Shown piece after piece: positions 1 to 64,000 of a stretch of 64,000 nt of DNA; position 1 is the first letter of the stretch, and each line of letters opens with the position of its first letter. This stretch comes from Bacteroidota bacterium. Lineage in GTDB: Bacteria > Bacteroidota > Bacteroidia > Chitinophagales > Chitinophagaceae. The stretch spans positions 558,001 through 622,000 of the forward strand of contig JAFDXK010000002.1 of the NCBI GenBank assembly GCA_018267965.1. Direction: 5' to 3'. A model generated the notes under the pieces. That model worked only from the letters and a program-made list of their open reading frames with translations. It searched no databases and was not told the DNA's origin. The position numbers and the translations under genes are program-made.

Positions 1-1
1 C

Positions 2-1327
2 CTTGGTGCCGGACGTATAGTTTACCAGGAACTGCAACGCATTAATGTAGCCGTTCGTAATGGAGAGCTGGCAGGGAATACTGTTTTATTAGATGCGTTC
101 AATATAGCTAAGGCAAATAATGTTACACTGCATTTAATAGGATTAGTGAGTGACGGCGGTGTGCATTCTCATATCAATCATCTCGAAGCATTGTGTACGC
201 TTGCTGCCCAACACGAAGTGCCTTATGTGGCTATCCATGCTTTTACTGATGGCCGCGATACAGACCCTAAAGGAGGATATGAATACCTGAGTGCATTGCA
301 AAGACATATAGATACTACAGGTGCTAAAATTGCAACGGTATGCGGTCGTTATTATGCAATGGACCGTGACAAGCGTTGGGAGCGTGTAAAGCTTGCTTAC
401 GATGCTTTGGTACATAGTACAGGAGAAAAAACCACAGATGCTTTAGCTGCGGTACAGCATTCTTATGAAGCAGGTGTTACCGATGAATTTATCAAACCCA
501 TTATTGTATGTAATGAAGCTGGTACTCCATTAGCACAAATTAAAGATGGTGATGTTGTTCTGTGTTTCAACTTCCGTACAGACCGTTGCAGGGAGATAAC
601 ACAAGCATTAACGCAACAGGCATTTCCTGAGCAGCAAATGCAACCGCTAAACCTGCATTATATAACCATGACTGAATATGATAAGACATATAAAAATGTT
701 GGCGTCTTATTCCATAATGATAACCTCAATAATACTTTGGGAGAAGTATTAGCTGCAAATGGCAAAACACAAATACGCATTGCCGAAACAGAAAAGTATC
801 CACACGTAAGTTTCTTCTTCAGTGGTGGTCGCGAACAACCTTTCGATGGTGAGCGCCGTATTATGATACCGAGCCCCAAGGATGTTGCTACTTATGATTT
901 GAAACCGCAGATGAGTGCTTTTGAAGTAACTGATGCTATACTTCCAGAGATTGATAAGCAAACAGCAGATTTCATTTGTCTCAACTTTGCCAATGCAGAT
1001 ATGGTAGGCCATACCGGTGTTTGGAATGCAGCAATCAAAGCTGTGGAAACAGTCGATAGCTGTGTAAGCAAAATAGTACCGCTTGCATTAGAAAAAGGAT
1101 ATGCTGTCTTTCTTACTGCTGATCATGGTAATAGCGACTACATGATAAATGAAGACGGCACGCCTAACACTGCGCATACGCTTAATCCTGTTCCGTTCTT
1201 TTTGATTAGTAATGACTACAAAGGAGCATTGAGGCCTGGCAAGCTGGGAGACATGGCCCCAACCATTCTTAAATACATGGGCCTGCCTATACCTAAGGAG
1301 ATGACAGGTAATGTATTGATAGATTAA
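2..1327 (+). CDS. gpmI: 2,3-bisphosphoglycerate-independent phosphoglycerate mutase, 5' truncated by window edge
   Basis: Interconverts 3- and 2-phosphoglycerate in glycolysis, using two manganese ions. The open frame runs in from the left edge: codons from base 2 read LGAGRIVYQEL and then VSDGGVHSH, both typical of the family, so the GTG at 146 is internal. The FTDGRDTDP segment and the C-terminal metal motif TADHGNSDYM followed by NTAHTLNPVP are intact. The N-terminal phosphoserine region lies outside the window. The normal C-terminal end (MTGNVLID) is present. A terminator-like hairpin follows. Identification is firm; only the start is unknown. Confidence 0.95.
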   Translation, partial: LGAGRIVYQELQRINVAVRNGELAGNTVLLDAFNIAKANNVTLHLIGLVSDGGVHSHINHLEALCTLAAQHEVPYVAIHAFTDGRDTDPKGGYEYLSALQRHIDTTGAKIATVCGRYYAMDRDKRWERVKLAYDALVHSTGEKTTDALAAVQHSYEAGVTDEFIKPIIVCNEAGTPLAQIKDGDVVLCFNFRTDRCREITQALTQQAFPEQQMQPLNLHYITMTEYDKTYKNVGVLFHNDNLNNTLGEVLAANGKTQIRIAETEKYPHVSFFFSGGREQPFDGERRIMIPSPKDVATYDLKPQMSAFEVTDAILPEIDKQTADFICLNFANADMVGHTGVWNAAIKAVETVDSCVSKIVPLALEKGYAVFLTADHGNSDYMINEDGTPNTAHTLNPVPFFLISNDYKGALRPGKLGDMAPTILKYMGLPIPKEMTGNVLID

Positions 1328-1359
1328 TTATAGAGCTTTCAGTATCAGAATTTTATACT

Positions 1360-1390
1360 GCTATTAACGGTTAATAGCATGGTTTTTGCA
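1360..1390 (+). terminator. probable intrinsic terminator of gpmI
   Basis: GCTATTAA (1360-1367) pairs with TTAATAGC (1371-1378) around a CGG loop, and a run of five T follows at 1383-1387. It lies 33 bases after the gpmI stop and before the next gene. The stem is AT-rich, so strength is uncertain. Confidence 0.55.
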
Positions 1391-1439
1391 TAAATTTATA
1401 TAAGAATTGTTTAGTTGATTTCACTTAAACCGGGTTCTT

Positions 1440-3065
1440 ATGCAAAGGCTATTTAATCTTTTTTTGATTACTATAATGCTTGGCAGCCATGCCTCAAATG
1501 CGGGTGTTCTGTTTGAAAAAATAACACAGGCTCATAACAATGGTACAGTCTTTCAAACCATTTCTCTTTTCAGCGTAGGTGATGCTCCTACGCATAGTAC
1601 ACTGCTAAAGTCAGAACGTATATTATTGCCTGTAACATCGTCAATAACATCTTTATATCAGAATAAATACAAGGCAGTTTCACTGCAATTGCAGGCTGCT
1701 GATGGTAATACATATGTTTTGGAGATGATGCAAAGCAGTCCATTTGCCTCAGACGCTAAGATAGATTATCAAAATGCGAATGGTATCTATCCTACAAATG
1801 TTGATAAAGGATTGCATTACCAGGGGGCTTTGGCCGGGATGTCTAATTCATTTGCTTCGATGAGTGTTTTTGCAAACGGAGATGTAATGATACTGTTTGG
1901 GAACGACTATGGTAATTTTGTTCTCGGTAAGTTAGAAGACGGTTCGGGTAAATATATTTTATATAACGACAAGGATTTTAAAGACAGGCCTTATGCACCC
2001 TGTGGTGTAGATGATGATATGTATAACCGGGCAGGTAGCGAGAGTGCGCAAAAAACAACAGGGTATATTTGTAAGAAGGTGCGTATGTACTGGGAAGCAG
2101 ATTACCAGTTATATAAAAACAGGCAGAATTCTGTGACACTTGCTCAAAACTATTTATCCGGGTTGTTCAACCAGGTGCAGACCTTATATGCTAATGAGAC
2201 AATTATTATTGAATTGAGTGGTGTAAAGATTTGGACTACTGATGATGGCTATATAGATACCTCATCAGGCGCAGCACTTACAAGTTTTCAAAACAGGTGG
2301 AATAGTGCAGGCAATGCATATGACGGAGATATAGCTCACCTTTTAGCTTGCGATAATAAAGGTAATGGTGGGGTTGCCTATGTAAATGTATTGTGCAAGC
2401 GAAATACAGCGTTTGCATATAGCGAGGTGCACGTTGGGTATAATACCGTACCTACATATTCTTGGGATGTAGAAGTGTGTACGCACGAGGAAGGGCATAA
2501 TTTGAGTTCAAGACATACACATTGGTGTGGGTGGAATACGGGCTCATTAGGTACTTGCGGTTCAATCGATAATTGCTATAAACAAGAGTCTACCAGTTTA
2601 TGCAGCACCTGTCCCAGCACCTACGATAATGCTGCAAGCACTTCGGCATGGGAAGGTACAATTATGAGTTATTGTCATCTTGTGGCACGCGGTATTAATC
2701 TTGCAAATGGTTTTGGGCCTTTACCTGGTAATGCTATCAGAAATGCGGTATCCATATCTTCTTGCCTTACTATGCTGGTTGCAGATTCATGTTTCCCAAT
2801 AGCTACCAATGTTACAGTGCCTGTTTCAAATGGTTCACAAGTTTACGTATATCCAAATCCTGCCGATAAGGTATTATATATAGACAGGTTGCAAACCGAT
2901 GCAAGAGTACAGCTTTTTGATATGTTCGGACGAGAGGTGTTTGTAATAAAATCGACACAACAAAAAGAGATGATTGATATGTCTCTTCTTACATCAGGAA
3001 ACTATATACTACAGGTTACAACACCACAAGGTGAGCGCATTATTCAAAAGGTCAGTAAAGAATAA
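1440..3065 (+). CDS. Secreted reprolysin-like zinc metalloprotease with T9SS sorting domain
   Basis: A predicted extracellular protease. An N-terminal signal peptide (MQRLFNLFLITIML, cleavage near residue 21) is followed by a propeptide-like region. The metzincin zinc site is HEEGHNLSSRH (His349, Glu350, His353, His359), with a downstream Met-turn in TIMSYCH, resembling the M12B/reprolysin class. Several cysteines cluster just after the zinc site. The last ~80 residues look like a type A type IX secretion sorting domain: VYVYPNPADKVLYI, a GREV turn, and a C-terminal strand with NYILQVTTPQGERI. Such domains direct export through the outer membrane and are then cleaved. The substrate cannot be told from sequence. 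It stands alone, convergent with the protease gene that follows. Confidence 0.85.
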   Translation: MQRLFNLFLITIMLGSHASNAGVLFEKITQAHNNGTVFQTISLFSVGDAPTHSTLLKSERILLPVTSSITSLYQNKYKAVSLQLQAADGNTYVLEMMQSSPFASDAKIDYQNANGIYPTNVDKGLHYQGALAGMSNSFASMSVFANGDVMILFGNDYGNFVLGKLEDGSGKYILYNDKDFKDRPYAPCGVDDDMYNRAGSESAQKTTGYICKKVRMYWEADYQLYKNRQNSVTLAQNYLSGLFNQVQTLYANETIIIELSGVKIWTTDDGYIDTSSGAALTSFQNRWNSAGNAYDGDIAHLLACDNKGNGGVAYVNVLCKRNTAFAYSEVHVGYNTVPTYSWDVEVCTHEEGHNLSSRHTHWCGWNTGSLGTCGSIDNCYKQESTSLCSTCPSTYDNAASTSAWEGTIMSYCHLVARGINLANGFGPLPGNAIRNAVSISSCLTMLVADSCFPIATNVTVPVSNGSQVYVYPNPADKVLYIDRLQTDARVQLFDMFGREVFVIKSTQQKEMIDMSLLTSGNYILQVTTPQGERIIQKVSKE

Positions 3066-3067
3066 AT

Positions 3068-4744
3068 TTATTTCTTTGGGCTGAGCAGTGCCTGATATTG
3101 GGTTGGTTGATCCAATATTTCAAGCGCTTTCTTTACATCATCGTCAGTCTTCAGGCTGTTTTCAACCCTGCCTCGCATGTAGTAATAACGAGTAACGATC
3201 TCGCCTTCAAGAAAACGCATCACCTCTGCTTTATGTTTAGTAAGATCTTGTTTTTTATCATGAGAGATTTTTGCCTGCAAGCTGGCAAATTCTGTTTTTG
3301 CAGCGTCATAATTTTTTTCACGAATGGCTATTTGTTTCAGGGAGTCCAGCACTATTTCAGTATATGATTTGTAGGAGTAGTCTTTATTTTCTAACCATTT
3401 ACTGAAAGCATTAAAATCATTATCGGTCAGAGTAAAACTACCGGCCGGTGCAATGGTTTTATGCTCCTTTACATACTGAGTCGTGTAATCGAAAAAATAA
3501 TTCTTATTGTATAAAGTAATGACCAACTGGCTGATATCTTCATTAGGTACATTTACTTCAGGTTCAACACCGCCACCACTTAATACTTTGCGTCCGTTGG
3601 CAGTTTTGTATTCTTTTTTCAGCGAGTCAGGTATATTGCTTACTGTGCCATCGGCATTACGGTTGCTGTAATCTTTTACCTGTATACAACGTCCGCTAGG
3701 AGTGTAATATTTAGCTATTGTTACTTTTAGCCTTGCATTGTATCCCAATGGATGTGTTACCTGTACTAGCCCTTTGCCGTAAGAACGTACACCGATAATA
3801 ACTGCGCGGTCAAGGTCTTGCAGTGTGCCGGCTACAACCTCTGACGCAGAGGCTGAATATTGGTTGACCAAAACAGTTACCGGAATTTTCAGGTCCCACG
3901 GCTGTTGGGTAGTGTGCATCTCTTCCGATAATTCAGGCACTTTGCCTTTTGTATTTACAACTAACTGGCCTTTGTCTAAAAATAAATTGCAAATAGATAC
4001 AGCTTCGTTAAGCAACCCACCCGGGTTGTTGCGAAGGTCAAGTACTACACCTTTAAGATTGGGTTGTAATTTTTTGAGGCTGTCAAGGTCTTTTTTTATC
4101 ATGCTAGCCACATTTGGCAAAAATTGTGCAAGATGTACGTAAGCCACATCTTTATTTTTGCCGGTCAGGCCAAAATAAGGCACTGGGGCCAGCTCTATTT
4201 CTTCGCGTTTAAATGTCTTGGTAGATTCAATGCCTGTATATGCATCTTTGATTTTCATACTGATGTTGGTACCGGCAGAGCCTTTCAAAAGCACGCCTAT
4301 ATCATCAACGTTTTTGCCTTTAAGAACCTGGTTATCTATAACCAGCACTTCGTCACCCGGATGCAGACCTGCTTTATATGCAGGGCTGTACTCATATACT
4401 TCGCTTACAAAAATACGACCGTCCTTTTCCCTCATATTGGCGCCAATACCACCATACTTGCCTGTAGTCTGAAACTCAAACTCTTCGATATCAGATTCTG
4501 TGATATAGGTTGTGTAGGGATCCAGGCCATCAAGCATGGCATCAATACTGCTCTTTACTAATTTGCCCGGTTCGATAGGGTCAACATAATATGTGTTGAG
4601 CTCTTTAAATAATGTAGTGTATATATCGAGGTTCTTGGAAATTTCAAAATAGGAATCAGCATTTTTGGCCTGTATAAAACAAAATGCAGTTGCTGCAAGA
4701 GCAAAACCAAATATAAACCCGCGAAACTTCTTTATTCTTTTCAT
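3068..4744 (-). CDS. C-terminal processing peptidase, S41 family, with PDZ domain
   Basis: A periplasmic serine protease that trims or degrades envelope proteins. The order is an N-terminal membrane anchor or signal (residues ~8-26), a helical region, a PDZ domain (around GGIGANM and AGLHPGDEVLVI), and the S41 protease domain. The catalytic serine lies in NQYSASASEVVAG and the lysine in RSYGKGLVQ, so the Ser/Lys dyad is present. DLRNNPGGLLNEAV is the usual core strand. A C-terminal helical extension of about 150 residues follows, as in many Bacteroidota CtpA-like proteins. The gene ends two bases from its convergent neighbour. Native substrates are unknown. Confidence 0.93.
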   Translation of the reverse strand: MKRIKKFRGFIFGFALAATAFCFIQAKNADSYFEISKNLDIYTTLFKELNTYYVDPIEPGKLVKSSIDAMLDGLDPYTTYITESDIEEFEFQTTGKYGGIGANMREKDGRIFVSEVYEYSPAYKAGLHPGDEVLVIDNQVLKGKNVDDIGVLLKGSAGTNISMKIKDAYTGIESTKTFKREEIELAPVPYFGLTGKNKDVAYVHLAQFLPNVASMIKKDLDSLKKLQPNLKGVVLDLRNNPGGLLNEAVSICNLFLDKGQLVVNTKGKVPELSEEMHTTQQPWDLKIPVTVLVNQYSASASEVVAGTLQDLDRAVIIGVRSYGKGLVQVTHPLGYNARLKVTIAKYYTPSGRCIQVKDYSNRNADGTVSNIPDSLKKEYKTANGRKVLSGGGVEPEVNVPNEDISQLVITLYNKNYFFDYTTQYVKEHKTIAPAGSFTLTDNDFNAFSKWLENKDYSYKSYTEIVLDSLKQIAIREKNYDAAKTEFASLQAKISHDKKQDLTKHKAEVMRFLEGEIVTRYYYMRGRVENSLKTDDDVKKALEILDQPTQYQALLSPKK

Positions 4745-4941
4745 CGTCCTGAATGATATGATAGCAATGTACGAAATAAAGAGTTTTGCATAATAAGGTG
4801 TAACATTTTTAACAGCCTATACACTGTCGGGAGTGCTTTTATTGTCAGAGATTTGTCTCAACTGATAAAGTAGTATCACTCCAAATGTCATTATAGGGCA
4901 AATAATCGTAAATTGCTACTAGCTGCAATACCCTTTTGTTT

Positions 4942-5601
4942 ATGTGTAAATGTATACTTGGTTGCTTATTTGGTGCATTGTTACTGGTTGTTTATCCGGC
5001 ACAGGCTCAACAACTTTTTAATGAGGGCGTTATTACATACCGGGTAAACATAGACCCACCGGCCGACCATGAAGGTGTGGTACAATATTCGGGTAATTAC
5101 ATAATTACAATCAAGGGCAAACAAGTTAAAGCTGAATTGAAGCTTGATAACGGCTTTACTAATACCATGCTTTACAATTTTCAGGCAAACACTGTTTACT
5201 CATTGAGAAAAATAAATAACAGGGATTATGCAATTCAATTAGATCTGCCGCAATTGCAATCATCATGGCAGAAATTTGAAGGCTACACGATAAAGGCAAC
5301 CGGGGCTAAAAAAACTATTGCAAAAAATAATTGTGTCGAAGCCAACTTAGTATATAAGAATGGCAGTACTATAGCTGTTTTTTATAATCCTGGCCTGATG
5401 GTGCCAGACGGTGTTTTTGAACGTTTTCCTGCATTAAAAGGATTGCCGTTGTCTTATAGTTACAATAGTGAGGATGGAACAATCACGAGGTTTGAAGCAA
5501 CTAATGTGTTGGAAGAACCTGTAGAGAATGCGGTATTTAAAATACCTGCCCGTTACAAAATGATGAGCTATGCTGATTATAAGGCAATGAGCTCTAAATA
5601 A
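4942..5601 (+). CDS. Secreted protein of unknown function (DUF4412/GLPGLI-like fold guess)
   Basis: About 219 residues with a clear signal peptide (CILGCLFGALLLVV, cleavage after AQA). The mature part is strand-rich and begins NEGVITYRVNI, which resembles periplasmic proteins of Bacteroidota that start with a 'GVITYxV' strand; that family link is a guess. A TTG at 4936 is in frame, but the ATG at 4942 gives a normal signal peptide and is preferred. The stop codon overlaps the start of the next gene by one base (TAATG), so the two are probably translationally coupled. I cannot assign a function. Confidence 0.75.
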   Translation: MCKCILGCLFGALLLVVYPAQAQQLFNEGVITYRVNIDPPADHEGVVQYSGNYIITIKGKQVKAELKLDNGFTNTMLYNFQANTVYSLRKINNRDYAIQLDLPQLQSSWQKFEGYTIKATGAKKTIAKNNCVEANLVYKNGSTIAVFYNPGLMVPDGVFERFPALKGLPLSYSYNSEDGTITRFEATNVLEEPVENAVFKIPARYKMMSYADYKAMSSK

Positions 5602-6470
5602 TGTATAAAAACAAGTTTATGATACGCAGATTATCAGTGCTGTTATTGATAACAGTTGTTGCCACAAAAGCCGTGTTTGCAGATGGTGTGTATAGAAACT
5701 GGGATGAAGCATTGGAAGATAAATTTCGCGTAAGGGTATTACACATGACATACCGAGGTATTGATAGCATACCGGATATCCTTGACCAGTTCCCCAATCT
5801 CGAAGAAATCAATTTCAGCAATAATAAAATTCAGTTTTTACCGGCATCTGTCACCAAATGCAAAAACCTCAAACGTATAAACTTGTTCCGAAATCACCTT
5901 AAAGTTTTGCCTGCTGATATTCATACCATGAAAAAGCTGGAGGAGTTGATATTGAATTACAATGACCTTGTCAGCCTGCCGGACTCCATAGGCTTTTCAC
6001 CTGCTTTGAAAACGCTTGTACTTAACGGTAATGAGATCAAAACATTGCCTGTATCGATAGGGTATTTCCCTGTCTTGAAAAGACTCGCCTTAAATACCAA
6101 TCAGTTAGAGCATATTCCGGCTTCTCTTACAGAGTTAAAAAAGCTTGTCATATTAGACCTCGGTAATAATTATCTCGAAGAGTTACCCGAAACGCTGGGC
6201 AACTTGCAAACATTGGAATCTTTGTACATCAACAGGAACAGGCTCGGGAAAATACCTGAATCAATAGGTAATTGCAAAAAACTACGCGAACTCGATGTTG
6301 TTGTATGTGGGGTATTAAGGTTGCCTGCTTCTCTTACCGAGCTGCCGGTATTAGAAAATGTATATGTTGATGACCGTACTACTGTGTTTTATCAGCACCC
6401 GAGAATGGTAAACAGGCAGGTAATAACTGTTGTTGCAAATGGAGAGAACTTGTACAGGCCATCTAACTAA
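5601..6470 (+). CDS. Secreted leucine-rich-repeat protein
   Basis: A signal peptide (LSVLLLITVVATKAVFA) precedes about eight leucine-rich repeats of roughly 23 residues, with the pattern LxxLxLxxNxLxxLPxxI (for example LKRINLFRNHLKVLPADI). This is the plant-like/bacterial LRR class that forms a curved solenoid for protein binding. No catalytic domain and no T9SS domain are visible. Either the ATG at 5601 or the one at 5619 (MIRRLSVLLL) could start it; the first overlaps the stop of the upstream gene. The two genes probably form a small operon of exported proteins. The partner is unknown. Confidence 0.85.
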   Translation: MYKNKFMIRRLSVLLLITVVATKAVFADGVYRNWDEALEDKFRVRVLHMTYRGIDSIPDILDQFPNLEEINFSNNKIQFLPASVTKCKNLKRINLFRNHLKVLPADIHTMKKLEELILNYNDLVSLPDSIGFSPALKTLVLNGNEIKTLPVSIGYFPVLKRLALNTNQLEHIPASLTELKKLVILDLGNNYLEELPETLGNLQTLESLYINRNRLGKIPESIGNCKKLRELDVVVCGVLRLPASLTELPVLENVYVDDRTTVFYQHPRMVNRQVITVVANGENLYRPSN

Positions 6471-6490
6471 TAATTGTTACACAGCATAAA

Positions 6491-6524
6491 ATAATAAAAC
6501 CCGCTGTGATGCGGGTTTTATTAT
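6491..6524. terminator. Bidirectional intrinsic terminator
   Basis: A 14-bp perfect stem pairs 6491-6504 with 6511-6524 around a TGTGAT loop. The GC core is CCCGC/GCGGG, with A-tract and T-tract flanks, so it can act on both strands. It sits between convergent genes ending at 6470 and 6544. Confidence 0.9.
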
Positions 6525-6543
6525 AAGGTATCTTCTATCCTCT

Positions 6544-7860
6544 TTATGGGAATACAACACCCCTGTAGCTGTTCACGTCAGCCAGAGGAATAGTTGCTTT
6601 ATATCTTTCGTTGATAGCCATAATGATTTGGTTTGCTACCAATGCATAACCGCGTGGTGTCAGGTGAACGCCATCTAATGAGAAAGCACCACCATTTACG
6701 AAGCTAGTATTGTAAGACACACCGTTGAATACTATACCTGCCTGAACAGTATGCAGGTAAGAGTACATATCAACCATAGGAAGATTTTCTCTTTTTGCCA
6801 TCAGGTAGATGATTCTGTTGAAAGCAGAGATAGCAACATTGATCTTTGCCACTTCGTTTGAAGTCAACACATATTTACCGGGTATTGGTTTGATAGTTCC
6901 CCAGCCTTTGCATTTAACTGAATCAAGAGGCAAAGAAAGCAATATTAATTCACCATCTCTGATCTGTCTGAATTTTGCAGGAACACTAGAGTCTTCAATT
7001 ACAAAATAGTTGCTACCGGCTTCAAAGCGAACACCACTAGCACCATTGTAAGAATTATTCAAACGGTAAGCATCGTCCTGGCTAATGGTCAGGCCTTTAG
7101 CGCCGATGGTAGTAAAGAATGGTATTGCTGTAATATCAGGAATGTTTATCAAAACACCCTGAGCGCCGCTGCGCCTTAAGTTAGATAAGGTAGTATCGTA
7201 AGCAGCATTAAACATATCTACATTAGAGATAGTGTTAACACCACCTGCACCCGGAGATGCCTGGTCGCCACCGTTAGTAGCGTAGCCTAATACGTCATTA
7301 CTGCCTATCCATAATGTAAAGAATGTTGGATGCAATACTGCAGCTTCATCAGCAGGACGAGAACCTGCAGGGTCTAAATAAAAACGTCTTGCGTAAGGGT
7401 TCAGCATACCATAACCGCGAACCAGGAAATCGATACAACGAATGCCCGGAACGCCCATGTTATTGTATGGACCATTAGCAGCAATGCTCATGCTACTTGT
7501 AGCAGAGTCTAAAGCACCTGTATAATATTGTGGAGCTAGAGAGGCAGCAGTATCACAAGGACCTTGAACCATATTCAGGAACATCCTTGGGCCTGGATAA
7601 CCATATTTGCCCGGTAATAAAGGTTGTACGAAGTTACCTGCACCTACAATTTTAAATTGGTTATACAGAATTGCCGGATAAGAATTCATCTGGCCTTCCC
7701 TGTATAAGCTACCATCTGCATAACCGGCAGTGAGTGAGTTACCTACAGCTACATAACGAGTGAAGTCTGCATCGCCCCTTGTTGCCTGGTTTGGTGTGAT
7801 GTTGGGTTTGCATGACGCCATCAGGCAAGCCATCAAACCGAGTATATATATCTTCTTCAT
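6544..7860 (-). CDS. SGNH/GDSL-type hydrolase-like lipoprotein
   Basis: A probable surface or periplasmic lipoprotein of the SGNH hydrolase class. A lipobox-like signal ends at LMASC, with Cys17 as the lipid-bearing residue. The block I nucleophile motif is VGNSLTAGY (GNSL in place of GDSL), the block III Asn is in WIGSNDVLGY, and the block V Asp/His pair is in LDGVHLTPRGY. Members hydrolyse esters of lipids or polysaccharides; the substrate here is unknown. It lies 22 bp downstream of a FadL-family porin on the same strand, an arrangement that fits hydrolysis and uptake of a hydrophobic ester (inference). Confidence 0.85.
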   Translation of the reverse strand: MKKIYILGLMACLMASCKPNITPNQATRGDADFTRYVAVGNSLTAGYADGSLYREGQMNSYPAILYNQFKIVGAGNFVQPLLPGKYGYPGPRMFLNMVQGPCDTAASLAPQYYTGALDSATSSMSIAANGPYNNMGVPGIRCIDFLVRGYGMLNPYARRFYLDPAGSRPADEAAVLHPTFFTLWIGSNDVLGYATNGGDQASPGAGGVNTISNVDMFNAAYDTTLSNLRRSGAQGVLINIPDITAIPFFTTIGAKGLTISQDDAYRLNNSYNGASGVRFEAGSNYFVIEDSSVPAKFRQIRDGELILLSLPLDSVKCKGWGTIKPIPGKYVLTSNEVAKINVAISAFNRIIYLMAKRENLPMVDMYSYLHTVQAGIVFNGVSYNTSFVNGGAFSLDGVHLTPRGYALVANQIIMAINERYKATIPLADVNSYRGVVFP

Positions 7861-7882
7861 GCTATTTCTTGTTTTCTAAAGT

Positions 7883-9115
7883 TTAAAAATCGTAAGTAAT
7901 GCCTAAACCCGGATTAATTACTTTAGTTTGATACATACCTGTAAAGTTAGATTCGTTCACAGTACCTGTACGTTTTGGTATGAATACATATTCCAGTACG
8001 CCAAGTATTGTAAGTCTTTTGATTGGTTTGAATGTCAAACCAACTGAAGTGTTGATATGGTCTGCATCCGGCAAATCTGGAGACAGATAACCATCTTTTA
8101 CCGGAGATGGGTCATAAGCAACACCAGCCATTGCTACAAATTTTTCACCCAGTTTGTAGTTAGCACCCAAACGCAATATCATAGTGTTTTTATAACGGCG
8201 TGGAGAGTGTATGTCTTGTACAGCCGGAGTGTGTGATTCATAATCAAACTTTAGTGTATCATAACTGCTCCATCCTACGTAGCTCGCATCAACCTGAATA
8301 CCTAACCTTTCAGTTGGGCGAACTGCTAAACCTACAGTGATAACCCTTGGCAATCTTACTTTAGATGAGAATGCAGAATAAGGGAATTGTCCTGACAGAG
8401 AAGCAGGTACGTTGAACGTAGCATAACCTCTTTTTACTTTCATATCAACACCTGAACGGTAGTTGATACCGAATTGCAACCATTCTGTAGCACGCAAATG
8501 AATACCGAGGTTATAACCTACACCATGTGCATCGCCTTTCAGTTCTGCACTGCCATCCCTGTTAGCGCTGTCTTGCAGCGGAATAGCTTTGCGAACAGTA
8601 AGGTTACCGGTAGCATATATGAAACCACCACCTACTGACACCACATCATTGATGTGATAGCTGATAGTAGGTTGGAAGAACATAGTTTGCATTTGAATAT
8701 CCTGTATTACATAACGGCCTTTCCAGTTATCATCCCATTTGATACCTGTACCGAATGGTGTATATATGCCAAGGCCTAAAGCCAGCTTGCTTTTATACCT
8801 AACCGGTCCGCCAACGTATACGTTGAACGGAGTGTATGTACGAGTTACTGCATCTGCACTGTATGTGCCTGATGGGGTCTCAACATAACGGGTGCGAGGC
8901 GTTAGTGCCTGTACGCTCACATATCCTTGAATGTGTTTAAGTTCGCTAAGCGCGCCGGGATTGTAGAAAATGCTTGAGGCATCCCAGGCAGCAGCTGTAC
9001 CTGTTCCTCCTTGAGCCAATTGCCTAACCCCTTGCAGGCTTAGTTGAAATGCGCCACCGAATGCTACTGCTGATGTCAGTAGCAACGAGCCCATTAGTAA
9101 AAATTGTTTCTTCAT
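7883..9115 (-). CDS. FadL/OmpP1/TodX-family outer membrane transporter
   Basis: An outer-membrane beta-barrel for hydrophobic compounds such as long-chain fatty acids. A signal peptide (LLMGSLLLTSAVAFG) is followed by the family N-terminus, with AQGGTGTAAAWDASS and FYNPGAL, a hallmark of the hatch region. The rest alternates amphipathic strands and ends in an aromatic residue (LGITYDF), as expected for barrel assembly by BamA. At 410 residues the length is normal. It is the first gene of a likely two-gene unit with the GDSL lipoprotein. The ligand is not predictable. Confidence 0.9.
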   Translation of the reverse strand: MKKQFLLMGSLLLTSAVAFGGAFQLSLQGVRQLAQGGTGTAAAWDASSIFYNPGALSELKHIQGYVSVQALTPRTRYVETPSGTYSADAVTRTYTPFNVYVGGPVRYKSKLALGLGIYTPFGTGIKWDDNWKGRYVIQDIQMQTMFFQPTISYHINDVVSVGGGFIYATGNLTVRKAIPLQDSANRDGSAELKGDAHGVGYNLGIHLRATEWLQFGINYRSGVDMKVKRGYATFNVPASLSGQFPYSAFSSKVRLPRVITVGLAVRPTERLGIQVDASYVGWSSYDTLKFDYESHTPAVQDIHSPRRYKNTMILRLGANYKLGEKFVAMAGVAYDPSPVKDGYLSPDLPDADHINTSVGLTFKPIKRLTILGVLEYVFIPKRTGTVNESNFTGMYQTKVINPGLGITYDF

Positions 9116-9211
9116 AAAGAACGTTTTGGAATAAAATGTAATCGACTGATTAATTACAAAATTTGCCTTAAGATAGAACGAATAACGTGAATATGCAATA
9201 TAGAGGCAGAA

Positions 9212-9919
9212 TTAATTGGCAACGCCAATAGTAGCAAGGCTTACAGCCGAATGTGGGATAGTCAGAATAGCCTTTGCACATGCCTCTAAAGTAGCCCCCG
9301 TTGTCAATACATCATCTATTATTAATACATGTTTGCCTGAATACTTCTCAGTATTTTTCACATTAAAAGCATCTTGCATATTTTCGATGCGTTCTTCCCG
9401 GGTTTTTTGGGTCTGGCTTTCGGTGTTTCTTGCCCGGTATAATAAATCTGTAACCACCGGTAACTCCAAGACTTCACTCATACCCTCTGCTATAATTTCC
9501 GTTTGGTTATAACCACGTGCGGCTTCTTTTTTAGGATGTAACGGAACTGGTACTATAATATCTATGCCTTGATGCCAGTTGAGCAGTTTCAAATCGTGCC
9601 CTAGTTGCCTGCCCAGGAAAATACCTATCTCTTTTTTGCCATCATATTTAAGTCCATGCATCAGGTGTTGCAACAGGCCGTCTGCAGTAAAGTAGGCAAA
9701 TGATGTAGCTTTTTGAACAGGTACTCGCCCTGCAAAACGCATGGCAGTTTCGTTATCTGCTATATGATGAAAAGCAGTACGCGGTAGATTGAATACATTA
9801 CAGTTCAGACAAAGTATTTCTTCCTCAGCCAGTAAAGGTTTACTGCAACCTTCACATAAGTGAGGATAGATGAGGTGGCTTAGGCCATGAGTGAGGTCTT
9901 TAATAATATTATCCGTCAT
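9212..9919 (-). CDS. ComF family phosphoribosyltransferase-like protein
   Basis: An N-terminal four-cysteine zinc motif (CEGC near residue 18, CLNC near 36) precedes a PRPP-binding type I phosphoribosyltransferase fold, with VLIIDDVLTTGAT near residue 200 as the PRPP loop. ComF proteins are linked to DNA uptake in competent bacteria; the biochemical reaction is not established. Its start overlaps the stop of the unknown gene 9909-10478 by 11 bases, so radA, the unknown gene and comF form one transcription unit. Length (235) is typical. Confidence 0.92.
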   Translation of the reverse strand: MTDNIIKDLTHGLSHLIYPHLCEGCSKPLLAEEEILCLNCNVFNLPRTAFHHIADNETAMRFAGRVPVQKATSFAYFTADGLLQHLMHGLKYDGKKEIGIFLGRQLGHDLKLLNWHQGIDIIVPVPLHPKKEAARGYNQTEIIAEGMSEVLELPVVTDLLYRARNTESQTQKTREERIENMQDAFNVKNTEKYSGKHVLIIDDVLTTGATLEACAKAILTIPHSAVSLATIGVAN

Positions 9920-10478
9920 ATTGTTCCTTCAAAACTGTACCGTTTTCATCCAAAAAATAAGTGTAACCTTCAAAATCTTTTACACTGATAATGTCATCGA
10001 CAATACGCAATGTATTATCACTAGATAGGTTAATGAATATATCTCTTGCTGAGAAATACCACTTTTTTAAACCATCATGGCTAAGCCTTGTAATTTGTGA
10101 TTCGCCATGTATAATATAATCTCCTCTGTAGGAGTGAATTGAAAAACAGGTAATGTCATCACAACGACTTGACCATATTAACTCTAATGTGGGTAGTTTG
10201 AGTTTATGAATATTATTACTGACGCATAGTAATAACGAATCATTATGAATTAGGACATTATCGATAGATGCCCTGGTAGCTCCGCAAAAACCATTAATCA
10301 AAACACTGGTTAGTTCTTTTCCTTCTTTAGATATTCTTATACCGATTGATGTTGAAGGCCGGTATTGAATAGAGTCTGATACATCTTCTATTGTATTCAA
10401 GTAACCTGCCGTAGTCTGATTTGCATTTATATCTTCAGACTGTATTGTAATTAAATATTGTTTATACAGTAGTTCCAT
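9909..10478 (-). CDS. Hypothetical protein between radA and comF
   Basis: A 189-residue protein that I do not recognise. It has no signal peptide, membrane segment or known motif. Its composition is strand-rich, with alternating short hydrophobic stretches (DSLLLCVSN, KLPTLELIWSS, DYIIHGES) that suggest part of a beta-propeller or a WD/PQQ-like sheet; this is only a shape guess. Its ATG follows the radA stop with no gap (TAA then ATG), and it overlaps comF, so translation is probably coupled to both. It could be lineage-specific. Confidence 0.7.
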   Translation of the reverse strand: MELLYKQYLITIQSEDINANQTTAGYLNTIEDVSDSIQYRPSTSIGIRISKEGKELTSVLINGFCGATRASIDNVLIHNDSLLLCVSNNIHKLKLPTLELIWSSRCDDITCFSIHSYRGDYIIHGESQITRLSHDGLKKWYFSARDIFINLSSDNTLRIVDDIISVKDFEGYTYFLDENGTVLKEQYDG

Positions 10479-11849
10479 TTAAAACAACATCTTATAAACA
10501 TCCTCCACTTTATTCACTGTCTTTATCTCTATCTTATAATTCTTCTTATCCAATCCTTTGGCATTAGCTTTAGGAATGAAGATAACATCCATACCCAGTT
10601 TGTCTGCTTCGGCTATTCGTTGGTCTATACGATTCACAGCTCTTATCTCTCCTGATAATCCTATCTCTCCTACCAAACAAACATTAGATGGCAATGCTTT
10701 GTCTTCATAAGAAGAGAGTAGAGAACAAACCACTGCCAATTCAATACTTGGGTCTTCAATTTTTAAGCCACCTGCTATGTTTACAAATACATCACGTGTT
10801 CCGAAATGAAACCCTCCACGTTTTTCGAGTACAGCTAATAATAATTGTAACCTGCGTAAATCAAGGCCGCTAACCGTACGTTGCGGTGTACCATAAACTG
10901 CTTGCGTCACTAATGCCTGCACTTCTATCATCAACGGGCGTGCACCTTCCATGGTACTGGCTATAGCTATACCGCTTAGCGGTTCATCGTGTTGCGATAA
11001 TAATATTTCAGAAGGATTGCTAACAGGCCGCATACCTGTTGTCACCATTTCATAAATGCCGAGTTCTGATGTTGAACCAAATCGGTTTTTGATGGTGCGC
11101 AGTATTCTGTATGCATAATGCCTGTCGCCCTCAAATTGCAGCACAGTATCTACCATGTGTTCTAAAACTTTCGGGCCTGCAATATTGCCATCTTTTGTAA
11201 TATGCCCGATGATGAAAATGGGTATGTTACTTGTCTTGGCAAACTGTTGCAACTCTGCTGCACACTCTCGTACTTGCGACACACTTCCTGCACCACTTTC
11301 TACAAACGGAGACTCTAATGTTTGAATAGAATCTATAATTAATAATTGCGGACGAACTTTTTTTACTTCCTGGAAAAGTGTGTTAGTATCTGTTGCGGTT
11401 AGCAGGTACATATTTGGGTTGTTAGCACCCACACGGTCGGCACGCATTTTTATTTGTTGCGCACTCTCCTCACCCGAAACATAAAGTGTAGTAATGTTGT
11501 TCCATTGCAAAGCACATTGCAAAAACAAAGTTGATTTACCGATACCCGGTTCACCTGCTACTAGTACCACAGACCCGGGGACAACACCGCCACCTAGTAC
11601 TCTATTCAGTTCGCTATCAGGAGTTAATAAACGATGTTCTTTTTGAATAACTAATTCATCCAGCTTATGTGCCTTACGTTGTTCTTTACTTTCTTCTTCC
11701 CAACCTTTTATCTGTGTTAGTTTATCCTCACGTTGAATCACTTCTTCTACAAACGAATTCCATGCACCACAAGAAGGACATTTGCCCGTCCACTTAGGAG
11801 ATTCATAACCACACTGCTGACAGAAGAAAGCTGACTTGATTTTTGCCAT
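10479..11849 (-). CDS. radA: DNA repair protein RadA
   Basis: A RecA-like ATPase that promotes branch migration in recombinational repair. Its domains are a zinc finger (CQQC...CPSC, residues 10-30), an ATPase core with Walker A GEPGIGKST near residue 98, the RadA-specific KNRFG motif (KNRFGSTSELG), and a C-terminal Lon-protease-like domain. At 456 residues it is full length. It heads a tight unit with an unknown gene and comF. A terminator-like hairpin lies in the short leader just upstream. Confidence 0.97.
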   Translation of the reverse strand: MAKIKSAFFCQQCGYESPKWTGKCPSCGAWNSFVEEVIQREDKLTQIKGWEEESKEQRKAHKLDELVIQKEHRLLTPDSELNRVLGGGVVPGSVVLVAGEPGIGKSTLFLQCALQWNNITTLYVSGEESAQQIKMRADRVGANNPNMYLLTATDTNTLFQEVKKVRPQLLIIDSIQTLESPFVESGAGSVSQVRECAAELQQFAKTSNIPIFIIGHITKDGNIAGPKVLEHMVDTVLQFEGDRHYAYRILRTIKNRFGSTSELGIYEMVTTGMRPVSNPSEILLSQHDEPLSGIAIASTMEGARPLMIEVQALVTQAVYGTPQRTVSGLDLRRLQLLLAVLEKRGGFHFGTRDVFVNIAGGLKIEDPSIELAVVCSLLSSYEDKALPSNVCLVGEIGLSGEIRAVNRIDQRIAEADKLGMDVIFIPKANAKGLDKKNYKIEIKTVNKVEDVYKMLF

Positions 11850-12204
11850 TAGAAACTAAAGATAGCAGAAAAGAAAAAGAGCCATCGGAAGAATCCGCGG
11901 CTCTTACTTACTAACCCATTAAATTCACAACTTGATACAAATGTAGTATTCCGCCCGACAGGAAAAAAATGGTTTTTGTTAACACACTTATATTTTTTAT
12001 AAATATTAAAAACTGTACACATTAGATAATAAATGCTATTTATTGATTTACAAGTTTTTCACCTCAAAAAGCGATTTTTACTAATGTATTATTGGCATAA
12101 GAAAAGACAGAAATTGTTTATAAATAATATTTTAATATATTAAATTATTTACATTCATTTCTTGATAAGAAATGATAATATCATGATAAAATAACAATCA
12201 GGAA
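11850..12204. other. AT-rich intergenic region between ldcA and radA
   Basis: No gene is seen in these 355 bases. On the minus strand a TACATTTG box (11938-11945) matches the Bacteroidota -7 consensus TAnnTTTG and would start transcription some 80 bases before radA. Small hairpins near 12155-12200 (TTTCTT/AAGAAA, and AACAAT/ATTGTT just after the ldcA stop) could help to end ldcA transcription. The middle is very AT-rich and without recognisable structure. Confidence 0.5.
11866..11905 (-). terminator. Terminator-like hairpin in the radA leader
   Basis: On the minus strand AAGAGCC (11905-11899) pairs with GGCTCTT (11883-11877). An inner CGG/CCG stem and a six-base loop lie between them, and a T-rich tract follows (TTTTTCTTTTC). 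It is oriented to stop leftward transcription 20-30 bases before the radA start. It may be an attenuator, the end of a short RNA, or the true end of the upstream ldcA transcript. Confidence 0.6.
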
Positions 12205-13113
12205 TTATTGTTTTAACTCGAGCACAGATTTTTCAGAAGTAACAGACAAACCATGTTGTGCACCAAGCCTGACGGTGTAGTTAATATCGATGTGCCCCAC
12301 AGGAAAATTGAAACAAACAGGATAATCATACTCTTTTACATTATCCAAAATAATGTCTTCAACTGTTTTACCAAATGGCCTATCCGTATCTGTTAAGTCA
12401 GTTAGTCCGCCAACAACAAGTGCTTTTAGTTTGTCTAATTTACCTGCACGTTTCAGGTTAATCATCAGGCGGTCTATATTATATAATACCTCACCAATAT
12501 CTTCAATGAAAAGTATTTTATCTGTTGTATCTACTTCAGAATTTGAGCCTGTAACATGTGCAAGTATAGCAAGGTTGCCACCCGTTATAATTCCTTCTGC
12601 ATTTCCGGTTCTGTTGTATGGTGATTCAGGAAATTCATATCGTAATGGTTGCCCTGAAATGGCATCAAAAAAACTTTGCAGGTGTGCAGAATTGAGATGT
12701 TCTTCTTTATAGGCATTGCACATAGGGCTATGTAATACCTGCATATTGAAATTGGCCTGAATATGGTTTTGCAAAATGATAATATCACTAAAACCGCAAA
12801 CCCATTTCGGTTTATTTTGAAATGCAGTGAAATCCAGCTTGTCTATCACGCGTCCCATGCCATAGCCACCACGCCCCATTAGTATGGCATCTACATTCGG
12901 ATTATCCAACATAGATTGTAAGTCAGCTGTACGTTCTTCATCAGTGCCTGCAAAATAATTGAACTGTGTACCACAGGTTTTACCCAATAATATTTTATAT
13001 CCTTTCGACTCTAATACCGATGTTGCATATTGAATACGCTCCATGGGTATATAGCTTGATGGGCAGGTAATGCCAATGGTAGAGCCTTGCTTAAGATATG
13101 GGGGATGAATCAT
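12205..13113 (-). CDS. LD-carboxypeptidase (muramoyltetrapeptide carboxypeptidase, S66)
   Basis: Removes the terminal D-alanine from murein tetrapeptides in cell-wall recycling. S66 landmarks are present: the N-terminal IGITCPSSYI, the GRGGYG loop, the nucleophile serine in VCGFSDIIIL, the glutamate in LFIEDIGE, and the histidine in FPVGHIDINY. These match the Ser-Glu-His triad of the family. There is no signal peptide, so it should be cytoplasmic. Length (302) is normal. Its ATG overlaps the stop of the Rieske gene by four bases, so it is coupled to tadA and the Rieske gene. Confidence 0.92.
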   Translation of the reverse strand: MIHPPYLKQGSTIGITCPSSYIPMERIQYATSVLESKGYKILLGKTCGTQFNYFAGTDEERTADLQSMLDNPNVDAILMGRGGYGMGRVIDKLDFTAFQNKPKWVCGFSDIIILQNHIQANFNMQVLHSPMCNAYKEEHLNSAHLQSFFDAISGQPLRYEFPESPYNRTGNAEGIITGGNLAILAHVTGSNSEVDTTDKILFIEDIGEVLYNIDRLMINLKRAGKLDKLKALVVGGLTDLTDTDRPFGKTVEDIILDNVKEYDYPVCFNFPVGHIDINYTVRLGAQHGLSVTSEKSVLELKQ

Positions 13114-13439
13114 GTAGTTTGTAATAATCCTATGTAAATATAATCTTCACGAATTTCAACGGGATAAGTTTTTAGTTTGTAACCTTCGCCACTGGTGTTT
13201 CTTCCGTTTACCGCGTCAAAACGGTATTTATGGTCGGGGCAAACAATACGTCCCTGGGCATCAAGCCAGCCTTCGCATAATCTTGCGCTGGCATGTGGGC
13301 AGGTAGCAGCAAAAGCATATACTTTATTGTCTCTTTTCAGCAGGCCGATTTCTTTATCAGCCACTTCAAAATCTTGTAAGTGTTCTTCTCTCATTGAAGA
13401 GAACGTGATACCCTCAACCTTATACCAGTCGTACAACAT
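13110..13439 (-). CDS. Rieske-type [2Fe-2S] ferredoxin
   Basis: A small soluble Rieske protein of about 109 residues. The cluster ligands are CPH and, 17 residues on, CPDH (CPHASARLCEG and VCPDHKYRFD), giving the Cys-His/Cys-His pattern. It resembles stand-alone NirD-like or ferredoxin components; the redox partner is not evident. An in-frame ATG at 13457 overlaps tadA, but the ATG at 13439 (MLYDWYKVEG) sits just after the tadA stop and is preferred. It belongs to the unit dtd-tadA-Rieske-ldcA. Confidence 0.88.
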   Translation of the reverse strand: MLYDWYKVEGITFSSMREEHLQDFEVADKEIGLLKRDNKVYAFAATCPHASARLCEGWLDAQGRIVCPDHKYRFDAVNGRNTSGEGYKLKTYPVEIREDYIYIGLLQTT

Positions 13440-13440
13440 A

Positions 13441-13887
13441 TTATCTCTTAGCAGCAAAAAAATCTTTCATCAATTGGGCACATTCATCAGCAAGTATACC
13501 ATGTACCAACTCTGTCTTTGGATGGAATGGAGAATTTTCTCCTGTTATTCGCGCATAGCCATTCTTTACATCGGTAGCGCCAAATACAACACGTCCTATT
13601 TTGCTCCAGTAAAGTGCCCCGCTGCACATCAGGCAAGGCTCGATAGTAACATATAAGGTAGCTTCGGGCAGGTATTTACTGCCCAGTTGATTGAATGCAG
13701 CCGTAAGTGCTATCATTTCTGCATGCGCAGTACTGTCATTCAATTGCTCTACCTGGTTGTACCCGCGTGAAATAATTTTTGTACCCCACACTACTACTGC
13801 ACCGATAGGAATCTCATCGGCTTCGTACGCCAATTTTGCCTGCCTTAATGCTTCCCGCATAAAATATTCATCATCAAACATTGCCAT
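13441..13887 (-). CDS. tadA: tRNA-specific adenosine deaminase
   Basis: Converts adenosine 34 to inosine in tRNA-Arg(ACG). The deaminase zinc motif is complete: HAEMIAL with catalytic Glu, and EPCLMCSGAL (PCxxC). The start MREALRQAKLA-like segment and IPIGAVVV are typical of TadA rather than of cytidine deaminase. Length (148) is normal. One base separates it from dtd upstream, and it abuts the Rieske gene. A guanine deaminase is a less likely alternative. Confidence 0.9.
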   Translation of the reverse strand: MAMFDDEYFMREALRQAKLAYEADEIPIGAVVVWGTKIISRGYNQVEQLNDSTAHAEMIALTAAFNQLGSKYLPEATLYVTIEPCLMCSGALYWSKIGRVVFGATDVKNGYARITGENSPFHPKTELVHGILADECAQLMKDFFAAKR

Positions 13888-13888
13888 A

Positions 13889-14341
13889 CTATTCTTTATT
13901 CTTTGTGTCCATAATGATGGTTACCGGCCCATCGTTCACCAATGCTACTTTCATATCTGCGCCAAATGTGCCGGTAGCCACAGGCTTATTAATTAACTGT
14001 GACAAGTGGCTTACAAAATATTCATACAACGGTATGGCTTGTTCAGGCCTTGCTGCTTTAATAAACGAAGGGCGGTTACCTTTCTTATAAGAAGCATGCA
14101 GGGTAAACTGGCTTACCACTAATATCTCGCCATCTGCATCCTCAAGGTTTTTATTCATTAACCCGGCCTCGTCGGCAAATACACGCAACGGCGCAATTTT
14201 ACCACATAGCCATTCCGCATCTTCCTTGGTATCTTCTGCTTCTATACCCAATAATACCATAAAGCCATGCCCTATGGCAGATTTCATCTCCCCATGAATA
14301 GTGACACTGGCATTAGAAACACGTTGAATAACGGCACGCAT
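13889..14341 (-). CDS. dtd: D-aminoacyl-tRNA deacylase
   Basis: Hydrolyses D-amino acids from mischarged tRNA. The whole family pattern is visible: MRAVIQRVSNASV at the start, SQFTLHASYKKGNRPSF in the middle (Ser-Gln motif), and the active-site strand TGTFGADMKVALVNDGPVT (the cross-subunit Gly-Pro equivalent is NDGPVT). It is 150 residues, full length. It is divergent from mnmE across 61 bases and leads the leftward unit with tadA, the Rieske gene and ldcA. Confidence 0.96.
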   Translation of the reverse strand: MRAVIQRVSNASVTIHGEMKSAIGHGFMVLLGIEAEDTKEDAEWLCGKIAPLRVFADEAGLMNKNLEDADGEILVVSQFTLHASYKKGNRPSFIKAARPEQAIPLYEYFVSHLSQLINKPVATGTFGADMKVALVNDGPVTIIMDTKNKE

Positions 14342-14374
14342 GGTGCGAAACTAAGTAGTTTAACGCAATAGAGC

Positions 14375-14382
14375 TAACTTTG
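14375..14382 (+). promoter_or_regulatory. Candidate -7 box for mnmE
   Basis: TAACTTTG matches the Bacteroidota consensus TAnnTTTG and lies 20 bases before the mnmE ATG in the dtd/mnmE divergent gap. No convincing -33 TTTG was found. Confidence 0.4.
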
Positions 14383-14402
14383 CATTCCTCTTTAGAAAGG
14401 CT

Positions 14403-15755
14403 ATGTATAATATTAATGAAACAATAGTGGCATTGGCTACACCACCGGGTGTAGGTGCTATAGGTGTGATACGGTTGAGCGGTGCGAAAGCGATTGCCAT
14501 TATAGATAGTATTTTCAAAGGAAAGAAACTGGTGAGTCAACCATCCCACACTATACATTTCGGTAAGATAATGGATGGCGACAAAGCATTGGATGAAGTA
14601 GTGGTGAGCCTATATAAATCACCAAAGAGTTATACCGGCGAAGATGTAGTTGAGATAAGCGGGCATGGCAGCCAGTATATACTGGAGCAAATCATCAACC
14701 TCTGCATAGCTAATGGGGCGCACATGGCAAAGGCCGGAGAGTTTACACAACGTGCTTTTTTAAATGGTAAGTTGGACCTAGCTCAGGCAGAGGCTGTTGC
14801 AGACCTGATAGCATCGCAATCCGGTGCTGCACAACAAGCGGCCATGCACAACCTTCGTGGCGGTTTTAGCGAAGAGTTGAAAGCTATGCGCGAGCAACTC
14901 ATACAATTCAGTGCACTGATAGAACTGGAACTAGACTTTAGCCAGGAAGATGTGGAGTTTGCAGACCGTACCAAATTCTATGAACTGATAAACCACCTCA
15001 ACACCAGCGCACAAAAACTGGCAGATTCTTTTAAACTGGGTAATGTGATACGCAACGGCGTGAGTGTGGCTATAATAGGCAAGCCCAATGCGGGTAAGAG
15101 CACTTTACTGAATGCTTTGCTAAACGAAGAACGTGCCATTGTAAGTGATATTGCAGGCACTACACGCGATACTATTGAAGAGACACTGAATATAAATGGC
15201 GTACTGTTTAGGTTGATTGATACAGCAGGTATACGTGAGCATACAAGCGATGTGATAGAAAGTATAGGCGTGCAACGCAGTATGGATACTATGAAGCGCG
15301 CAGATGTGGTGTTGTATCTCTACGATGTGAATACAACAACTGCCGGTGAGATAAAAGAGCAGGTTGCTATATTCGAAAAAGAGCATATTAAATACCTGCT
15401 CGTAGCCAATAAGGCTGATATGTGGACGGGCAATGAGGAGTCAAACACGATCTATATTTCTGCCAAAAACAAAGACAATATTCTGCAACTGAAACAAGCA
15501 TTGTATAAGCTGGTGGTAGAAGGAGAAATAAATACAGAGGGCACCATCATCACCAACGCACGTCACTATGCGTCATTGCAGGAAGTATTGAAGTCACTTG
15601 CAGATATTAAATCAGGTCTTGATAACCACATAGCGAGTGACCTGATAGCGCTCGATATCCGCCGCTGCCTCTTTTACCTCGGAGAAATAACAGGAGAAGT
15701 AACCACCGAGGATAAGCTGGATTATATATTTAGCAAGTTTTGTATAGGGAAATAA
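14403..15755 (+). CDS. mnmE: tRNA uridine-5-carboxymethylaminomethyl modification GTPase MnmE
   Basis: With MnmG it modifies U34 of certain tRNAs. It has an N-terminal folate-binding domain (ATPPGVGAIGVIRLSG), a helical domain, and an inserted G domain with G1 GKPNAGKST (residues 226-234), G3 DTAG (near 273) and G4 NKAD (near 336). The C-terminus is FCIGK, with the catalytic cysteine. At 450 residues it is complete. The last 18 bases of the gene, plus nine more, are repeated almost exactly at 28266-28292, which marks this gene end as a probable integration site. Confidence 0.97.
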   Translation: MYNINETIVALATPPGVGAIGVIRLSGAKAIAIIDSIFKGKKLVSQPSHTIHFGKIMDGDKALDEVVVSLYKSPKSYTGEDVVEISGHGSQYILEQIINLCIANGAHMAKAGEFTQRAFLNGKLDLAQAEAVADLIASQSGAAQQAAMHNLRGGFSEELKAMREQLIQFSALIELELDFSQEDVEFADRTKFYELINHLNTSAQKLADSFKLGNVIRNGVSVAIIGKPNAGKSTLLNALLNEERAIVSDIAGTTRDTIEETLNINGVLFRLIDTAGIREHTSDVIESIGVQRSMDTMKRADVVLYLYDVNTTTAGEIKEQVAIFEKEHIKYLLVANKADMWTGNEESNTIYISAKNKDNILQLKQALYKLVVEGEINTEGTIITNARHYASLQEVLKSLADIKSGLDNHIASDLIALDIRRCLFYLGEITGEVTTEDKLDYIFSKFCIGK

Positions 15756-15764
15756 TAGCTTTGC
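15738..15764 (+). repeat. Left direct repeat (attL-like) at the mnmE 3' end
   Basis: A 27-bp sequence starting with the codons for FCIGK-stop of mnmE and continuing TAGCTTTGC. It differs from the copy at 28266-28292 at one base (ATA versus ATC for Ile). The trmE/mnmE 3' end is the known attachment site of SGI1-type integrative elements. TAGCTTTG (15756-15763) also fits the -7 promoter consensus and could drive the response regulator. Confidence 0.75.
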
Positions 15765-15785
15765 TTTTTTAATATTTATTTTAGG

Positions 15786-17126
15786 TTGGCAACAATTCTC
15801 ATAATTGACGACGAAGAAAAGCTAAGAGGTTTACTTAAACGTATCATAACTCTAGAGGGTTATGAGGTTAAGGAAGCCGGCACTATTGCTGCCGGTTGGA
15901 AACAATTAGAAACTAATAGCATTGATATTGTGCTTTGCGATGTAAAGCTGCCTGATGGCAATGGTGTAGACTTTACACAAGAGGTAAAGGCAAAATACCC
16001 ATATTTAGAAATAGTCCTTCTGACAGCGTATGGCAACATACCTGATGGTGTAACAGCTATAAAAAATGGTGCGTTTGATTATTTAGTGAAAGGTGATGAT
16101 AATGATAAAATTATACCCATCCTAAGCCATGTAACAGAGAAGTTAGCATTACAAAGAAGGGTTAAGCATCTTGAAAAACAACTCGATAATCAATATGGGT
16201 TTGATAATATAATAGGTAATAGCAAACCACTAAAAGAAGCAATAGAATTAGCTAAAAAAGTTGCCGTTACAAATACGACAGTTTTATTAACTGGCGAAAC
16301 AGGTACGGGAAAAGAGGTTTTTGCACAAGCCATTCATTATAGCAGCAACAGAGCAAACAACCACTTTGTAGCTTTAAACTGTAGTGCTTTTAGTAAGGAA
16401 TTACTGGAGAGTGAATTATTTGGACACAAAGCAGGAGCATTCACAGGTGCAGTAAAAGACACAAAAGGCCTGATTGAGGAAGCTAAGGGAGGTACACTTT
16501 TTCTTGATGAAATAGGCGAAATGCCCATTGATTTGCAGCCTAAGATTTTACGTTTACTTGAAAACGGTACATATATCCGTGTAGGTGACACGAAAGAACA
16601 AAAAGCTGATATAAGACTTATAGCTGCTACCAATAGAAACCTGAAACAGGAAGTAGAACAAGGTCATTTCAGAGATGATCTATATTACCGCATAGCAGTA
16701 TTTGCGATTGAATTGCCGGCTTTAAGAGACCGATTAGCAGATATACCCGAATTAGCTTCTCATTATTTGAAAGTTTATAGCTCTAAGACAAATAAGACAA
16801 TCAAATCCATCTCTAAAGAAGCCTTAGATATTCTGATGCTAAATGAGTGGAAAGGCAACGTGCGAGAGTTAAAGAACGTTATTGAACGCGCAGTAATATT
16901 AGAAGATTCAGATGCGCTTACCTCCTCAAGTTTGCCTGCTGATATGCAAAAAGATAAATCAAATACTAAACAAGGCCTCTCTGCATTTCATCTTGCCAGT
17001 GTGGAAAAACTGCATATTCAAAAGGTATTGAATTATACAAAAGGTAATAAGTCAGAAGCCGCGAGGCTTATGGATATTGGATTGGCAACTCTTTATCGCA
17101 AAATAGACGAATACGGGTTGAAGTAA
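15786..17126 (+). CDS. Sigma-54-dependent response regulator (NtrC family) of the kdp cluster
   Basis: A transcription activator. It has a receiver domain with acidic patch DDEE and phosphoacceptor Asp52 (LCDVKLPDGNG), an AAA+ domain with Walker A GETGTGKE (170-177) and the sigma-54 contact motif GAFTGA (217-222), and a C-terminal Fis-type helix-turn-helix (NKSEAARLMDIGLATLYRK). The start is a TTG at 15786 that gives MATILIIDDEE; no ATG is available near it. It is followed by its own terminator, and a sigma-54 promoter lies ahead of the kdp genes. In E. coli the kdp regulator is an OmpR-type protein, so this is a different regulator class. The likely partner is the kinase at 26492. Confidence 0.92.
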   Translation: MATILIIDDEEKLRGLLKRIITLEGYEVKEAGTIAAGWKQLETNSIDIVLCDVKLPDGNGVDFTQEVKAKYPYLEIVLLTAYGNIPDGVTAIKNGAFDYLVKGDDNDKIIPILSHVTEKLALQRRVKHLEKQLDNQYGFDNIIGNSKPLKEAIELAKKVAVTNTTVLLTGETGTGKEVFAQAIHYSSNRANNHFVALNCSAFSKELLESELFGHKAGAFTGAVKDTKGLIEEAKGGTLFLDEIGEMPIDLQPKILRLLENGTYIRVGDTKEQKADIRLIAATNRNLKQEVEQGHFRDDLYYRIAVFAIELPALRDRLADIPELASHYLKVYSSKTNKTIKSISKEALDILMLNEWKGNVRELKNVIERAVILEDSDALTSSSLPADMQKDKSNTKQGLSAFHLASVEKLHIQKVLNYTKGNKSEAARLMDIGLATLYRKIDEYGLK

Positions 17127-17144
17127 CCCATCTCATTTTGATAG

Positions 17145-17175
17145 AAACCTTCTCATTTTGAGAAGGTTTTTTATT
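17145..17175 (+). terminator. Intrinsic terminator after the response regulator
   Basis: AAACCTTCTCA (17145-17155) pairs perfectly with TGAGAAGGTTT (17159-17169) around a TTT loop, followed by a T-rich tail (TTATTA). It lies 18 bases after the stop codon and separates the regulator from the kdp genes. Confidence 0.9.
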
Positions 17176-17261
17176 ACATCAAATACAGCTGATTAATTAA
17201 GGTGATACTAAAAGTGTTGCCGATACTGCGTTTCACATAATTCGGTGCTTTGATTATTTGT

Positions 17262-17278
17262 AAGGCATGTTATTTGCC
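17262..17278 (+). promoter_or_regulatory. Sigma-54 promoter for the kdp operon
   Basis: AAGGCATGTTATTTGCC matches the -24/-12 consensus TGGCACGnnnnTTGC: the GG (17264-17265) and GC (17276-17277) are spaced by ten bases, and GGCA and TTGC are exact. Transcription would begin near 17289, about 90 bases before the first small gene. The adjacent regulator carries the GAFTGA motif needed to activate such promoters. Confidence 0.75.
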
Positions 17279-17381
17279 TCCTAATATGCAAAGCCAAAGC
17301 TATGTCAAGCAAATAGTTGATAGCTGCTATAGTATGGTTTCTTGCAATTGTGTTCTTGTCTATAGTGCTACTAAATATAAA

Positions 17382-17474
17382 ATGATAAAAATGATAACAG
17401 GGATATTATTAGTAACAGGGCTTGTATGTTTTGCCCTTCTTTTTAAAACTATTGATTGGTTTGAAAAAATATAA
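17382..17474 (+). CDS. Small single-span membrane protein upstream of kdpF
   Basis: A 30-residue peptide beginning MIKMITGILLVTGLVCFALLF and ending KTIDWFEKI. One hydrophobic span covers residues ~4-22, with the charged end WFEKI. The open frame extends back to an ATG at 17250, but that part is cysteine-rich and unlike coding sequence and would place the start before the predicted transcription start, so the ATG at 17382 (or 17391) is chosen. It lies three bases before kdpF. I believe similar tiny proteins precede kdp genes in other Bacteroidota, but I cannot verify this. It may be a second accessory subunit like KdpF. Confidence 0.6.
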   Translation: MIKMITGILLVTGLVCFALLFKTIDWFEKI

Positions 17475-17477
17475 ACA

Positions 17478-17555
17478 ATGACAGAATTATTTATTGTAGC
17501 CATACTTGTGTTTTTGTATATGTGCTACGTTTTGGTTAAACCGGAAAAATTTTAG
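17478..17555 (+). CDS. kdpF: Potassium-transporting ATPase subunit KdpF
   Basis: A 25-codon gene. The product starts MTELFIVAILVFLYMCYVLV and ends KPEKF. It has one membrane span and the KPEKF ending typical of KdpF, the small lipid-like subunit that stabilises KdpABC. The stop TAG is six bases before the kdpA ATG. The position (directly before kdpA), size and ending all agree with KdpF. Confidence 0.88.
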   Translation: MTELFIVAILVFLYMCYVLVKPEKF

Positions 17556-17561
17556 TATCAG

Positions 17562-19301
17562 ATGAACACCGAATTGTTTGGAGTAATATTTATGTTCCTC
17601 GGCACTTTGCTGCTGGCTATACCTTTAGGTAAATACATTGCTAAAGTATATGCAGGCGATCGTGTGTGGACTGATGTCATCTTTGCACCAATTGAACGTA
17701 TGTTTTTTAGGGTGTCAAGAATAGACATCTCAAAAGAAATGAACTGGAAACAGCATCTTGTTGCGTTGCTTACTATAAACCTTGTTTGGTTCTTATGGGC
17801 TATGTTTTGTCTTATGAATCAGGGATGGTTACCAATGAATCCTGACCATATTACATCGCAATCACCCGATTTGGCTTTTAATACGGCTATTTCTTTTTTG
17901 GTAAACTGTAACCTGCAACACTATAGCGGTGAATCAGGTGCATCATACTTCACACAAGTATATGGCCTGATGTTTCTTCAATTTGTTTCAGCAGGTACCG
18001 GTATGGCTGCAGCAGCTGTTGTTTTTAATGCTTTAAAAGAAAGGGCAACAGATAAGTTGGGTAATTTTTACAATTACTTCTTAAAAAGCTGTACTCGCAT
18101 ATTGTTACCTCTATGTATACTGATAGGAACGGTACAGATATTTGAAGGCACACCAATGACTTTTAAAGGCATGGATACCATTGTAACTATGCAGGGCGAT
18201 ACTCAACATGTAAGTCGTGGCCCGGTTGCTGCATTCGTAGCTATCAAACATTTAGGTACTAATGGAGGTGGCTTCTATGGTGCTAATTCAGCCCACCCTT
18301 TAGAAAATCCTAATTATCTATCAAACATGGTACAAATGATAGCACAGGTTTTGATTCCTTTTGCTATGATTTTTGCTATGGGCTTCTTCTTACGCCGCAA
18401 AAAACTGGCGTGGGTTATATGGAGTGTAATGACTATTGGATTTCTCGCATTGGTAATTCCAACTATTAATGCAGAAATACATGGTAACGTTATGATAGCT
18501 AAAATGGGAATTAGCCAACCATTGGGGAATATGGAAGGGAAAGAGATACGATTTGGCGCAAGGGCATCTGCATACTGGAGTATTGCCACTACGGTAATAT
18601 CTACAGGATCTGTAAATAGTATGCACGATAGTTTTATGCCCCTGTCCGGTATGAATATGTTGCTGGGCATGATGGTTAATTCATTTTATGGTGGTGTAGG
18701 TGTAGGCTTTCTCAACTTCTATGTATATCTGATACTGGCTGTATTTATTGGTGGGCTGATGGTGGGGCGCACGCCCGAGTTTCTTGGCAAAAAAGTAGAA
18801 GCTAAAGAAATGAAAATAGCCATGATAGTGGCATTACTACATCCATTTCTGATACTTGTAGGTACTGCTATTGCAAGTCATTTAGCTGCGCATGATGCTG
18901 CTATGGGTTGGTGGTGGATGGGTGCAGATGGGAAACCAATGCACGCGACAGCATGGTTGAATAATCCGAGGTATCACGGTTTTAGCGAAATGCTTTATGA
19001 ATACACTTCATCTTCTGCCAACAATGGTAGCGGTTTTGAAGGCTTGGGAGATAATAACCCGTTTTGGAATATTAGTACAGGCATTGTGCTTATTCTATCA
19101 CGCTTTATCCCAATAATAGGGCCGGTAGCTATAGCAGGTTTATTAGCTCAAAAGAAACACATACCTGAAAGTGCCGGAACATTAAAACCAGACACAGCAA
19201 CTTTTGGTACGTTGATATTGGCAGTTAAAATAATTATTGCAGCATTAGCATTTTTCCCTGCTTTGGCTTTAGGCCCTATAGCAGAATGGTTAAGCATGTA
19301 A
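17562..19301 (+). CDS. kdpA: Potassium-transporting ATPase potassium-binding subunit KdpA
   Basis: The channel-like subunit that selects potassium in the KdpFABC pump of the inner membrane. It has about ten hydrophobic segments and the repeated selectivity-filter regions of the superfamily (for example FLVNCNLQHYSGES, KHLGTNGGGFYGANSAHP, STGSVNSMHDSFMPLSG, SANNGSGFEGL). Length is 579, normal for the family. It follows kdpF by six bases and precedes kdpB by 15. Confidence 0.97.
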   Translation: MNTELFGVIFMFLGTLLLAIPLGKYIAKVYAGDRVWTDVIFAPIERMFFRVSRIDISKEMNWKQHLVALLTINLVWFLWAMFCLMNQGWLPMNPDHITSQSPDLAFNTAISFLVNCNLQHYSGESGASYFTQVYGLMFLQFVSAGTGMAAAAVVFNALKERATDKLGNFYNYFLKSCTRILLPLCILIGTVQIFEGTPMTFKGMDTIVTMQGDTQHVSRGPVAAFVAIKHLGTNGGGFYGANSAHPLENPNYLSNMVQMIAQVLIPFAMIFAMGFFLRRKKLAWVIWSVMTIGFLALVIPTINAEIHGNVMIAKMGISQPLGNMEGKEIRFGARASAYWSIATTVISTGSVNSMHDSFMPLSGMNMLLGMMVNSFYGGVGVGFLNFYVYLILAVFIGGLMVGRTPEFLGKKVEAKEMKIAMIVALLHPFLILVGTAIASHLAAHDAAMGWWWMGADGKPMHATAWLNNPRYHGFSEMLYEYTSSSANNGSGFEGLGDNNPFWNISTGIVLILSRFIPIIGPVAIAGLLAQKKHIPESAGTLKPDTATFGTLILAVKIIIAALAFFPALALGPIAEWLSM

Positions 19302-19316
19302 TTGAAAAAATAGACA

Positions 19317-21359
19317 ATGAAAAAGAATAATAAAAAGAGTTTGTTTGAATGGTCTTTGGTAAAGGAAGCCATAGGACAATCATTTATAAAGCTAAATCCC
19401 AAAGTACAATTTCGTAATCCTGTAATGTTTACAGTTGAAATTGGTACTGTAATTATGCTGATAGTATGCTTGTGGATATTAGCAGGTGAAAAATCGCAAG
19501 GTTCATTCACCTATAACTTCATCATATTCCTCGTGCTCTTATTCACGCTGCTCTTTGCAAACTTTGCAGAAGCATTGGCAGAGGCGAGAGGCAAGGCGCA
19601 AGCAGCATCTTTGCGTAAAACAAGGGAAGAAACACCGGCTAAGAAAGTAGAGCCGATGGGTGAGATATTTATGAACGAGATTCATATAGTGCCGTCATCT
19701 TCTTTGAAAAAAGGCGACTTCTTTGTTTGTGATGCCGGAGATATAGTACCTATTGACGGTGAAATAGTGGAAGGTATTGCCACAATTGACGAATCTGCCA
19801 TTACTGGTGAATCTGCACCGGTAATACGTGAAGCTGGCGGTGATAAATCATCAGTAACAGGTGGTACGAAGGTGTTGTCTGACCATATAAAGGTTAAAGT
19901 AACTACTGAAGCTGGTGAAAGTTTTCTCGACAAAATGATTGCATTAGTTGAAGGTGCCTCAAGACAAAAAACACCAAACGAAATTGCGCTAACAATTTTG
20001 TTAGCAGGTTTTACATTGGTGTTTGTGATTGTTTGTGTAACACTGCATCCTTTTGCTGCTTATGCTAAAACACCTATCCCGATAGCAGCATATATCTCAT
20101 TATTTGTTTGCCTGATACCTACTACTATCGGTGGGCTATTATCTGCTATTGGTATTTCAGGTATGGACAGGGCGTTACGAGCCAATGTAATTGCTAAATC
20201 AGGTAAAGCCGTTGAAACTGCCGGCGATCTGGATACATTGTTACTTGATAAAACAGGTACTATCACCATTGGCAATAGAAAGGCTACAAATTTTTATCCT
20301 GCAGATGGTATTGATGAAAAGCACTTTAAGCAATGTGTAGTATTAAGCTCTTATGCTGATGAAACACCCGAAGGAAAATCAATAATTGAATTAGTGGGTA
20401 TCAACCCCTTAAGCTACGCGGTCAGCAATCCGAAATTTATAAAGTTTACAGCGGAAACACGCAGTAGTGGCATTGACTATGAAGGTATCCACATAAGAAA
20501 AGGCGCTTATGATGCCATCAGAAATAACGTAGAAAAAGCAGGAAATGGTTTCCCTGTAGATATAAAAGCTAAAGTTGATGAAATATCATCCAATGGCGGT
20601 ACGCCATTAGTAGTGTCTGAAAATAATGTTGTATTAGGCGTAATCGAATTGCAGGACATTATTAAAACAGGGATTCAGGAACGTTTTGAACGCTTGCGCA
20701 AAATGGGTGTGAAAACAGTTATGGTTACGGGCGACAACCCTTTAACAGCGAAGTATATAGCTGAAAAAGCAGGTGTTGATGATTATATAGCAGAAGCCAA
20801 ACCTGAAGATAAAATGTCGTACATACGTAAGGAACAGCAAAATGGCAAATTGGTTGCGATGATGGGTGATGGTACAAATGATGCACCTGCACTGGCGCAG
20901 GCTGATGTTGGTGTTGCTATGAATAGTGGTACTGCTGCTGCAAAAGAGGCTGGCAATATGGTTGACCTTGACAACGACCCTACTAAACTCATTGAAATAG
21001 TAGAAATAGGCAAGCAACTTTTAATGACGCGAGGCACTCTTACTACTTTTTCAATAGCTAATGACGTAGCCAAATATTTTGCTATCGTTCCGGCATTGTT
21101 CATCATATCAATACCTGCATTGCAAGGATTAAACATTATGAATCTGCACAGCCCTCAAAGTGCAATTCTGTCGGCTGTAATATTCAATGCTATTATTATT
21201 CCGTTGCTAATACCATTGGCATTGCGTGGTGTAGCCTACAAACCTATAGGGGCAAGCTCTCTTTTGAGAAGGAATTTATTAGTGTATGGTTTGGGTGGCA
21301 TATTAGTGCCCTTTATAGGCATCAAACTAATTGACCTTGTAGTAACCTTATTCATGTAA
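19317..21359 (+). CDS. kdpB: Potassium-transporting ATPase ATP-binding subunit KdpB
   Basis: A P-type ATPase that powers the Kdp pump. The phosphorylated Asp311 is in [12 protein letters not shown]; the actuator motif is ITGESAPV, and the hinge is [21 protein letters not shown]. The membrane part includes [14 protein letters not shown], with the Pro-containing segment seen in KdpB. At 680 residues it is complete. Co-transcribed with kdpA and kdpC. Confidence 0.98.
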
Positions 21360-21378
21360 ACGCTTTAAACGAATTGTT

Positions 21379-21939
21379 ATGAGAAAAGAATTATTGCCTT
21401 CTATTATACTGACTGTGTTATGTATCCTGTTCTTTTCAGGATTATATCCGCTTGTTATGTGGGGTATAGCACAGGCAGCACCAAATAAAGGAGAAGGGTT
21501 TATTACAAACGTTGGAGACAAAACATACTATAATAACATAGCTCAGAAATTTTCTGATGATAAATATTTCTGGTCGCGTCCTTCAGCAGTTGATTATAAT
21601 GCTGCCGGTTCTGCAGGTAGTAATAAAGGGCCTGCTAACCCTGATTATTTAGCACAGGTACAACAACGTATCGATACCTTTTTAGCGCATAATCCGGGGG
21701 TTAGAAAATCAGATATACCATCTGATATGGTTACAGCAAGCGGTAGTGGTTTAGACCCGCATATAAGCCCGCAAGGTGCTATGATACAAATAAATCGTAT
21801 CGCAAACGCAAGACATTTGCCAATAGAAACAGTTAAGGCATTGGTTGATAAACAAACTGAAAAACCACTGCTGGGATTGTTCGGCCCGAAAAAAATAAAT
21901 GTTTTAAAGCTAAATATTGAATTAGATCATCTTAAATAA
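21379..21939 (+). CDS. kdpC: Potassium-transporting ATPase subunit KdpC
   Basis: A single-span chaperone-like subunit that raises ATP affinity of the Kdp pump. It has an N-terminal membrane anchor (IILTVLCILFFSGLYPLVMWG) and a soluble domain with the family motifs YFWSRPSAVDYNA and SGSGLDPHISPQGA. At 186 residues it is normal. It is followed after five bases by the porin gene, which therefore belongs to the same transcript. Confidence 0.97.
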   Translation: MRKELLPSIILTVLCILFFSGLYPLVMWGIAQAAPNKGEGFITNVGDKTYYNNIAQKFSDDKYFWSRPSAVDYNAAGSAGSNKGPANPDYLAQVQQRIDTFLAHNPGVRKSDIPSDMVTASGSGLDPHISPQGAMIQINRIANARHLPIETVKALVDKQTEKPLLGLFGPKKINVLKLNIELDHLK

Positions 21940-21944
21940 AACGT

Positions 21945-23387
21945 ATGAAAAAACAAATTACAAAGCTCACAATCGCCGCTTTGCTTAGTACTTCTGTATT
22001 AAGTTCAGCTTATGCCCAACAAGGAAGTGAAATAAGGCAAAAAGACCTGACAACCGCTTCGTCTGATGATGACGAAACGAAAGCAAAAGAGCCTAAACCT
22101 GAAATAGTTCCATTTGAAGGGCAGGACCAAACATGGCAAAACGGTAGTGACAGAAGAAGTGAATCAGTATTACAAGGAAAATACTTTACGGGTTCGTTTA
22201 TGTTTGATGGCAATTACAATTATTCATTTAACAACCCAATTGATAATACAGTAGTGGGTTCGACTGCAATGGCACGTCACAATGAAATGGAGGTAATGTT
22301 TCTTGGCATCGGTGGAGATTTTAATTATAAAAACGCCCGTGGTCGCGTGATGTTGCAATTGGGTAACCGTTCTATTGTAATCCCTCGTAATGATTACAGC
22401 CCTTATAGGGGACAGTATCAATTAGCAAATTCACTTCGTTATATGAGTGAGGCTTACGGTGGGTATCATTTTAACATTGGTGCAGTACCTATCAATGTGG
22501 ATGCTGGCTTGTTTATGTCTTATATTGGTTTGAACTCATACTATCAGGTTGAAAACTGGGAATATCAGGCATCATTTACATCAGACAATACACCGTGGTT
22601 CTTCAATGGTATGAGGATACAAATATTTCCTTCTAAAAAGTTGAAAATCGAGCCCTGGATTATTAATGGTTGGCAGAGCTATGGCAAATTCAATAGTATG
22701 CCGGGCTTTGGTGCAAACATTACATGGTGCCCAAGTGAAAATGTGAAACTGTTAACCAATGACTATTATGGTGCTGATGCTGCTATGATACCTGACAGGA
22801 AACGTTTCCACTCTGATAATAGTTTATTAGTAAGGTATTACAAGAACCCTAAGAAGACTGGCATTAACCAAATGGCATTTTCTTTGACTGGCGATTTAGG
22901 TTTTGAAAAAGGTGGTGGTGTTAATGGTTTCAACAACAGCGACCCTGCAAATCCTGCTCAATACTTTTTAAGTGCCATGATTTACAACCGTATTTGGTTT
23001 AATAAGAATCACTTTGCATGGACAATAGGCGGCGGTATTATGACTAACCCGGGACGTTACTTGGTATTATATCCTACAGGTGATGCAAGCCCATTGCCTA
23101 ACCCAACTAACCCTACAACAACAGAAGGTACACATCCTTTCAGTGCAAATCCGGGTGACCAATTCAACGCTTGGGATTGCTCAACAAACTTTGACTGGAT
23201 GCCAAATCAAAGCCTTACTGTGCGCTTAGAATATGTGCATAGAGAAGCTGATGTGCCTTATTTTGCCGGACACGGGGGTGTAACTTCTCCTACAGGATAT
23301 ACAACTACAGCAATACCTACAGGTTGGGCTCCTGATTTAGTAACTTCAGAAGACCGCATCATTTTTGCTGTATTAGTAAGACTATAA
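21945..23387 (+). CDS. Outer membrane porin (beta-barrel, BBP2-like), island copy
   Basis: A predicted outer-membrane beta-barrel with a signal peptide (IAALLSTSVLSSAYAQ), an acidic linker (SSDDDETKAKEPKPE), and then many amphipathic strands that end in IIFAVLVRL. It resembles the putative beta-barrel porin-2 / OmpL-like group often linked to kdp in Bacteroidota (recollection, not checked). It probably lets cations reach the periplasm for Kdp and Kup. It is a close paralogue of the porin at 28375, with long identical blocks such as AEGYHF-like and PWFFNGMRIQIFPSKKLKIE. Confidence 0.85.
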   Translation: MKKQITKLTIAALLSTSVLSSAYAQQGSEIRQKDLTTASSDDDETKAKEPKPEIVPFEGQDQTWQNGSDRRSESVLQGKYFTGSFMFDGNYNYSFNNPIDNTVVGSTAMARHNEMEVMFLGIGGDFNYKNARGRVMLQLGNRSIVIPRNDYSPYRGQYQLANSLRYMSEAYGGYHFNIGAVPINVDAGLFMSYIGLNSYYQVENWEYQASFTSDNTPWFFNGMRIQIFPSKKLKIEPWIINGWQSYGKFNSMPGFGANITWCPSENVKLLTNDYYGADAAMIPDRKRFHSDNSLLVRYYKNPKKTGINQMAFSLTGDLGFEKGGGVNGFNNSDPANPAQYFLSAMIYNRIWFNKNHFAWTIGGGIMTNPGRYLVLYPTGDASPLPNPTNPTTTEGTHPFSANPGDQFNAWDCSTNFDWMPNQSLTVRLEYVHREADVPYFAGHGGVTSPTGYTTTAIPTGWAPDLVTSEDRIIFAVLVRL

Positions 23388-23408
23388 AATAACTTCGTTA
23401 TTTGCAAT

Positions 23409-25373
23409 ATGAATGAAGCAAGTAACATATCGAATAATAATCATGCAGTAACACGTTTCACATGGGGGGGCGTGTTACTTGCTTTAGGAATTGTTTTTGG
23501 AGATTTAGGCACATCCCCTCTTTATACTTTTAAAGCAATCATTGGGGAAAAGGTAATTTCTGAAACATTAGTTTTGGGAGGTGTGTCTGCTGTGTTTTGG
23601 ACTTTGTTTTTTCAAACAACGCTTAAGTATGTTTTTATTACTATGCGTGCGGATAACAAAGGTGAAGGTGGTATTTTTTCGTTGTATGCCTTAATAAGAA
23701 GACACGGCAAATGGGTGCTTTGGCCTGCTATAATAGGTGGCAGCTTTATGATAGCTGATAGCCTGATAACGCCACCTATTTCTGTTACATCTGCAATGGA
23801 AGGTTTAAAGGTAATCAACCCTGACATTGCTATTTTACCTATTACTATTGGAATTATTGTTGCCTTATTCTTGTTTCAGCAAACAGGGACAGATAAAATT
23901 GGCAAATTCTTTGGTCCTGCTATGGTTGTTTGGTTTGGTATGATTGCCATTCTTGGTTTTGCAAATCTCATACAAGACACATCAGTTTTACGTGCGATAA
24001 ACCCGATGTATGCGGTTAGGCTTGTTGCCGAATATCCGGGAGGGATGTGGGTATTAGGGGGTGTGTTCCTATGTACTACAGGAGCAGAAGCGTTGTATGC
24101 TGACATGGGGCATGTTGGCAGGCGCAATATTCAGATAGCATGGATATTCATTAAAGTAGCATTGTTGTTATGCTATTTTGGAGAGGCGGCATTGCTGTTA
24201 AAACATACTAATCAACATCTAACAGCTATTGATGCGTTTTATGGCTTAGTTCCGCAATGGTTTTTAATTCCCAGCATCATTATAGCTACAGCGGCTACTA
24301 TCATAGCAAGTCAGGCATTGATTAGCGGCACATTTACCTTGTTCAACGAAGCTATAAGGCTCAATGTATGGCCTAAACTTCGTATTGAGTTTCCTACTGA
24401 TATGCGTGGACAGGTTTATGTCCCTGCGGTCAATTGGTTTATGATGTTAGGCTGCATTGGTATGGTATTGCATTTCCGGGAATCATCGAATATGGAAGCA
24501 GCATTTGGTTTATCAGTTACACTAACAATGTTGATGACAACAATATTGCTAAGCTATTATCTCTATACACTAAGGGTAAATAAACTAATCGTTCTTTTTG
24601 TACTGCTGTTATTTTTATGGATAGAGGTTACTTTTCTTGTCGCAAACCTAAGTAAGTTTTCGCATGGTGGCTGGATAACATTAGTAATCGGATTATTGCT
24701 AATAAGCACCATGTACATTTGGTATGTTGGAAAACGCTTAAAGAGTAGGTACAAAAATCTTGTTGACATTAAAAAATATCTGCCTGTTCTCAAGGAGTTA
24801 AGTAATGACAACAGCGAATCAAAATATGCTACTCACCTTGTTTATTTAACTATATCAAATAAGCCTGAGAAAATTGAAGAACGCATTATAGACTCAATAC
24901 TATATCAGAAGCCTAAAAGAGCTGATTTGTATTGGCTGGTAAATATTGAGGTGACAGATGAGCCATACCACGCATCTTATACAACTGAAATAATACAACC
25001 CGAAGATGTAGTTTATGTAAAATTCAGGCTAGGGTTTCGGGTAGTGCCACGTATCAACATATTGTTTAAAAAAGTTGTAGCAGAATTGGTTAGAAACAGA
25101 GAAATAAAAGTAGATAACAAATACTACAACCCTGATATACCTTATGTATCAGGCGATTTCCGTTTTGTAATAATGAAAAGCTTCTTGTCGGTTGAGAATA
25201 ATCTTTCACTATGGGATAATATAATTATGAGACTGCATTTTATTCTTGATAAGTTGAGTTTGCCTGATGATAAAGCATTTGGTTTAGATTATAATAACGT
25301 GGTAGTAGAAAAAGTGCCATTGATATTGGGCAAAACCGAGAATATTACATTAATAAGAGAAAAACATGAGTGA
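23409..25373 (+). CDS. kup: KUP-family potassium uptake transporter
   Basis: A proton-coupled potassium importer of the inner membrane. The N-terminal GVLLALGIVFGDLGTSPLYT is the family signature, as is the ADNKGEGGIFSLYAL loop. About twelve membrane segments (to residue ~440) are followed by a C-terminal cytoplasmic domain of some 200 residues. Length is 654. It sits inside the kdp transcript, 21 bases after the porin, and overlaps the KdpD-like gene by eight bases. Having low-affinity Kup and high-affinity Kdp together makes the island a full potassium module. Confidence 0.95.
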   Translation: MNEASNISNNNHAVTRFTWGGVLLALGIVFGDLGTSPLYTFKAIIGEKVISETLVLGGVSAVFWTLFFQTTLKYVFITMRADNKGEGGIFSLYALIRRHGKWVLWPAIIGGSFMIADSLITPPISVTSAMEGLKVINPDIAILPITIGIIVALFLFQQTGTDKIGKFFGPAMVVWFGMIAILGFANLIQDTSVLRAINPMYAVRLVAEYPGGMWVLGGVFLCTTGAEALYADMGHVGRRNIQIAWIFIKVALLLCYFGEAALLLKHTNQHLTAIDAFYGLVPQWFLIPSIIIATAATIIASQALISGTFTLFNEAIRLNVWPKLRIEFPTDMRGQVYVPAVNWFMMLGCIGMVLHFRESSNMEAAFGLSVTLTMLMTTILLSYYLYTLRVNKLIVLFVLLLFLWIEVTFLVANLSKFSHGGWITLVIGLLLISTMYIWYVGKRLKSRYKNLVDIKKYLPVLKELSNDNSESKYATHLVYLTISNKPEKIEERIIDSILYQKPKRADLYWLVNIEVTDEPYHASYTTEIIQPEDVVYVKFRLGFRVVPRINILFKKVVAELVRNREIKVDNKYYNPDIPYVSGDFRFVIMKSFLSVENNLSLWDNIIMRLHFILDKLSLPDDKAFGLDYNNVVVEKVPLILGKTENITLIREKHE

Positions 25374-26490
25374 GGCGGATAATAATGCGGAGCATTTCCT
25401 TGACCTAATCAGGAAATCAAGGAAGGGGAAATTCAAGATTTATATTGGCATGGCTGCTGGTGTAGGCAAGTCATACCGTATGTTGCAGGAAGCACATACA
25501 CTATTGCAAAACGGCGTAGATGTAAAGGTTGGATATATTGAGCCGCATAACAGGAAAGAAACCCTTGAATTAGTTGAAGGGTTACCCATAATCCCCCGCA
25601 GGCAGGTTTATTATAAGGGCAAAGAGTTGGAAGAAATGGATTTGCAAGCCATCATTAACCTGCACCCTGAAGTAGTAATAGTTGATGAGTTAGCACACAC
25701 CAATATTCCCGGAAGTAAAAATGAAAAACGTTGGCAAGATGTATTAGATATACTTGATGCAGGTATTAATGTAATCAGTGCGTTAAATATCCAGCATTTG
25801 GAAAGCCTGAATGACCTCGTGAAAGGTATTACAGGAGTTGAAGTATTAGAGCGTGTACCCGATAGCATTTTAAAAATAGCCGATGAAATAGTAAATATTG
25901 ATCTTACGGCAGAAGACCTTATTTCAAGATTAAAAACAGGGAAAATATATGCGCCCGAAAAAGTAGAAAAGGCACTAAAAAACTTTTTTAAGCCTGAAAA
26001 CATTCTTCAACTTAGAGAATTAGCACTAAAAGAAGTTGCCGGACAAATAGAGCGTAAAGTAGAAACGGAAATACCTAAAGGAGTAGCGTATCGGCATGAG
26101 AAATTTTTGGCTTGTATTAGCACAAATGAAAAAACATCTAAACTCGTTATCAGAAAAACAGCACGATTGGCAAGCTATTATAATGCCCAATGGTGGGTTT
26201 TATTTGTTGAAACCCCGAAAGAAAGCCCCGACAAAATAGCCTTAGACAAACAAAGGCATTTGATTAATAATTTTAAATTGGCAACCGAGTTAGGTGCTGA
26301 GGTTTTAAAAACACAGAGCAATAAAGTAGCAAAAGGTATATTAGAAATTGTGCAGGAAAAAGGTGTAACCACAGTTTGTATTGGGAAACCTCACTTAAAC
26401 CTAACGCAGGTAATTTTAGCTACCAGTGTATTTAACGAATTATTGAATGTGCTATCACAGAATAACATAGACTTGATTATTTTATCATAA
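25366..26490 (+). CDS. KdpD-type sensor domain protein without kinase (KdpD-N plus Usp)
   Basis: Corresponds to the cytoplasmic N-terminal half of KdpD only. The KdpD domain (residues ~18-225) has Walker A GMAAGVGKS (28-36), the EPHNRKET segment and the Walker B-like VVIVDELAHTN. A Usp-like domain follows (~250-374). There are no membrane spans and no histidine kinase, while E. coli KdpD has about 890 residues with all three parts. The next gene, two bases on, encodes a kinase. It may sense potassium or a nucleotide and act on the kinase by protein contact (inference). Confidence 0.9.
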   Translation: MSEADNNAEHFLDLIRKSRKGKFKIYIGMAAGVGKSYRMLQEAHTLLQNGVDVKVGYIEPHNRKETLELVEGLPIIPRRQVYYKGKELEEMDLQAIINLHPEVVIVDELAHTNIPGSKNEKRWQDVLDILDAGINVISALNIQHLESLNDLVKGITGVEVLERVPDSILKIADEIVNIDLTAEDLISRLKTGKIYAPEKVEKALKNFFKPENILQLRELALKEVAGQIERKVETEIPKGVAYRHEKFLACISTNEKTSKLVIRKTARLASYYNAQWWVLFVETPKESPDKIALDKQRHLINNFKLATELGAEVLKTQSNKVAKGILEIVQEKGVTTVCIGKPHLNLTQVILATSVFNELLNVLSQNNIDLIILS

Positions 26491-26491
26491 T

Positions 26492-28186
26492 ATGCCACAA
26501 ACCATTAAATCAAAAATTGCCTACGGCATTGGAGCATTATTTATCTTATTGCTTACTATTAGTATTGTAGCATTCGTTTTTATTAATCTCCTGTCCAACC
26601 GTACAGAAAATCTTTTGACAGCTAATTATAAAACTATACAGTATTGCAATCAAATGATGCATGCAATTAATGGTGTTTCTATTGATAGTAATGCAAAAGC
26701 TGCATTTGAGAAGAATTTACAATTACAGGAAAATAATATTACGGAGAATGGTGAAAAAGAAGCCACACAAAAACTTCGTCTTTACTTTGAACTTATTAAT
26801 AAAAATGCTGCTGATACCACAGTTATTGATTCCATTAATAAGCAATTATATGATATTGCTTTGCTGAACCAACATGCTTTAGAGCGTAAAAACCAAAAAG
26901 CCCTCGATACAGCAAATTCTGCTAAACTTTGGATTTCCTTATTGACGGGTATTCTTATACTAATCAGTTTTACACTTGTAGTTAATTTTCCGGGCTACAT
27001 TGCTAATCCTATTCGTTTGCTTACAGAAGGCATAAAAGAAATCGCACAGAAAAATTATAGTAAACGCATTTACATAGCCAACAATGATGAGTTTGGGGAA
27101 ATGGCAACCGCATTTAACCAAATGGCCGAAAAGCTATATGAGTATGAAAACAGCAATATCAATCAACTTATTTTTGAAAAGCAAAGGGTTGAAACTATTA
27201 TCAATCAAATGACGGATGCTGTTATTGGATTGGATGCTAAAAGCAAAGTTCTTTTTATTAACAATACAGCTCAACAACTGCTAAATCTGAAAGCCAACGA
27301 AATAAAAGGGAAATATGCACCTGATATAGCATTGAGAAATGACCTGTTTAGGTTCATTCTCCAAAAAAGCCCTAATCAGGAACCATTGAAAATTGTATAT
27401 GAAGGCAAGGAGAATTATTTTTCTATTGATAGCAAGCCCGTTTATAGCGAAGACAAAACAATAGGTGAGGTCTTCATCCTGAAAAATATTACCCAATTTA
27501 AGGAGCTCGATATTTCTAAAACCAATTTATTAGCTACAATATCCCACGAGCTTAAAACACCTATTTCTTCAATAAAAATGAGTGCAAAACTTATTAACGA
27601 TGAAAGAACAGGTAAGTTGAATAATGAACAAAAGGAATTAGTTGGTAATATTAACGAAGATGCAGAGAGATTACTAAAACTAACTGGGGAGTTATTGAAT
27701 ATGACCCAAATTGAAACAGGTAATATTCAATTGAAACTGCAGAAAGTAAGTCCTAAAGAAATCCTTGATAATGCTTTAAAAGCTGTGCAAACACAGGGGC
27801 AACAAAAACAAATACAATTAATAGTAGGCCCATTGGAAAATATTCCCGATGTGCAGGCAGATGCAGATAAGACTTCATGGGTATTAATAAATATTTTAAG
27901 CAATGCAATTAAATATGGCAGTCCTTCAAGTACTGTAAATATTGACGTAAAACAATTGGACGATATCGTTCAATTCTCTATAAAGGATAATGGCCCCGGT
28001 ATAGATGATAAATACACGGGAAAGATATTTGAGCGTTATTTTAAAGTTCCCGGAAGTGAGCAAACAGGTTCAGGATTAGGATTAGCCATTTCAAAAGAAT
28101 TTATTGAAGCGCAAGGAGGTACAATATCATTTACTAATGTTCCCGAAGGCGGCGCGGTGTTTAGTTTTAGTTTACCTGTTGTGTAA
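26492..28186 (+). CDS. Membrane histidine kinase with HAMP and PAS domains (partner of KdpD-like protein)
   Basis: A sensor kinase with two membrane spans (~residues 10-33 and ~147-167) around a periplasmic helical region of about 110 residues, then HAMP (NPIRLLTEGIKEIAQ), PAS (~230-340), HisKA with His352 in ISHELKTPISS, and HATPase_c (N box NAIKYG, G1 DNGPGID, G2 GSGLGLAIS). It resembles NtrB/PhoR-like kinases rather than the KdpD C-half. As the last gene of the kdp run, it probably phosphorylates the sigma-54 regulator at 15786. Confidence 0.9.
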   Translation: MPQTIKSKIAYGIGALFILLLTISIVAFVFINLLSNRTENLLTANYKTIQYCNQMMHAINGVSIDSNAKAAFEKNLQLQENNITENGEKEATQKLRLYFELINKNAADTTVIDSINKQLYDIALLNQHALERKNQKALDTANSAKLWISLLTGILILISFTLVVNFPGYIANPIRLLTEGIKEIAQKNYSKRIYIANNDEFGEMATAFNQMAEKLYEYENSNINQLIFEKQRVETIINQMTDAVIGLDAKSKVLFINNTAQQLLNLKANEIKGKYAPDIALRNDLFRFILQKSPNQEPLKIVYEGKENYFSIDSKPVYSEDKTIGEVFILKNITQFKELDISKTNLLATISHELKTPISSIKMSAKLINDERTGKLNNEQKELVGNINEDAERLLKLTGELLNMTQIETGNIQLKLQKVSPKEILDNALKAVQTQGQQKQIQLIVGPLENIPDVQADADKTSWVLINILSNAIKYGSPSSTVNIDVKQLDDIVQFSIKDNGPGIDDKYTGKIFERYFKVPGSEQTGSGLGLAISKEFIEAQGGTISFTNVPEGGAVFSFSLPVV

Positions 28187-28374
28187 TATTGGTTGCTTCT
28201 AACGTTTTTATTCCTTATTTGTACCTCAATCTTTCAAAAGCCCTTGCCGGTATTGAAAAGATACTTTTTGTATCGGGAAATAATAGCTTTGCATTATTCA
28301 TTATAGTTGACATCACCTGCATGCAGCAGGCCGAAAAAGTATAAGAATGAATTAGAATATTTCAACTACAAGGT
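28187..28374. other. Intergenic region holding the island right border
   Basis: No gene is seen. It contains the right 27-bp repeat, then a CCTGC-ATGCA-GCAGG hairpin (near 28317-28331) ahead of the second porin. The TAGCTTTG box inside the repeat could serve as the -7 element of that porin. No integrase or insertion-sequence remnant is visible. Confidence 0.5.
28266..28292 (+). repeat. Right direct repeat (attR-like)
   Basis: The second copy of the mnmE-end sequence, 26 of 27 bases identical to 15738-15764. It again reads FCIGK-stop in frame, though no mnmE frame precedes it (a stop codon lies four codons upstream). The single change is synonymous (ATA to ATC). Confidence 0.75.
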
Positions 28375-29820
28375 ATGAAAAGACAAATTACTCATTTCAC
28401 AATTGCTGCTTTACTAATTGCTTCTTTTTTTAACACTGCTTATGCACAATCACAGAAGGAAATAAGACAAAAAGATCTTATCGCGGTTTCATCTGATGAT
28501 GAAACTACAGTTGCGAAATCTCCAAAACCTGAAATTATCCCTTTTGAAGGGCAAGACCAGACCTGGCAAAATGGTAGCGATAGAAGAACCGAATCCGTAT
28601 TACAATCAAAATACTTCACAGGTTCCTTCTTGTTCGACGGCAACTACAACTACTCTTTTAACAATCCGATTGACAATACCGTTGTCGGCTCAACTGCTAT
28701 GGCACGCCACAACGAGATGGAAATTATGTTCCTTGGTATTGGAGGAGAATTTAATTATAACAGAGTGAGAGGTAAGGTGATGTTGCAATTTGGTAATCGT
28801 TCAATCGTAATTCCACGTAACGATTTCAGCGTATATCGCGGGCAATATCATTTAGATAATTCACTCCGTTACCTGAGCGAAGCATACGGGGGATATCATT
28901 TCAATATAGGTGCAGTGCCTATTAATGTTGATGCTGGGTTGTTTATGTCTTACCTTGGTCTTAACTCATATTACCAGGCTGAGAACTGGGAGTATCAGGC
29001 TTCATTTACCTCAGACAATACCCCATGGTTTTTTAACGGTATGAGGATACAGATATTTCCATCTAAAAAATTAAAAATAGAGCCATGGATCATTAACGGA
29101 TGGCAGAGTTACGGAAAATTCAATAGCATGCCCGGCTTTGGGGCAAACATTACATGGTGCCCTAATGAGAAAGTAAAACTGTTAACTAATGATTACTATG
29201 GTGCAGATGCTGCTATGATACCCGGCAGAAAACGTTTCCATACCGACAACAGTGTATTGGTAAGATATTACAACAACCCTAAGAGTAAGGGTATAAATAA
29301 GATGGCATTCTCATTGACCGGAGATTTAGGTTTTGAAAAAGGCAGTGGTGTAAATGGATTTAATAATAACGATTCAGCAGCAGGACCTGCTCAGTACTTC
29401 CTGAGTGCAATGGCATACAACCGTATCTGGTTTGGCAAAAATAAATTTGCCTGGACAGTTGGTGGTGGTTTGATGACTAACCCCGGGCGTTACTTAGTGT
29501 TATACCCAACAGGTGATGCGAGCCCATTACCAAATCCTAACGACCCAACTAAAACAGAGGGGACGCATCCGTTCAGCACAAATCCGGGCGACCAGTTTAA
29601 AGGTTGGGACTGCTCTACTAATCTTGATTGGATGCCTAACCAGAGCCTGACAGTGAGACTGGAGTATGTACATAGAGAAGCCAATGTTCCCTATTTTGCC
29701 GGACATGGAGGTGTTACCTCTCCTACGGGCTATACTACAACATCAATCCCTGCCGGATGGTCGCCTGATTTAGTAACACACGAAGATCGCATCATTTTCG
29801 CAATCTTAGTAAGGTTGTAA
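28375..29820 (+). CDS. Outer membrane porin (beta-barrel, BBP2-like), second copy outside the island
   Basis: Paralogue of the porin at 21945, nearly the same length (481 versus 480). It shares long identical stretches (for example WEYQASFTSDNTPWFFNG) and the same C-terminal strand IIFAILVRL. The signal peptide (FTIAALLIASFFNTAYA) and the acidic linker are the least conserved parts. Many codons differ at the third position, so the duplication or transfer is not very recent. It is a single gene with its own leader, 83 bases after the right repeat. If the island was inserted, this gene would have been the original downstream neighbour of mnmE (inference). Confidence 0.85.
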   Translation: MKRQITHFTIAALLIASFFNTAYAQSQKEIRQKDLIAVSSDDETTVAKSPKPEIIPFEGQDQTWQNGSDRRTESVLQSKYFTGSFLFDGNYNYSFNNPIDNTVVGSTAMARHNEMEIMFLGIGGEFNYNRVRGKVMLQFGNRSIVIPRNDFSVYRGQYHLDNSLRYLSEAYGGYHFNIGAVPINVDAGLFMSYLGLNSYYQAENWEYQASFTSDNTPWFFNGMRIQIFPSKKLKIEPWIINGWQSYGKFNSMPGFGANITWCPNEKVKLLTNDYYGADAAMIPGRKRFHTDNSVLVRYYNNPKSKGINKMAFSLTGDLGFEKGSGVNGFNNNDSAAGPAQYFLSAMAYNRIWFGKNKFAWTVGGGLMTNPGRYLVLYPTGDASPLPNPNDPTKTEGTHPFSTNPGDQFKGWDCSTNLDWMPNQSLTVRLEYVHREANVPYFAGHGGVTSPTGYTTTSIPAGWSPDLVTHEDRIIFAILVRL

Positions 29821-29920
29821 ATACGCTTTGGTTAGCATATTTTTTGTTGTATAAATAATTAAAATAAACTATATTTGCTATTGATATTTTGTTGTAGATA
29901 CAGCTATACGGAGAGATTAT

Positions 29921-30069
29921 TGTAACATTCTGCAACAAAACGCAACAAATTGCAACATTTCGCAATTTAGCCTTATAGTAAAGTATTGATAACCAAATTT
30001 TTATAAATCCTGCAACTAGATAATAGAGAAACTTCATCATCCGCAACAAAACGCAACAAATTGCAACAT
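29921..30069. repeat. Phased GCAACA direct repeats
   Basis: Two clusters of a 10-bp unit (core GCAACA). The first has cores at 29922 (GTAACA), 29932, 29942, 29952 and 29962 (GCAATT); the second at 30043, 30053 and 30063. A 27-bp stretch (29932-29958) recurs exactly at 30043-30069, 111 bases on, which is eleven helical turns. They lie 120-270 bases upstream of the polysaccharide locus and look like binding sites for an oligomeric regulator. Confidence 0.7.
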
Positions 30070-30128
30070 CATTGATAGTTAAGGTTTTGATATACTTAGT
30101 ATAACATAGCTTAAACCGAATTTAAGAC

Positions 30129-30136
30129 TATATTTG
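30129..30136 (+). promoter_or_regulatory. Candidate -7 box of the polysaccharide locus
   Basis: TATATTTG matches TAnnTTTG, 54 bases before the first ATG and 60 bases after the last GCAACA unit. A clear -33 element is not seen. Confidence 0.45.
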
Positions 30137-30190
30137 TGCTACCTATACCACCCGCTATCTTTATTATGTATCACTTTATGCTGAAACTGT

Positions 30191-30970
30191 ATGTTATCTA
30201 AGTTGTTTGGAAGGAAAAAGGAAGAAAAAGTACTTAATTATGGCCCTCGTAATCCCGATGGTTATGGCGACTGGTCTTTTGTAGGTACAGATATGCACTC
30301 ACACTTAGTGCCTGGTATTGATGATGGAGCGCAGACAGTTGAGGATAGTATCTCACTTATTCAACAACTGCAGGGGATGGGTTTTAAAAGCCTGATTACT
30401 ACACCGCACATCAAAAGCGACCATTATCCTAATACACACGCTACTATCCAATCAGGGTTACAGGAACTTCGGGCAGCTTTGCATCAAAGAGGTATCAATA
30501 TGCCTATAAAAGCCGCTGCTGAATACTATATCGACGATTATTTCATGCAATTGCTCGATGCTGAGCCATTGCTTACAATTACAGAGAACAAGGTGCTGGT
30601 AGAAATATCTTTTTTATTCGAGCCGGTACGTTTTTATGATACTTTGTTTAAGATACAAACTGCAGGATACAAACCTATAATTGCTCACCCCGAACGATAT
30701 GCATTCTATCATAACAATATCAATGCTTATAAGGAGCTGAAAGACAGGGGATGTCACTTACAATTAAATACCATTTCGCTTTCGGGTTATTACGGCCGTG
30801 CAGTAAAGGAAGTAGCTGAGCGGATATTGTCTATGGGTTTGTACGATTATTGTGGTACAGATATGCACCACGTAAAGCATGCAGATAGTATGCAAAAGCT
30901 GCTTCAATCAGGTGTAATGCCTGTGTTACAACAGTATCCTTTCCTTAATTCAAGATTACAACTGGTATAA
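30191..30970 (+). CDS. CpsB/YwqE-type tyrosine-protein phosphatase (PHP domain)
   Basis: A manganese-dependent phosphatase that removes phosphate from the tyrosine kinase controlling polysaccharide chain assembly. The PHP motifs are DMHSHLVPGIDDGA (residues ~36-49), TTPHIKSDHYPN, IAHPERY and GTDMHH. Length (259) is normal. It heads the locus, while its presumed target kinase is at 43155. In other Bacteroidota the two are often adjacent; here 12 kb of sugar genes lie between them. Confidence 0.92.
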   Translation: MLSKLFGRKKEEKVLNYGPRNPDGYGDWSFVGTDMHSHLVPGIDDGAQTVEDSISLIQQLQGMGFKSLITTPHIKSDHYPNTHATIQSGLQELRAALHQRGINMPIKAAAEYYIDDYFMQLLDAEPLLTITENKVLVEISFLFEPVRFYDTLFKIQTAGYKPIIAHPERYAFYHNNINAYKELKDRGCHLQLNTISLSGYYGRAVKEVAERILSMGLYDYCGTDMHHVKHADSMQKLLQSGVMPVLQQYPFLNSRLQLV

Positions 30971-31083
30971 CGGGATGTTGTTGTTTAGTTAATGGATAGC
31001 GAGTTTTTCACTACAGCACCTCATAAGATTATATTTGCCAACCCCGTAATAGCATATGCTGTTATAAAAAATGCTTGCAATTT

Positions 31084-32061
31084 ATGTCAAAGAAAGTACT
31101 GGTAACAGGTGGTGCGGGCTATATAGGCTCCGTGCTTACAAGACAATTATTGGATAGAGGATATAAGGTAAGAGTGTTGGATAACCTGATGTATGGCGGA
31201 GAGCCTATCATTGATTTGTTAAACTTGCCTGATTTTGAATTTGTAAAAGGCGATATCCGAAACGCTGCCGACGTGGCTAAGGCTATGGAAGGTATTGACT
31301 GTGTGGCGCATTTAGCATCTATCGTTGGCGACCCTGCATGTGCGAAACAACCTGAGTTGGCTAAGTCTACCAATCTTGAGGGTAGCAAACTGTTGTATGA
31401 AACTGCTAATAAAATGGGCATTTCAAAATTCGTATTTGCTTCTACTTGCAGCAACTATGGCAAGATGGAAGACCCTAATGCCTATGTAACAGAAGAGTCA
31501 GCAACAGCGCCTGTTTCGTTATATGCAGAAACCAAAGTAGCTGTAGAACAGTTTTTATTGTCCCAAGATAAAAACAATACCTGCAAACCTACTTGCTTAA
31601 GGTTCTCAACAGTATATGGTTTGTCACTACGCCCACGCTTTGATTTGACGGTAAATGAATTTGCTAAAGAACTGGCTTTGGGCAGAGAGCTGGTGATATT
31701 CGGAGAACAGTTCTGGCGTCCATATTGCCACGTGTATGATTTGGCACGTTCTGTAATAACGGTAATAGAAGCAGCGCCCGAAGTGGTTTCTTTTGATGTG
31801 TTTAATGTTGGCGACACGTCTGAAAACTATCAGAAAAAAATGATAGTAGATGAAGCAATGAAACTGATACCGGATGCTAAGATCAAGTATGTATCTAAGA
31901 ACGAAGACCCGCGCGATTATCGTGTGAACTTCGATAAGATAAAAAATAAGCTAGGCTTCAAACTGATGTTTACAGTTCCTGATGGAATTGCCCAGATCAA
32001 AAAGATAATTGATGATGGATTTATCCTGAATCCTGACGATAATAAATACAAGAATGTATAG
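31084..32061 (+). CDS. NAD-dependent sugar-nucleotide epimerase/dehydratase (extended SDR)
   Basis: Acts on a nucleotide sugar with bound NAD. Rossmann motif TGGAGYIG is at the N-terminus, the catalytic region has ASTCSNYG and the YxxxK pair SLYAETKVA. An upstream TTG at 31075 is in frame, but the ATG at 31084 (MSKKVLVTGGAGYIG) is the natural start. About 325 residues, normal length. The substrate is not clear; it is coupled to the aminotransferase that follows (eight-base overlap), so it may supply that enzyme with a keto-sugar or act on the same pathway. Confidence 0.85.
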   Translation: MSKKVLVTGGAGYIGSVLTRQLLDRGYKVRVLDNLMYGGEPIIDLLNLPDFEFVKGDIRNAADVAKAMEGIDCVAHLASIVGDPACAKQPELAKSTNLEGSKLLYETANKMGISKFVFASTCSNYGKMEDPNAYVTEESATAPVSLYAETKVAVEQFLLSQDKNNTCKPTCLRFSTVYGLSLRPRFDLTVNEFAKELALGRELVIFGEQFWRPYCHVYDLARSVITVIEAAPEVVSFDVFNVGDTSENYQKKMIVDEAMKLIPDAKIKYVSKNEDPRDYRVNFDKIKNKLGFKLMFTVPDGIAQIKKIIDDGFILNPDDNKYKNV

Positions 32062-33196
32062 TAGCGTTATTCAATTCATTCGCGAAACCTTCCAGTCGCC
32101 TGAGGCATTTATACCGCTTCATGCACCGTATTTTGGTGGTAATGAAAAGAAATACTTAATTGATACTATTGATTCTACTTTCGTTTCTTCTGTTGGTGAA
32201 TACGTAAATCGCTTTGAAGAAATGATGGCAGAAATAACTGGTGCTAAATATGCCATTGCTACTACTAATGGTACTGTTGCGTTGCAATTAGCACTGATTG
32301 TTGCAGGAGTGAAACATGATGAGGAAGTGATAACCCAATCGCTCACTTTTGTTGCTACAGCTAATGCCATTACCCATGCAAATGCAATCCCGGTATTTGT
32401 TGATGTAGATAAAGATACCATGGGTATGTCACCTGCTGCTTTAGAAACATTCTTAAAAGAATATGCAGAAATAAAAGACGGTAAAGCATATAACAGAACC
32501 ACAGGTAGGCGTATTGCAGCCTGTGTACCTATGCATACCTTCGGCTTCCCTTGCAGGATAGATGAGATAGCTGCTATTTGTGAGCGTTATAACATTGCAT
32601 TGGTAGAAGATGCTGCAGAATCTTTAGGCAGCTATTATAAGGGCAAACACACAGGTAATTTTGGTGTTGTTGCAGCCTTCAGTTTCAATGGTAACAAAAC
32701 AGTTACCTGCGGCGGCGGCGGTGCTATTATCACTAATGATGAAGCAATTGCCAAGCACGCCAAGCATTTGTCTACTACTGCAAAAATTCCTCACCCTTAT
32801 GAGTTTGTGCATGATGAGGTAGGCTATAATTATCGTATGCCTAATCTTAATGCAGCTGTAGCTTGCGCGCAGTTGGAGCAGTTAGATAAAATACTAACCA
32901 ATAAACGTGAGCTTGCAGATATATACAATACCTATTTTAAGGATACAAATATTCAGTTTGTTAGAGAAATAGAAAGCGGGAAAGCTAATTACTGGCTCAA
33001 TACTATTGTATTGAATAACTCTGCTGAAAGAGAGATATTTCTTAAAGCTACCAATGATGGGAAGGTAATGACACGTCCTATCTGGAAACTGATGAACAAA
33101 CTGCCAATGTATGCTCATTGCCAGTGCGGTCCTCTCGATAATGCACAATGGTTGGAAGACAGAGTTGTGAATATCCCCAGCAGTTACAGGCCTTAA
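32054..33196 (+). CDS. LegC-like sugar aminotransferase (DegT/DnrJ/EryC1 family)
   Basis: A PLP enzyme that aminates a keto-sugar nucleotide. It begins with the LegC-like FIPLHAPYFGGNE, has the substrate region FVSSVGEYV, the cofactor aspartate in VEDAAESLGS, and the PLP lysine in FSFNGNKTVTCGGGGA (N-K context typical of the LegC branch). Length is 380. LegC-type enzymes form UDP-bacillosamine-like sugars on the way to legionaminic acid; no NeuB-like synthase is in the window, so the final sugar is uncertain. It lies just upstream of a CBS-nucleotidyltransferase, a pairing known from such loci. Confidence 0.85.
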   Translation: MYSSVIQFIRETFQSPEAFIPLHAPYFGGNEKKYLIDTIDSTFVSSVGEYVNRFEEMMAEITGAKYAIATTNGTVALQLALIVAGVKHDEEVITQSLTFVATANAITHANAIPVFVDVDKDTMGMSPAALETFLKEYAEIKDGKAYNRTTGRRIAACVPMHTFGFPCRIDEIAAICERYNIALVEDAAESLGSYYKGKHTGNFGVVAAFSFNGNKTVTCGGGGAIITNDEAIAKHAKHLSTTAKIPHPYEFVHDEVGYNYRMPNLNAAVACAQLEQLDKILTNKRELADIYNTYFKDTNIQFVREIESGKANYWLNTIVLNNSAEREIFLKATNDGKVMTRPIWKLMNKLPMYAHCQCGPLDNAQWLEDRVVNIPSSYRP

Positions 33197-33322
33197 AAAT
33201 CAATAGTTTCGGCGATATTTGCAAACGGCTTGTTATCGCTATGTTTACTTTCTGTTATTCGTTACGTTTTATTATGTTAGGGCAGTGTGTCGGTGTATTT
33301 TGCATGACTTACAAAAAATAAA

Positions 33323-34378
33323 ATGACACCAAACACCAAAAGACATATTATTTACAGCCACCAGTCTGTTAGAGATGCCTTTATTCAGATGGAGGAAATG
33401 AAAAAGGATCCCATCCTTATTGTGGCTGATGAGAACCTGAAGCTTTTAGGTTCATTAACTGACGGCGATTTGCGTCGTGGTTTCATCAAAGGGCTCACTA
33501 TCATTAATCATACATTACTAGATTTTGTTCAGCCTGACCCTCTTTTTATTTATGAGGATGAGTTGAGTAAGACAGATATCAATGCATTACGCAAACGTAA
33601 CATACTGGTAATACCTATTATCAATCGCGATGGTTATATAACCGATGTATTGAACCTGACACAGGTACAATCACTCTTGCCGGTTGATGTTGTGATTATG
33701 GCCGGAGGCAGAGGACAAAGGCTGATGCCGCTTACTGAAAATACACCAAAGCCAATGTTGCCTGTAGGCGAAAAGCCAATTCTGGAGCATAATATAGATA
33801 GGCTTACAAAATTCGGTATTAAGAACATTTGCATCAGCGTAAACTACCTGGCAGATAAAATCGAAAGCTATTTTGGAGATGGTAGTTCGAAAGGTATTTC
33901 AATAAACTACGTGTATGAAGATAAGCCTATGGGTACCATGGGTTCTGTAAAACTATGTAACCAGGAAGAGCATGACCATTTACTTGTTATGAACTCTGAC
34001 TTGCTTACCACGATAGATTATGATGCTTTTTATAGAGAGTTTATTAACACAGGTGCTGATATGGCTGTAGCTACAACAAGCTATACTGTGGAAGTGCCTT
34101 ACGGAGTGTTAGAAGTAGATAATGGTAACTATGTAAACTCACTAAAAGAAAAGCCGCGCTATACATATTATTCAAACGCGGGTATTTACCTCATCAAGCG
34201 TGAATTACTCTCATTGATTCCGGATAGCGAATTTTATAATGTTACTGATATGATGGATGCCATTATCAAATATGGCAAGAAACTGGTATCATTTCCTATA
34301 CATGGCTACTGGTTAGATATTGGTAAACATGAGGATTACAAGAAAGCACAGGAGGACGTCAAGTTTTTAAATCTGTAA
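33323..34378 (+). CDS. CBS-domain sugar-phosphate nucleotidyltransferase (PtmE-like)
   Basis: An N-terminal CBS pair (residues ~1-115) is fused to a nucleotidyltransferase domain with the signature IMAGGRGQRLMPLTENTPKPMLPVGEKP, interrupted here only in quotation length: GGRGQRLMPLTENTPKPML shows the key residues. This architecture matches PtmE, which makes GDP-glucosamine in Campylobacter legionaminic acid synthesis. Metal-binding Asp is in MNSDLLT, and the C-terminal region has YWLDIGKHEDY. The CBS part may bind an adenine nucleotide for control. Which sugar it activates here is unknown. Confidence 0.85.
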   Translation: MTPNTKRHIIYSHQSVRDAFIQMEEMKKDPILIVADENLKLLGSLTDGDLRRGFIKGLTIINHTLLDFVQPDPLFIYEDELSKTDINALRKRNILVIPIINRDGYITDVLNLTQVQSLLPVDVVIMAGGRGQRLMPLTENTPKPMLPVGEKPILEHNIDRLTKFGIKNICISVNYLADKIESYFGDGSSKGISINYVYEDKPMGTMGSVKLCNQEEHDHLLVMNSDLLTTIDYDAFYREFINTGADMAVATTSYTVEVPYGVLEVDNGNYVNSLKEKPRYTYYSNAGIYLIKRELLSLIPDSEFYNVTDMMDAIIKYGKKLVSFPIHGYWLDIGKHEDYKKAQEDVKFLNL

Positions 34379-34514
34379 TTATTTAATAAGTGACCGTATT
34401 TTTCTATAAGCCTATTGCATTTTGGATAAATATCGAGTAGTTTTATTACTCATTATTGGTTTAGTCCTGTGACTGACAAAGGCGAAGCCATGTAAAAAAT
34501 AGTGTAGGTGAGAT

Positions 34515-35057
34515 ATGCTGGAAACATTAATATCATCGAGAACAAGAATTAAGCTCTTACTAAGATTTTTCCTTAATCCCGGAACGACTGCTTACCTGCG
34601 TGGGCTGGCAGAAGAATTTGATGAAAGCACGAACTCTATAAGAGTAGAGCTGAATCGTTTTGAAGATGCCGGTATGCTAGTGTCGGAGAATAAGGGCAAT
34701 AAGAAATTGTTCAAGGCGAATGATAAACATCCGTTGTTTGGAGACCTGCGTAGCATATTGATGAAATACATTGGTATAGACAGGGTGATAGAAGTAATAA
34801 TAGACAGGATGGGCAGGGTAGAAAAAATGTACCTGACCGGCGATTATGCTCGCGGAAAAGATTCAGGTATCATAGACATTGTATTGGTGGGCGACATAGA
34901 TAAAGAATATTTGGTGAAGATGGTGAGTAAGGCAGAAAAACTCATTGACAGAAAAGTTCGCTTTTTGACTTACGACCATAACGAATGGGATAAATATCAT
35001 TACAGTTTAAACGGAACTGGTACTGAAAAGTATCTGTTATTGTGGGAGGATAAATAA
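34515..35057 (+). CDS. Winged-helix protein with nucleotidyltransferase-like domain
   Basis: An N-terminal ArsR-like winged helix (residues ~1-70: SRTRIKLLLRFFLNP, then the recognition helix in STNSIRVELNRFEDAGML) precedes a region like minimal nucleotidyltransferases (MYLTGDYARGKDSGIIDIVLVGD, G-D-x-A-R-G-x-x-S followed by the D-x-V pair), shown here only in part. It directly precedes upxY with seven bases between, as seen in other Bacteroidota polysaccharide loci (recollection). Likely a local regulator of the downstream genes; whether it has catalytic activity is unknown. Confidence 0.8.
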   Translation: MLETLISSRTRIKLLLRFFLNPGTTAYLRGLAEEFDESTNSIRVELNRFEDAGMLVSENKGNKKLFKANDKHPLFGDLRSILMKYIGIDRVIEVIIDRMGRVEKMYLTGDYARGKDSGIIDIVLVGDIDKEYLVKMVSKAEKLIDRKVRFLTYDHNEWDKYHYSLNGTGTEKYLLLWEDK

Positions 35058-35064
35058 GAGAAAG

Positions 35065-35556
35065 ATGCCTTGGTACGTATTACATACAAAACCCCGGAAC
35101 GAAAAAAAGATAACAACGCTGTTGCAGAATAAGGGTTTCAAAGTGTATTGCCCATTGCGTGAAGAGATAAGGCAATGGAGCGATAGAAAGAAAAAAGTAG
35201 CAGAGCCTGTGTTTAAGTCTTATGTTTTTGTATTCCTGGATGATTACAAAGAAGAGAATACAAAAGTATTGGTGACCAATGGTGCAGTGCGTTTTCTGTG
35301 GTGGGTTGGTAAGCCCGGTGTAGTAAGGGAAGAAGAAATATTGGCGATACAGGATTTTCTTGAAAACTATAAGAACGCAGATATAACAGTAGAATATAAA
35401 ATTGGCGAAACGGTAGAGGTGAAAGAAGGCCCGCTGAAAGAAACAAAGGGTAAATTAGTGCAGGTGAGAGGCAATATCGCTAAGATTCATATTAAAACAC
35501 TGGGTGTTTGGATGATTGCAAAACTACCGGTGCAATCAATAGCCCCGGCAAAATAA
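35065..35556 (+). CDS. UpxY-family transcription antiterminator (NusG-like)
   Basis: A locus-specific NusG paralogue. The NGN domain begins PWYVLHTKPRNEKKI and includes the RNA-polymerase contact region KSYVFVFLDD; a KOW domain follows (GETVEVKEGPLKETKGKLVQV). In Bacteroides, UpxY proteins prevent premature stopping in the leader of their own capsule operon. Here it is the second gene after a 136-base gap inside the locus, so the genes from 35562 on are the likely target. Length (163) is typical. Confidence 0.92.
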   Translation: MPWYVLHTKPRNEKKITTLLQNKGFKVYCPLREEIRQWSDRKKKVAEPVFKSYVFVFLDDYKEENTKVLVTNGAVRFLWWVGKPGVVREEEILAIQDFLENYKNADITVEYKIGETVEVKEGPLKETKGKLVQVRGNIAKIHIKTLGVWMIAKLPVQSIAPAK

Positions 35557-35561
35557 ATACT

Positions 35562-36545
35562 ATGGATATTAAAGGTTCAAAAATACTGGTGATTGGCGGT
35601 GCAGGCTTCATAGGAGGTTTTGTAGTGCGTGAATTACTACAACATGATGTGAAAGAAGTAATCATCTACGACAACTTCACACGTGGTAAATACGAGAACA
35701 TTACCGACTGCCTGAAGGACAAGCGCTGCACAGTATATCCTTTTGGTGGCGATGTACGTGAACTGGATATATTGGATAAGGCAATGGAAGGGGTAGATTA
35801 TGTGTTTCACTTAGCAGCTATGTGGTTGCTGCATTGCAAAGATTTCCCACGTACAGCTTTTGATGTGAACATAGCAGGTACTTTCAATGTGCTGGAAGCA
35901 TGTGTAAAACATAGAGTAAAAAAACTCATCTACTCGTCATCTGCATCTGTATATGGTGATGCTGTAGAAGTGCCGATGACTGAGTCGCACCCGTTCAACA
36001 ATCAAAACTTTTATGGTGCTACTAAAATATCCGGCGAAGCCATGTGTACTGCTTTTCATGACAGGTATGGCTTGAATGTAGTGGGCTTACGTTATATGAA
36101 TGTATATGGGCCGGGGCAAGACCAGCATGCAGTGTATAGTGGTGTAGTGCCTATTATGCTGAATAAAATAGATGATAACGAACAACCTGTAATAAACGGC
36201 GATGGTACACAGGCTTATGACTTTATTTATGTAGAAGATGTGGCAAAGAGTAATGTACAGGCATTGTTGAGTGATGTGAATTTTGGTTATTACAACGTCG
36301 GTACAGAAATTCAGACAACTATAAAAGAATTGTGTGATACTATACTGCGCCTGAAAGACTCAAATCTTGAAGTGATATACAAGCCATATAGTGCAGATGA
36401 TGCAAGGGCATTGGTGAAAAACAGGATAGGGTCTCGTAAGAAAGCGGAAGAAGAATTAGGGTTTAAATATCAATACTCTCTCGAAGAAGGTTTGCTGCGA
36501 TTGATAGCATGGAGAGAGAAACAAAAACTGTCAACTATAATCTAA
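35562..36545 (+). CDS. NAD-dependent epimerase/dehydratase (extended SDR)
   Basis: A nucleotide-sugar modifying enzyme. It has Rossmann IGGAGFIGGFVV, catalytic Ser/Tyr/Lys in YSSSASVYGD and NFYGATKISGEA, and RYMNVYGPGQ downstream, as in UDP-glucose 4-epimerases and UDP-glucuronate decarboxylases. The frame is open from 35508, inside upxY, but the ATG at 35562 (MDIKGSKILVIGG) six bases after the upxY stop is the natural start. It overlaps the next aminotransferase by 37 bases. Substrate not determinable. Confidence 0.87.
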   Translation: MDIKGSKILVIGGAGFIGGFVVRELLQHDVKEVIIYDNFTRGKYENITDCLKDKRCTVYPFGGDVRELDILDKAMEGVDYVFHLAAMWLLHCKDFPRTAFDVNIAGTFNVLEACVKHRVKKLIYSSSASVYGDAVEVPMTESHPFNNQNFYGATKISGEAMCTAFHDRYGLNVVGLRYMNVYGPGQDQHAVYSGVVPIMLNKIDDNEQPVINGDGTQAYDFIYVEDVAKSNVQALLSDVNFGYYNVGTEIQTTIKELCDTILRLKDSNLEVIYKPYSADDARALVKNRIGSRKKAEEELGFKYQYSLEEGLLRLIAWREKQKLSTII

Positions 36546-37699
36546 TAGCATTGCAACCAACAAAACGAAACATACCAATCTCTCTGCCCAGTATGGGTGA
36601 TGAAGAATGGCTGGCATTGAAAGAACCCATCACTACAGGCTGGATAACGCAGGGCCCTAAAGTAGCACAGTTTGAAAAATTGTTTGCCGAAAGGCATAAA
36701 GTAAAGCATGCACTGGCAGTGTCTAATTGTACTACAGCTTTGCATCTTGCATTGGTTGCATTAGGTGTGGGCGATGGAGATGAGGTATTAGTGCCTGCAT
36801 TTACATGGGTATCAACTGCTAATGCCGTGATGTATTGCGGTGCGAAGCCCGTGTTCGTGGATGTTGACCCTGTGACGTTTAATATAGATGTTGATAAGAT
36901 TAAAGAAAAAATTACTGCTAAAACAAAAGCAATAATTCCTGTACACCTTTTCGGGTTGTGTGCAGATGTAGATAAGATAAAACAAATAGCGCCACAACTT
37001 AAAATAGTGGAGGATGGTGCTTGTGCTGCAGGTGCTGCATTGAACGGCGTCCCTGCTGGTGGTTTAGGTGATATTGGTTGCTTTTCTTTTCATCCGCGTA
37101 AATCTGTTACAACGGGTGAGGGGGGAATGTTGACAACCAATGATGATGCCCTTGCAGAAAAATTGAATTGCCTGCGCAATCATGGCGCATCAATATCAGA
37201 AGAACAAAGACATAAAGGCCCTCGACCTTATATTTTACCTGAGTTTGATATGGTAGGATATAACTACCGTATGACAGACCTGCAAGGTGCGCTGGGTGTG
37301 GTGCAGATACAAAAGCTGGATAAGTTCATTGACGAGCGTTCGCAATGGGCTAAGTATTATAATGAAGAGCTGAAAAGTATTAGCTGGTTGCGCGTTCCTG
37401 AATATAGTAACAGTTATAAGCACGGCTGGCAATCTTATGTATTGTTCATAGATGAAACTAAATCGCCTATGAAACGCAACGACCTGATGGAGTATCTGCA
37501 ACAACATGGTGTGAGTACGCGCCCGGGTACACATGCTGTGCATATGCTGGGATATTATGCCAATACATTTGGTATTCAGCCACAAGACTACCCTGGTGCT
37601 TATGCGGCTAATGAATATTCGATGTCGATACCGCTGCACAATAAAATGACGACAGAAGATTATGAATACATCGTTGGCCTGTTAAAAGGATTGAAATAA
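36509..37699 (+). CDS. Sugar aminotransferase (DegT/DnrJ/EryC1/StrS family)
   Basis: A PLP-dependent aminotransferase for keto-sugar nucleotides. It has GWITQGPKVAQFE at the N-terminus, the FTWVSTANAV segment, VEDGACAAGA with the ring-stacking Asp, and the PLP lysine in SFHPRKSVTTGEGG. It looks closer to perosamine- or PseC-type enzymes than to LegC. It could act as the WbpE step (3-amino-uronic acid formation) with the WbpA- and WbpD-like enzymes at 45526 and 46814, but this is a guess. The N-terminal ~15 residues overlap the previous gene; a later start is possible. Confidence 0.87.
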   Translation: MERETKTVNYNLIALQPTKRNIPISLPSMGDEEWLALKEPITTGWITQGPKVAQFEKLFAERHKVKHALAVSNCTTALHLALVALGVGDGDEVLVPAFTWVSTANAVMYCGAKPVFVDVDPVTFNIDVDKIKEKITAKTKAIIPVHLFGLCADVDKIKQIAPQLKIVEDGACAAGAALNGVPAGGLGDIGCFSFHPRKSVTTGEGGMLTTNDDALAEKLNCLRNHGASISEEQRHKGPRPYILPEFDMVGYNYRMTDLQGALGVVQIQKLDKFIDERSQWAKYYNEELKSISWLRVPEYSNSYKHGWQSYVLFIDETKSPMKRNDLMEYLQQHGVSTRPGTHAVHMLGYYANTFGIQPQDYPGAYAANEYSMSIPLHNKMTTEDYEYIVGLLKGLK

Positions 37700-39595
37700 A
37701 TGTGCGGCATAGCCGGAATATATAATCTTAATAAAGAACCTGTTCAGCCAAAGCTGGTAAAGCAAATGGCTGATAAGCTGGCGCATCGTGGCCCTGATGG
37801 CGAAGGTGTATTTGTAGATGGACATATAGGCCTGGGGCACAGAAGACTGGCTATATTAGATACTTCCTCATTGGGTGCACAACCCATGACATCCAAGAAT
37901 GATGAATGGGTAGTAGTGTTTAATGGATGTATTTACAATTTCAAAGAACTAAGAACTGAACTGCAGGAACGTGGATGTAATTTTGTCTCGCGTACTGATA
38001 CAGAAGTAATAACAGAAGGGCTTGCGGTGTACGGTGCTGATTTCTTTCAACGCCTAGATGGTATGTTTGCCATTGCTGCTTGGAATAAGAAGGAACAACA
38101 GTTGTATTTAAGTCGTGATAGGTTTGGTATCAAACCATTGTATTATTGGTTCAATGGTAAAACATTAGTATTTGCTTCAGAGATAAAAGCTATCATCGCA
38201 CATCCTGATTATAAGATGGATGTTGATTATAGTGCTTTGAATCAATACTTCTCTTTTCAGAATGTATTTTCATATAACACATTGTTTAGCGGAGTAACTA
38301 TGTTGCCACCAGCTAATACTGTGGTAGTGAATGCAGATTCAACATATGTGCGTCACTTCTCCTGGTGGGATTATGATTTCACCAAGAGCGACGATAGCAT
38401 GAGTTTTGATGACGCGGTGCAATTAACGCAATCTGCATTTGAGAAAGCCGTACATCGTCAAATGGTCGCGGACGTACCTGTAGGTTCTTACTTATCCGGT
38501 GGCATGGATTCGGGTTCTGTTACTGCAATTGCGTCAAGGCATACAGAAAGGTTGACAACATTCACTGCAGGGTTTGATATGTCTGAAGTAACAGGTGTGG
38601 AAGCCAACTATGATGAACGACGTGATGCTGAATTGACGGCCAATTACTTTAAGACAGAACATTACGAGCAAGTTATTAATGCCGGAGATTTAAGCTGGTC
38701 GTTGCCTAAGGTGATATATCATCTTGAGGATTTGCGTGTTGGTATGTGTTACCCGAGCTATTACATCAGCAGACTTGCATCTAAGTTTTCTAAAGTTTGT
38801 TTGCAGGGTACTGGTGGCGATGAATTGTTTGGTGGCTATCCATGGAGATACTATCGTGTATATCAATCATTGAACCAACAAGAGTTTTTCGATAATTACT
38901 ATGGTTTTTGGCAAAGGTTGGTGAATGATGGCGATAAACAGAAACTTTTTACCAAAGATGCTTTCGGTAAAGTAGATATTTCTGAACCCCGTACTGTTTT
39001 TGAACGTGTGTTTACGTTTAATAATAAACTGCGTTACGATACACCAGAACATCATATCGAGAACAGTCTCTACTTCGAGATAAAAACATTTCTTCCAGGT
39101 TTGCTGTTGGTTGGCGATAAGCTATCTATGGCGAACGGTTTGGAAGAGCGATTCCCTTTTATGGATAATGCACTTGTAGATGTAGCAATGCAGATACCTG
39201 TAAAGCATAAACTGGGCAACCTGGAAGCTATGAAACAGGTGAATGAGAATGCTTATTATAAAGAAAAGCTACAAGCATATAAAGAATATGATGATGGTAA
39301 GAATGTATTGCGTAAGGCAATGATGAGCTACTTGCCTGAGAAAATAATCAATAGAAAAAAACAAGGGTTCTCTGCACCGGATGAAAGTTGGTATCGCGGA
39401 GAGAATGCGCAGTACATAAAAGATTTACTACTTGGTAAGAAAACGGTATCAGCAGATTTTATCAACCCTGCATATATCGAACATATATTTAAAGAGCACA
39501 CAGAAAAAAATGTCAATCACCGATTACTGCTTTGGTCGTTCCTGAGCTTTGAATGGTGGTGTCGTATATTCTTAAACAATGAAAGCGCATATTAA
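37700..39595 (+). CDS. asnB: Asparagine synthetase (glutamine-hydrolysing)
   Basis: An AsnB-type amidotransferase. The N-terminal Ntn glutaminase begins MCGIAGIYN with catalytic Cys2, and has HRGPDGEG and GHRRLAILD. The synthetase domain has the PP-loop YLSGGMDSGSV and the later GTGGDELFGGYPW. At 631 residues it is full length. Inside a polysaccharide locus such enzymes may amidate sugar carboxyl groups rather than make free asparagine; the context favours this but does not prove it. Its ATG follows the aminotransferase stop at once, and its end overlaps the acetyltransferase by 17 bases. Confidence 0.92.
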   Translation: MCGIAGIYNLNKEPVQPKLVKQMADKLAHRGPDGEGVFVDGHIGLGHRRLAILDTSSLGAQPMTSKNDEWVVVFNGCIYNFKELRTELQERGCNFVSRTDTEVITEGLAVYGADFFQRLDGMFAIAAWNKKEQQLYLSRDRFGIKPLYYWFNGKTLVFASEIKAIIAHPDYKMDVDYSALNQYFSFQNVFSYNTLFSGVTMLPPANTVVVNADSTYVRHFSWWDYDFTKSDDSMSFDDAVQLTQSAFEKAVHRQMVADVPVGSYLSGGMDSGSVTAIASRHTERLTTFTAGFDMSEVTGVEANYDERRDAELTANYFKTEHYEQVINAGDLSWSLPKVIYHLEDLRVGMCYPSYYISRLASKFSKVCLQGTGGDELFGGYPWRYYRVYQSLNQQEFFDNYYGFWQRLVNDGDKQKLFTKDAFGKVDISEPRTVFERVFTFNNKLRYDTPEHHIENSLYFEIKTFLPGLLLVGDKLSMANGLEERFPFMDNALVDVAMQIPVKHKLGNLEAMKQVNENAYYKEKLQAYKEYDDGKNVLRKAMMSYLPEKIINRKKQGFSAPDESWYRGENAQYIKDLLLGKKTVSADFINPAYIEHIFKEHTEKNVNHRLLLWSFLSFEWWCRIFLNNESAY

Positions 39596-40151
39596 ATCAG
39601 TATTGAAATTGTTTTTCACCAGGCAACGAGACAAACTCAAGCAGGATTACAACCGTGTATTACCTGCTAATGAATTGTTTACCGACCGTTGGGAGAAGGC
39701 TAAATACCTCGGTTTTGGAGAAGGTACCAGTGTGTATGATAGTTGTTGTGTGTTTGCGGATGTAAAAGTGGGTAAGAATACATGGATAGGGCCCTTTACA
39801 ATATTAGACGGTACAGGCGGATTGACGATTGGTTCTAATTGTTCTATATCAGCAGGAGTGCATATTTATACACACAATACCGTGAAATGGGCTGTAAGTG
39901 GCGGCAATGAGAAATATGAATATAGCGCTATAGCTATAGGCGATAACTGTTTTATAGGCCCGCAAAGTATGATACAGAATGGAGTGACGATAGGCAAGCA
40001 TTGCATTGTAGCAGCCAACAGTTTTGTAAATAAAGACGTGGCTGATTATTGTATAGTTGCCGGCAATCCTGCAAAAGAAATAGGACGTGTGAATATTGGT
40101 GCTGATGGCAAAGTCGAATTAAAATATTTCGAGAATGGACTTGAAGGATAA
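39579..40151 (+). CDS. Hexapeptide-repeat (LbH) O-acetyltransferase
   Basis: A left-handed beta-helix acyltransferase, about 190 residues. Hexapeptide repeats run from VKVGKNTWIGPF through IGDNCFIGPQSMIQNGVTIGKHCIVAANS, and the end GNPAKEIGRV is the typical cap. The catalytic histidine is probably in VHIYTHNTVKW. An N-terminal basic helix (KSVLKLFFTRQRDKLK) is unusual and may touch a membrane or a partner. It probably acetylates a sugar of the polymer. It overlaps both neighbours, so translation is coupled. Confidence 0.87.
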   Translation: MKAHIKSVLKLFFTRQRDKLKQDYNRVLPANELFTDRWEKAKYLGFGEGTSVYDSCCVFADVKVGKNTWIGPFTILDGTGGLTIGSNCSISAGVHIYTHNTVKWAVSGGNEKYEYSAIAIGDNCFIGPQSMIQNGVTIGKHCIVAANSFVNKDVADYCIVAGNPAKEIGRVNIGADGKVELKYFENGLEG

Positions 40152-41316
40152 AAAGATCTGCAGCAGGTGTATTTATGATGATGGTGTACCAAACATAGTG
40201 TTTGATGAGCAAGGTGTATGCAACTACTGTAAAACAATGGACAAGTTGCAGGAAGAGTATAAGACAGGTACGCAAGAAGGTATAGATACATTTTTAAAAA
40301 TAGTAGAGCAGATAAAGAAGGATGGTGAGGGTAAAGAATATGATTGTGTGATAGGTGTAAGTGGTGGTACAGACTCATCGTATATGGTGCACCAGGCTGT
40401 AAAAGAATGGGGGCTACGACCACTGGCTGTACATTATGATAATACATGGAATTCCAGTATTGCGACAGGTAATATCCGTAAGGTGCTGGATAAGTTGAAT
40501 GTAGACCTATATACACATGTAGTAGACCACAATGAAGCGAATGATATTTGTAAATCGTTTTTAAAATCGGGAGTTCCTGAATTGGATGGACCGACTGATA
40601 TAGCATTGGCAGAAGTATTGTATCGTGCTGCCAGTCAATACAAGGTTAAATATATTCTTGAAGGGCATTCCTATAAAGCAGAAGGTATCTCGCCATTAGG
40701 TATCATGTATATCGATGGTAAGTACATCAGTGATATACATAAGCGTTTTGGAAAGGTTAAAATGAAAACCTTCCCGAATATGCCGTTGACTTCATTTTTA
40801 AAGTGGATCATATTCAAGAAGATAAAAAAGATTCGCCCGCTTTGGTATATACCTTATTCTAAAGGAGATGCCCGTACTTTTCTTGAAAAAGAATATGGCT
40901 GGGAATATTATGGCGGCCACCACCTTGAAAACAGGATGACTGCTTTTCATCATAGCGTATATCATCCAAGACGTTTCAAACTCGACCAAAGAAATAATAG
41001 CCTGTCTGCTGCTGTTCGTTCAGGTGTAATGAGCAGGGAAGATGCTTTGGCAGAATATGCAAAACCACCGCATATAGAAGAAGACCTGATTCCTTATTTT
41101 AAAAAGCGTTTGGAGTTGAGTGATGAAGAGTACGACAGCTACTTTGCAGCACCCAAAAAATTCTTTTGGGATTATAAGACCTACAAGAAAACTTTCGAGC
41201 GCATGAGGCCATTGTTTTACATATTGAGTAAAGCCAGTCTCGTGCCAAAAAGTTTTTATTTAAAATATTGTTTCCCCCTGGATATAGAGAAACTGAAAAA
41301 ACAGCAGCAGTTATGA
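40135..41316 (+). CDS. N-acetyl sugar amidotransferase (WbpG/PseA-like)
   Basis: Belongs to the ATP-dependent amidotransferases that build acetamidino groups on nucleotide sugars. It has a four-cysteine zinc site (CSRC near residue 9, CNYC near 31) and a PP-loop ATP site VIGVSGGTDSSYMV. Length 393 matches WbpG. It works with a HisH-type glutaminase, which is the next gene (four-base overlap). In Pseudomonas O-antigen synthesis a HisF-like partner is also encoded, but none is found here. It would convert an acetamido to an acetamidino group on a uronic acid sugar (inference from family). Confidence 0.9.
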   Translation: MDLKDKKICSRCIYDDGVPNIVFDEQGVCNYCKTMDKLQEEYKTGTQEGIDTFLKIVEQIKKDGEGKEYDCVIGVSGGTDSSYMVHQAVKEWGLRPLAVHYDNTWNSSIATGNIRKVLDKLNVDLYTHVVDHNEANDICKSFLKSGVPELDGPTDIALAEVLYRAASQYKVKYILEGHSYKAEGISPLGIMYIDGKYISDIHKRFGKVKMKTFPNMPLTSFLKWIIFKKIKKIRPLWYIPYSKGDARTFLEKEYGWEYYGGHHLENRMTAFHHSVYHPRRFKLDQRNNSLSAAVRSGVMSREDALAEYAKPPHIEEDLIPYFKKRLELSDEEYDSYFAAPKKFFWDYKTYKKTFERMRPLFYILSKASLVPKSFYLKYCFPLDIEKLKKQQQL

Positions 41317-41927
41317 TAACGATTATCAATTATGGGATGGGCAATCTCGCATCCGTACAAAATATGCTAAAACGTATTGGTACGCCATGCGAGATCACGA
41401 GTGATTTGGATAAGATAAGCAAGGCGAAAAAAATATTGCTTCCCGGCGTAGGTGCGTTCGATGCTGCTATTGAAAGAATTGATGCTGCAGGTTTTCGGGA
41501 AGTATTGAATACAAAAGCACTACAGGAAAAAGTACCCGTATTGGGTATATGTTTGGGTTTGCAATTACTGACCGAATCGAGTGAAGAAGGTAAGTTAAAA
41601 GGTTTGGGGTGGATACCTGCTAAAACACTGAAGTTCAATTTTCCGCAACCTAATAACCTGAAAGTGCCGCACATGGGTTGGGATGAAATTCATGTAGTAA
41701 ATCAAAGCGCATTGCTAAGTGACCTGCCTGCCGAACCAAGATTTTATTTTGTACACTCATATCATGCCAAGGCAGATGCAGATAAATATGTATTGGCGAG
41801 AACTACGTATGGTTACGAATTTGATTCTGTAATAACTAATGGTGATAATATTTTTGGTGCGCAGTTTCACCCTGAAAAGAGCCACAAGTTTGGTATGAAG
41901 TTGCTAGATAATTTTTCAAAAATGTAA
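41313..41927 (+). CDS. HisH-type glutamine amidotransferase
   Basis: A class I glutaminase that releases ammonia for a partner. The start ATG at 41313 (MITIINYGMGNLASVQNML) overlaps the amidotransferase stop as ATGA; the open frame extends to 41268, but that is not needed. The triad is the Cys in GICLGLQLL and the His/Glu in GAQFHPEKSHKFG. Sequence is like HisH of histidine synthesis, but the place beside a WbpG-like gene points to sugar amidination. About 204 residues, normal. Confidence 0.92.
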   Translation: MITIINYGMGNLASVQNMLKRIGTPCEITSDLDKISKAKKILLPGVGAFDAAIERIDAAGFREVLNTKALQEKVPVLGICLGLQLLTESSEEGKLKGLGWIPAKTLKFNFPQPNNLKVPHMGWDEIHVVNQSALLSDLPAEPRFYFVHSYHAKADADKYVLARTTYGYEFDSVITNGDNIFGAQFHPEKSHKFGMKLLDNFSKM

Positions 41928-43075
41928 TGAGAGTTGCATTAATAGGAAATATGAACAATAATTTCTTCGCTCTCATGCGCTATATGAGAGACGCAGGAAT
42001 TGATGCAGAACTATTAATGTATGAAGGAGAGGGTGCTCATTTTGCACCTGAAAACGATACCTGGGAGATTGAAAAATGGAAGCCATACATCAGGCAGACA
42101 AATCTGAATAGCGGGTTGGGACAGTATTTCAAACTGTCGAAAGAAGAAATAAGGAAAACGTTTGAAGGCTATGACCACTATATAGGTTGTGGATTCACCC
42201 CGGCTTATTTTTACAAGGCAGGTTTGCAGTTAGATTTATTTACGCCTTATTGTGTAGGTATTGAATACACTTACAGGATAACTAAAACTAAACCTGTACA
42301 TTATCTCAAAGAGAGTATTGAAGCCTATTATCAAAAAAAAGGGCTTAAAAATAATACAAGAGTAATAGGTACTATTGATGAAGAAAGCAGGATAAAAGCT
42401 CAAGCTACTGGCACCAAGTGCATCTCTCTGCCTATGCTAATGCTGTACAATAAAGAGAAAGCTATAAATACTGATGTTGAGCTGAATCGTGTTATTGACA
42501 GATTCAAACAACATTATCCTGTTGTATTCAGTCATGTTTCACATTACCCTCTAGGTAGTCGCACCCACGAAATAAAAAGGAACGATATTCTGATAAAAGC
42601 ATTCGCACAGTTTGTTGAGAATACTTCTCATAAACCATTACTAGTGTTGTTTGATTATGGAGAGGGGGTGTCGCAATCCAAACAGTTAATCAGAGATTTG
42701 GGTATAGAAGACAAAGTAATCTGGCTGCCGCTAATGAGCAGGAAGAAGATATTGCTTTTGTTAGAACACGTACATTTTGGAGGTGCTGAATTTGGAGGTG
42801 CTATATGGGGAGGTACAGGGTGGGAGTTTATGTCTAAAGGAGTGCCTTTTTTTCAATACGTAGATATGCCAGATTCAGAGTTTGAGCTTAAAACAAAGAT
42901 GCCGATGCCTGCATTTTTTAATAGTGCGGATGTTGATACCATAGCTAACACTTTAAGCAGCTATTCAGATAACCCCGAGGCTCTGCATAGAGCGGGAGAG
43001 GCCCTGACCGATTGGTTTAATAAACAAGCGGGGGAATCTTTAGCAAATAAATACATTTCATTAGTAAAAAAATAA
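41927..43075 (+). CDS. Putative glycosyltransferase, GNMNNNFFAL group, copy 1
   Basis: A 382-residue protein that looks like a GT-B glycosyltransferase. The N-terminus MRVALIGNMNNNFFALMRYMRDAG is a Rossmann start of which the NMNNNFFAL part recurs in the gene at 48897. The C-half has LVLFDYGEGVSQSKQLIRDLGI, and then GVPFFQYVDMP where GT-B enzymes bind the donor. No signal peptide or membrane span. It starts at the last base of the HisH stop. I do not recognise a named family, so the transferred sugar is unknown. Confidence 0.7.
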   Translation: MRVALIGNMNNNFFALMRYMRDAGIDAELLMYEGEGAHFAPENDTWEIEKWKPYIRQTNLNSGLGQYFKLSKEEIRKTFEGYDHYIGCGFTPAYFYKAGLQLDLFTPYCVGIEYTYRITKTKPVHYLKESIEAYYQKKGLKNNTRVIGTIDEESRIKAQATGTKCISLPMLMLYNKEKAINTDVELNRVIDRFKQHYPVVFSHVSHYPLGSRTHEIKRNDILIKAFAQFVENTSHKPLLVLFDYGEGVSQSKQLIRDLGIEDKVIWLPLMSRKKILLLLEHVHFGGAEFGGAIWGGTGWEFMSKGVPFFQYVDMPDSEFELKTKMPMPAFFNSADVDTIANTLSSYSDNPEALHRAGEALTDWFNKQAGESLANKYISLVKK

Positions 43076-43154
43076 CAAGAATAAGCTTGTAAGATGCAAT
43101 GCAAATCGACACCTGTATTGTATATTTAAAACTTAAAATCTGATACGAAACCGA

Positions 43155-45518
43155 ATGCAGGGCACACCCGAAAATATGTTTGCTGATAGTGGCCGTAAGG
43201 ATAATGCGGTAATTATCGAAAGGATTGTTTCGCGTATTGTTGCATACTGGCCGGTGATACTTATTTGTGTTGTAGTATCTTTTATATGCAGCGTTGTGTA
43301 CCTGCGATATAAAACACCTATATATGCAGTTCATGCCAAAGTGCTGTTAAGAAGTGATTCTAAAAAATCAGCTGATGGTGGTATGCTGGCAGAGTTAGGA
43401 CTTGAGAACAGTGCAAATAACGTAGAAAGTGAGGTTGAAATATTTAAGAGCAGGTTGTTAATGCAAAGGGTAGTGGAGTATTTGCATTTGAATATACAAT
43501 ACTATGTTCCAGGTAAAATTCAGACAGGTAATTTATATAATGATGCGCCGTTTAGAATTGTGCCATTGTTTAACGATAGCACTATACAGTCTGATTACTC
43601 CTATCACTGTTCTCTGACTGATGATAAGAAATTCGAGATAACATCAGGGAATAATAAATGGAACGGTGCTTTAGGAGATACCGTTAATCTTACAGCAGGC
43701 AGAGCGGTTATAGCTGTTAATCCTTTAGCAGGCCACATGTACGATGCTACACGTGAATTTATTTTTACTATCAGCCCCATTGAGCCTATTGCTGATATGT
43801 ATGCCGGGGCACTTACAATCGAACTTCCAAATAAACAGGTAAGCGTAATTACGCTGTCTATACAAGATGCCATACCTCAAAGAGGAGAAGATATCCTAAG
43901 CTGCCTGATTGAAGAATATAAATACGCCAACGTAGAAGATAAAAATCAGGTAGCAGATGGCACTATCGACTTTATTGACAATCGACTTGCTGATGTAGAA
44001 AAGGGGTTAACAGGTGTAGAGAAAGATTTTGCAAGTTTTAAAAGCGCTAACAGAATAACGAATGTAGCGACAAATGCAGAGTTGTTGTCAACTAATACCA
44101 ATGATAACATTAAAGAGCTGACCCAAAAAGAAATACAATTAAAAGTACTCGAATCGCTTGAAAAGTATTTAAATGACAATAATAACGTTCGTCGAATAAT
44201 GCCTGCAACGTTGATTGCACAAGATTTAACATTGGTGAAGATTATTGAAGACTATAACACATTGCAAACTAACAGACAAAGGCTCTTGTTGTCTTATACT
44301 GAGAATAGTATTTATATCAAAAATATAGACAAGCAACTTGAAGACCTCAGGGGCAGTATGAAGAATTACATAGTTTCACTGAAGGCTGGTTATGAAGTCT
44401 CTGTCAATGAACTGAAAGCACAGGAAGGTTTGATAAATGCCAAAGTGGGACAGGTACCGGAAAAGGAAAGAGTATTTCTTGATTATGAAAGGAAACAACA
44501 AATCAAGCAAGACCTCTACTTGTTTTTGCTGAAGAAAAGAGAGGAGATGGCTATCTCAAAAACAGCTAACGTTTCAAACCTTAAGGTTATTGATGTTGCC
44601 AAAAGAGATTCATCGCCTGTTACACCGAAAAAATCAAGAGTCTATTTGATTGCACTTGTTATAGGCCTGGCTGTACCTGGTTTAAGAATAACTTCCAAAG
44701 AAGTCTTTGGTAATAAAGTGAGCTCAAGGGCTGACGTTGAAAAATTAACCCAGGTACCTGTTATAGCAGAGATTGCAAAGAGTCGTGCTAATGATATGAT
44801 AGTTGTGAAGTCAGGGAGTAAGAGTATTATAGCCGAGCAGTTTAGAGGCTTAAGAACTAATCTTCACTTTTTGCTTTCCGACGAACAAAAGAAGGTTATA
44901 ATGGTAACGTCAAGTATGAGTGGAGAAGGTAAATCTTTTGTCACTCTGAATCTGGCTGGCACAATAGCATTATCGGGTAAAAAAGTTGTTGTAGTTGAAC
45001 TTGATTTGCGCAAACCAAAAATTGCAAAATACCTCGGCATAAATAACGACAGGGGCTTTTCTGATTATATCATTGAGAAGGCAGACTTAAATAGTATTAT
45101 TAAGCCATCAGGCATACAAGATAACCTGTATGTAATAACATCAGGTACCACACCACCCAATCCGGCAGAATTGTTAATGCTTACAAAGGTTGAGACATTT
45201 TTTAATGAGCTAAAAACCAGGTTCGACTATATACTTATTGATACAGCACCGGTAGGGCTTGTAACAGATGCCCAACTACTAAATAAATATGCTGACGCCT
45301 CATTGTATGTATTGAGACAAGATTATACATACAAACAACAGGTGATGACAGCAAATACCATGTACCAGGCCGGCAAACTTCATGGGATGGGTTTTGTGAT
45401 AAATGATGTAAAGAAATCCTCAGATAATTACGGCTATGGAAATTATAACTCAGGTTATTTTGAAGATGAACGGTCAAGTGTGTATTCTAAATTCAAACAT
45501 CTTATAAAACGTAAATAA
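43155..45518 (+). CDS. Wzc-like polysaccharide co-polymerase and tyrosine autokinase
   Basis: Controls chain length and export of the polymer. It has a Wzz domain with a first membrane span ([20 protein letters not shown], residues ~30-50), a long periplasmic coiled-coil part, a second span ([15 protein letters not shown] near 500), and a cytoplasmic BY-kinase with Walker [10 protein letters not shown] (586-594), Walker A' [12 protein letters not shown], and Walker [14 protein letters not shown] tyrosine-rich tail ([19 protein letters not shown]) holds the autophosphorylation sites. At 787 residues it is complete. The phosphatase at 30191 is its likely antagonist. Confidence 0.95.
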
Positions 45519-45525
45519 ACAAAAC

Positions 45526-46812
45526 ATGTCACAACAAAGAATTGCAGTTATAGGCTTAGGATATGTAGGTCTGCCGTTAGCTGTTGAGTTTGCCAGGAAA
45601 CATGCAGTCCTGGGTTTCGATATCAATGAAAAAAGAATTAAAGAACTGCAACAACATGAAGATCATACATTGGAGGTTGAACCTGAATCACTGAAGGATG
45701 TCATTACTCAAGGCGTGCCTCAAGACAAAGGATTGTTTTGCAGCAATAAACTGGAAGACTTAGCCGGCTGCAATTTTTATATAGTTACTGTGCCAACGCC
45801 TGTAGACAAATATAACAGACCTGATTTGACACCTTTGTATAAAGCCAGTGAAACAGTGGGTAAAGTATTGAAGGCAGGTGATATTGTAGTTTATGAATCT
45901 ACTGTTTACCCCGGCGTTACAGAAGATGAATGTGTACCTGTTCTGGAAAAAGTATCAGGACTAAAGTATAATAAAGATTTCTATTGCGGTTATTCTCCCG
46001 AACGTATTAATCCCGGCGATAAACAACATACGGTAACGAAAATCAAAAAAGTTACTTCAGGTTCTACTCCTGAAGTGGCAGATAAAGTGGACGGTTTATA
46101 TTCAAGCATTATTGTTGCCGGCACACATAAAGCCAGTAGCATTAAGGTAGCGGAAGCAGCTAAAGTAATAGAGAATGCGCAACGCGATATCAATATCGCA
46201 TTTGTAAATGAACTGGCTAAAATATTTAACAGGATGGGTATTGATACCCATGATGTGCTGGAAGCTGCAGGCACAAAATGGAACTTCCTGAAATTTAAGC
46301 CCGGATTAGTTGGCGGACACTGCATAGGTGTTGACCCATACTATCTTGCGCAGAAAGCACAGGAAGTAGGTTACAATCCCGAAATAATACTTGCAGGACG
46401 CAGAATGAATGACGGCATGGGTGGTTACATTGCCAATGAAGTGGTGAAACTGATGATCAAGAAAAATACACCGGTAAAGAACTCAGACATATTGATGCTG
46501 GGAGTTACGTTCAAGGAAAACTGTCCGGATGTAAGGAATACACGAGTGGTAGATATCATTTCTGAATTGAAATCATACGACATCAATATAACGGTTTATG
46601 ACCCTTGGGCAAGCCCTGCCGAAGTAAAACACGAATACGGTATTGATACTACAAATGAGTTGCCTGCCGGTAAAAAATATGACGCTGTAATACTGGCGGT
46701 TGCACATAACGAATTTGTTGATGGCGACTGGAAACAACATTTGAAAAAAGACGGTATTATATATGATGTTAAAGGCTGTCTTGATAAATCTGCAATAGAC
46801 CATAGGTTGTAA
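45526..46812 (+). CDS. UDP-N-acetylhexosamine 6-dehydrogenase (WbpA/TviB-like)
   Basis: Oxidises C6 of a UDP-HexNAc to the uronic acid using NAD. It has the Rossmann [18 protein letters not shown] start, the [12 protein letters not shown] loop, the catalytic cysteine region [19 protein letters not shown], and the C-terminal [16 protein letters not shown]. Length 428 fits the WbpA/TviB class. With the acetyltransferase two bases downstream it suggests a UDP-diacetamido-uronic acid pathway. An NAD-dependent 3-oxidase (WbpB) is not in the window. Confidence 0.93.
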
Positions 46813-46813
46813 T

Positions 46814-47383
46814 ATGAATTACTTTGCACATCCTACCGCAGTAATAGATGAAGGTTGCGAGATAGGCGAAGGCACTAAAATCTGGCATTTTTCGCACATT
46901 ATGCCCGGTAGCAAAATCGGTGAACGATGTAATATCGGTCAGAATGTTGTAGTGTCTCCTGAAGTGATATTGGGTAATAATGTAAAAGTGCAGAATAACG
47001 TATCGATATATACGGGGGTTACATGCGAGGATGATGTGTTCCTGGGGCCGTCTTGTGTTTTTACCAATGTAATTAATCCGAGAAGTGCAGTAAATCGCAA
47101 AAGCGAATATGCTAAGACTATAGTTGCTAAAGGCGCTACTATTGGTGCCAATGCAACGATAGTGTGCGGCCATAATATTGGTGCTTATGCCTTTGTAGGT
47201 GCCGGTGCAGTCGTAACGAAAGATGTACCTGCTTATGCTCTGATTGTTGGCAATCCTGCTAAACAAACAGGCTGGATGAGCGAATACGGGCATAAGCTGC
47301 AATTTGATAAAGACGGCAATGCTACCTGTTCCGAAAGTGGTGAATGCTATCTGTTATTAAATGGTGTGGTCAGCAAACAATAA
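46814..47383 (+). CDS. WbpD-like UDP-amino-sugar N-acetyltransferase
   Basis: A hexapeptide LbH acetyltransferase. The start [28 protein letters not shown] and the [12 protein letters not shown] loop are typical of WbpD, which acetylates the 3-amino group of UDP-GlcNAc3NA; only parts are quoted here ([20 protein letters not shown]). The helix continues with [17 protein letters not shown] and ends in the [10 protein letters not shown] cap. A cysteine-containing tail ([11 protein letters not shown]) is less usual. It follows the dehydrogenase after one base. Confidence 0.88.
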
Positions 47384-47422
47384 TTTTCCATCATAATCAT
47401 AAAACCTTAACTAACACTTATT

Positions 47423-48904
47423 GTGAGTGTAGGCAGAAAGGCCGGTAAGGGATTTCTTAGTTTTTTGTATCGCAGTACGCTTGAAAAGATCATGGGTGTG
47501 ATAGCCATGATCTTTTTGGCACGTAAGCTCACGCCTTATGATTTTGGACTAGTAAGTATTACAGAAGTATTGCTGTACTTAATATCAGTATTAGGTACGA
47601 CTGGTTTGGCTGAATTTCTGCTGGCATACCGAAAAGATGATACTGAAGAAATATTCAAGTCTGCTTTTTGGTTTAACATAGTTGTTACTCTTGCTATTTT
47701 TCTGTTGTTCCTAGTGTTTGTGCCGGTATGGGCGCATTATCAGCATGACGATAGAATTTTGAATATTGGCTGGATAGTAGGGTTGATATTTATTTTCTCT
47801 CAGTTGCAACTTATCCCCAAGGCATGGTTAAGTAAAAACCTGCAGTTTGATAAGCAAGTGAAGATTCAGACACCATTCATCATACTGATACCTATAGGTA
47901 AGATAGTAGCCGTAATGTTAGGTTGGGGTGTTTACAGTTTATTGCTTCCAACACTTATTTTTCAACCCATACTCACGTTACTGCTATATGCGAATACAGG
48001 TGTAAAAATCAGCCTGAAATTATACCTGAACAGGTGGAGGGAAATATACCATTTTACGAAACACCTTATCGGCGCCACCATCTTTTCCCGCATTACAGAT
48101 CAGGGAGATAAATTCATTCTCGGCAAGTTTTTAGGGCTTGACAAGCTGGGTATTTATAATATCGCTTTCCAGTTGGCCGAACTGGTGACGTCGCAGCTGG
48201 TGCAGGTTTCCAATAACGTACTCTCATCTGTTTTCCCGAAGTACGCAGATGATAAAGAAACATTTTATACCCATTACAGTAGTTTCTTAAAGACATTTGC
48301 CTTCATCATCTTTCCTCCATTAGCTATCATGTTTCTCTCTGCCAAACCAATCATATTATTGTTGTATGGTCCCCAATGGCTCGAAGCTGTTTTGCCGTTA
48401 AAAATATTGGTCATAGCTGCAGCATTCAAAGCTGTTTCAAGTTCTTATGGCTCAGTGATGAACACGTTTCACCTTAATAAAAAAAGTTTAATAGTCACAT
48501 TAGTATACGCACCATTTCATATTGGTGGATCAATTGCAGGGTCTTATTTTGGAGTTGCTGGAATTGCCACAGCGGTAACAACTGTTAAGCTGGTATTTAT
48601 TAATTGGAATGTAAAACAGATAATGGATGCATTTGCAAAACCATTTCTATTGTGGTATAGGGCATTGTTGCCATATTTTACCGGCAATGTATGTGTGGGG
48701 CTTGTTTTGTGGCTAATACTATTATTTACAAACGGTTCTGTATATCCAATGATTACCATTATAGTAACAGGCGTTCTGTTTGTTATACTATATACACTTA
48801 CGTTTAGGATGTTTTTTAAAAGTGAACTGAAACAAGTTTCGTCGTTCCTGGGAATCACTTTCCCGGCATCATCAAAGTGTTTTAAACTGCTATTTAGTGC
48901 CTGA
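47423..48904 (+). CDS. Wzx-type flippase (oligosaccharide unit translocase)
   Basis: Moves lipid-linked repeat units across the inner membrane. The protein has about 12-14 hydrophobic spans and the N-terminal pattern GFLSFLYRSTLEKIMGVIAM followed by ARKLTPYDFGLV, as in the MATE-like polysaccharide transporters. Length 493 is normal. The start is a GTG at 47423, with no ATG nearby in frame. It overlaps the next gene by eight bases. Together with the Wzc-like protein and the polymerase at 57955 it supports a Wzx/Wzy pathway. Confidence 0.92.
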   Translation: MSVGRKAGKGFLSFLYRSTLEKIMGVIAMIFLARKLTPYDFGLVSITEVLLYLISVLGTTGLAEFLLAYRKDDTEEIFKSAFWFNIVVTLAIFLLFLVFVPVWAHYQHDDRILNIGWIVGLIFIFSQLQLIPKAWLSKNLQFDKQVKIQTPFIILIPIGKIVAVMLGWGVYSLLLPTLIFQPILTLLLYANTGVKISLKLYLNRWREIYHFTKHLIGATIFSRITDQGDKFILGKFLGLDKLGIYNIAFQLAELVTSQLVQVSNNVLSSVFPKYADDKETFYTHYSSFLKTFAFIIFPPLAIMFLSAKPIILLLYGPQWLEAVLPLKILVIAAAFKAVSSSYGSVMNTFHLNKKSLIVTLVYAPFHIGGSIAGSYFGVAGIATAVTTVKLVFINWNVKQIMDAFAKPFLLWYRALLPYFTGNVCVGLVLWLILLFTNGSVYPMITIIVTGVLFVILYTLTFRMFFKSELKQVSSFLGITFPASSKCFKLLFSA

Positions 48905-50123
48905 AAAAAAAATTGCCCTTGTGGGTAATATGAATAATAATTTCTTTGCACTTACGCGTTATTTGCGAGATGCCGGATATGATGCTCATCTCTTTTACAG
49001 AGTGGGAATGGAGCATTTTCAACCCAAAGCAGATACTTATGGCAATGATTATGCATCATACTGCCATGAGGTAGATTGGTTGGAAAATGAGTTTCATAAT
49101 GTAAATGCAGCAAAAGTTGCAAATGAATTGCAAGGGTTCGATTTTTACATTGGACAGGGAGATGAAGCAGCTGTAGCAAACTTGTCAGGGATTAATTTCG
49201 ACGTTTATTACCCTTATGGCTCGGATGTATATAAATATGCCCAACTACCACAGGAATACAGTACGGCAAGTAAGCTTGTTTCTATCATAAGCTCAAATGT
49301 GAGCAGGCCAACATATAAGCAGATGCAAAGAGGTACCATGGCAAAGTATTTGCGAAATGCTATCGTGAATGCTAAATATGTACTTGCCGAAGATACCAAT
49401 GAAAGCTTTGAAGCAGAATTGGAGAAGCTGCATATTAAAGGTGAATACAGGAAAATCGGATTGCCTTTTATATATGTCAATGAATATGAGAAGTTGAATG
49501 ATGGGTTTATTCCTCAAAATGAATATACAGATAGAATAAAACACCTTAGAAGCAATACTGATTTTCTTCTGTTGTATCATGGCAGGCAGGAATGGAAAAC
49601 TTATCACAATAAGTTTACCGGGAAGAATACTCACCACCTGATAGAAGGATTTGCAGATTATATAAAATGTAATCCTGCCAAGGGTATTAAGTTGGTTATG
49701 TTGGAATATGGTACTGATGTAGATGCCTCAAAAGAATTAATATCATCCCTAGGTATACAGGATAAAGTGGAATGGTTCCCGAAAATGTATCGTAAAGACC
49801 TGATGTATTTAGTGAGAAGCGTTGATTTGTGTTGCGGAGAGTTTAATCATAGCTACCTGACATTCGGTACTGTTGTAGAAGCTATGCTGATGCGAAAAAC
49901 AGTTATTACCTACAGGCAGGATGATTTGTATACAAAAAAGTATTCAGAGTTATACCCATGTTTCAATGCCAGGACACCCGATGAAATTACAAAGGCCATT
50001 GATATGGCTGTGAATAACCCTGAGGCGATAGTTGATATGGGCAACAGGGCATACGATTGGGTGAAAAGGAATTTTATAGAATACCCTATTAGATCGTTGT
50101 TAGACATTATTGAAAAGGCATAG
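48897..50123 (+). CDS. Putative glycosyltransferase, GNMNNNFFAL group, copy 2
   Basis: A 408-residue protein related to that at 41927: the N-terminus KKIALVGNMNNNFFALTRYL is almost the same, then the two diverge (this one continues FDFYIGQGDEAAVA and YPYGSDVYKYAQLP). A GT-B-like C-half has LLLYHGRQEWKT and FGTVVEAMLMRKTVITY, where donor-binding residues would lie. The start is GTG at 48897, overlapping the flippase stop. No membrane span. The sugar is unknown. Confidence 0.72.
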   Translation: MPEKKIALVGNMNNNFFALTRYLRDAGYDAHLFYRVGMEHFQPKADTYGNDYASYCHEVDWLENEFHNVNAAKVANELQGFDFYIGQGDEAAVANLSGINFDVYYPYGSDVYKYAQLPQEYSTASKLVSIISSNVSRPTYKQMQRGTMAKYLRNAIVNAKYVLAEDTNESFEAELEKLHIKGEYRKIGLPFIYVNEYEKLNDGFIPQNEYTDRIKHLRSNTDFLLLYHGRQEWKTYHNKFTGKNTHHLIEGFADYIKCNPAKGIKLVMLEYGTDVDASKELISSLGIQDKVEWFPKMYRKDLMYLVRSVDLCCGEFNHSYLTFGTVVEAMLMRKTVITYRQDDLYTKKYSELYPCFNARTPDEITKAIDMAVNNPEAIVDMGNRAYDWVKRNFIEYPIRSLLDIIEKA

Positions 50124-50124
50124 C

Positions 50125-51249
50125 GTGAAAAAGAAGGTGCGAATATTATTTACCATTCCGAATTTTATTACCGCCGGTAGCGGCATGGAAATGTTGAACA
50201 TTATTGAGCGGCTGGAAACCAATATCTTTGAACCTGTTATTTGTGTGCAGCAGGAAGGTGGAGCTTTGTTTGAATATGCTAAGAACAGAGGCTTGGAGAT
50301 AATTGTTCATCCCTTTTCTGTTGAAAATCCCACCGGGCTATTTAATACCATCAAACAAGCCAAATTACTGGCTACATACTTTAAGCCATTTCAGTTTGAC
50401 ATCTGGCAATCATTTAACTGGTCATCTGATTATTCGGAAGCTTTAGTCGCCAGGTACGCTGGTTCCAGGTATGTGTATGTGAAGAAGAATATGAATTGGG
50501 GGAGAAAAGCATGGAAGATTAAAAGTTTTTTATCCAAAAAGATTGTTGCACGAAACAGCACAATGTTTTTCACCTTTTTCAAACCACCTTACCTCAACAG
50601 AAAAACTGTGTTTATTACAGGCGGGGTAAATACAGATAAATATTCCCCTGCTAGAAATAGTGTTGTAAAGGTGCGATACAACATACCATCACATCACTAT
50701 ACAATAATCTGTGTAGCACAGATAATAAAATCGAAAGACCAATTAACTTTGATTGATGCTGTAAAAGAATTAGACAATGTTTCTGTATTATTTGTTGGGG
50801 CAGAGCGAGATGAGGCATATGCAACGGAGTTAAAAAACAAAGTTGAAGAATATAGACTGACTGATAGGATACATTTTTTAGGTGCTGTAAGCAATATCTC
50901 CGAACTGTTAAATGGTTGCGATGCTTTTGTTTTACCTACTACAAATACGGATGGTCACGAAGAGGGTTGCCCGGTTGCATTGTTGGAGGCTATGTCAGTG
51001 GGTTTACCTTGCATAGCCAGTAATGTGGCAGGTAATCGTGATTTGATTGTAACCAATAAAACAGGCCTATTATTTAAACCGGGCAACTCAGAAGAATTAA
51101 AAGCTTGTATTGAAAAGTATAGGAATGATGATGTTTTTGCAAAACAGATGGGCGAAAATGCTGCCCAGATGGTAAAAACGGAACATACTTTGGACATAGA
51201 GGCGAGAGCATTCAGTGCGATGTACAAAAAAATGATGGGTATAAAGTAA
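50125..51249 (+). CDS. Glycosyltransferase family 4
   Basis: A retaining GT-B glycosyltransferase of the polymer. The N-domain starts KVRILFTIPNFITAGSGMEM and the C-domain has IICVAQIIKSKDQLTLIDA, DAFVLPTTNTDGHEEGCPVALLEAMSVGLP with the EGCP-x-x-x-x-E donor motif, and ASNVAGNRDLI (quoted in parts: HEEGCPVALLEAMSVG). The start is a GTG one base after the previous stop; an in-frame TTG at 50110 is less likely. Sugar unknown. Confidence 0.88.
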   Translation: MKKKVRILFTIPNFITAGSGMEMLNIIERLETNIFEPVICVQQEGGALFEYAKNRGLEIIVHPFSVENPTGLFNTIKQAKLLATYFKPFQFDIWQSFNWSSDYSEALVARYAGSRYVYVKKNMNWGRKAWKIKSFLSKKIVARNSTMFFTFFKPPYLNRKTVFITGGVNTDKYSPARNSVVKVRYNIPSHHYTIICVAQIIKSKDQLTLIDAVKELDNVSVLFVGAERDEAYATELKNKVEEYRLTDRIHFLGAVSNISELLNGCDAFVLPTTNTDGHEEGCPVALLEAMSVGLPCIASNVAGNRDLIVTNKTGLLFKPGNSEELKACIEKYRNDDVFAKQMGENAAQMVKTEHTLDIEARAFSAMYKKMMGIK

Positions 51250-52979
51250 TGTCAGCATTCTACGACATATGGATTACAAACAACACAAACCATATCCCCA
51301 ATCATGTTCGTGCTGGTTCCGTCGAATGGCGTAGACATAATAATATAAGTGGTCTCTGGTGCAGTGAAAGTCGTAATTCCGGGTCGTTTGTTACCGAAGC
51401 AACATTGGGCAATTACAGGATGCTGATGATAGGCCAACTCTATGAAAATATTAGTAATGGATTTGTACTGAATAATTGTATAGAGTATATAGAGGGCAGG
51501 AGTAAAACATATAACGATCCTGCTGGCCATTATGTGATATTGATTTATAATAGCCTGTCCAGCGAATACTACGTGTTCACAAACAGACTGGGAACATATC
51601 ATGTGTATTGGTCTGCAATAGACGGTATAAATGCCCTCAGTACATATTATATAGGGCTGGCAAAACAGGCAACTACAAAAGAACTGGACTGGGAAGGAAT
51701 TTCAGGATTTATGGCAATGGGTTTTTTCCCTGGCAATACTACATATCTACAAGGAATCACCATATTAGAACCGGCATCTTATTACAAGTTTAGCAGTACG
51801 CTGGATATTGAAGAATACAGGCGTTATTGGAACTGGAATTATGACCCTGTATCAATAAAAAATGATGAGCTATATAACGAATTCAATAGTATCCTAAGCG
51901 ATATAATCAATACATCATTAAAAGGGAAAAGAGTTGCATTGCCTATATCAGGCGGACTGGATTCAAGAACCTTGGCAGGAGTGTTAGGCAAGGAGCGCAA
52001 AGTACCAGAGTCTGTTTGGTCGTATTCGTACGGATATAATAAGAAATCTGCTGAAACAAAGATTGCTGCTAAACTTGCCCGGACGTTAGACTTACCATTC
52101 AATGCATACATTGTAGAGAAATACCTGTTTAATAAAGCAGAAACAATAATTGATGCAGTTGAATTGTTTCAGTATATAGATGGGACCAGGCAGGCTTCTG
52201 TTTTAGAACAAATAGAGTCGCATGCCAATACCGTGCTTTGTGGGCATTGGGGTGATGTGTGGATGGATGATTCAAAAATTCCGGAAGGGAACATAGATGC
52301 ATATTTTCAGAAAAAGATTGTGAAAAGAGGGAGTGATTGGTTACTTCGTGAAGTTTGCCAGCCAAATTTCAAGGCACATGATACAGTGCTGAAAAATTAC
52401 TTTTCTCATGAAGCATCTAAGCATAAGCACATTGCTAATGATGACTTCAGGATGAAGATTTTTAAAACAGATCAGTGGTCATTCAGATGGACCATTCCGA
52501 GTATCAGGATGTATCAGGCTGCGGCAATGCCTACTCTGCCTTTTTACGATAAAAGGGTTGTCGACTTCTTCCTAAGAGTTCCAACGGAAGTTGTGAAAGA
52601 CAGAAACTTTCAGGTTGAGTACATAAAGAGATATCATCCGGAACTAGCAAGAGTAAAATGGCAGGAATACAATGTGAATCTTTACAATTACAAAATATAC
52701 AATAATAGAAATATTCTGTATCGCGGGTTTCAGAAAATAAAATCAACTGTAGCGGGTAATAAACCTATCAGACGAAATTGGGAACTGTTTTATCTGAATG
52801 AACAAGGTAAAGCTAATCTCAAAGAGATATTGGTGAATAATCCTACGCTATGTGATATAGTGCCAAAAGAAAAAATAAAGGAGTTATTAGTTGATTTCTA
52901 CGATAACCCATCCCCTGCAAATGGCTATACCATATCAATGCTACACACTTTTGCTCAATTTTTAAATCATGTATTCTAA
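51249..52979 (+). CDS. Asparagine-synthase-like protein lacking the glutaminase cysteine
   Basis: A 576-residue relative of AsnB. The C-domain has the PP-loop LPISGGLDSRTLAGVLG and later FRWTIPSIRMYQAA with LPFYDKRVVDFFLRVP, like other asparagine-synthase-related proteins of surface polysaccharide loci. The N-terminal Ntn-like part begins MSAFYDIWITNN and lacks the Cys2 nucleophile, so it cannot use glutamine as AsnB does. It may use free ammonia or an amine, or do another ATP-dependent coupling (inference). The ATG overlaps the previous stop by one base. Confidence 0.82.
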   Translation: MSAFYDIWITNNTNHIPNHVRAGSVEWRRHNNISGLWCSESRNSGSFVTEATLGNYRMLMIGQLYENISNGFVLNNCIEYIEGRSKTYNDPAGHYVILIYNSLSSEYYVFTNRLGTYHVYWSAIDGINALSTYYIGLAKQATTKELDWEGISGFMAMGFFPGNTTYLQGITILEPASYYKFSSTLDIEEYRRYWNWNYDPVSIKNDELYNEFNSILSDIINTSLKGKRVALPISGGLDSRTLAGVLGKERKVPESVWSYSYGYNKKSAETKIAAKLARTLDLPFNAYIVEKYLFNKAETIIDAVELFQYIDGTRQASVLEQIESHANTVLCGHWGDVWMDDSKIPEGNIDAYFQKKIVKRGSDWLLREVCQPNFKAHDTVLKNYFSHEASKHKHIANDDFRMKIFKTDQWSFRWTIPSIRMYQAAAMPTLPFYDKRVVDFFLRVPTEVVKDRNFQVEYIKRYHPELARVKWQEYNVNLYNYKIYNNRNILYRGFQKIKSTVAGNKPIRRNWELFYLNEQGKANLKEILVNNPTLCDIVPKEKIKELLVDFYDNPSPANGYTISMLHTFAQFLNHVF

Positions 52980-54165
52980 GAAGCCCAAAATATTATTGGT
53001 AATGCATGAGCTGCCGACAAACTCAAGTTTCCTGGCTGCTAAATTTATTTTGTTGAGTAACGAGTGCGACATATCAGTGATGGGTTGGGGCAACAAGGCA
53101 GATATTTCGGCCTTTATTGCCGCTAATAACCTTAGTGAAGAGTACAAAAAGAGAGTTTTTATAGGCGGTAGTGGTAAGAATACTATCGCTATTATATTGA
53201 AGTTGTTGTTTTTGTTTTTTACTAACAGCAAATTGCGTTCTTTCCTTTTTGCAGGTAATACCAGTTTCACAACGCAATTAAAGCTGGCGATACTGTATTG
53301 GCCGGTATTTTATGTTCGTCCTGACATTATACATTTTGAGTTTGGCACCATAGCGAAAAAGGGTGTTGCTTTGAAAAATATACCCGGTATAAAATTGAGT
53401 TCGAGCTTCAGAGGTTACGATTTGAACTATGCAGGACTAGAGGAAAAAGATTACTATAAAGAAGTTTGGGAGAAAATGGATGGGGTTCATTTTTTAGGAT
53501 CTGACCTTAAACACAGAGCGATTGACAGAGGATATAAGCCTATAAGACATGAAGTGTTAATATCCCCTGCTGTTGATACAAGTTTTTTTCAAAGAAATGA
53601 ACGGGTAAAAGAGCTGAAACTTTTGAATATAATAAGTGTTGGCAGGTTGGTTTGGAAAAAAGGATTTGAATATGGTATCAATGCGATGAAAATGCTGAAG
53701 GATAAAGGCATTCTGTTTCATTACACTATTATTGGTGAAGGGCCTCACAGGCAGGCTTTGCAATTTGCGATTAATGAATTAGGATTGGAAAATGAAGTAA
53801 CTCTTTTAGGAGAAAAGGATTCAGTGGAAATTAAAACTGAGTTAGAAGCATCAAACATATTCCTGCACCCCGCTATATCAGAAGGGTTTTCAAACGCAGT
53901 AATCGAAGCGCAGGCTATGGGTTTACCTGTTGTTTGTAGTGATGCAGATGGATTGAGCGAAAATATTGAAAATGGTATAACGGGTATAGTTGTTCCAAAA
54001 TGGAATGCTGCAGCTATTGCCGATAAATTAGAATGGTTACATAAGAATCCTACTATTGTGAATGAAATGGGTAGGGCAGGGGTAAAACGTGCCAAAGAAA
54101 AATACGATGTTAATAAACAGGTAGCAGATTGGGTTTCATTTTATCAAAACCTGTATGAATCGTAG
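52969..54165 (+). CDS. Glycosyltransferase family 4
   Basis: A GT-B enzyme of 398 residues. The N-domain starts KPKILLVMHELPTNSSFLAAKF. The C-domain has IISVGRLVWKKGFEYGINAM (a classic GT4 start), YTIIGEGPHRQAL, and the donor site HPAISEGFSNAVIEAQAMG with E-G-F-S-N-x-x-x-E. It is similar to colanic-acid type transferases. It overlaps the neighbours by 11 bases at each end, so the run is translationally coupled. Confidence 0.9.
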   Translation: MYSKKPKILLVMHELPTNSSFLAAKFILLSNECDISVMGWGNKADISAFIAANNLSEEYKKRVFIGGSGKNTIAIILKLLFLFFTNSKLRSFLFAGNTSFTTQLKLAILYWPVFYVRPDIIHFEFGTIAKKGVALKNIPGIKLSSSFRGYDLNYAGLEEKDYYKEVWEKMDGVHFLGSDLKHRAIDRGYKPIRHEVLISPAVDTSFFQRNERVKELKLLNIISVGRLVWKKGFEYGINAMKMLKDKGILFHYTIIGEGPHRQALQFAINELGLENEVTLLGEKDSVEIKTELEASNIFLHPAISEGFSNAVIEAQAMGLPVVCSDADGLSENIENGITGIVVPKWNAAAIADKLEWLHKNPTIVNEMGRAGVKRAKEKYDVNKQVADWVSFYQNLYES

Positions 54166-55753
54166 CATTGACCTGATATTACTGCATGATGGTAATGCGC
54201 ATTCTGTTAAATGGGATTTAGGCCAGGTGTTTATTGTTAATGCGAAAATTAAAGATTTTGCTCTGAGGATTAATGAGGCGGTTGATAAAAGTAATGCGGG
54301 GTGGGTTTGCATATGGGATAGTAAATTAAGATTGCCAAGCGGAGATTTGCTAAAATCATTGGCAGATGCAAGCGTAGACGCATGGCATGCCGGGTTAAAG
54401 CTTGGTTTACAAGGACTGCCCGAAACACTTGATTATATTGATCCTGCTTGGTTGTATAATGCCGATGCGGATGACGCAATAGTTAGTTCTTCATTCAGGC
54501 TTAGTTTGAGAGCTTGTTTAATTAACAGAAAAATATTTATCAAATCAGGAAAGCTATCCGAAAACTATGAAAGTATTGAAATGACTGGTTTGGCTTATGG
54601 ATACAGTTTGATAAAGCAAGGTGCAATAATAAGGTATCACCCCGATTTAGTAGCACACGACGATACAGTAGCTATTGTTTCGATGAAAGATGAATGGGTT
54701 TTTACCAAAGAATTTTTCAACAAAAAATGGCAATATTGGTTATTGTGGTATAAGGGAAATTTCTGGCAACAATACAAATGGTATAGACAGACCAAAGGGA
54801 TTACAACTAGGAGGTTAAGGCCATGTTTGCACCCATCCAATGTCAATCCTATTATTGATACACAAAACTTGACTGTTTCTGTTTTAGCACCAACATTAGA
54901 CAGGTATAGCTATCTGGAAAATGAACTAAAGCAGCTATCTGAGCAATCTGTTTTACCCTTAGAGGTGTTGATAACAGACCAGACGGATAAAGATAGAAGG
55001 CAAGAAGTCAATCTATCTCAGTATCCACAGTTGTCAATAAGATACTTTCCACAGGATGAAAAAGGACAGTGTATAGCATGGAATAAGTTAATAGATGAAG
55101 CAAAGGGCGAGTACCTGCTTTTTCTTGGCGATGATGCAGATAATATTAAGCCTGGATTTATTGAAAAGCTCTACACAACTTTAAAAAGTTTTGACGCCGA
55201 TATGGTGGCATCAAACGTCATTGAATTAAAAGCACCACCTAGAGAAATTAATCACCATTATTATCTGTCTGACACATTCCCTATTACGCTTGTAAAAAAG
55301 GCCTTAATCTCCGATGCGGGAGGTATGGATATGTTTTTCAACAGAAATATACGTGCAGACTATGATTTGGCTATGCGTTGTCATTTGTCAGGTGCATTAA
55401 TGATTTTTGATTCATCGGCATTGGTAGATCATCACAGAGCGCCTTCTGGCGGATTGCGAACACATAACGCCAGAAAAATAAGCAATGCTGATGCAAAGAA
55501 GTCTATAACAAAATTTACAGAACCCACATCTTCCGAAATTTTTCTGGTAAAAAAATATTTTAACGAAAGACAGTTCAGGAGTTGGCTAAGAATAAAATTT
55601 GCTAATCAGATAATAAATGAGGGAAGTGTACTGAAGTCTTTAGTTAAACTATTGGTTCTTGGATTGAAATCAATAGGCATGATAAAACGCTATAAAGCTA
55701 ATCTTGCCATTGCAGATACCGAGTTAAGAAATAGAGGATTGTATAAGTATTAA
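54155..55753 (+). CDS. Glycosyltransferase family 2 with extra N-terminal domain
   Basis: A 532-residue protein in two parts. Residues ~1-240 look like a divergent GT2-type fold (AGWVCIWDSKLRLPSGDLL, then NRKIFIKSGKLSENYESIEM) without an obvious DxD. Residues ~245-460 are a normal GT2 domain: VSVLAPTLDRYSYLENELKQ, EVLITDQTD, and the metal-binding LFLGDDADN. A C-terminal helical tail follows. The N-part could be a non-catalytic or second acceptor-specific domain. No membrane span. Confidence 0.82.
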   Translation: MNRSIDLILLHDGNAHSVKWDLGQVFIVNAKIKDFALRINEAVDKSNAGWVCIWDSKLRLPSGDLLKSLADASVDAWHAGLKLGLQGLPETLDYIDPAWLYNADADDAIVSSSFRLSLRACLINRKIFIKSGKLSENYESIEMTGLAYGYSLIKQGAIIRYHPDLVAHDDTVAIVSMKDEWVFTKEFFNKKWQYWLLWYKGNFWQQYKWYRQTKGITTRRLRPCLHPSNVNPIIDTQNLTVSVLAPTLDRYSYLENELKQLSEQSVLPLEVLITDQTDKDRRQEVNLSQYPQLSIRYFPQDEKGQCIAWNKLIDEAKGEYLLFLGDDADNIKPGFIEKLYTTLKSFDADMVASNVIELKAPPREINHHYYLSDTFPITLVKKALISDAGGMDMFFNRNIRADYDLAMRCHLSGALMIFDSSALVDHHRAPSGGLRTHNARKISNADAKKSITKFTEPTSSEIFLVKKYFNERQFRSWLRIKFANQIINEGSVLKSLVKLLVLGLKSIGMIKRYKANLAIADTELRNRGLYKY

Positions 55754-56854
55754 GTGAAGTATTTAATTATTACGACGGAGTTCCCACCTGGGCCCGGCGG
55801 TATTGGCAAGCATGCTTTCAGCTTGGCAAAGGCACTAAGGAATAATGGTGTCGAGGTTGCTGTATTATGTAATATGGATAATACTTCAGATGAAGCCAGA
55901 AAAGACTTTCTAAATAATTTAACGCAGCAAATAGAAGTCGTTCATATCAAAAGGCAGGGACTGAGAACTTATTACAACAGGCTAAAAACTGCGGTTGGAT
56001 TAATAAGAGATAATAAATACGATAAACTGATTCTGACAGGTCAGTCATCGATTTGGTTAGGGTGGTTATTGAAAAGGCTATACCGTTTTAATATCAGGAC
56101 ATGTGTATTTGTGCACGGCACAGAGGTGAAAACCCAAAGCAGCATAAAAAGGTATTTAACAAAGATAGGTTTACAGGCAGCAGACGAGGTATATGCTGTA
56201 TCGACTTACACCGCAGCATTAACGAGGAACATAGTGAACAATAAGGAAGTAAAAGTGATGCCTAACGGATTGGATATGAACGAATGGGCAGATGCTGAAA
56301 ACGTTAACCAACTAAGTTTACAAGGGAACCCGAAATTGTTGACAGTAGGAAGTATTACTAATAGAAAAGGGCAACATAATGTTATAGCTGCTTTGCCTGA
56401 AATAATAAAAACATACCCTAATGTGCATTATCACATGATCGGACTGCCTGCTAATAAAAATGCAATAATTAAACAGGCTGAACTGCTTGGCGTAAATAAT
56501 AGTATTACCATTCATGGAGCATTGGACGATGCTGAGCTTAAAAAGGCGTATAAATCTGCAGATATATTTTGTATGCTCAGTGAAGAAGATGAACACGGAG
56601 ATGTTGAAGGTTTTGGTATAGCAATATTGGAAGCAAATATCAATGGTATACCGGCAATAGGTAGTAACCAAATGGGTATTACTGATGCAATCGAAAATGC
56701 GACAAACGGATATTTAGTGAATCCAAATAATGTGAAAGAGATAGTCGAAGCAATATCTGCTATAGACAATACCGATAAAAAAAACATGTCTGATAATTGC
56801 AGAGCATGGGCTAAAATGTATGATTGGAACGAAATCGTGAAGCCGTTGTTATGA
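55754..56854 (+). CDS. Glycosyltransferase family 4
   Basis: A 366-residue GT-B enzyme. The N-terminus has the acceptor-side loop TTEFPPGPGGIGKHAFSLA, common in GT4 proteins, and the C-domain has LLTVGSITNRKGQHNVIAA, YHMIGLPANKNAI and the donor motif EGFGIAILEANINGIPAIG. The start GTG directly follows the upstream stop codon. Sugar unknown. Confidence 0.9.
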   Translation: MKYLIITTEFPPGPGGIGKHAFSLAKALRNNGVEVAVLCNMDNTSDEARKDFLNNLTQQIEVVHIKRQGLRTYYNRLKTAVGLIRDNKYDKLILTGQSSIWLGWLLKRLYRFNIRTCVFVHGTEVKTQSSIKRYLTKIGLQAADEVYAVSTYTAALTRNIVNNKEVKVMPNGLDMNEWADAENVNQLSLQGNPKLLTVGSITNRKGQHNVIAALPEIIKTYPNVHYHMIGLPANKNAIIKQAELLGVNNSITIHGALDDAELKKAYKSADIFCMLSEEDEHGDVEGFGIAILEANINGIPAIGSNQMGITDAIENATNGYLVNPNNVKEIVEAISAIDNTDKKNMSDNCRAWAKMYDWNEIVKPLL

Positions 56855-57954
56855 AGCTGTTAATCATTTCTCATACAGACCACTATGTTGATGAAAGTGG
56901 TATAGTTAAGGGCTGGGGCCCTACTGTAAGAGAAATCAACTTTCTTTCACAAAATTTTGAACAGGTCATTCATATAGCATGCTTGTATAAAAACAGTTCG
57001 CCACCTGCAAGCTCGGTTGCCTATAATGATAATGTGAAGTTTATGCCTATTCCACCTTTTGGTGGTAATGGTCTCAAAGCAAAACTTTCTATTCTTATAT
57101 CAGCACCGGCAATTCTGAATGCTATTAAGAAAGAATTAAAAAACGTAGATGTGTTTCAGTTTCGGGCACCTACATCAATTGGTTTATACGTTATACCGTA
57201 TCTGACTTTATTCACCAAAAAGAAAGGTTGGTATAAGTATGCAGGAAACTGGATGGCAAAAAACACTCCAATTTCATATGCTTTGCAGCGCTGGATGCTA
57301 AATCATCAATCAAGGGCTGTTACTATAAATGGACAATGGGAAAATCAACAGTCAAACATATTGCCATTCGAAAATCCATGCTTATATCAATCCGATAGAA
57401 AAGATGGAGAAGTAGTATATAGTAAGCAATTTACTGCACCTTTTCGTTTGTGTTTTGCAGGTAGGTTAGATGCAGGCAAGGGAATAGGAAGAATATTTGA
57501 GGCTATTGAAGCGCACCCTAACAAAGCTTTTTTTTCAGGATTAGATATAGTTGGTGATGGGCATTTGATGCAGCATTTGAAAAATATAAAGTTATCCATT
57601 CCCGTTACCTTTCACGGAGCATTGTCACGGGAGAAATTATTTGAAATATATAAACAGAGCGACTTCTTATTACTACCAAGTGATTCGGAAGGCTTCCCAA
57701 AGGTAGTAGCAGAAGCTGCAAATTTTGGGTGCATACCTATTGTGTCAGATGTTTCGTCAATTGGACAATATGTGAATGAAACTAGTGGTTTTTTATGGAA
57801 TAAAGAAGTTGAATCTTTTACTGCTTTTTTCTCAAGTATCAATTTTTCAGATTCCGTCACGCTAAAGAAAAAGGCCAGGAATGCTTACAGGATGGCAGAT
57901 GCATTCACATTTGATAATTACTTCAGAAAATTACAAAACCAGGTTTTAAAATAA
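56851..57954 (+). CDS. Glycosyltransferase family 4 (divergent)
   Basis: About 367 residues. The ATG at 56851 (MKLLIISHTDHYVDE) overlaps the previous stop as ATGA and is preferred to a TTG 27 bases earlier. The C-domain is GT4-like: LCFAGRLDAGKGIGRIFEAI, LDIVGDGHLMQHL, and the donor site LLPSDSEGFPKVVAEAANFG. The N-domain (WGPTVREINFLSQNFEQV) is less typical. Sugar unknown. Confidence 0.87.
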   Translation: MKLLIISHTDHYVDESGIVKGWGPTVREINFLSQNFEQVIHIACLYKNSSPPASSVAYNDNVKFMPIPPFGGNGLKAKLSILISAPAILNAIKKELKNVDVFQFRAPTSIGLYVIPYLTLFTKKKGWYKYAGNWMAKNTPISYALQRWMLNHQSRAVTINGQWENQQSNILPFENPCLYQSDRKDGEVVYSKQFTAPFRLCFAGRLDAGKGIGRIFEAIEAHPNKAFFSGLDIVGDGHLMQHLKNIKLSIPVTFHGALSREKLFEIYKQSDFLLLPSDSEGFPKVVAEAANFGCIPIVSDVSSIGQYVNETSGFLWNKEVESFTAFFSSINFSDSVTLKKKARNAYRMADAFTFDNYFRKLQNQVLK

Positions 57955-59343
57955 TTGGTAACAGACAAAAACCAATACGGAGATAGTATTAGCATATTAC
58001 AAGCTGTGATGCTTGTAGCTGCTGGTTTATTATCTGTGCATATTCCAGCTATTGCAAGTGCTGCATGGATTGCAACAATTGTCTTTAGCTTATATGGTGC
58101 CGCAGTCAATGAAATGAAATGGGTATGGTATGGATTTGCTGCTTCACCTTCATTGGAGATATGGAGCAGGATGGCAAGGGCGCCGTTGATACCGCACGAA
58201 ATTGGTAAGTATTACTTTCTGCTTATTATTTGCATACTGTTCATCAATTACGCACGGGCTTCAGAAGTAAAATCACAATATCACATTGGAGCAATGATGC
58301 TGATGTGCCTGTTGCCGAGTTGTATTGTTGCCTTCGGGGCATTCGTATTTGAAGATTGGGTAATGAACTTGCTAGGTATACTTGAATTAAGTATCATCAT
58401 GATTTTCTCAGCGCGAGAAAGATGGCCAATTGAAAAATTTTGCAGGGTATTACAATTTGGGTTAATGCCTGTTATTCCCGTGCTGGCTTATTTGGTATTA
58501 AAGACCCCTGATTTTGCAAAAATAGATTTCAGACTGAGTTCTAATTTCAAAACATCAGGAGATTTTGGGAGTAACCAGGTTTCAACAATACTGGGACTGG
58601 GTATGGTGCTTACTATGGTGTTATTGATTCTCAGAAAGCCATTGTTCAGATTAAAGTGGCTGAATTATATTTTGCTTTGTGTTTTATTGTTCAGAGGATT
58701 TTTGACATTTTCCAGAGGTGGGGTATTGTCAGCTATCATTGGTGTTCTTATAGCATTAATTCCAATTGCTTTGTCAAGCCTGAGGTCATTTCTGAAATAT
58801 ACAATCGTCACATTAGTGTTTGGAGGTTTAGCTGTTTTTGTATTCATGAAAGTAAATGAAGTTACAGGCAATCAATTGTTATTGAGATACCAGGGTGAAA
58901 CTGTCGGCACTTTGTCGGGGACAAAACAAAGAACGCTGAATACAATGACATCTTACCGACTTGAGCTGGCAGAAACGGATTGGCTGATGTTTAAAGATAA
59001 TCCTGTCTTTGGTGTCGGCCCCGGCGCATCAAAAGACTTGAGAGAGCGATATGGTTTTCAGGCTATTGCCTCTCATACAGAATATACAAGATTGCTCAGT
59101 GAGCACGGACTAGGAGGTTTGGTTGTTATATTCATGATGGTATTATTCCCGGTTTGGTGGATAAGCAGACAGAAATACACTTTATGGAGGGCAGCTATCG
59201 GCTCTTTGTTCGTTTTTGCATTACTCACAAGCCTTCACTCAGCAATGCGCACTAACACCACTGTTGTTTGTTTCGTGTTAGCATCAATACCTGTTTATCA
59301 TTTCATTCATAAACCAACTGAGACTGCAGAAGCAAATGCCTGA
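57955..59343 (+). CDS. Wzy-like O-antigen polymerase/ligase family membrane protein
   Basis: An inner-membrane protein of 462 residues with about 11 hydrophobic spans and a large periplasmic loop between ~300 and ~375. The family signs are RGFLTFSRGGVLSAIIG and, at the end of the loop, ASHTEYTRLLSEHGLGG, typical of the Wzy_C domain. In this context it is most likely the repeat-unit polymerase (Wzy) rather than a lipid A ligase. The start TTG follows the upstream stop at once. Confidence 0.88.
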   Translation: MVTDKNQYGDSISILQAVMLVAAGLLSVHIPAIASAAWIATIVFSLYGAAVNEMKWVWYGFAASPSLEIWSRMARAPLIPHEIGKYYFLLIICILFINYARASEVKSQYHIGAMMLMCLLPSCIVAFGAFVFEDWVMNLLGILELSIIMIFSARERWPIEKFCRVLQFGLMPVIPVLAYLVLKTPDFAKIDFRLSSNFKTSGDFGSNQVSTILGLGMVLTMVLLILRKPLFRLKWLNYILLCVLLFRGFLTFSRGGVLSAIIGVLIALIPIALSSLRSFLKYTIVTLVFGGLAVFVFMKVNEVTGNQLLLRYQGETVGTLSGTKQRTLNTMTSYRLELAETDWLMFKDNPVFGVGPGASKDLRERYGFQAIASHTEYTRLLSEHGLGGLVVIFMMVLFPVWWISRQKYTLWRAAIGSLFVFALLTSLHSAMRTNTTVVCFVLASIPVYHFIHKPTETAEANA

Positions 59344-60352
59344 GAAAGTTGCTATAGTTGGTTTATTTTTGAAGAAAAAGGATGCTGCTATCACCCAGGC
59401 ATCAGAATTGGCCAATCTTTTGCGAACCAAAGGATATGATGTTATCACAGTGTCGGGCTATCAAAATAAATGGCTGAGAATTCTCGATATCATTTTTACA
59501 CTATTTAGAAAAAGGGCGGCATATAACATTGCTATCGTACAGTTTTATTCAGGCAAGAGTTTTATCTGGCAATATGCTGCTGCTACAATTGCGAAATGGC
59601 TGAATAAGAAACTGGTATTTACTGTACACGGCGGCGGCGTACCAGATAAAATAAAGACAAAAGGTGAAAAGTATCTGGCATTATTAAGAAAAGCAGATGC
59701 CGTTACAGCGCCCTCAGGATATATTATTGATGTGTTGAAACAGTATAATATTAATCCGCAATTAGTAGAAAATACTGTAAGACTGCAAAACTACCCGTTC
59801 GTCAAAAAACAAAATATCAGACCACGATTATTGTGGATGCGTGCCTTTAGTGATATTTATAATCCCTTTATGGCAGTAAGGTTAGTAGCTGAATTGAAGA
59901 AAAAATACCCTGACGTCAGATTGTTTATGGGAGGTGTAGATTTTGGATTGCTCCAACAAACTAAAGCACTGGCAAATGAACTGAATGTTAGTGAGTATAT
60001 AGAATTTGTTGGGTTCATGGATTTAGAAATGAAGAAGCATTATGCCGAGAAAGCGGATATATATATATCTACTAACAGCATTGATAATGCTCCTGTAACC
60101 TTTTTAGAGATGTGGGCATTGGGTTTGCCTGTTGTAAGCACTAATGTTGGTGGCATACCCTATTTGATAAAGAATAATGAAGATGGGATATTAGTTGAAG
60201 ATAATGACCATGTGGATATGGCAGAAAAAATATCACTTCTTGTTGAAGATTCAGAGAAGGCTAATGATATTATCAATAACGGAAGGACGAGTGTAATGAG
60301 CTATGATGAAGAGGTAGTATTCACAAAGTGGGATAAAATATTAACTACATAA
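59336..60352 (+). CDS. Glycosyltransferase family 4
   Basis: A 338-residue GT-B enzyme. It has a KVAIVGLFLKKKDAAITQAS start and the middle segment FTVHGGGVPDKIK. The C-domain shows RLFMGGVDFGLLQQTKALA and YISTNSIDNAPVTFLEMWAL, where N-A-P-V-T-F-L-E replaces the usual E-G-x-x-x-x-x-E; the final Glu is kept. It overlaps the polymerase by eight bases. Sugar unknown. Confidence 0.87.
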   Translation: MPEKVAIVGLFLKKKDAAITQASELANLLRTKGYDVITVSGYQNKWLRILDIIFTLFRKRAAYNIAIVQFYSGKSFIWQYAAATIAKWLNKKLVFTVHGGGVPDKIKTKGEKYLALLRKADAVTAPSGYIIDVLKQYNINPQLVENTVRLQNYPFVKKQNIRPRLLWMRAFSDIYNPFMAVRLVAELKKKYPDVRLFMGGVDFGLLQQTKALANELNVSEYIEFVGFMDLEMKKHYAEKADIYISTNSIDNAPVTFLEMWALGLPVVSTNVGGIPYLIKNNEDGILVEDNDHVDMAEKISLLVEDSEKANDIINNGRTSVMSYDEEVVFTKWDKILTT

Positions 60353-60355
60353 TAA

Positions 60356-61756
60356 GTGTCAATTGTAGATAGCATATATAAATATTCACCTGTGCATCTT
60401 CAGAATGCATTGGTCAGCTTGTATGGCTTGTATTGGAACAGGCGAAGGTTTGGAGGAATATTTAATGAAGAGCTGAAAAAATATAAAGAGCGGGAAAACT
60501 ACACTACAAAACAGTGGGAAGATTATGCTACTGTGCAGTTACAGCAAGTAGTTACTCATGCTTTCAGGAATGTCCCTTATTATACCACTGCTTTTAAAGA
60601 AACAGGATTTGATGAAAGCGATATAAATAAACTGACGCTTGCAGATATTAGTAAACTCCCGTTCCTCACAAAAGACAATCTTAGAAAATACGGTACGACT
60701 TCTTTATTGTCTCAGCGAAAAGAAAAGGGTGGAAGCTTCTTTTCTTCAAGCGGCACAACCGGTACACCAACACAAATCCTTTTTTCAACTCCTATGCACC
60801 AACGCTGGAGTGCTGCTTATGAAGCAAGAGTCAGAAACTGGGCCGGAGTGGGTAAGAATATGAGTCGTGGTATGATAGGTGGCAGAAGAGTAATACCTGA
60901 TGGGGATGCTCAACCACCATATTATCGTTACAATCGCTTTGAAAAACAGGTTTATTTTTCAGCATATCATATATCACCTGATACCGTAAGAGATTATCTG
61001 AAAGGAATTGAGAAATACCGGCCGGATTATATGGTAGGTTACGCTATGAGTAATTATCTGCTCGCTAGATTCATCAAAGAAGAACAATTAATTGCTCCTA
61101 AGATGAAAGCAGTAATAACATCCAGCGAAAAACTAACTGATGAAATGCGTGCAGTCTTTCAGGATGTATACGGTTGTAAAACTTATGATGGATGGAGTGG
61201 AGTAGAAGCCTGTGGTTTAGTGAGCGAATGTGAGCATGGCAGTATGCACATCAGCCCGGACGTAGGATTAATTGAACTTTTGAATAAAGATGGAAATCCA
61301 GTTAAACCCGGAGAAACTGGTGAGGTAGTGTGCACAGGATTTCTAAATTATGACCAGCCACTCATTCGCTATAAGATTGGAGATTACATGACTTTGGCAA
61401 CAAACCAATCATGTAAGTGTGGGCGTGAAATGCCGATTATAGAAGATATTACAGGTAGAATTGAAGATGTGGTTATAGGTAAGGATGGAAGGGAAATGGT
61501 GCGGTTTCATGGTATATTCATTGGCATAAAAAAAATAATATTAGGACAAGTAGTTCAGGAAGATATAGATAATATCACGTTAAATATTGTAGCGGAACAA
61601 TCTTTAACTGAAGAAGATAAAAACACATTAAAAAAACGTATTTATAGCCAATTAGGCGATATTAATGTTGAAATTTCTGAACTTAAAGAAATATCTTGTG
61701 AGGCTAACGGAAAATATCGAGCAGTTATTTCAAAAGTAAAAAAGGAATACCTATAA
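60356..61756 (+). CDS. CapK-like adenylate-forming enzyme (phenylacetate-CoA ligase family)
   Basis: A 466-residue adenylating enzyme. The ATP-binding loop is FFSSSGTTGTPTQILFST (S-S-G-T-T-G-T-P), with the adenine-site YDGWSGVEACGLVSECE, and RYKIGDYMTL downstream. A CxC-like region (QSCKCGREM) sits before the C-terminal subdomain. CapK-type genes lie in many capsule loci; the acid they activate is generally not known. It may activate an acyl or amino acid for attachment to the polymer (inference). The start is GTG, three bases after the previous stop. Confidence 0.87.
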   Translation: MSIVDSIYKYSPVHLQNALVSLYGLYWNRRRFGGIFNEELKKYKERENYTTKQWEDYATVQLQQVVTHAFRNVPYYTTAFKETGFDESDINKLTLADISKLPFLTKDNLRKYGTTSLLSQRKEKGGSFFSSSGTTGTPTQILFSTPMHQRWSAAYEARVRNWAGVGKNMSRGMIGGRRVIPDGDAQPPYYRYNRFEKQVYFSAYHISPDTVRDYLKGIEKYRPDYMVGYAMSNYLLARFIKEEQLIAPKMKAVITSSEKLTDEMRAVFQDVYGCKTYDGWSGVEACGLVSECEHGSMHISPDVGLIELLNKDGNPVKPGETGEVVCTGFLNYDQPLIRYKIGDYMTLATNQSCKCGREMPIIEDITGRIEDVVIGKDGREMVRFHGIFIGIKKIILGQVVQEDIDNITLNIVAEQSLTEEDKNTLKKRIYSQLGDINVEISELKEISCEANGKYRAVISKVKKEYL

Positions 61757-62836
61757 ATGACCAAAATATTAACTGTTATAGGCACTCGACCACAGTTTAT
61801 AAAAGCAGCTGCGGTTTCGAGGGCGATTCAGGAGAATGGTTCAATAAGAGAAGTGTTATTGCATACCGGGCAGCATTATGACGATGTGATGTCTGATATT
61901 TTCTTTCGAGAAATGCACATTCCCAAGCCTGATTATCATTTCAGCATTAATAATAGTACGCATGCTACAATGACGGCTCAAATGCTGGAAGGCATCGAGT
62001 CTGCAATTATTAAAGAAAAGCCCGATTATGTATTGGTGTATGGCGATACCAATTCTACTTTAGCAGGTGCACTTGCTGCATCTAAGTTGCATGTACCTGT
62101 AGCGCATGTAGAAGCCGGCCTGCGTAGTTTTAATATGGATATGCCTGAAGAAGTGAATCGTATATTGACTGATAGAATAAGCACTAAGTTATTTTGCCCT
62201 ACAGATACTGCTATTCATAATCTTGAACATGAAGGCTTGGCAACACCTGATAAAATAGTAGTGAAAACAGGTGACGTGATGTATGATGCTGCATTGTACT
62301 ATGCTAAACAGGCACACGACAAGTCAACAATACACGAATCACTTAAACTAAAAAAAGGTGAATACTTATTAGTAACTGTGCACAGGGCCGAGAATACAGA
62401 TGATAAAAGGCGGCTATCAGCTATTGTCGATGCTATTAATACTTTATCTAAACGCTACCAGGTTGTATTGCCATTGCATCCGCGCACAAAGAAAATGTTG
62501 GAACAGTATAGCCTGCCGTTGAATTGTATCGTGACGGAACCTGTTGGTTATTTCGATATGATAGCCCTCATACAAGACTGTATGATGGTGCTCACTGATA
62601 GCGGAGGCTTGCAAAAAGAAGCGTATTTCTTTCATAAATATTGTATTACACTTCGTGACCAGACTGAATGGGTTGAGCTTATGAAGGGTGGTTGCAGCGT
62701 TATAGCCGGTACGAATAAAGAGCTCATATTAGAATCTGTGGCAACAATGTGTGATAAGGAGTTTCATAACGGAAGCGTTTTTTATGGCGATGGGCATGCA
62801 TCGCAGGTTATCTGTAATTATTTGTCTGCAAAATAA
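61757..62836 (+). CDS. UDP-N-acetylglucosamine 2-epimerase (WecB/WbpI-like)
   Basis: A non-hydrolysing epimerase that inverts C2 of a UDP-HexNAc. It has the start ILTVIGTRPQFIKAAAVSRA, LHTGQHYDDVMSDIFF, YGDTNSTLAGALAA, VAHVEAGLRSFNMDMPEE and VLTDSGGLQKEAYFF, all family signatures. At 359 residues it is complete. In a WbpA/WbpD-containing pathway it may act as WbpI on the diacetamido-uronic acid; alternatively it makes UDP-ManNAc. It follows capK without a gap. Confidence 0.93.
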   Translation: MTKILTVIGTRPQFIKAAAVSRAIQENGSIREVLLHTGQHYDDVMSDIFFREMHIPKPDYHFSINNSTHATMTAQMLEGIESAIIKEKPDYVLVYGDTNSTLAGALAASKLHVPVAHVEAGLRSFNMDMPEEVNRILTDRISTKLFCPTDTAIHNLEHEGLATPDKIVVKTGDVMYDAALYYAKQAHDKSTIHESLKLKKGEYLLVTVHRAENTDDKRRLSAIVDAINTLSKRYQVVLPLHPRTKKMLEQYSLPLNCIVTEPVGYFDMIALIQDCMMVLTDSGGLQKEAYFFHKYCITLRDQTEWVELMKGGCSVIAGTNKELILESVATMCDKEFHNGSVFYGDGHASQVICNYLSAK

Positions 62837-62838
62837 TA

Positions 62839-64000
62839 GTGCGCCGAATACTCATTCTTACTCAGTATTATCCCCCTGAGACAGGAGCTCCGCAAAACAG
62901 GTTGAGTAGCCTGGCTAAAAATCTTAAAAAGTTTGGAGCACATGTTGAGGTGTTGACAGCGATGCCTAATTATCCTTCTATGCAAATAAAAGAAGGGTAT
63001 AAGAGAAGATGGTTTATGAAGGAAGTGATAGAGGGTATTGTTGTTTACCGTAGTTGGATATATGTTAAGAATAGTACGGCAATCATTTCACGACTGTTGA
63101 ATTATTTTTCTTTTGTATTCAGTGCAATGTTTACAGCCCTAATCAGGTTGAAAAAATATGACATTGTGATATGTGAATCGCCGCCTTTGTTTTTAGGCAT
63201 TACTGCGTTAGCTATCAAATCTTTCAGACGGTCGAAACTTGTTTTCAATGTATCAGACCTGTGGCCTGAAAGTGCGGAAAAATTGGATATTGTAAAAAGT
63301 AAGAGTTTACTAAAACTTGCATATGCTTTAGAGGCAAGGATCTATAAAAAGTCCAACCTGATTACCGGGCAAACACAGGGTATTGTGCATAGCATATCGT
63401 CACGCAACCCAACGAAGAAAGTACACTGGCTGCCCAATGGTATTGATAAAGAGAAATTAAACCCGGCACAGGTGCAGTATGATTGGAGAATGAAGAACGG
63501 ATATAGCGCAGATGATTTTATTGTATTGTATGCCGGTATATTGGGGCATGCTCAGGTATTAGATGTAATACTAAATGCCGCGAACAGGTTAAAGAGTGAA
63601 AACAATATCAAATTTGTATTGGTTGGTGATGGGCCTCAAAAAGACTTCTTGTACAATCTTAAGGATGAATTACAATTAGACAATGTTACTTTCTTCCCCA
63701 ATCAACCTGCAAACGAAATGCCTAATATCATCCAGGCTAGTAATACTGCAGTTGTTCCACTGAAGAATATCCCTTTGTTTCATGGCGCTATTCCTTCTAA
63801 ATTATTTGAGAACCTTGCTTTTTCTAAGCCTATACTATTAGGTGTTGATGGCGAAGCAAGAGAACTATTTATAGACAAAGGGAAATGTGGTTTGTTTTTT
63901 GAACCAGAAAATGACGAACAACTGGCAGCATGTATTCTGCAACTAAAAAATGATACAGCTTTATGTAATCAACTTGGCACTAATGGTGCTGCGTATGTGA
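62839..64000 (+). CDS. Glycosyltransferase family 4 (WbuB-like), 3' truncated by window edge
   Basis: Opens with a GTG at 62839, two bases after the epimerase stop, and runs without a stop to the window end (387 codons seen). The product starts VRRILILTQYYPPETGAPQN (V read as Met) and has the WbuB-like FNVSDLWPESAEKLDI, TGQTQGIVHSI, HWLPNGIDKEKL, VLYAGILGHAQVLDVIL and FVLVGDGPQKDFL. The donor region FHGAIPSKLFENLAFSKPIL fits the WbuB branch (P-S-K-x-x-E). It probably adds an amino sugar (often FucNAc or similar in the family). The end lies outside the window. Confidence 0.9.
   Translation, partial: MRRILILTQYYPPETGAPQNRLSSLAKNLKKFGAHVEVLTAMPNYPSMQIKEGYKRRWFMKEVIEGIVVYRSWIYVKNSTAIISRLLNYFSFVFSAMFTALIRLKKYDIVICESPPLFLGITALAIKSFRRSKLVFNVSDLWPESAEKLDIVKSKSLLKLAYALEARIYKKSNLITGQTQGIVHSISSRNPTKKVHWLPNGIDKEKLNPAQVQYDWRMKNGYSADDFIVLYAGILGHAQVLDVILNAANRLKSENNIKFVLVGDGPQKDFLYNLKDELQLDNVTFFPNQPANEMPNIIQASNTAVVPLKNIPLFHGAIPSKLFENLAFSKPILLGVDGEARELFIDKGKCGLFFEPENDEQLAACILQLKNDTALCNQLGTNGAAYV

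What the first reader, a model, noticed from the sequence alone, without database searches (positions are those of the whole stretch)
15738..28292. Potassium island bounded by direct repeats at the 3' end of mnmE
Two 27-bp sequences, 26/27 identical, lie at 15738-15764 and 28266-28292. The left copy is the FCIGK-stop end of mnmE plus nine bases; the right copy again reads FCIGK-stop but has no mnmE frame before it. Between them is one functional module (regulator, kdpFABC, porin, kup, split KdpD). The mnmE/trmE 3' end is the established attachment site of SGI1-family elements, and their 18-bp repeats correspond to the same codons. I infer site-specific acquisition of a kdp cargo in a Bacteroidota genome. 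No integrase is present, so the element would be a relict or be moved in trans.
Basis: partly seen in the sequence, partly recalled or inferred. Interest (0 to 1): 0.85.

Follow-up and report, generated by a model that had tools for sequence, protein, structure and literature searches.

The report
Relict potassium-transport island at mnmE
A potassium-uptake gene cluster in this Bacteroidota genome sits inside the leftover borders of a mobile element that inserts at the end of the tRNA-modification gene mnmE, and related bacteria carry fuller versions of such elements, one of them with its recombinase and the same kind of potassium genes.

Summary
The repeat is real and not chance. Its first 18 bp (FCIGK-stop) are an attachment core; the last 9 bp are more likely the promoter (TAnnTTTG) of the kdp regulator. 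In this genus the mnmE 3' end is an integration site: 4 of 13 relatives have a tyrosine recombinase as first or second ORF after mnmE, and 7 of 14 genomes with mnmE have a second core copy (same contig in the window's genome and two others). In the wider family 25 of the 30 best recombinase loci lie at mnmE. Empty and occupied sites are seen in relatives. The 70 bp before the right copy match right ends of other such elements (3 of 9 clearly), so the right copy is an element end. G223 holds a 37.6-kb element with the same borders, a recombinase and a kdp operon. The window's island has no recombinase: a relict (CIME-like). Corrections: the predicted empty site with porin 2 was not found; porin 2 looks like a remnant of a second kdp unit; G253 and G316 have kdp beside mnmE without a demonstrated right repeat, so an older mnmE-kdp linkage is not excluded.

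The parts
14403..15755 (+). mnmE (tRNA modification GTPase); its last 18 bp are the attachment site
   Evidence: NCBIfam TIGR00450 above cut-off; full-length matches in 14 of 15 genus genomes incl. own
15738..15755 (+). attL core, TTTTGTATAGGGAAATAA (F-C-I-G-K-stop)
15756..15764 (+). TAGCTTTGC, proposed -7 promoter element of the kdp regulator gene
   Evidence: AATAATAGCTTTGC before the regulator in G253, AATAGCTTTGC in G126
15786..17126 (+). NtrC-type (sigma54) response regulator, TTG start
   Evidence: PF00072, PF00158, PF02954
17478..17555 (+). kdpF-like 25-aa ORF
   Evidence: translation; name from position, not tested against a family
17562..19301 (+). kdpA
   Evidence: TIGR00680 above cut-off
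19317..21359 (+). kdpB
   Evidence: TIGR01497 above cut-off
21379..21939 (+). kdpC
   Evidence: NF010606 and NF001454 above cut-off
21945..23387 (+). porin 1 (BBP2)
   Evidence: PF07642
23409..25373 (+). Kup-like potassium transporter
   Evidence: PF02705 E 1.9e-155; best NCBIfam match kup but below its cut-off
25366..26490 (+). KdpD sensor domain as a separate protein
   Evidence: PF02702
26492..28186 (+). histidine kinase (HAMP, PAS, HisKA, HATPase), second half of split KdpD
28196..28265 (+). right end (arm) of an mnmE-type element; arm motif CTTATTTGTACCTC at 28214-28227
   Evidence: aligned to right ends of G003 (first copy), G010, G013; 0 of 6000 null stretches as good; motif once in the window
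28266..28283 (+). attR core, TTTTGTATCGGGAAATAA
28284..28292 (+). second TAGCTTTGC promoter element
28346..28374 (+). 29 bp resembling the kdpC 3' end before porin 1 (21 of 29)
   Evidence: among 1275 pairs of upstream stretches, this pair included, next best 16
28375..29820 (+). porin 2 (BBP2), proposed remnant of a second kdp unit
30191..30970 (+). CpsB/CapC-like gene, start of native flank shared with G002, G006, G008

Best explanation
The stretch 15738-28283 is a relict of an integrative element that uses the last 18 bp of mnmE as attachment site. A tyrosine recombinase of the kind found beside mnmE in relatives (shown there) once recombined a circular element with this site (inferred). 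The element's right end and core remain at 28196-28283 (shown by alignment). Its left end and recombinase are gone, and the kdp regulator promoter now follows the mnmE core directly (shown), perhaps joined through the shared AAATAA (inferred). The cargo is a complete potassium module: two-component control, KdpFABC pump, porin, Kup-like transporter. To the right, promoter plus porin 2 are what is left of a second kdp unit, either an older resident operon or a tandem element (inferred). With two att sites and no recombinase it works like a cis-mobilizable element: it could leave only if a related recombinase came in (inferred).
For: Repeat exact but for one base, no third copy. Second core copies at 0 mismatches in 7 of 14 genus genomes with mnmE; the other 7 have no ORF of this recombinase family in the 10-12 kb read after mnmE. 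Recombinase family: 5 matches in 15 genus genomes, 4 beside mnmE, the fifth 0.85 kb after another core copy; 25 of 30 loci held from 45 family matches lie at mnmE. Window right flank from 30191 on colinear with the right flanks in G002, G006, G008, with G012 as empty site. G010 assembly holds both an empty and an occupied junction. Right-end arm match. G223 element with recombinase and kdp between exact cores. In G002 and G014, the only other genus members with KdpB, kdp is elsewhere.
Against: No recombinase or transfer gene in the island. Right-end arm matches only 3 of 9 other right ends clearly (G002 p=0.007; G003 second copy, G006, G008, G223, G253 p 0.08-0.26); an ungapped comparison was weaker. 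G253 and G316, close to this genus by MnmE identity, also have kdp beside mnmE with no sure att copy to its right. Base composition does not stand out. KdpB identity to G014 and G002 (92, 90%) is like that of MnmE (88, 89%), so no sign of recent import. The two cores differ by one base. The right copies of G002, G003, G008 and G010 lie on other contigs than mnmE, so those joins are inferred.
Confidence: 0.72

Rival explanations
1. Older linkage: kdp was a resident neighbour of mnmE in the ancestor of this genus and its nearest relatives. Elements came and went at the mnmE core; the arm and core to the right of kdp stem from a rearrangement, and kdp itself was never cargo here.
For: kdp beside mnmE in G253 (regulator 1.8 kb past an attR) and G316 (regulator about 0.7 kb after the mnmE core); same order kdp-porin-kup-KdpD in G253 and the window; promoter stretch shared with G253 and G126.
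Against: kdp within 60 kb of mnmE in 4 of 92 genomes examined; the 13 other genus members with mnmE lack it there; none of the window's right-flank ORFs matched in the 60 kb of G253; an element right end to the right of kdp has no simple origin on this reading.
Confidence: 0.2
2. Tandem duplication of the kdp operon together with its promoter and the end of mnmE, without any recombinase; the repeat marks the duplication.
For: Porin 1 and porin 2 are 86% identical in protein and 29 bp before porin 2 resemble the kdpC end.
Against: Similarity before the right copy is to element ends of other genomes; repeat similarity starts at the 18-bp core used elsewhere.
Confidence: 0.05
3. The repeat is a shared promoter (TAnnTTTG) plus chance.
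For: TAGCTTTG fits the Bacteroidota -7 consensus, seen in a passage of PMC7366714.
Against: 18 of the 27 bp lie outside that motif and equal the core found at element ends in relatives.
Confidence: 0.02

Closest known systems
SGI1 family (trmE/thdF-specific integrative mobilizable elements of Gammaproteobacteria)
   Same: Target is the last 18 bp of trmE/mnmE, with 18-bp imperfect direct repeats (PMC3285670, passages). E. coli mnmE ends TTCTGTATTGGTAAGTAA, the same codons. Tandem integration is reported there too.
   Different: Other phylum; recombinases of the relatives have Arm-DNA-bind_5 and SAM_5 domains and were not compared with SGI1 Int; the island has potassium genes only, no SGI1 backbone and no resistance integron.
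CIME (cis-mobilizable element)
   Same: Keeps attL and attR, lacks integration and transfer genes (definition seen in passages of PMC5704250).
   Different: Mobilization of this one is untested and no resident recombinase of this family is present.
mnmE-specific recombinase elements of this family (G002, G003, G006, G013, G223, G253)
   Same: Core, position at mnmE, right-end arm (clear match with G003 first copy, G010, G013); G223 also carries kdp.
   Different: They hold the recombinase near mnmE; the window's island does not.

Membership tests
CIME | attL and attR retained | tested here: met
CIME | no integration or transfer genes | tested here: met
   the large ORFs of the island are the kdp module, porin and Kup-like transporter
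CIME | can be mobilized by a related element | not testable with these tools
   needs an experiment
SGI1 family | insertion in the last 18 bp of trmE/mnmE with 18-bp repeats | tested here: met
SGI1 family | conserved SGI1 backbone genes | tested here: not met
   island ORFs are potassium genes; SGI1 genes themselves were not used as queries
SGI1 family | recombinase related to SGI1 Int | not tested
   SGI1 Int was not obtained; three E. coli loci looked at had no recombinase in their tables
mnmE-specific recombinase elements of this family | 18-bp mnmE core at both ends | tested here: met
mnmE-specific recombinase elements of this family | right-end arm before attR | tested here: met
   clear against 3 of 9 right ends
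mnmE-specific recombinase elements of this family | recombinase gene next to mnmE | tested here: not met

The most novel reading that the evidence does not exclude
A family of non-autonomous kdp cassettes exists whose attachment core is fused directly to the kdp regulator promoter, so that one circle carries core, promoter, sensor, pump, porin and Kup and is moved in trans by mnmE-specific recombinases; the window holds one complete and one worn-down copy in tandem, and G316 (core copy with one mismatch just before the regulator) and G253 (core-like stretch, 15 of 18 by eye, before the regulator) are further members.
Probability: 0.2. Interest if true: 0.7.

Novelty: new variant of a known kind. 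Interest (0 to 1): 0.5.

Why it matters
It shows that the same 18 bp of mnmE used by SGI1 in Gammaproteobacteria serve as attachment site for another set of recombinases in many genera of one Bacteroidota family, and that a regulated potassium pump can travel as cargo. It gives a ready place to look for variable genes (metal efflux, restriction, Piwi, kdp) in these genomes.

Tried and rejected
Chance repeat: rejected. Promoter-only repeat: rejected. tRNA as target: no tRNA in the window. Third exact 18-bp core in this genome at C5:1265052: inside a reverse ORF, no element seen; taken as chance. A third att copy between porin 2 and the CpsB-like gene: best stretch there has 9 mismatches of 23. 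Remnant of the regulator's 5' end between right core and porin 2: not significant (p=0.07). Comparison with SGI1 Int was not achieved. Papers: no library paper with mnmE + Bacteroidetes + integrase + genomic island; one review with trmE + Bacteroidetes + integrative + attachment site; 18 papers with 4 of 5 terms, of which the 10 listed showed nothing on Bacteroidota mnmE elements in title or start of abstract; kdpFABC + genomic island + integrase gave 7, listing only. Listings only also. Opened, as passages only: PMC8409611, PMC3285670, PMC5704250, PMC7366714.
Full report
Observation. The two 27-bp copies are in place and differ at one base; 100 shuffles gave none, and the rest of the 3.74-Mb genome has no third copy of the 23-bp part tested. 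The window is G000:C6:558001-622000.

mnmE as integration site in the genus. 14 of 15 genus genomes, own included, have a full mnmE (G001 has none). The DNA after the mnmE stop was read in the 13 others; it is mostly unlike between genomes (G010 and G011 are alike, G002 and G006 partly). The flank held is only 223 bp in G010 and 2 kb in G008, 10-12 kb in the rest. In 4 of 13 (G002, G003, G006, G013) the first or second ORF of 80 aa or more is a tyrosine recombinase of one family (Phage_integrase and Phage_int_SAM_5 in 4 of 4, Arm-DNA-bind_5 in 3 of 4). G008 has what looks like its N-terminal piece, by eye, beside runs of N. A search of 15 genomes with that family at E<=1e-60 gave 5 matches: those 4 and a second one in G013, 0.85 kb after an inverted core copy; none in the window's genome.

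Core copies. With the degenerate 18-mer at 0 mismatches a second copy is present in G000, G002, G003, G006, G008, G010 and G013 and absent in G004, G005, G007, G009, G011, G012 and G014. At up to 1 mismatch the pattern also gives scattered matches, and the reversed control gives 0-5 per strand and genome. In G013 and G006 the direct copy is on the mnmE contig, 57.6 and 14.1 kb downstream; in G002, G003, G008 and G010 it is on another contig, so the join is inferred from orientation and flank. The five bases before the right cores are TTACT in six copies (G002, G003 two, G008, G010, G013 inverted), ATACT in the window, and TTACA, GCACT, AAACT, CTATT in G013, G006, G253, G223.

Empty and occupied sites. 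The right flanks in G002, G006 and G008 are colinear with each other and, from the CpsB-like gene at 30191 on, with the window. In G012 mnmE is followed directly by the gene that comes first in the shared right flank of these three (94-95% in translated matches), and CpsB lies 13.6 kb from mnmE. The window lacks that gene and its neighbour and has porin 2 there. G011 is an empty site for the G010 junction, and the G010 assembly contains both an empty and an occupied junction, 231 of 238 bases alike, which points to mixed strains. The predicted empty site with porin 2 was not found: porin relatives (E<=1e-20) occur in 9 other genomes of 15, none beside mnmE.

The right copy is an element end. 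The 70 bp before it align to right ends of G010, G003 (first copy) and G013 with scores 61, 53 and 42, none of 6000 random window stretches being as good; G002 p=0.007; G003 second copy, G006, G008, G223, G253 p 0.08-0.26. The same test for the DNA before the left copy gave p 0.11-0.99. The arm motif occurs once in the window (28214).

Family scale. In 294 family genomes the recombinase (E<=1e-90) occurs in 40, with 45 matches. Of the 30 loci held, 25 have the end of mnmE and the core directly upstream; of the 5 others one starts at a contig edge. From coordinates, six of the 45 not in that count lie 0.8-3.4 kb after mnmE (G032; G121, G137, G239, G251, G301; G251 is one of the 5), so at least 31 of 45.

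kdp as cargo. G223: exact cores at 45933 and 83558, recombinase at 46515, regulator-kdpABC-porin-KdpD at 69882-79900, with RND efflux, CusB/HlyD-like, ResIII, DNA methylase and Piwi proteins. G253: a 13.4-kb recombinase element at mnmE, then, 1.8 kb past its attR, the order regulator-kdpABC-porin-kup-KdpD as in the window (with a small extra ORF before the porin); to the right of kdp only a 2-mismatch core-like stretch inside a reverse ORF. G316: mnmE core, 0.65 kb, a core copy with one mismatch, then regulator-kdpA-kdpB to the contig end. Over 92 kdp-bearing genomes in which both genes were located (15, 77 of the 78 given), kdp is within 60 kb of mnmE in 4: the window, G223, G253, G316; in the others it is on another contig or 190 kb or more away, by reading the tables. 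Different contigs do not wholly exclude nearness. 46 of the 136 kdp-bearing genomes, those with more than 120 contigs, were not examined. The operon itself is ordinary: in 80 named loci kdpABC-KdpD recurs, with the regulator aligned from its start in 60, and porin and kup variable in presence and place; none has mnmE or the recombinase in the flanks held.

The extra 9 bp and porin 2. TAGCTTTGC fits the -7 consensus TAnnTTTG (PMC7366714, passage). G253 has AATAATAGCTTTGC before its regulator and G126, whose kdp is on another contig than mnmE, has AATAGCTTTGC; other loci have other TAnnTTTG stretches or none (44 of 65 have one). A search for core plus TAnnTTTG in 394 genomes (up to 1 mismatch) gave 16 matches in 15 genomes against 5 for the reversed control; among them both window copies and the G253 regulator promoter; the others were not followed up. 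So the right copy reads element end, core, kdp promoter, although porin 2 follows. The 29 bp before porin 2 match the kdpC end before porin 1 in 21 positions; among 1275 pairs of upstream stretches, this one included, the next best has 16. The two porins are 78% identical in DNA, a little closer than porins of different species here (72-75%). I infer that porin 2 is the remnant of a second kdp unit: a resident operon or an older tandem element. A weak likeness to the regulator's start was not significant.

Comparison. SGI1 is bounded by 18-bp imperfect repeats, one equal to the last 18 bp of thdF/trmE (PMC3285670, passages), the same codons as here (E. coli end). It works like that; it is not filed as an SGI1 member because its genes are others and Int was not compared. 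It fits the CIME definition (PMC5704250, passages) except for mobilization, which is untested.

Noticed in passing
G006 mnmE element (L047, L066), G253 element (L204), G223 element (L187, L188): mnmE elements carry what look like defence and metal genes: in G223 ResIII, N6_N4 methylase, Piwi, RND efflux and CusB/HlyD by Pfam; in G006 and G253 SIR2-like and ATPase-like ORFs judged by eye only.
   Followed up: partly
G013:C1:1673535-1675480 (L064): An inverted third core copy inside the 57.6-kb G013 element with a second, more distant recombinase 0.85 kb after it: a nested or second element.
   Followed up: no
window 15786-17126 and kdp loci L107-L186: The kdp regulator is a sigma54-type NtrC protein and KdpD is split in two; a relative of this regulator was aligned from its start in 60 of 80 named kdp loci.
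   Followed up: partly
G253 oriented 18045-18840 and 36679-37459 (L205): Repeats of about 500 bp, 87% alike, flank the kdp operon in G253; nature unknown.
   Followed up: no
L227-L229 (E. coli): In 769 of 5374 E. coli genomes with a match no single place covers 80% of a query across the mnmE 3' end; in the three looked at, one gene annotated as ShET2/EspL2 family effector lies between mnmE and tnaC.
   Followed up: no
G000:C5:1265052-1265069: A third exact 18-bp core inside a reverse ORF near a contig end, without element features seen.
   Followed up: partly
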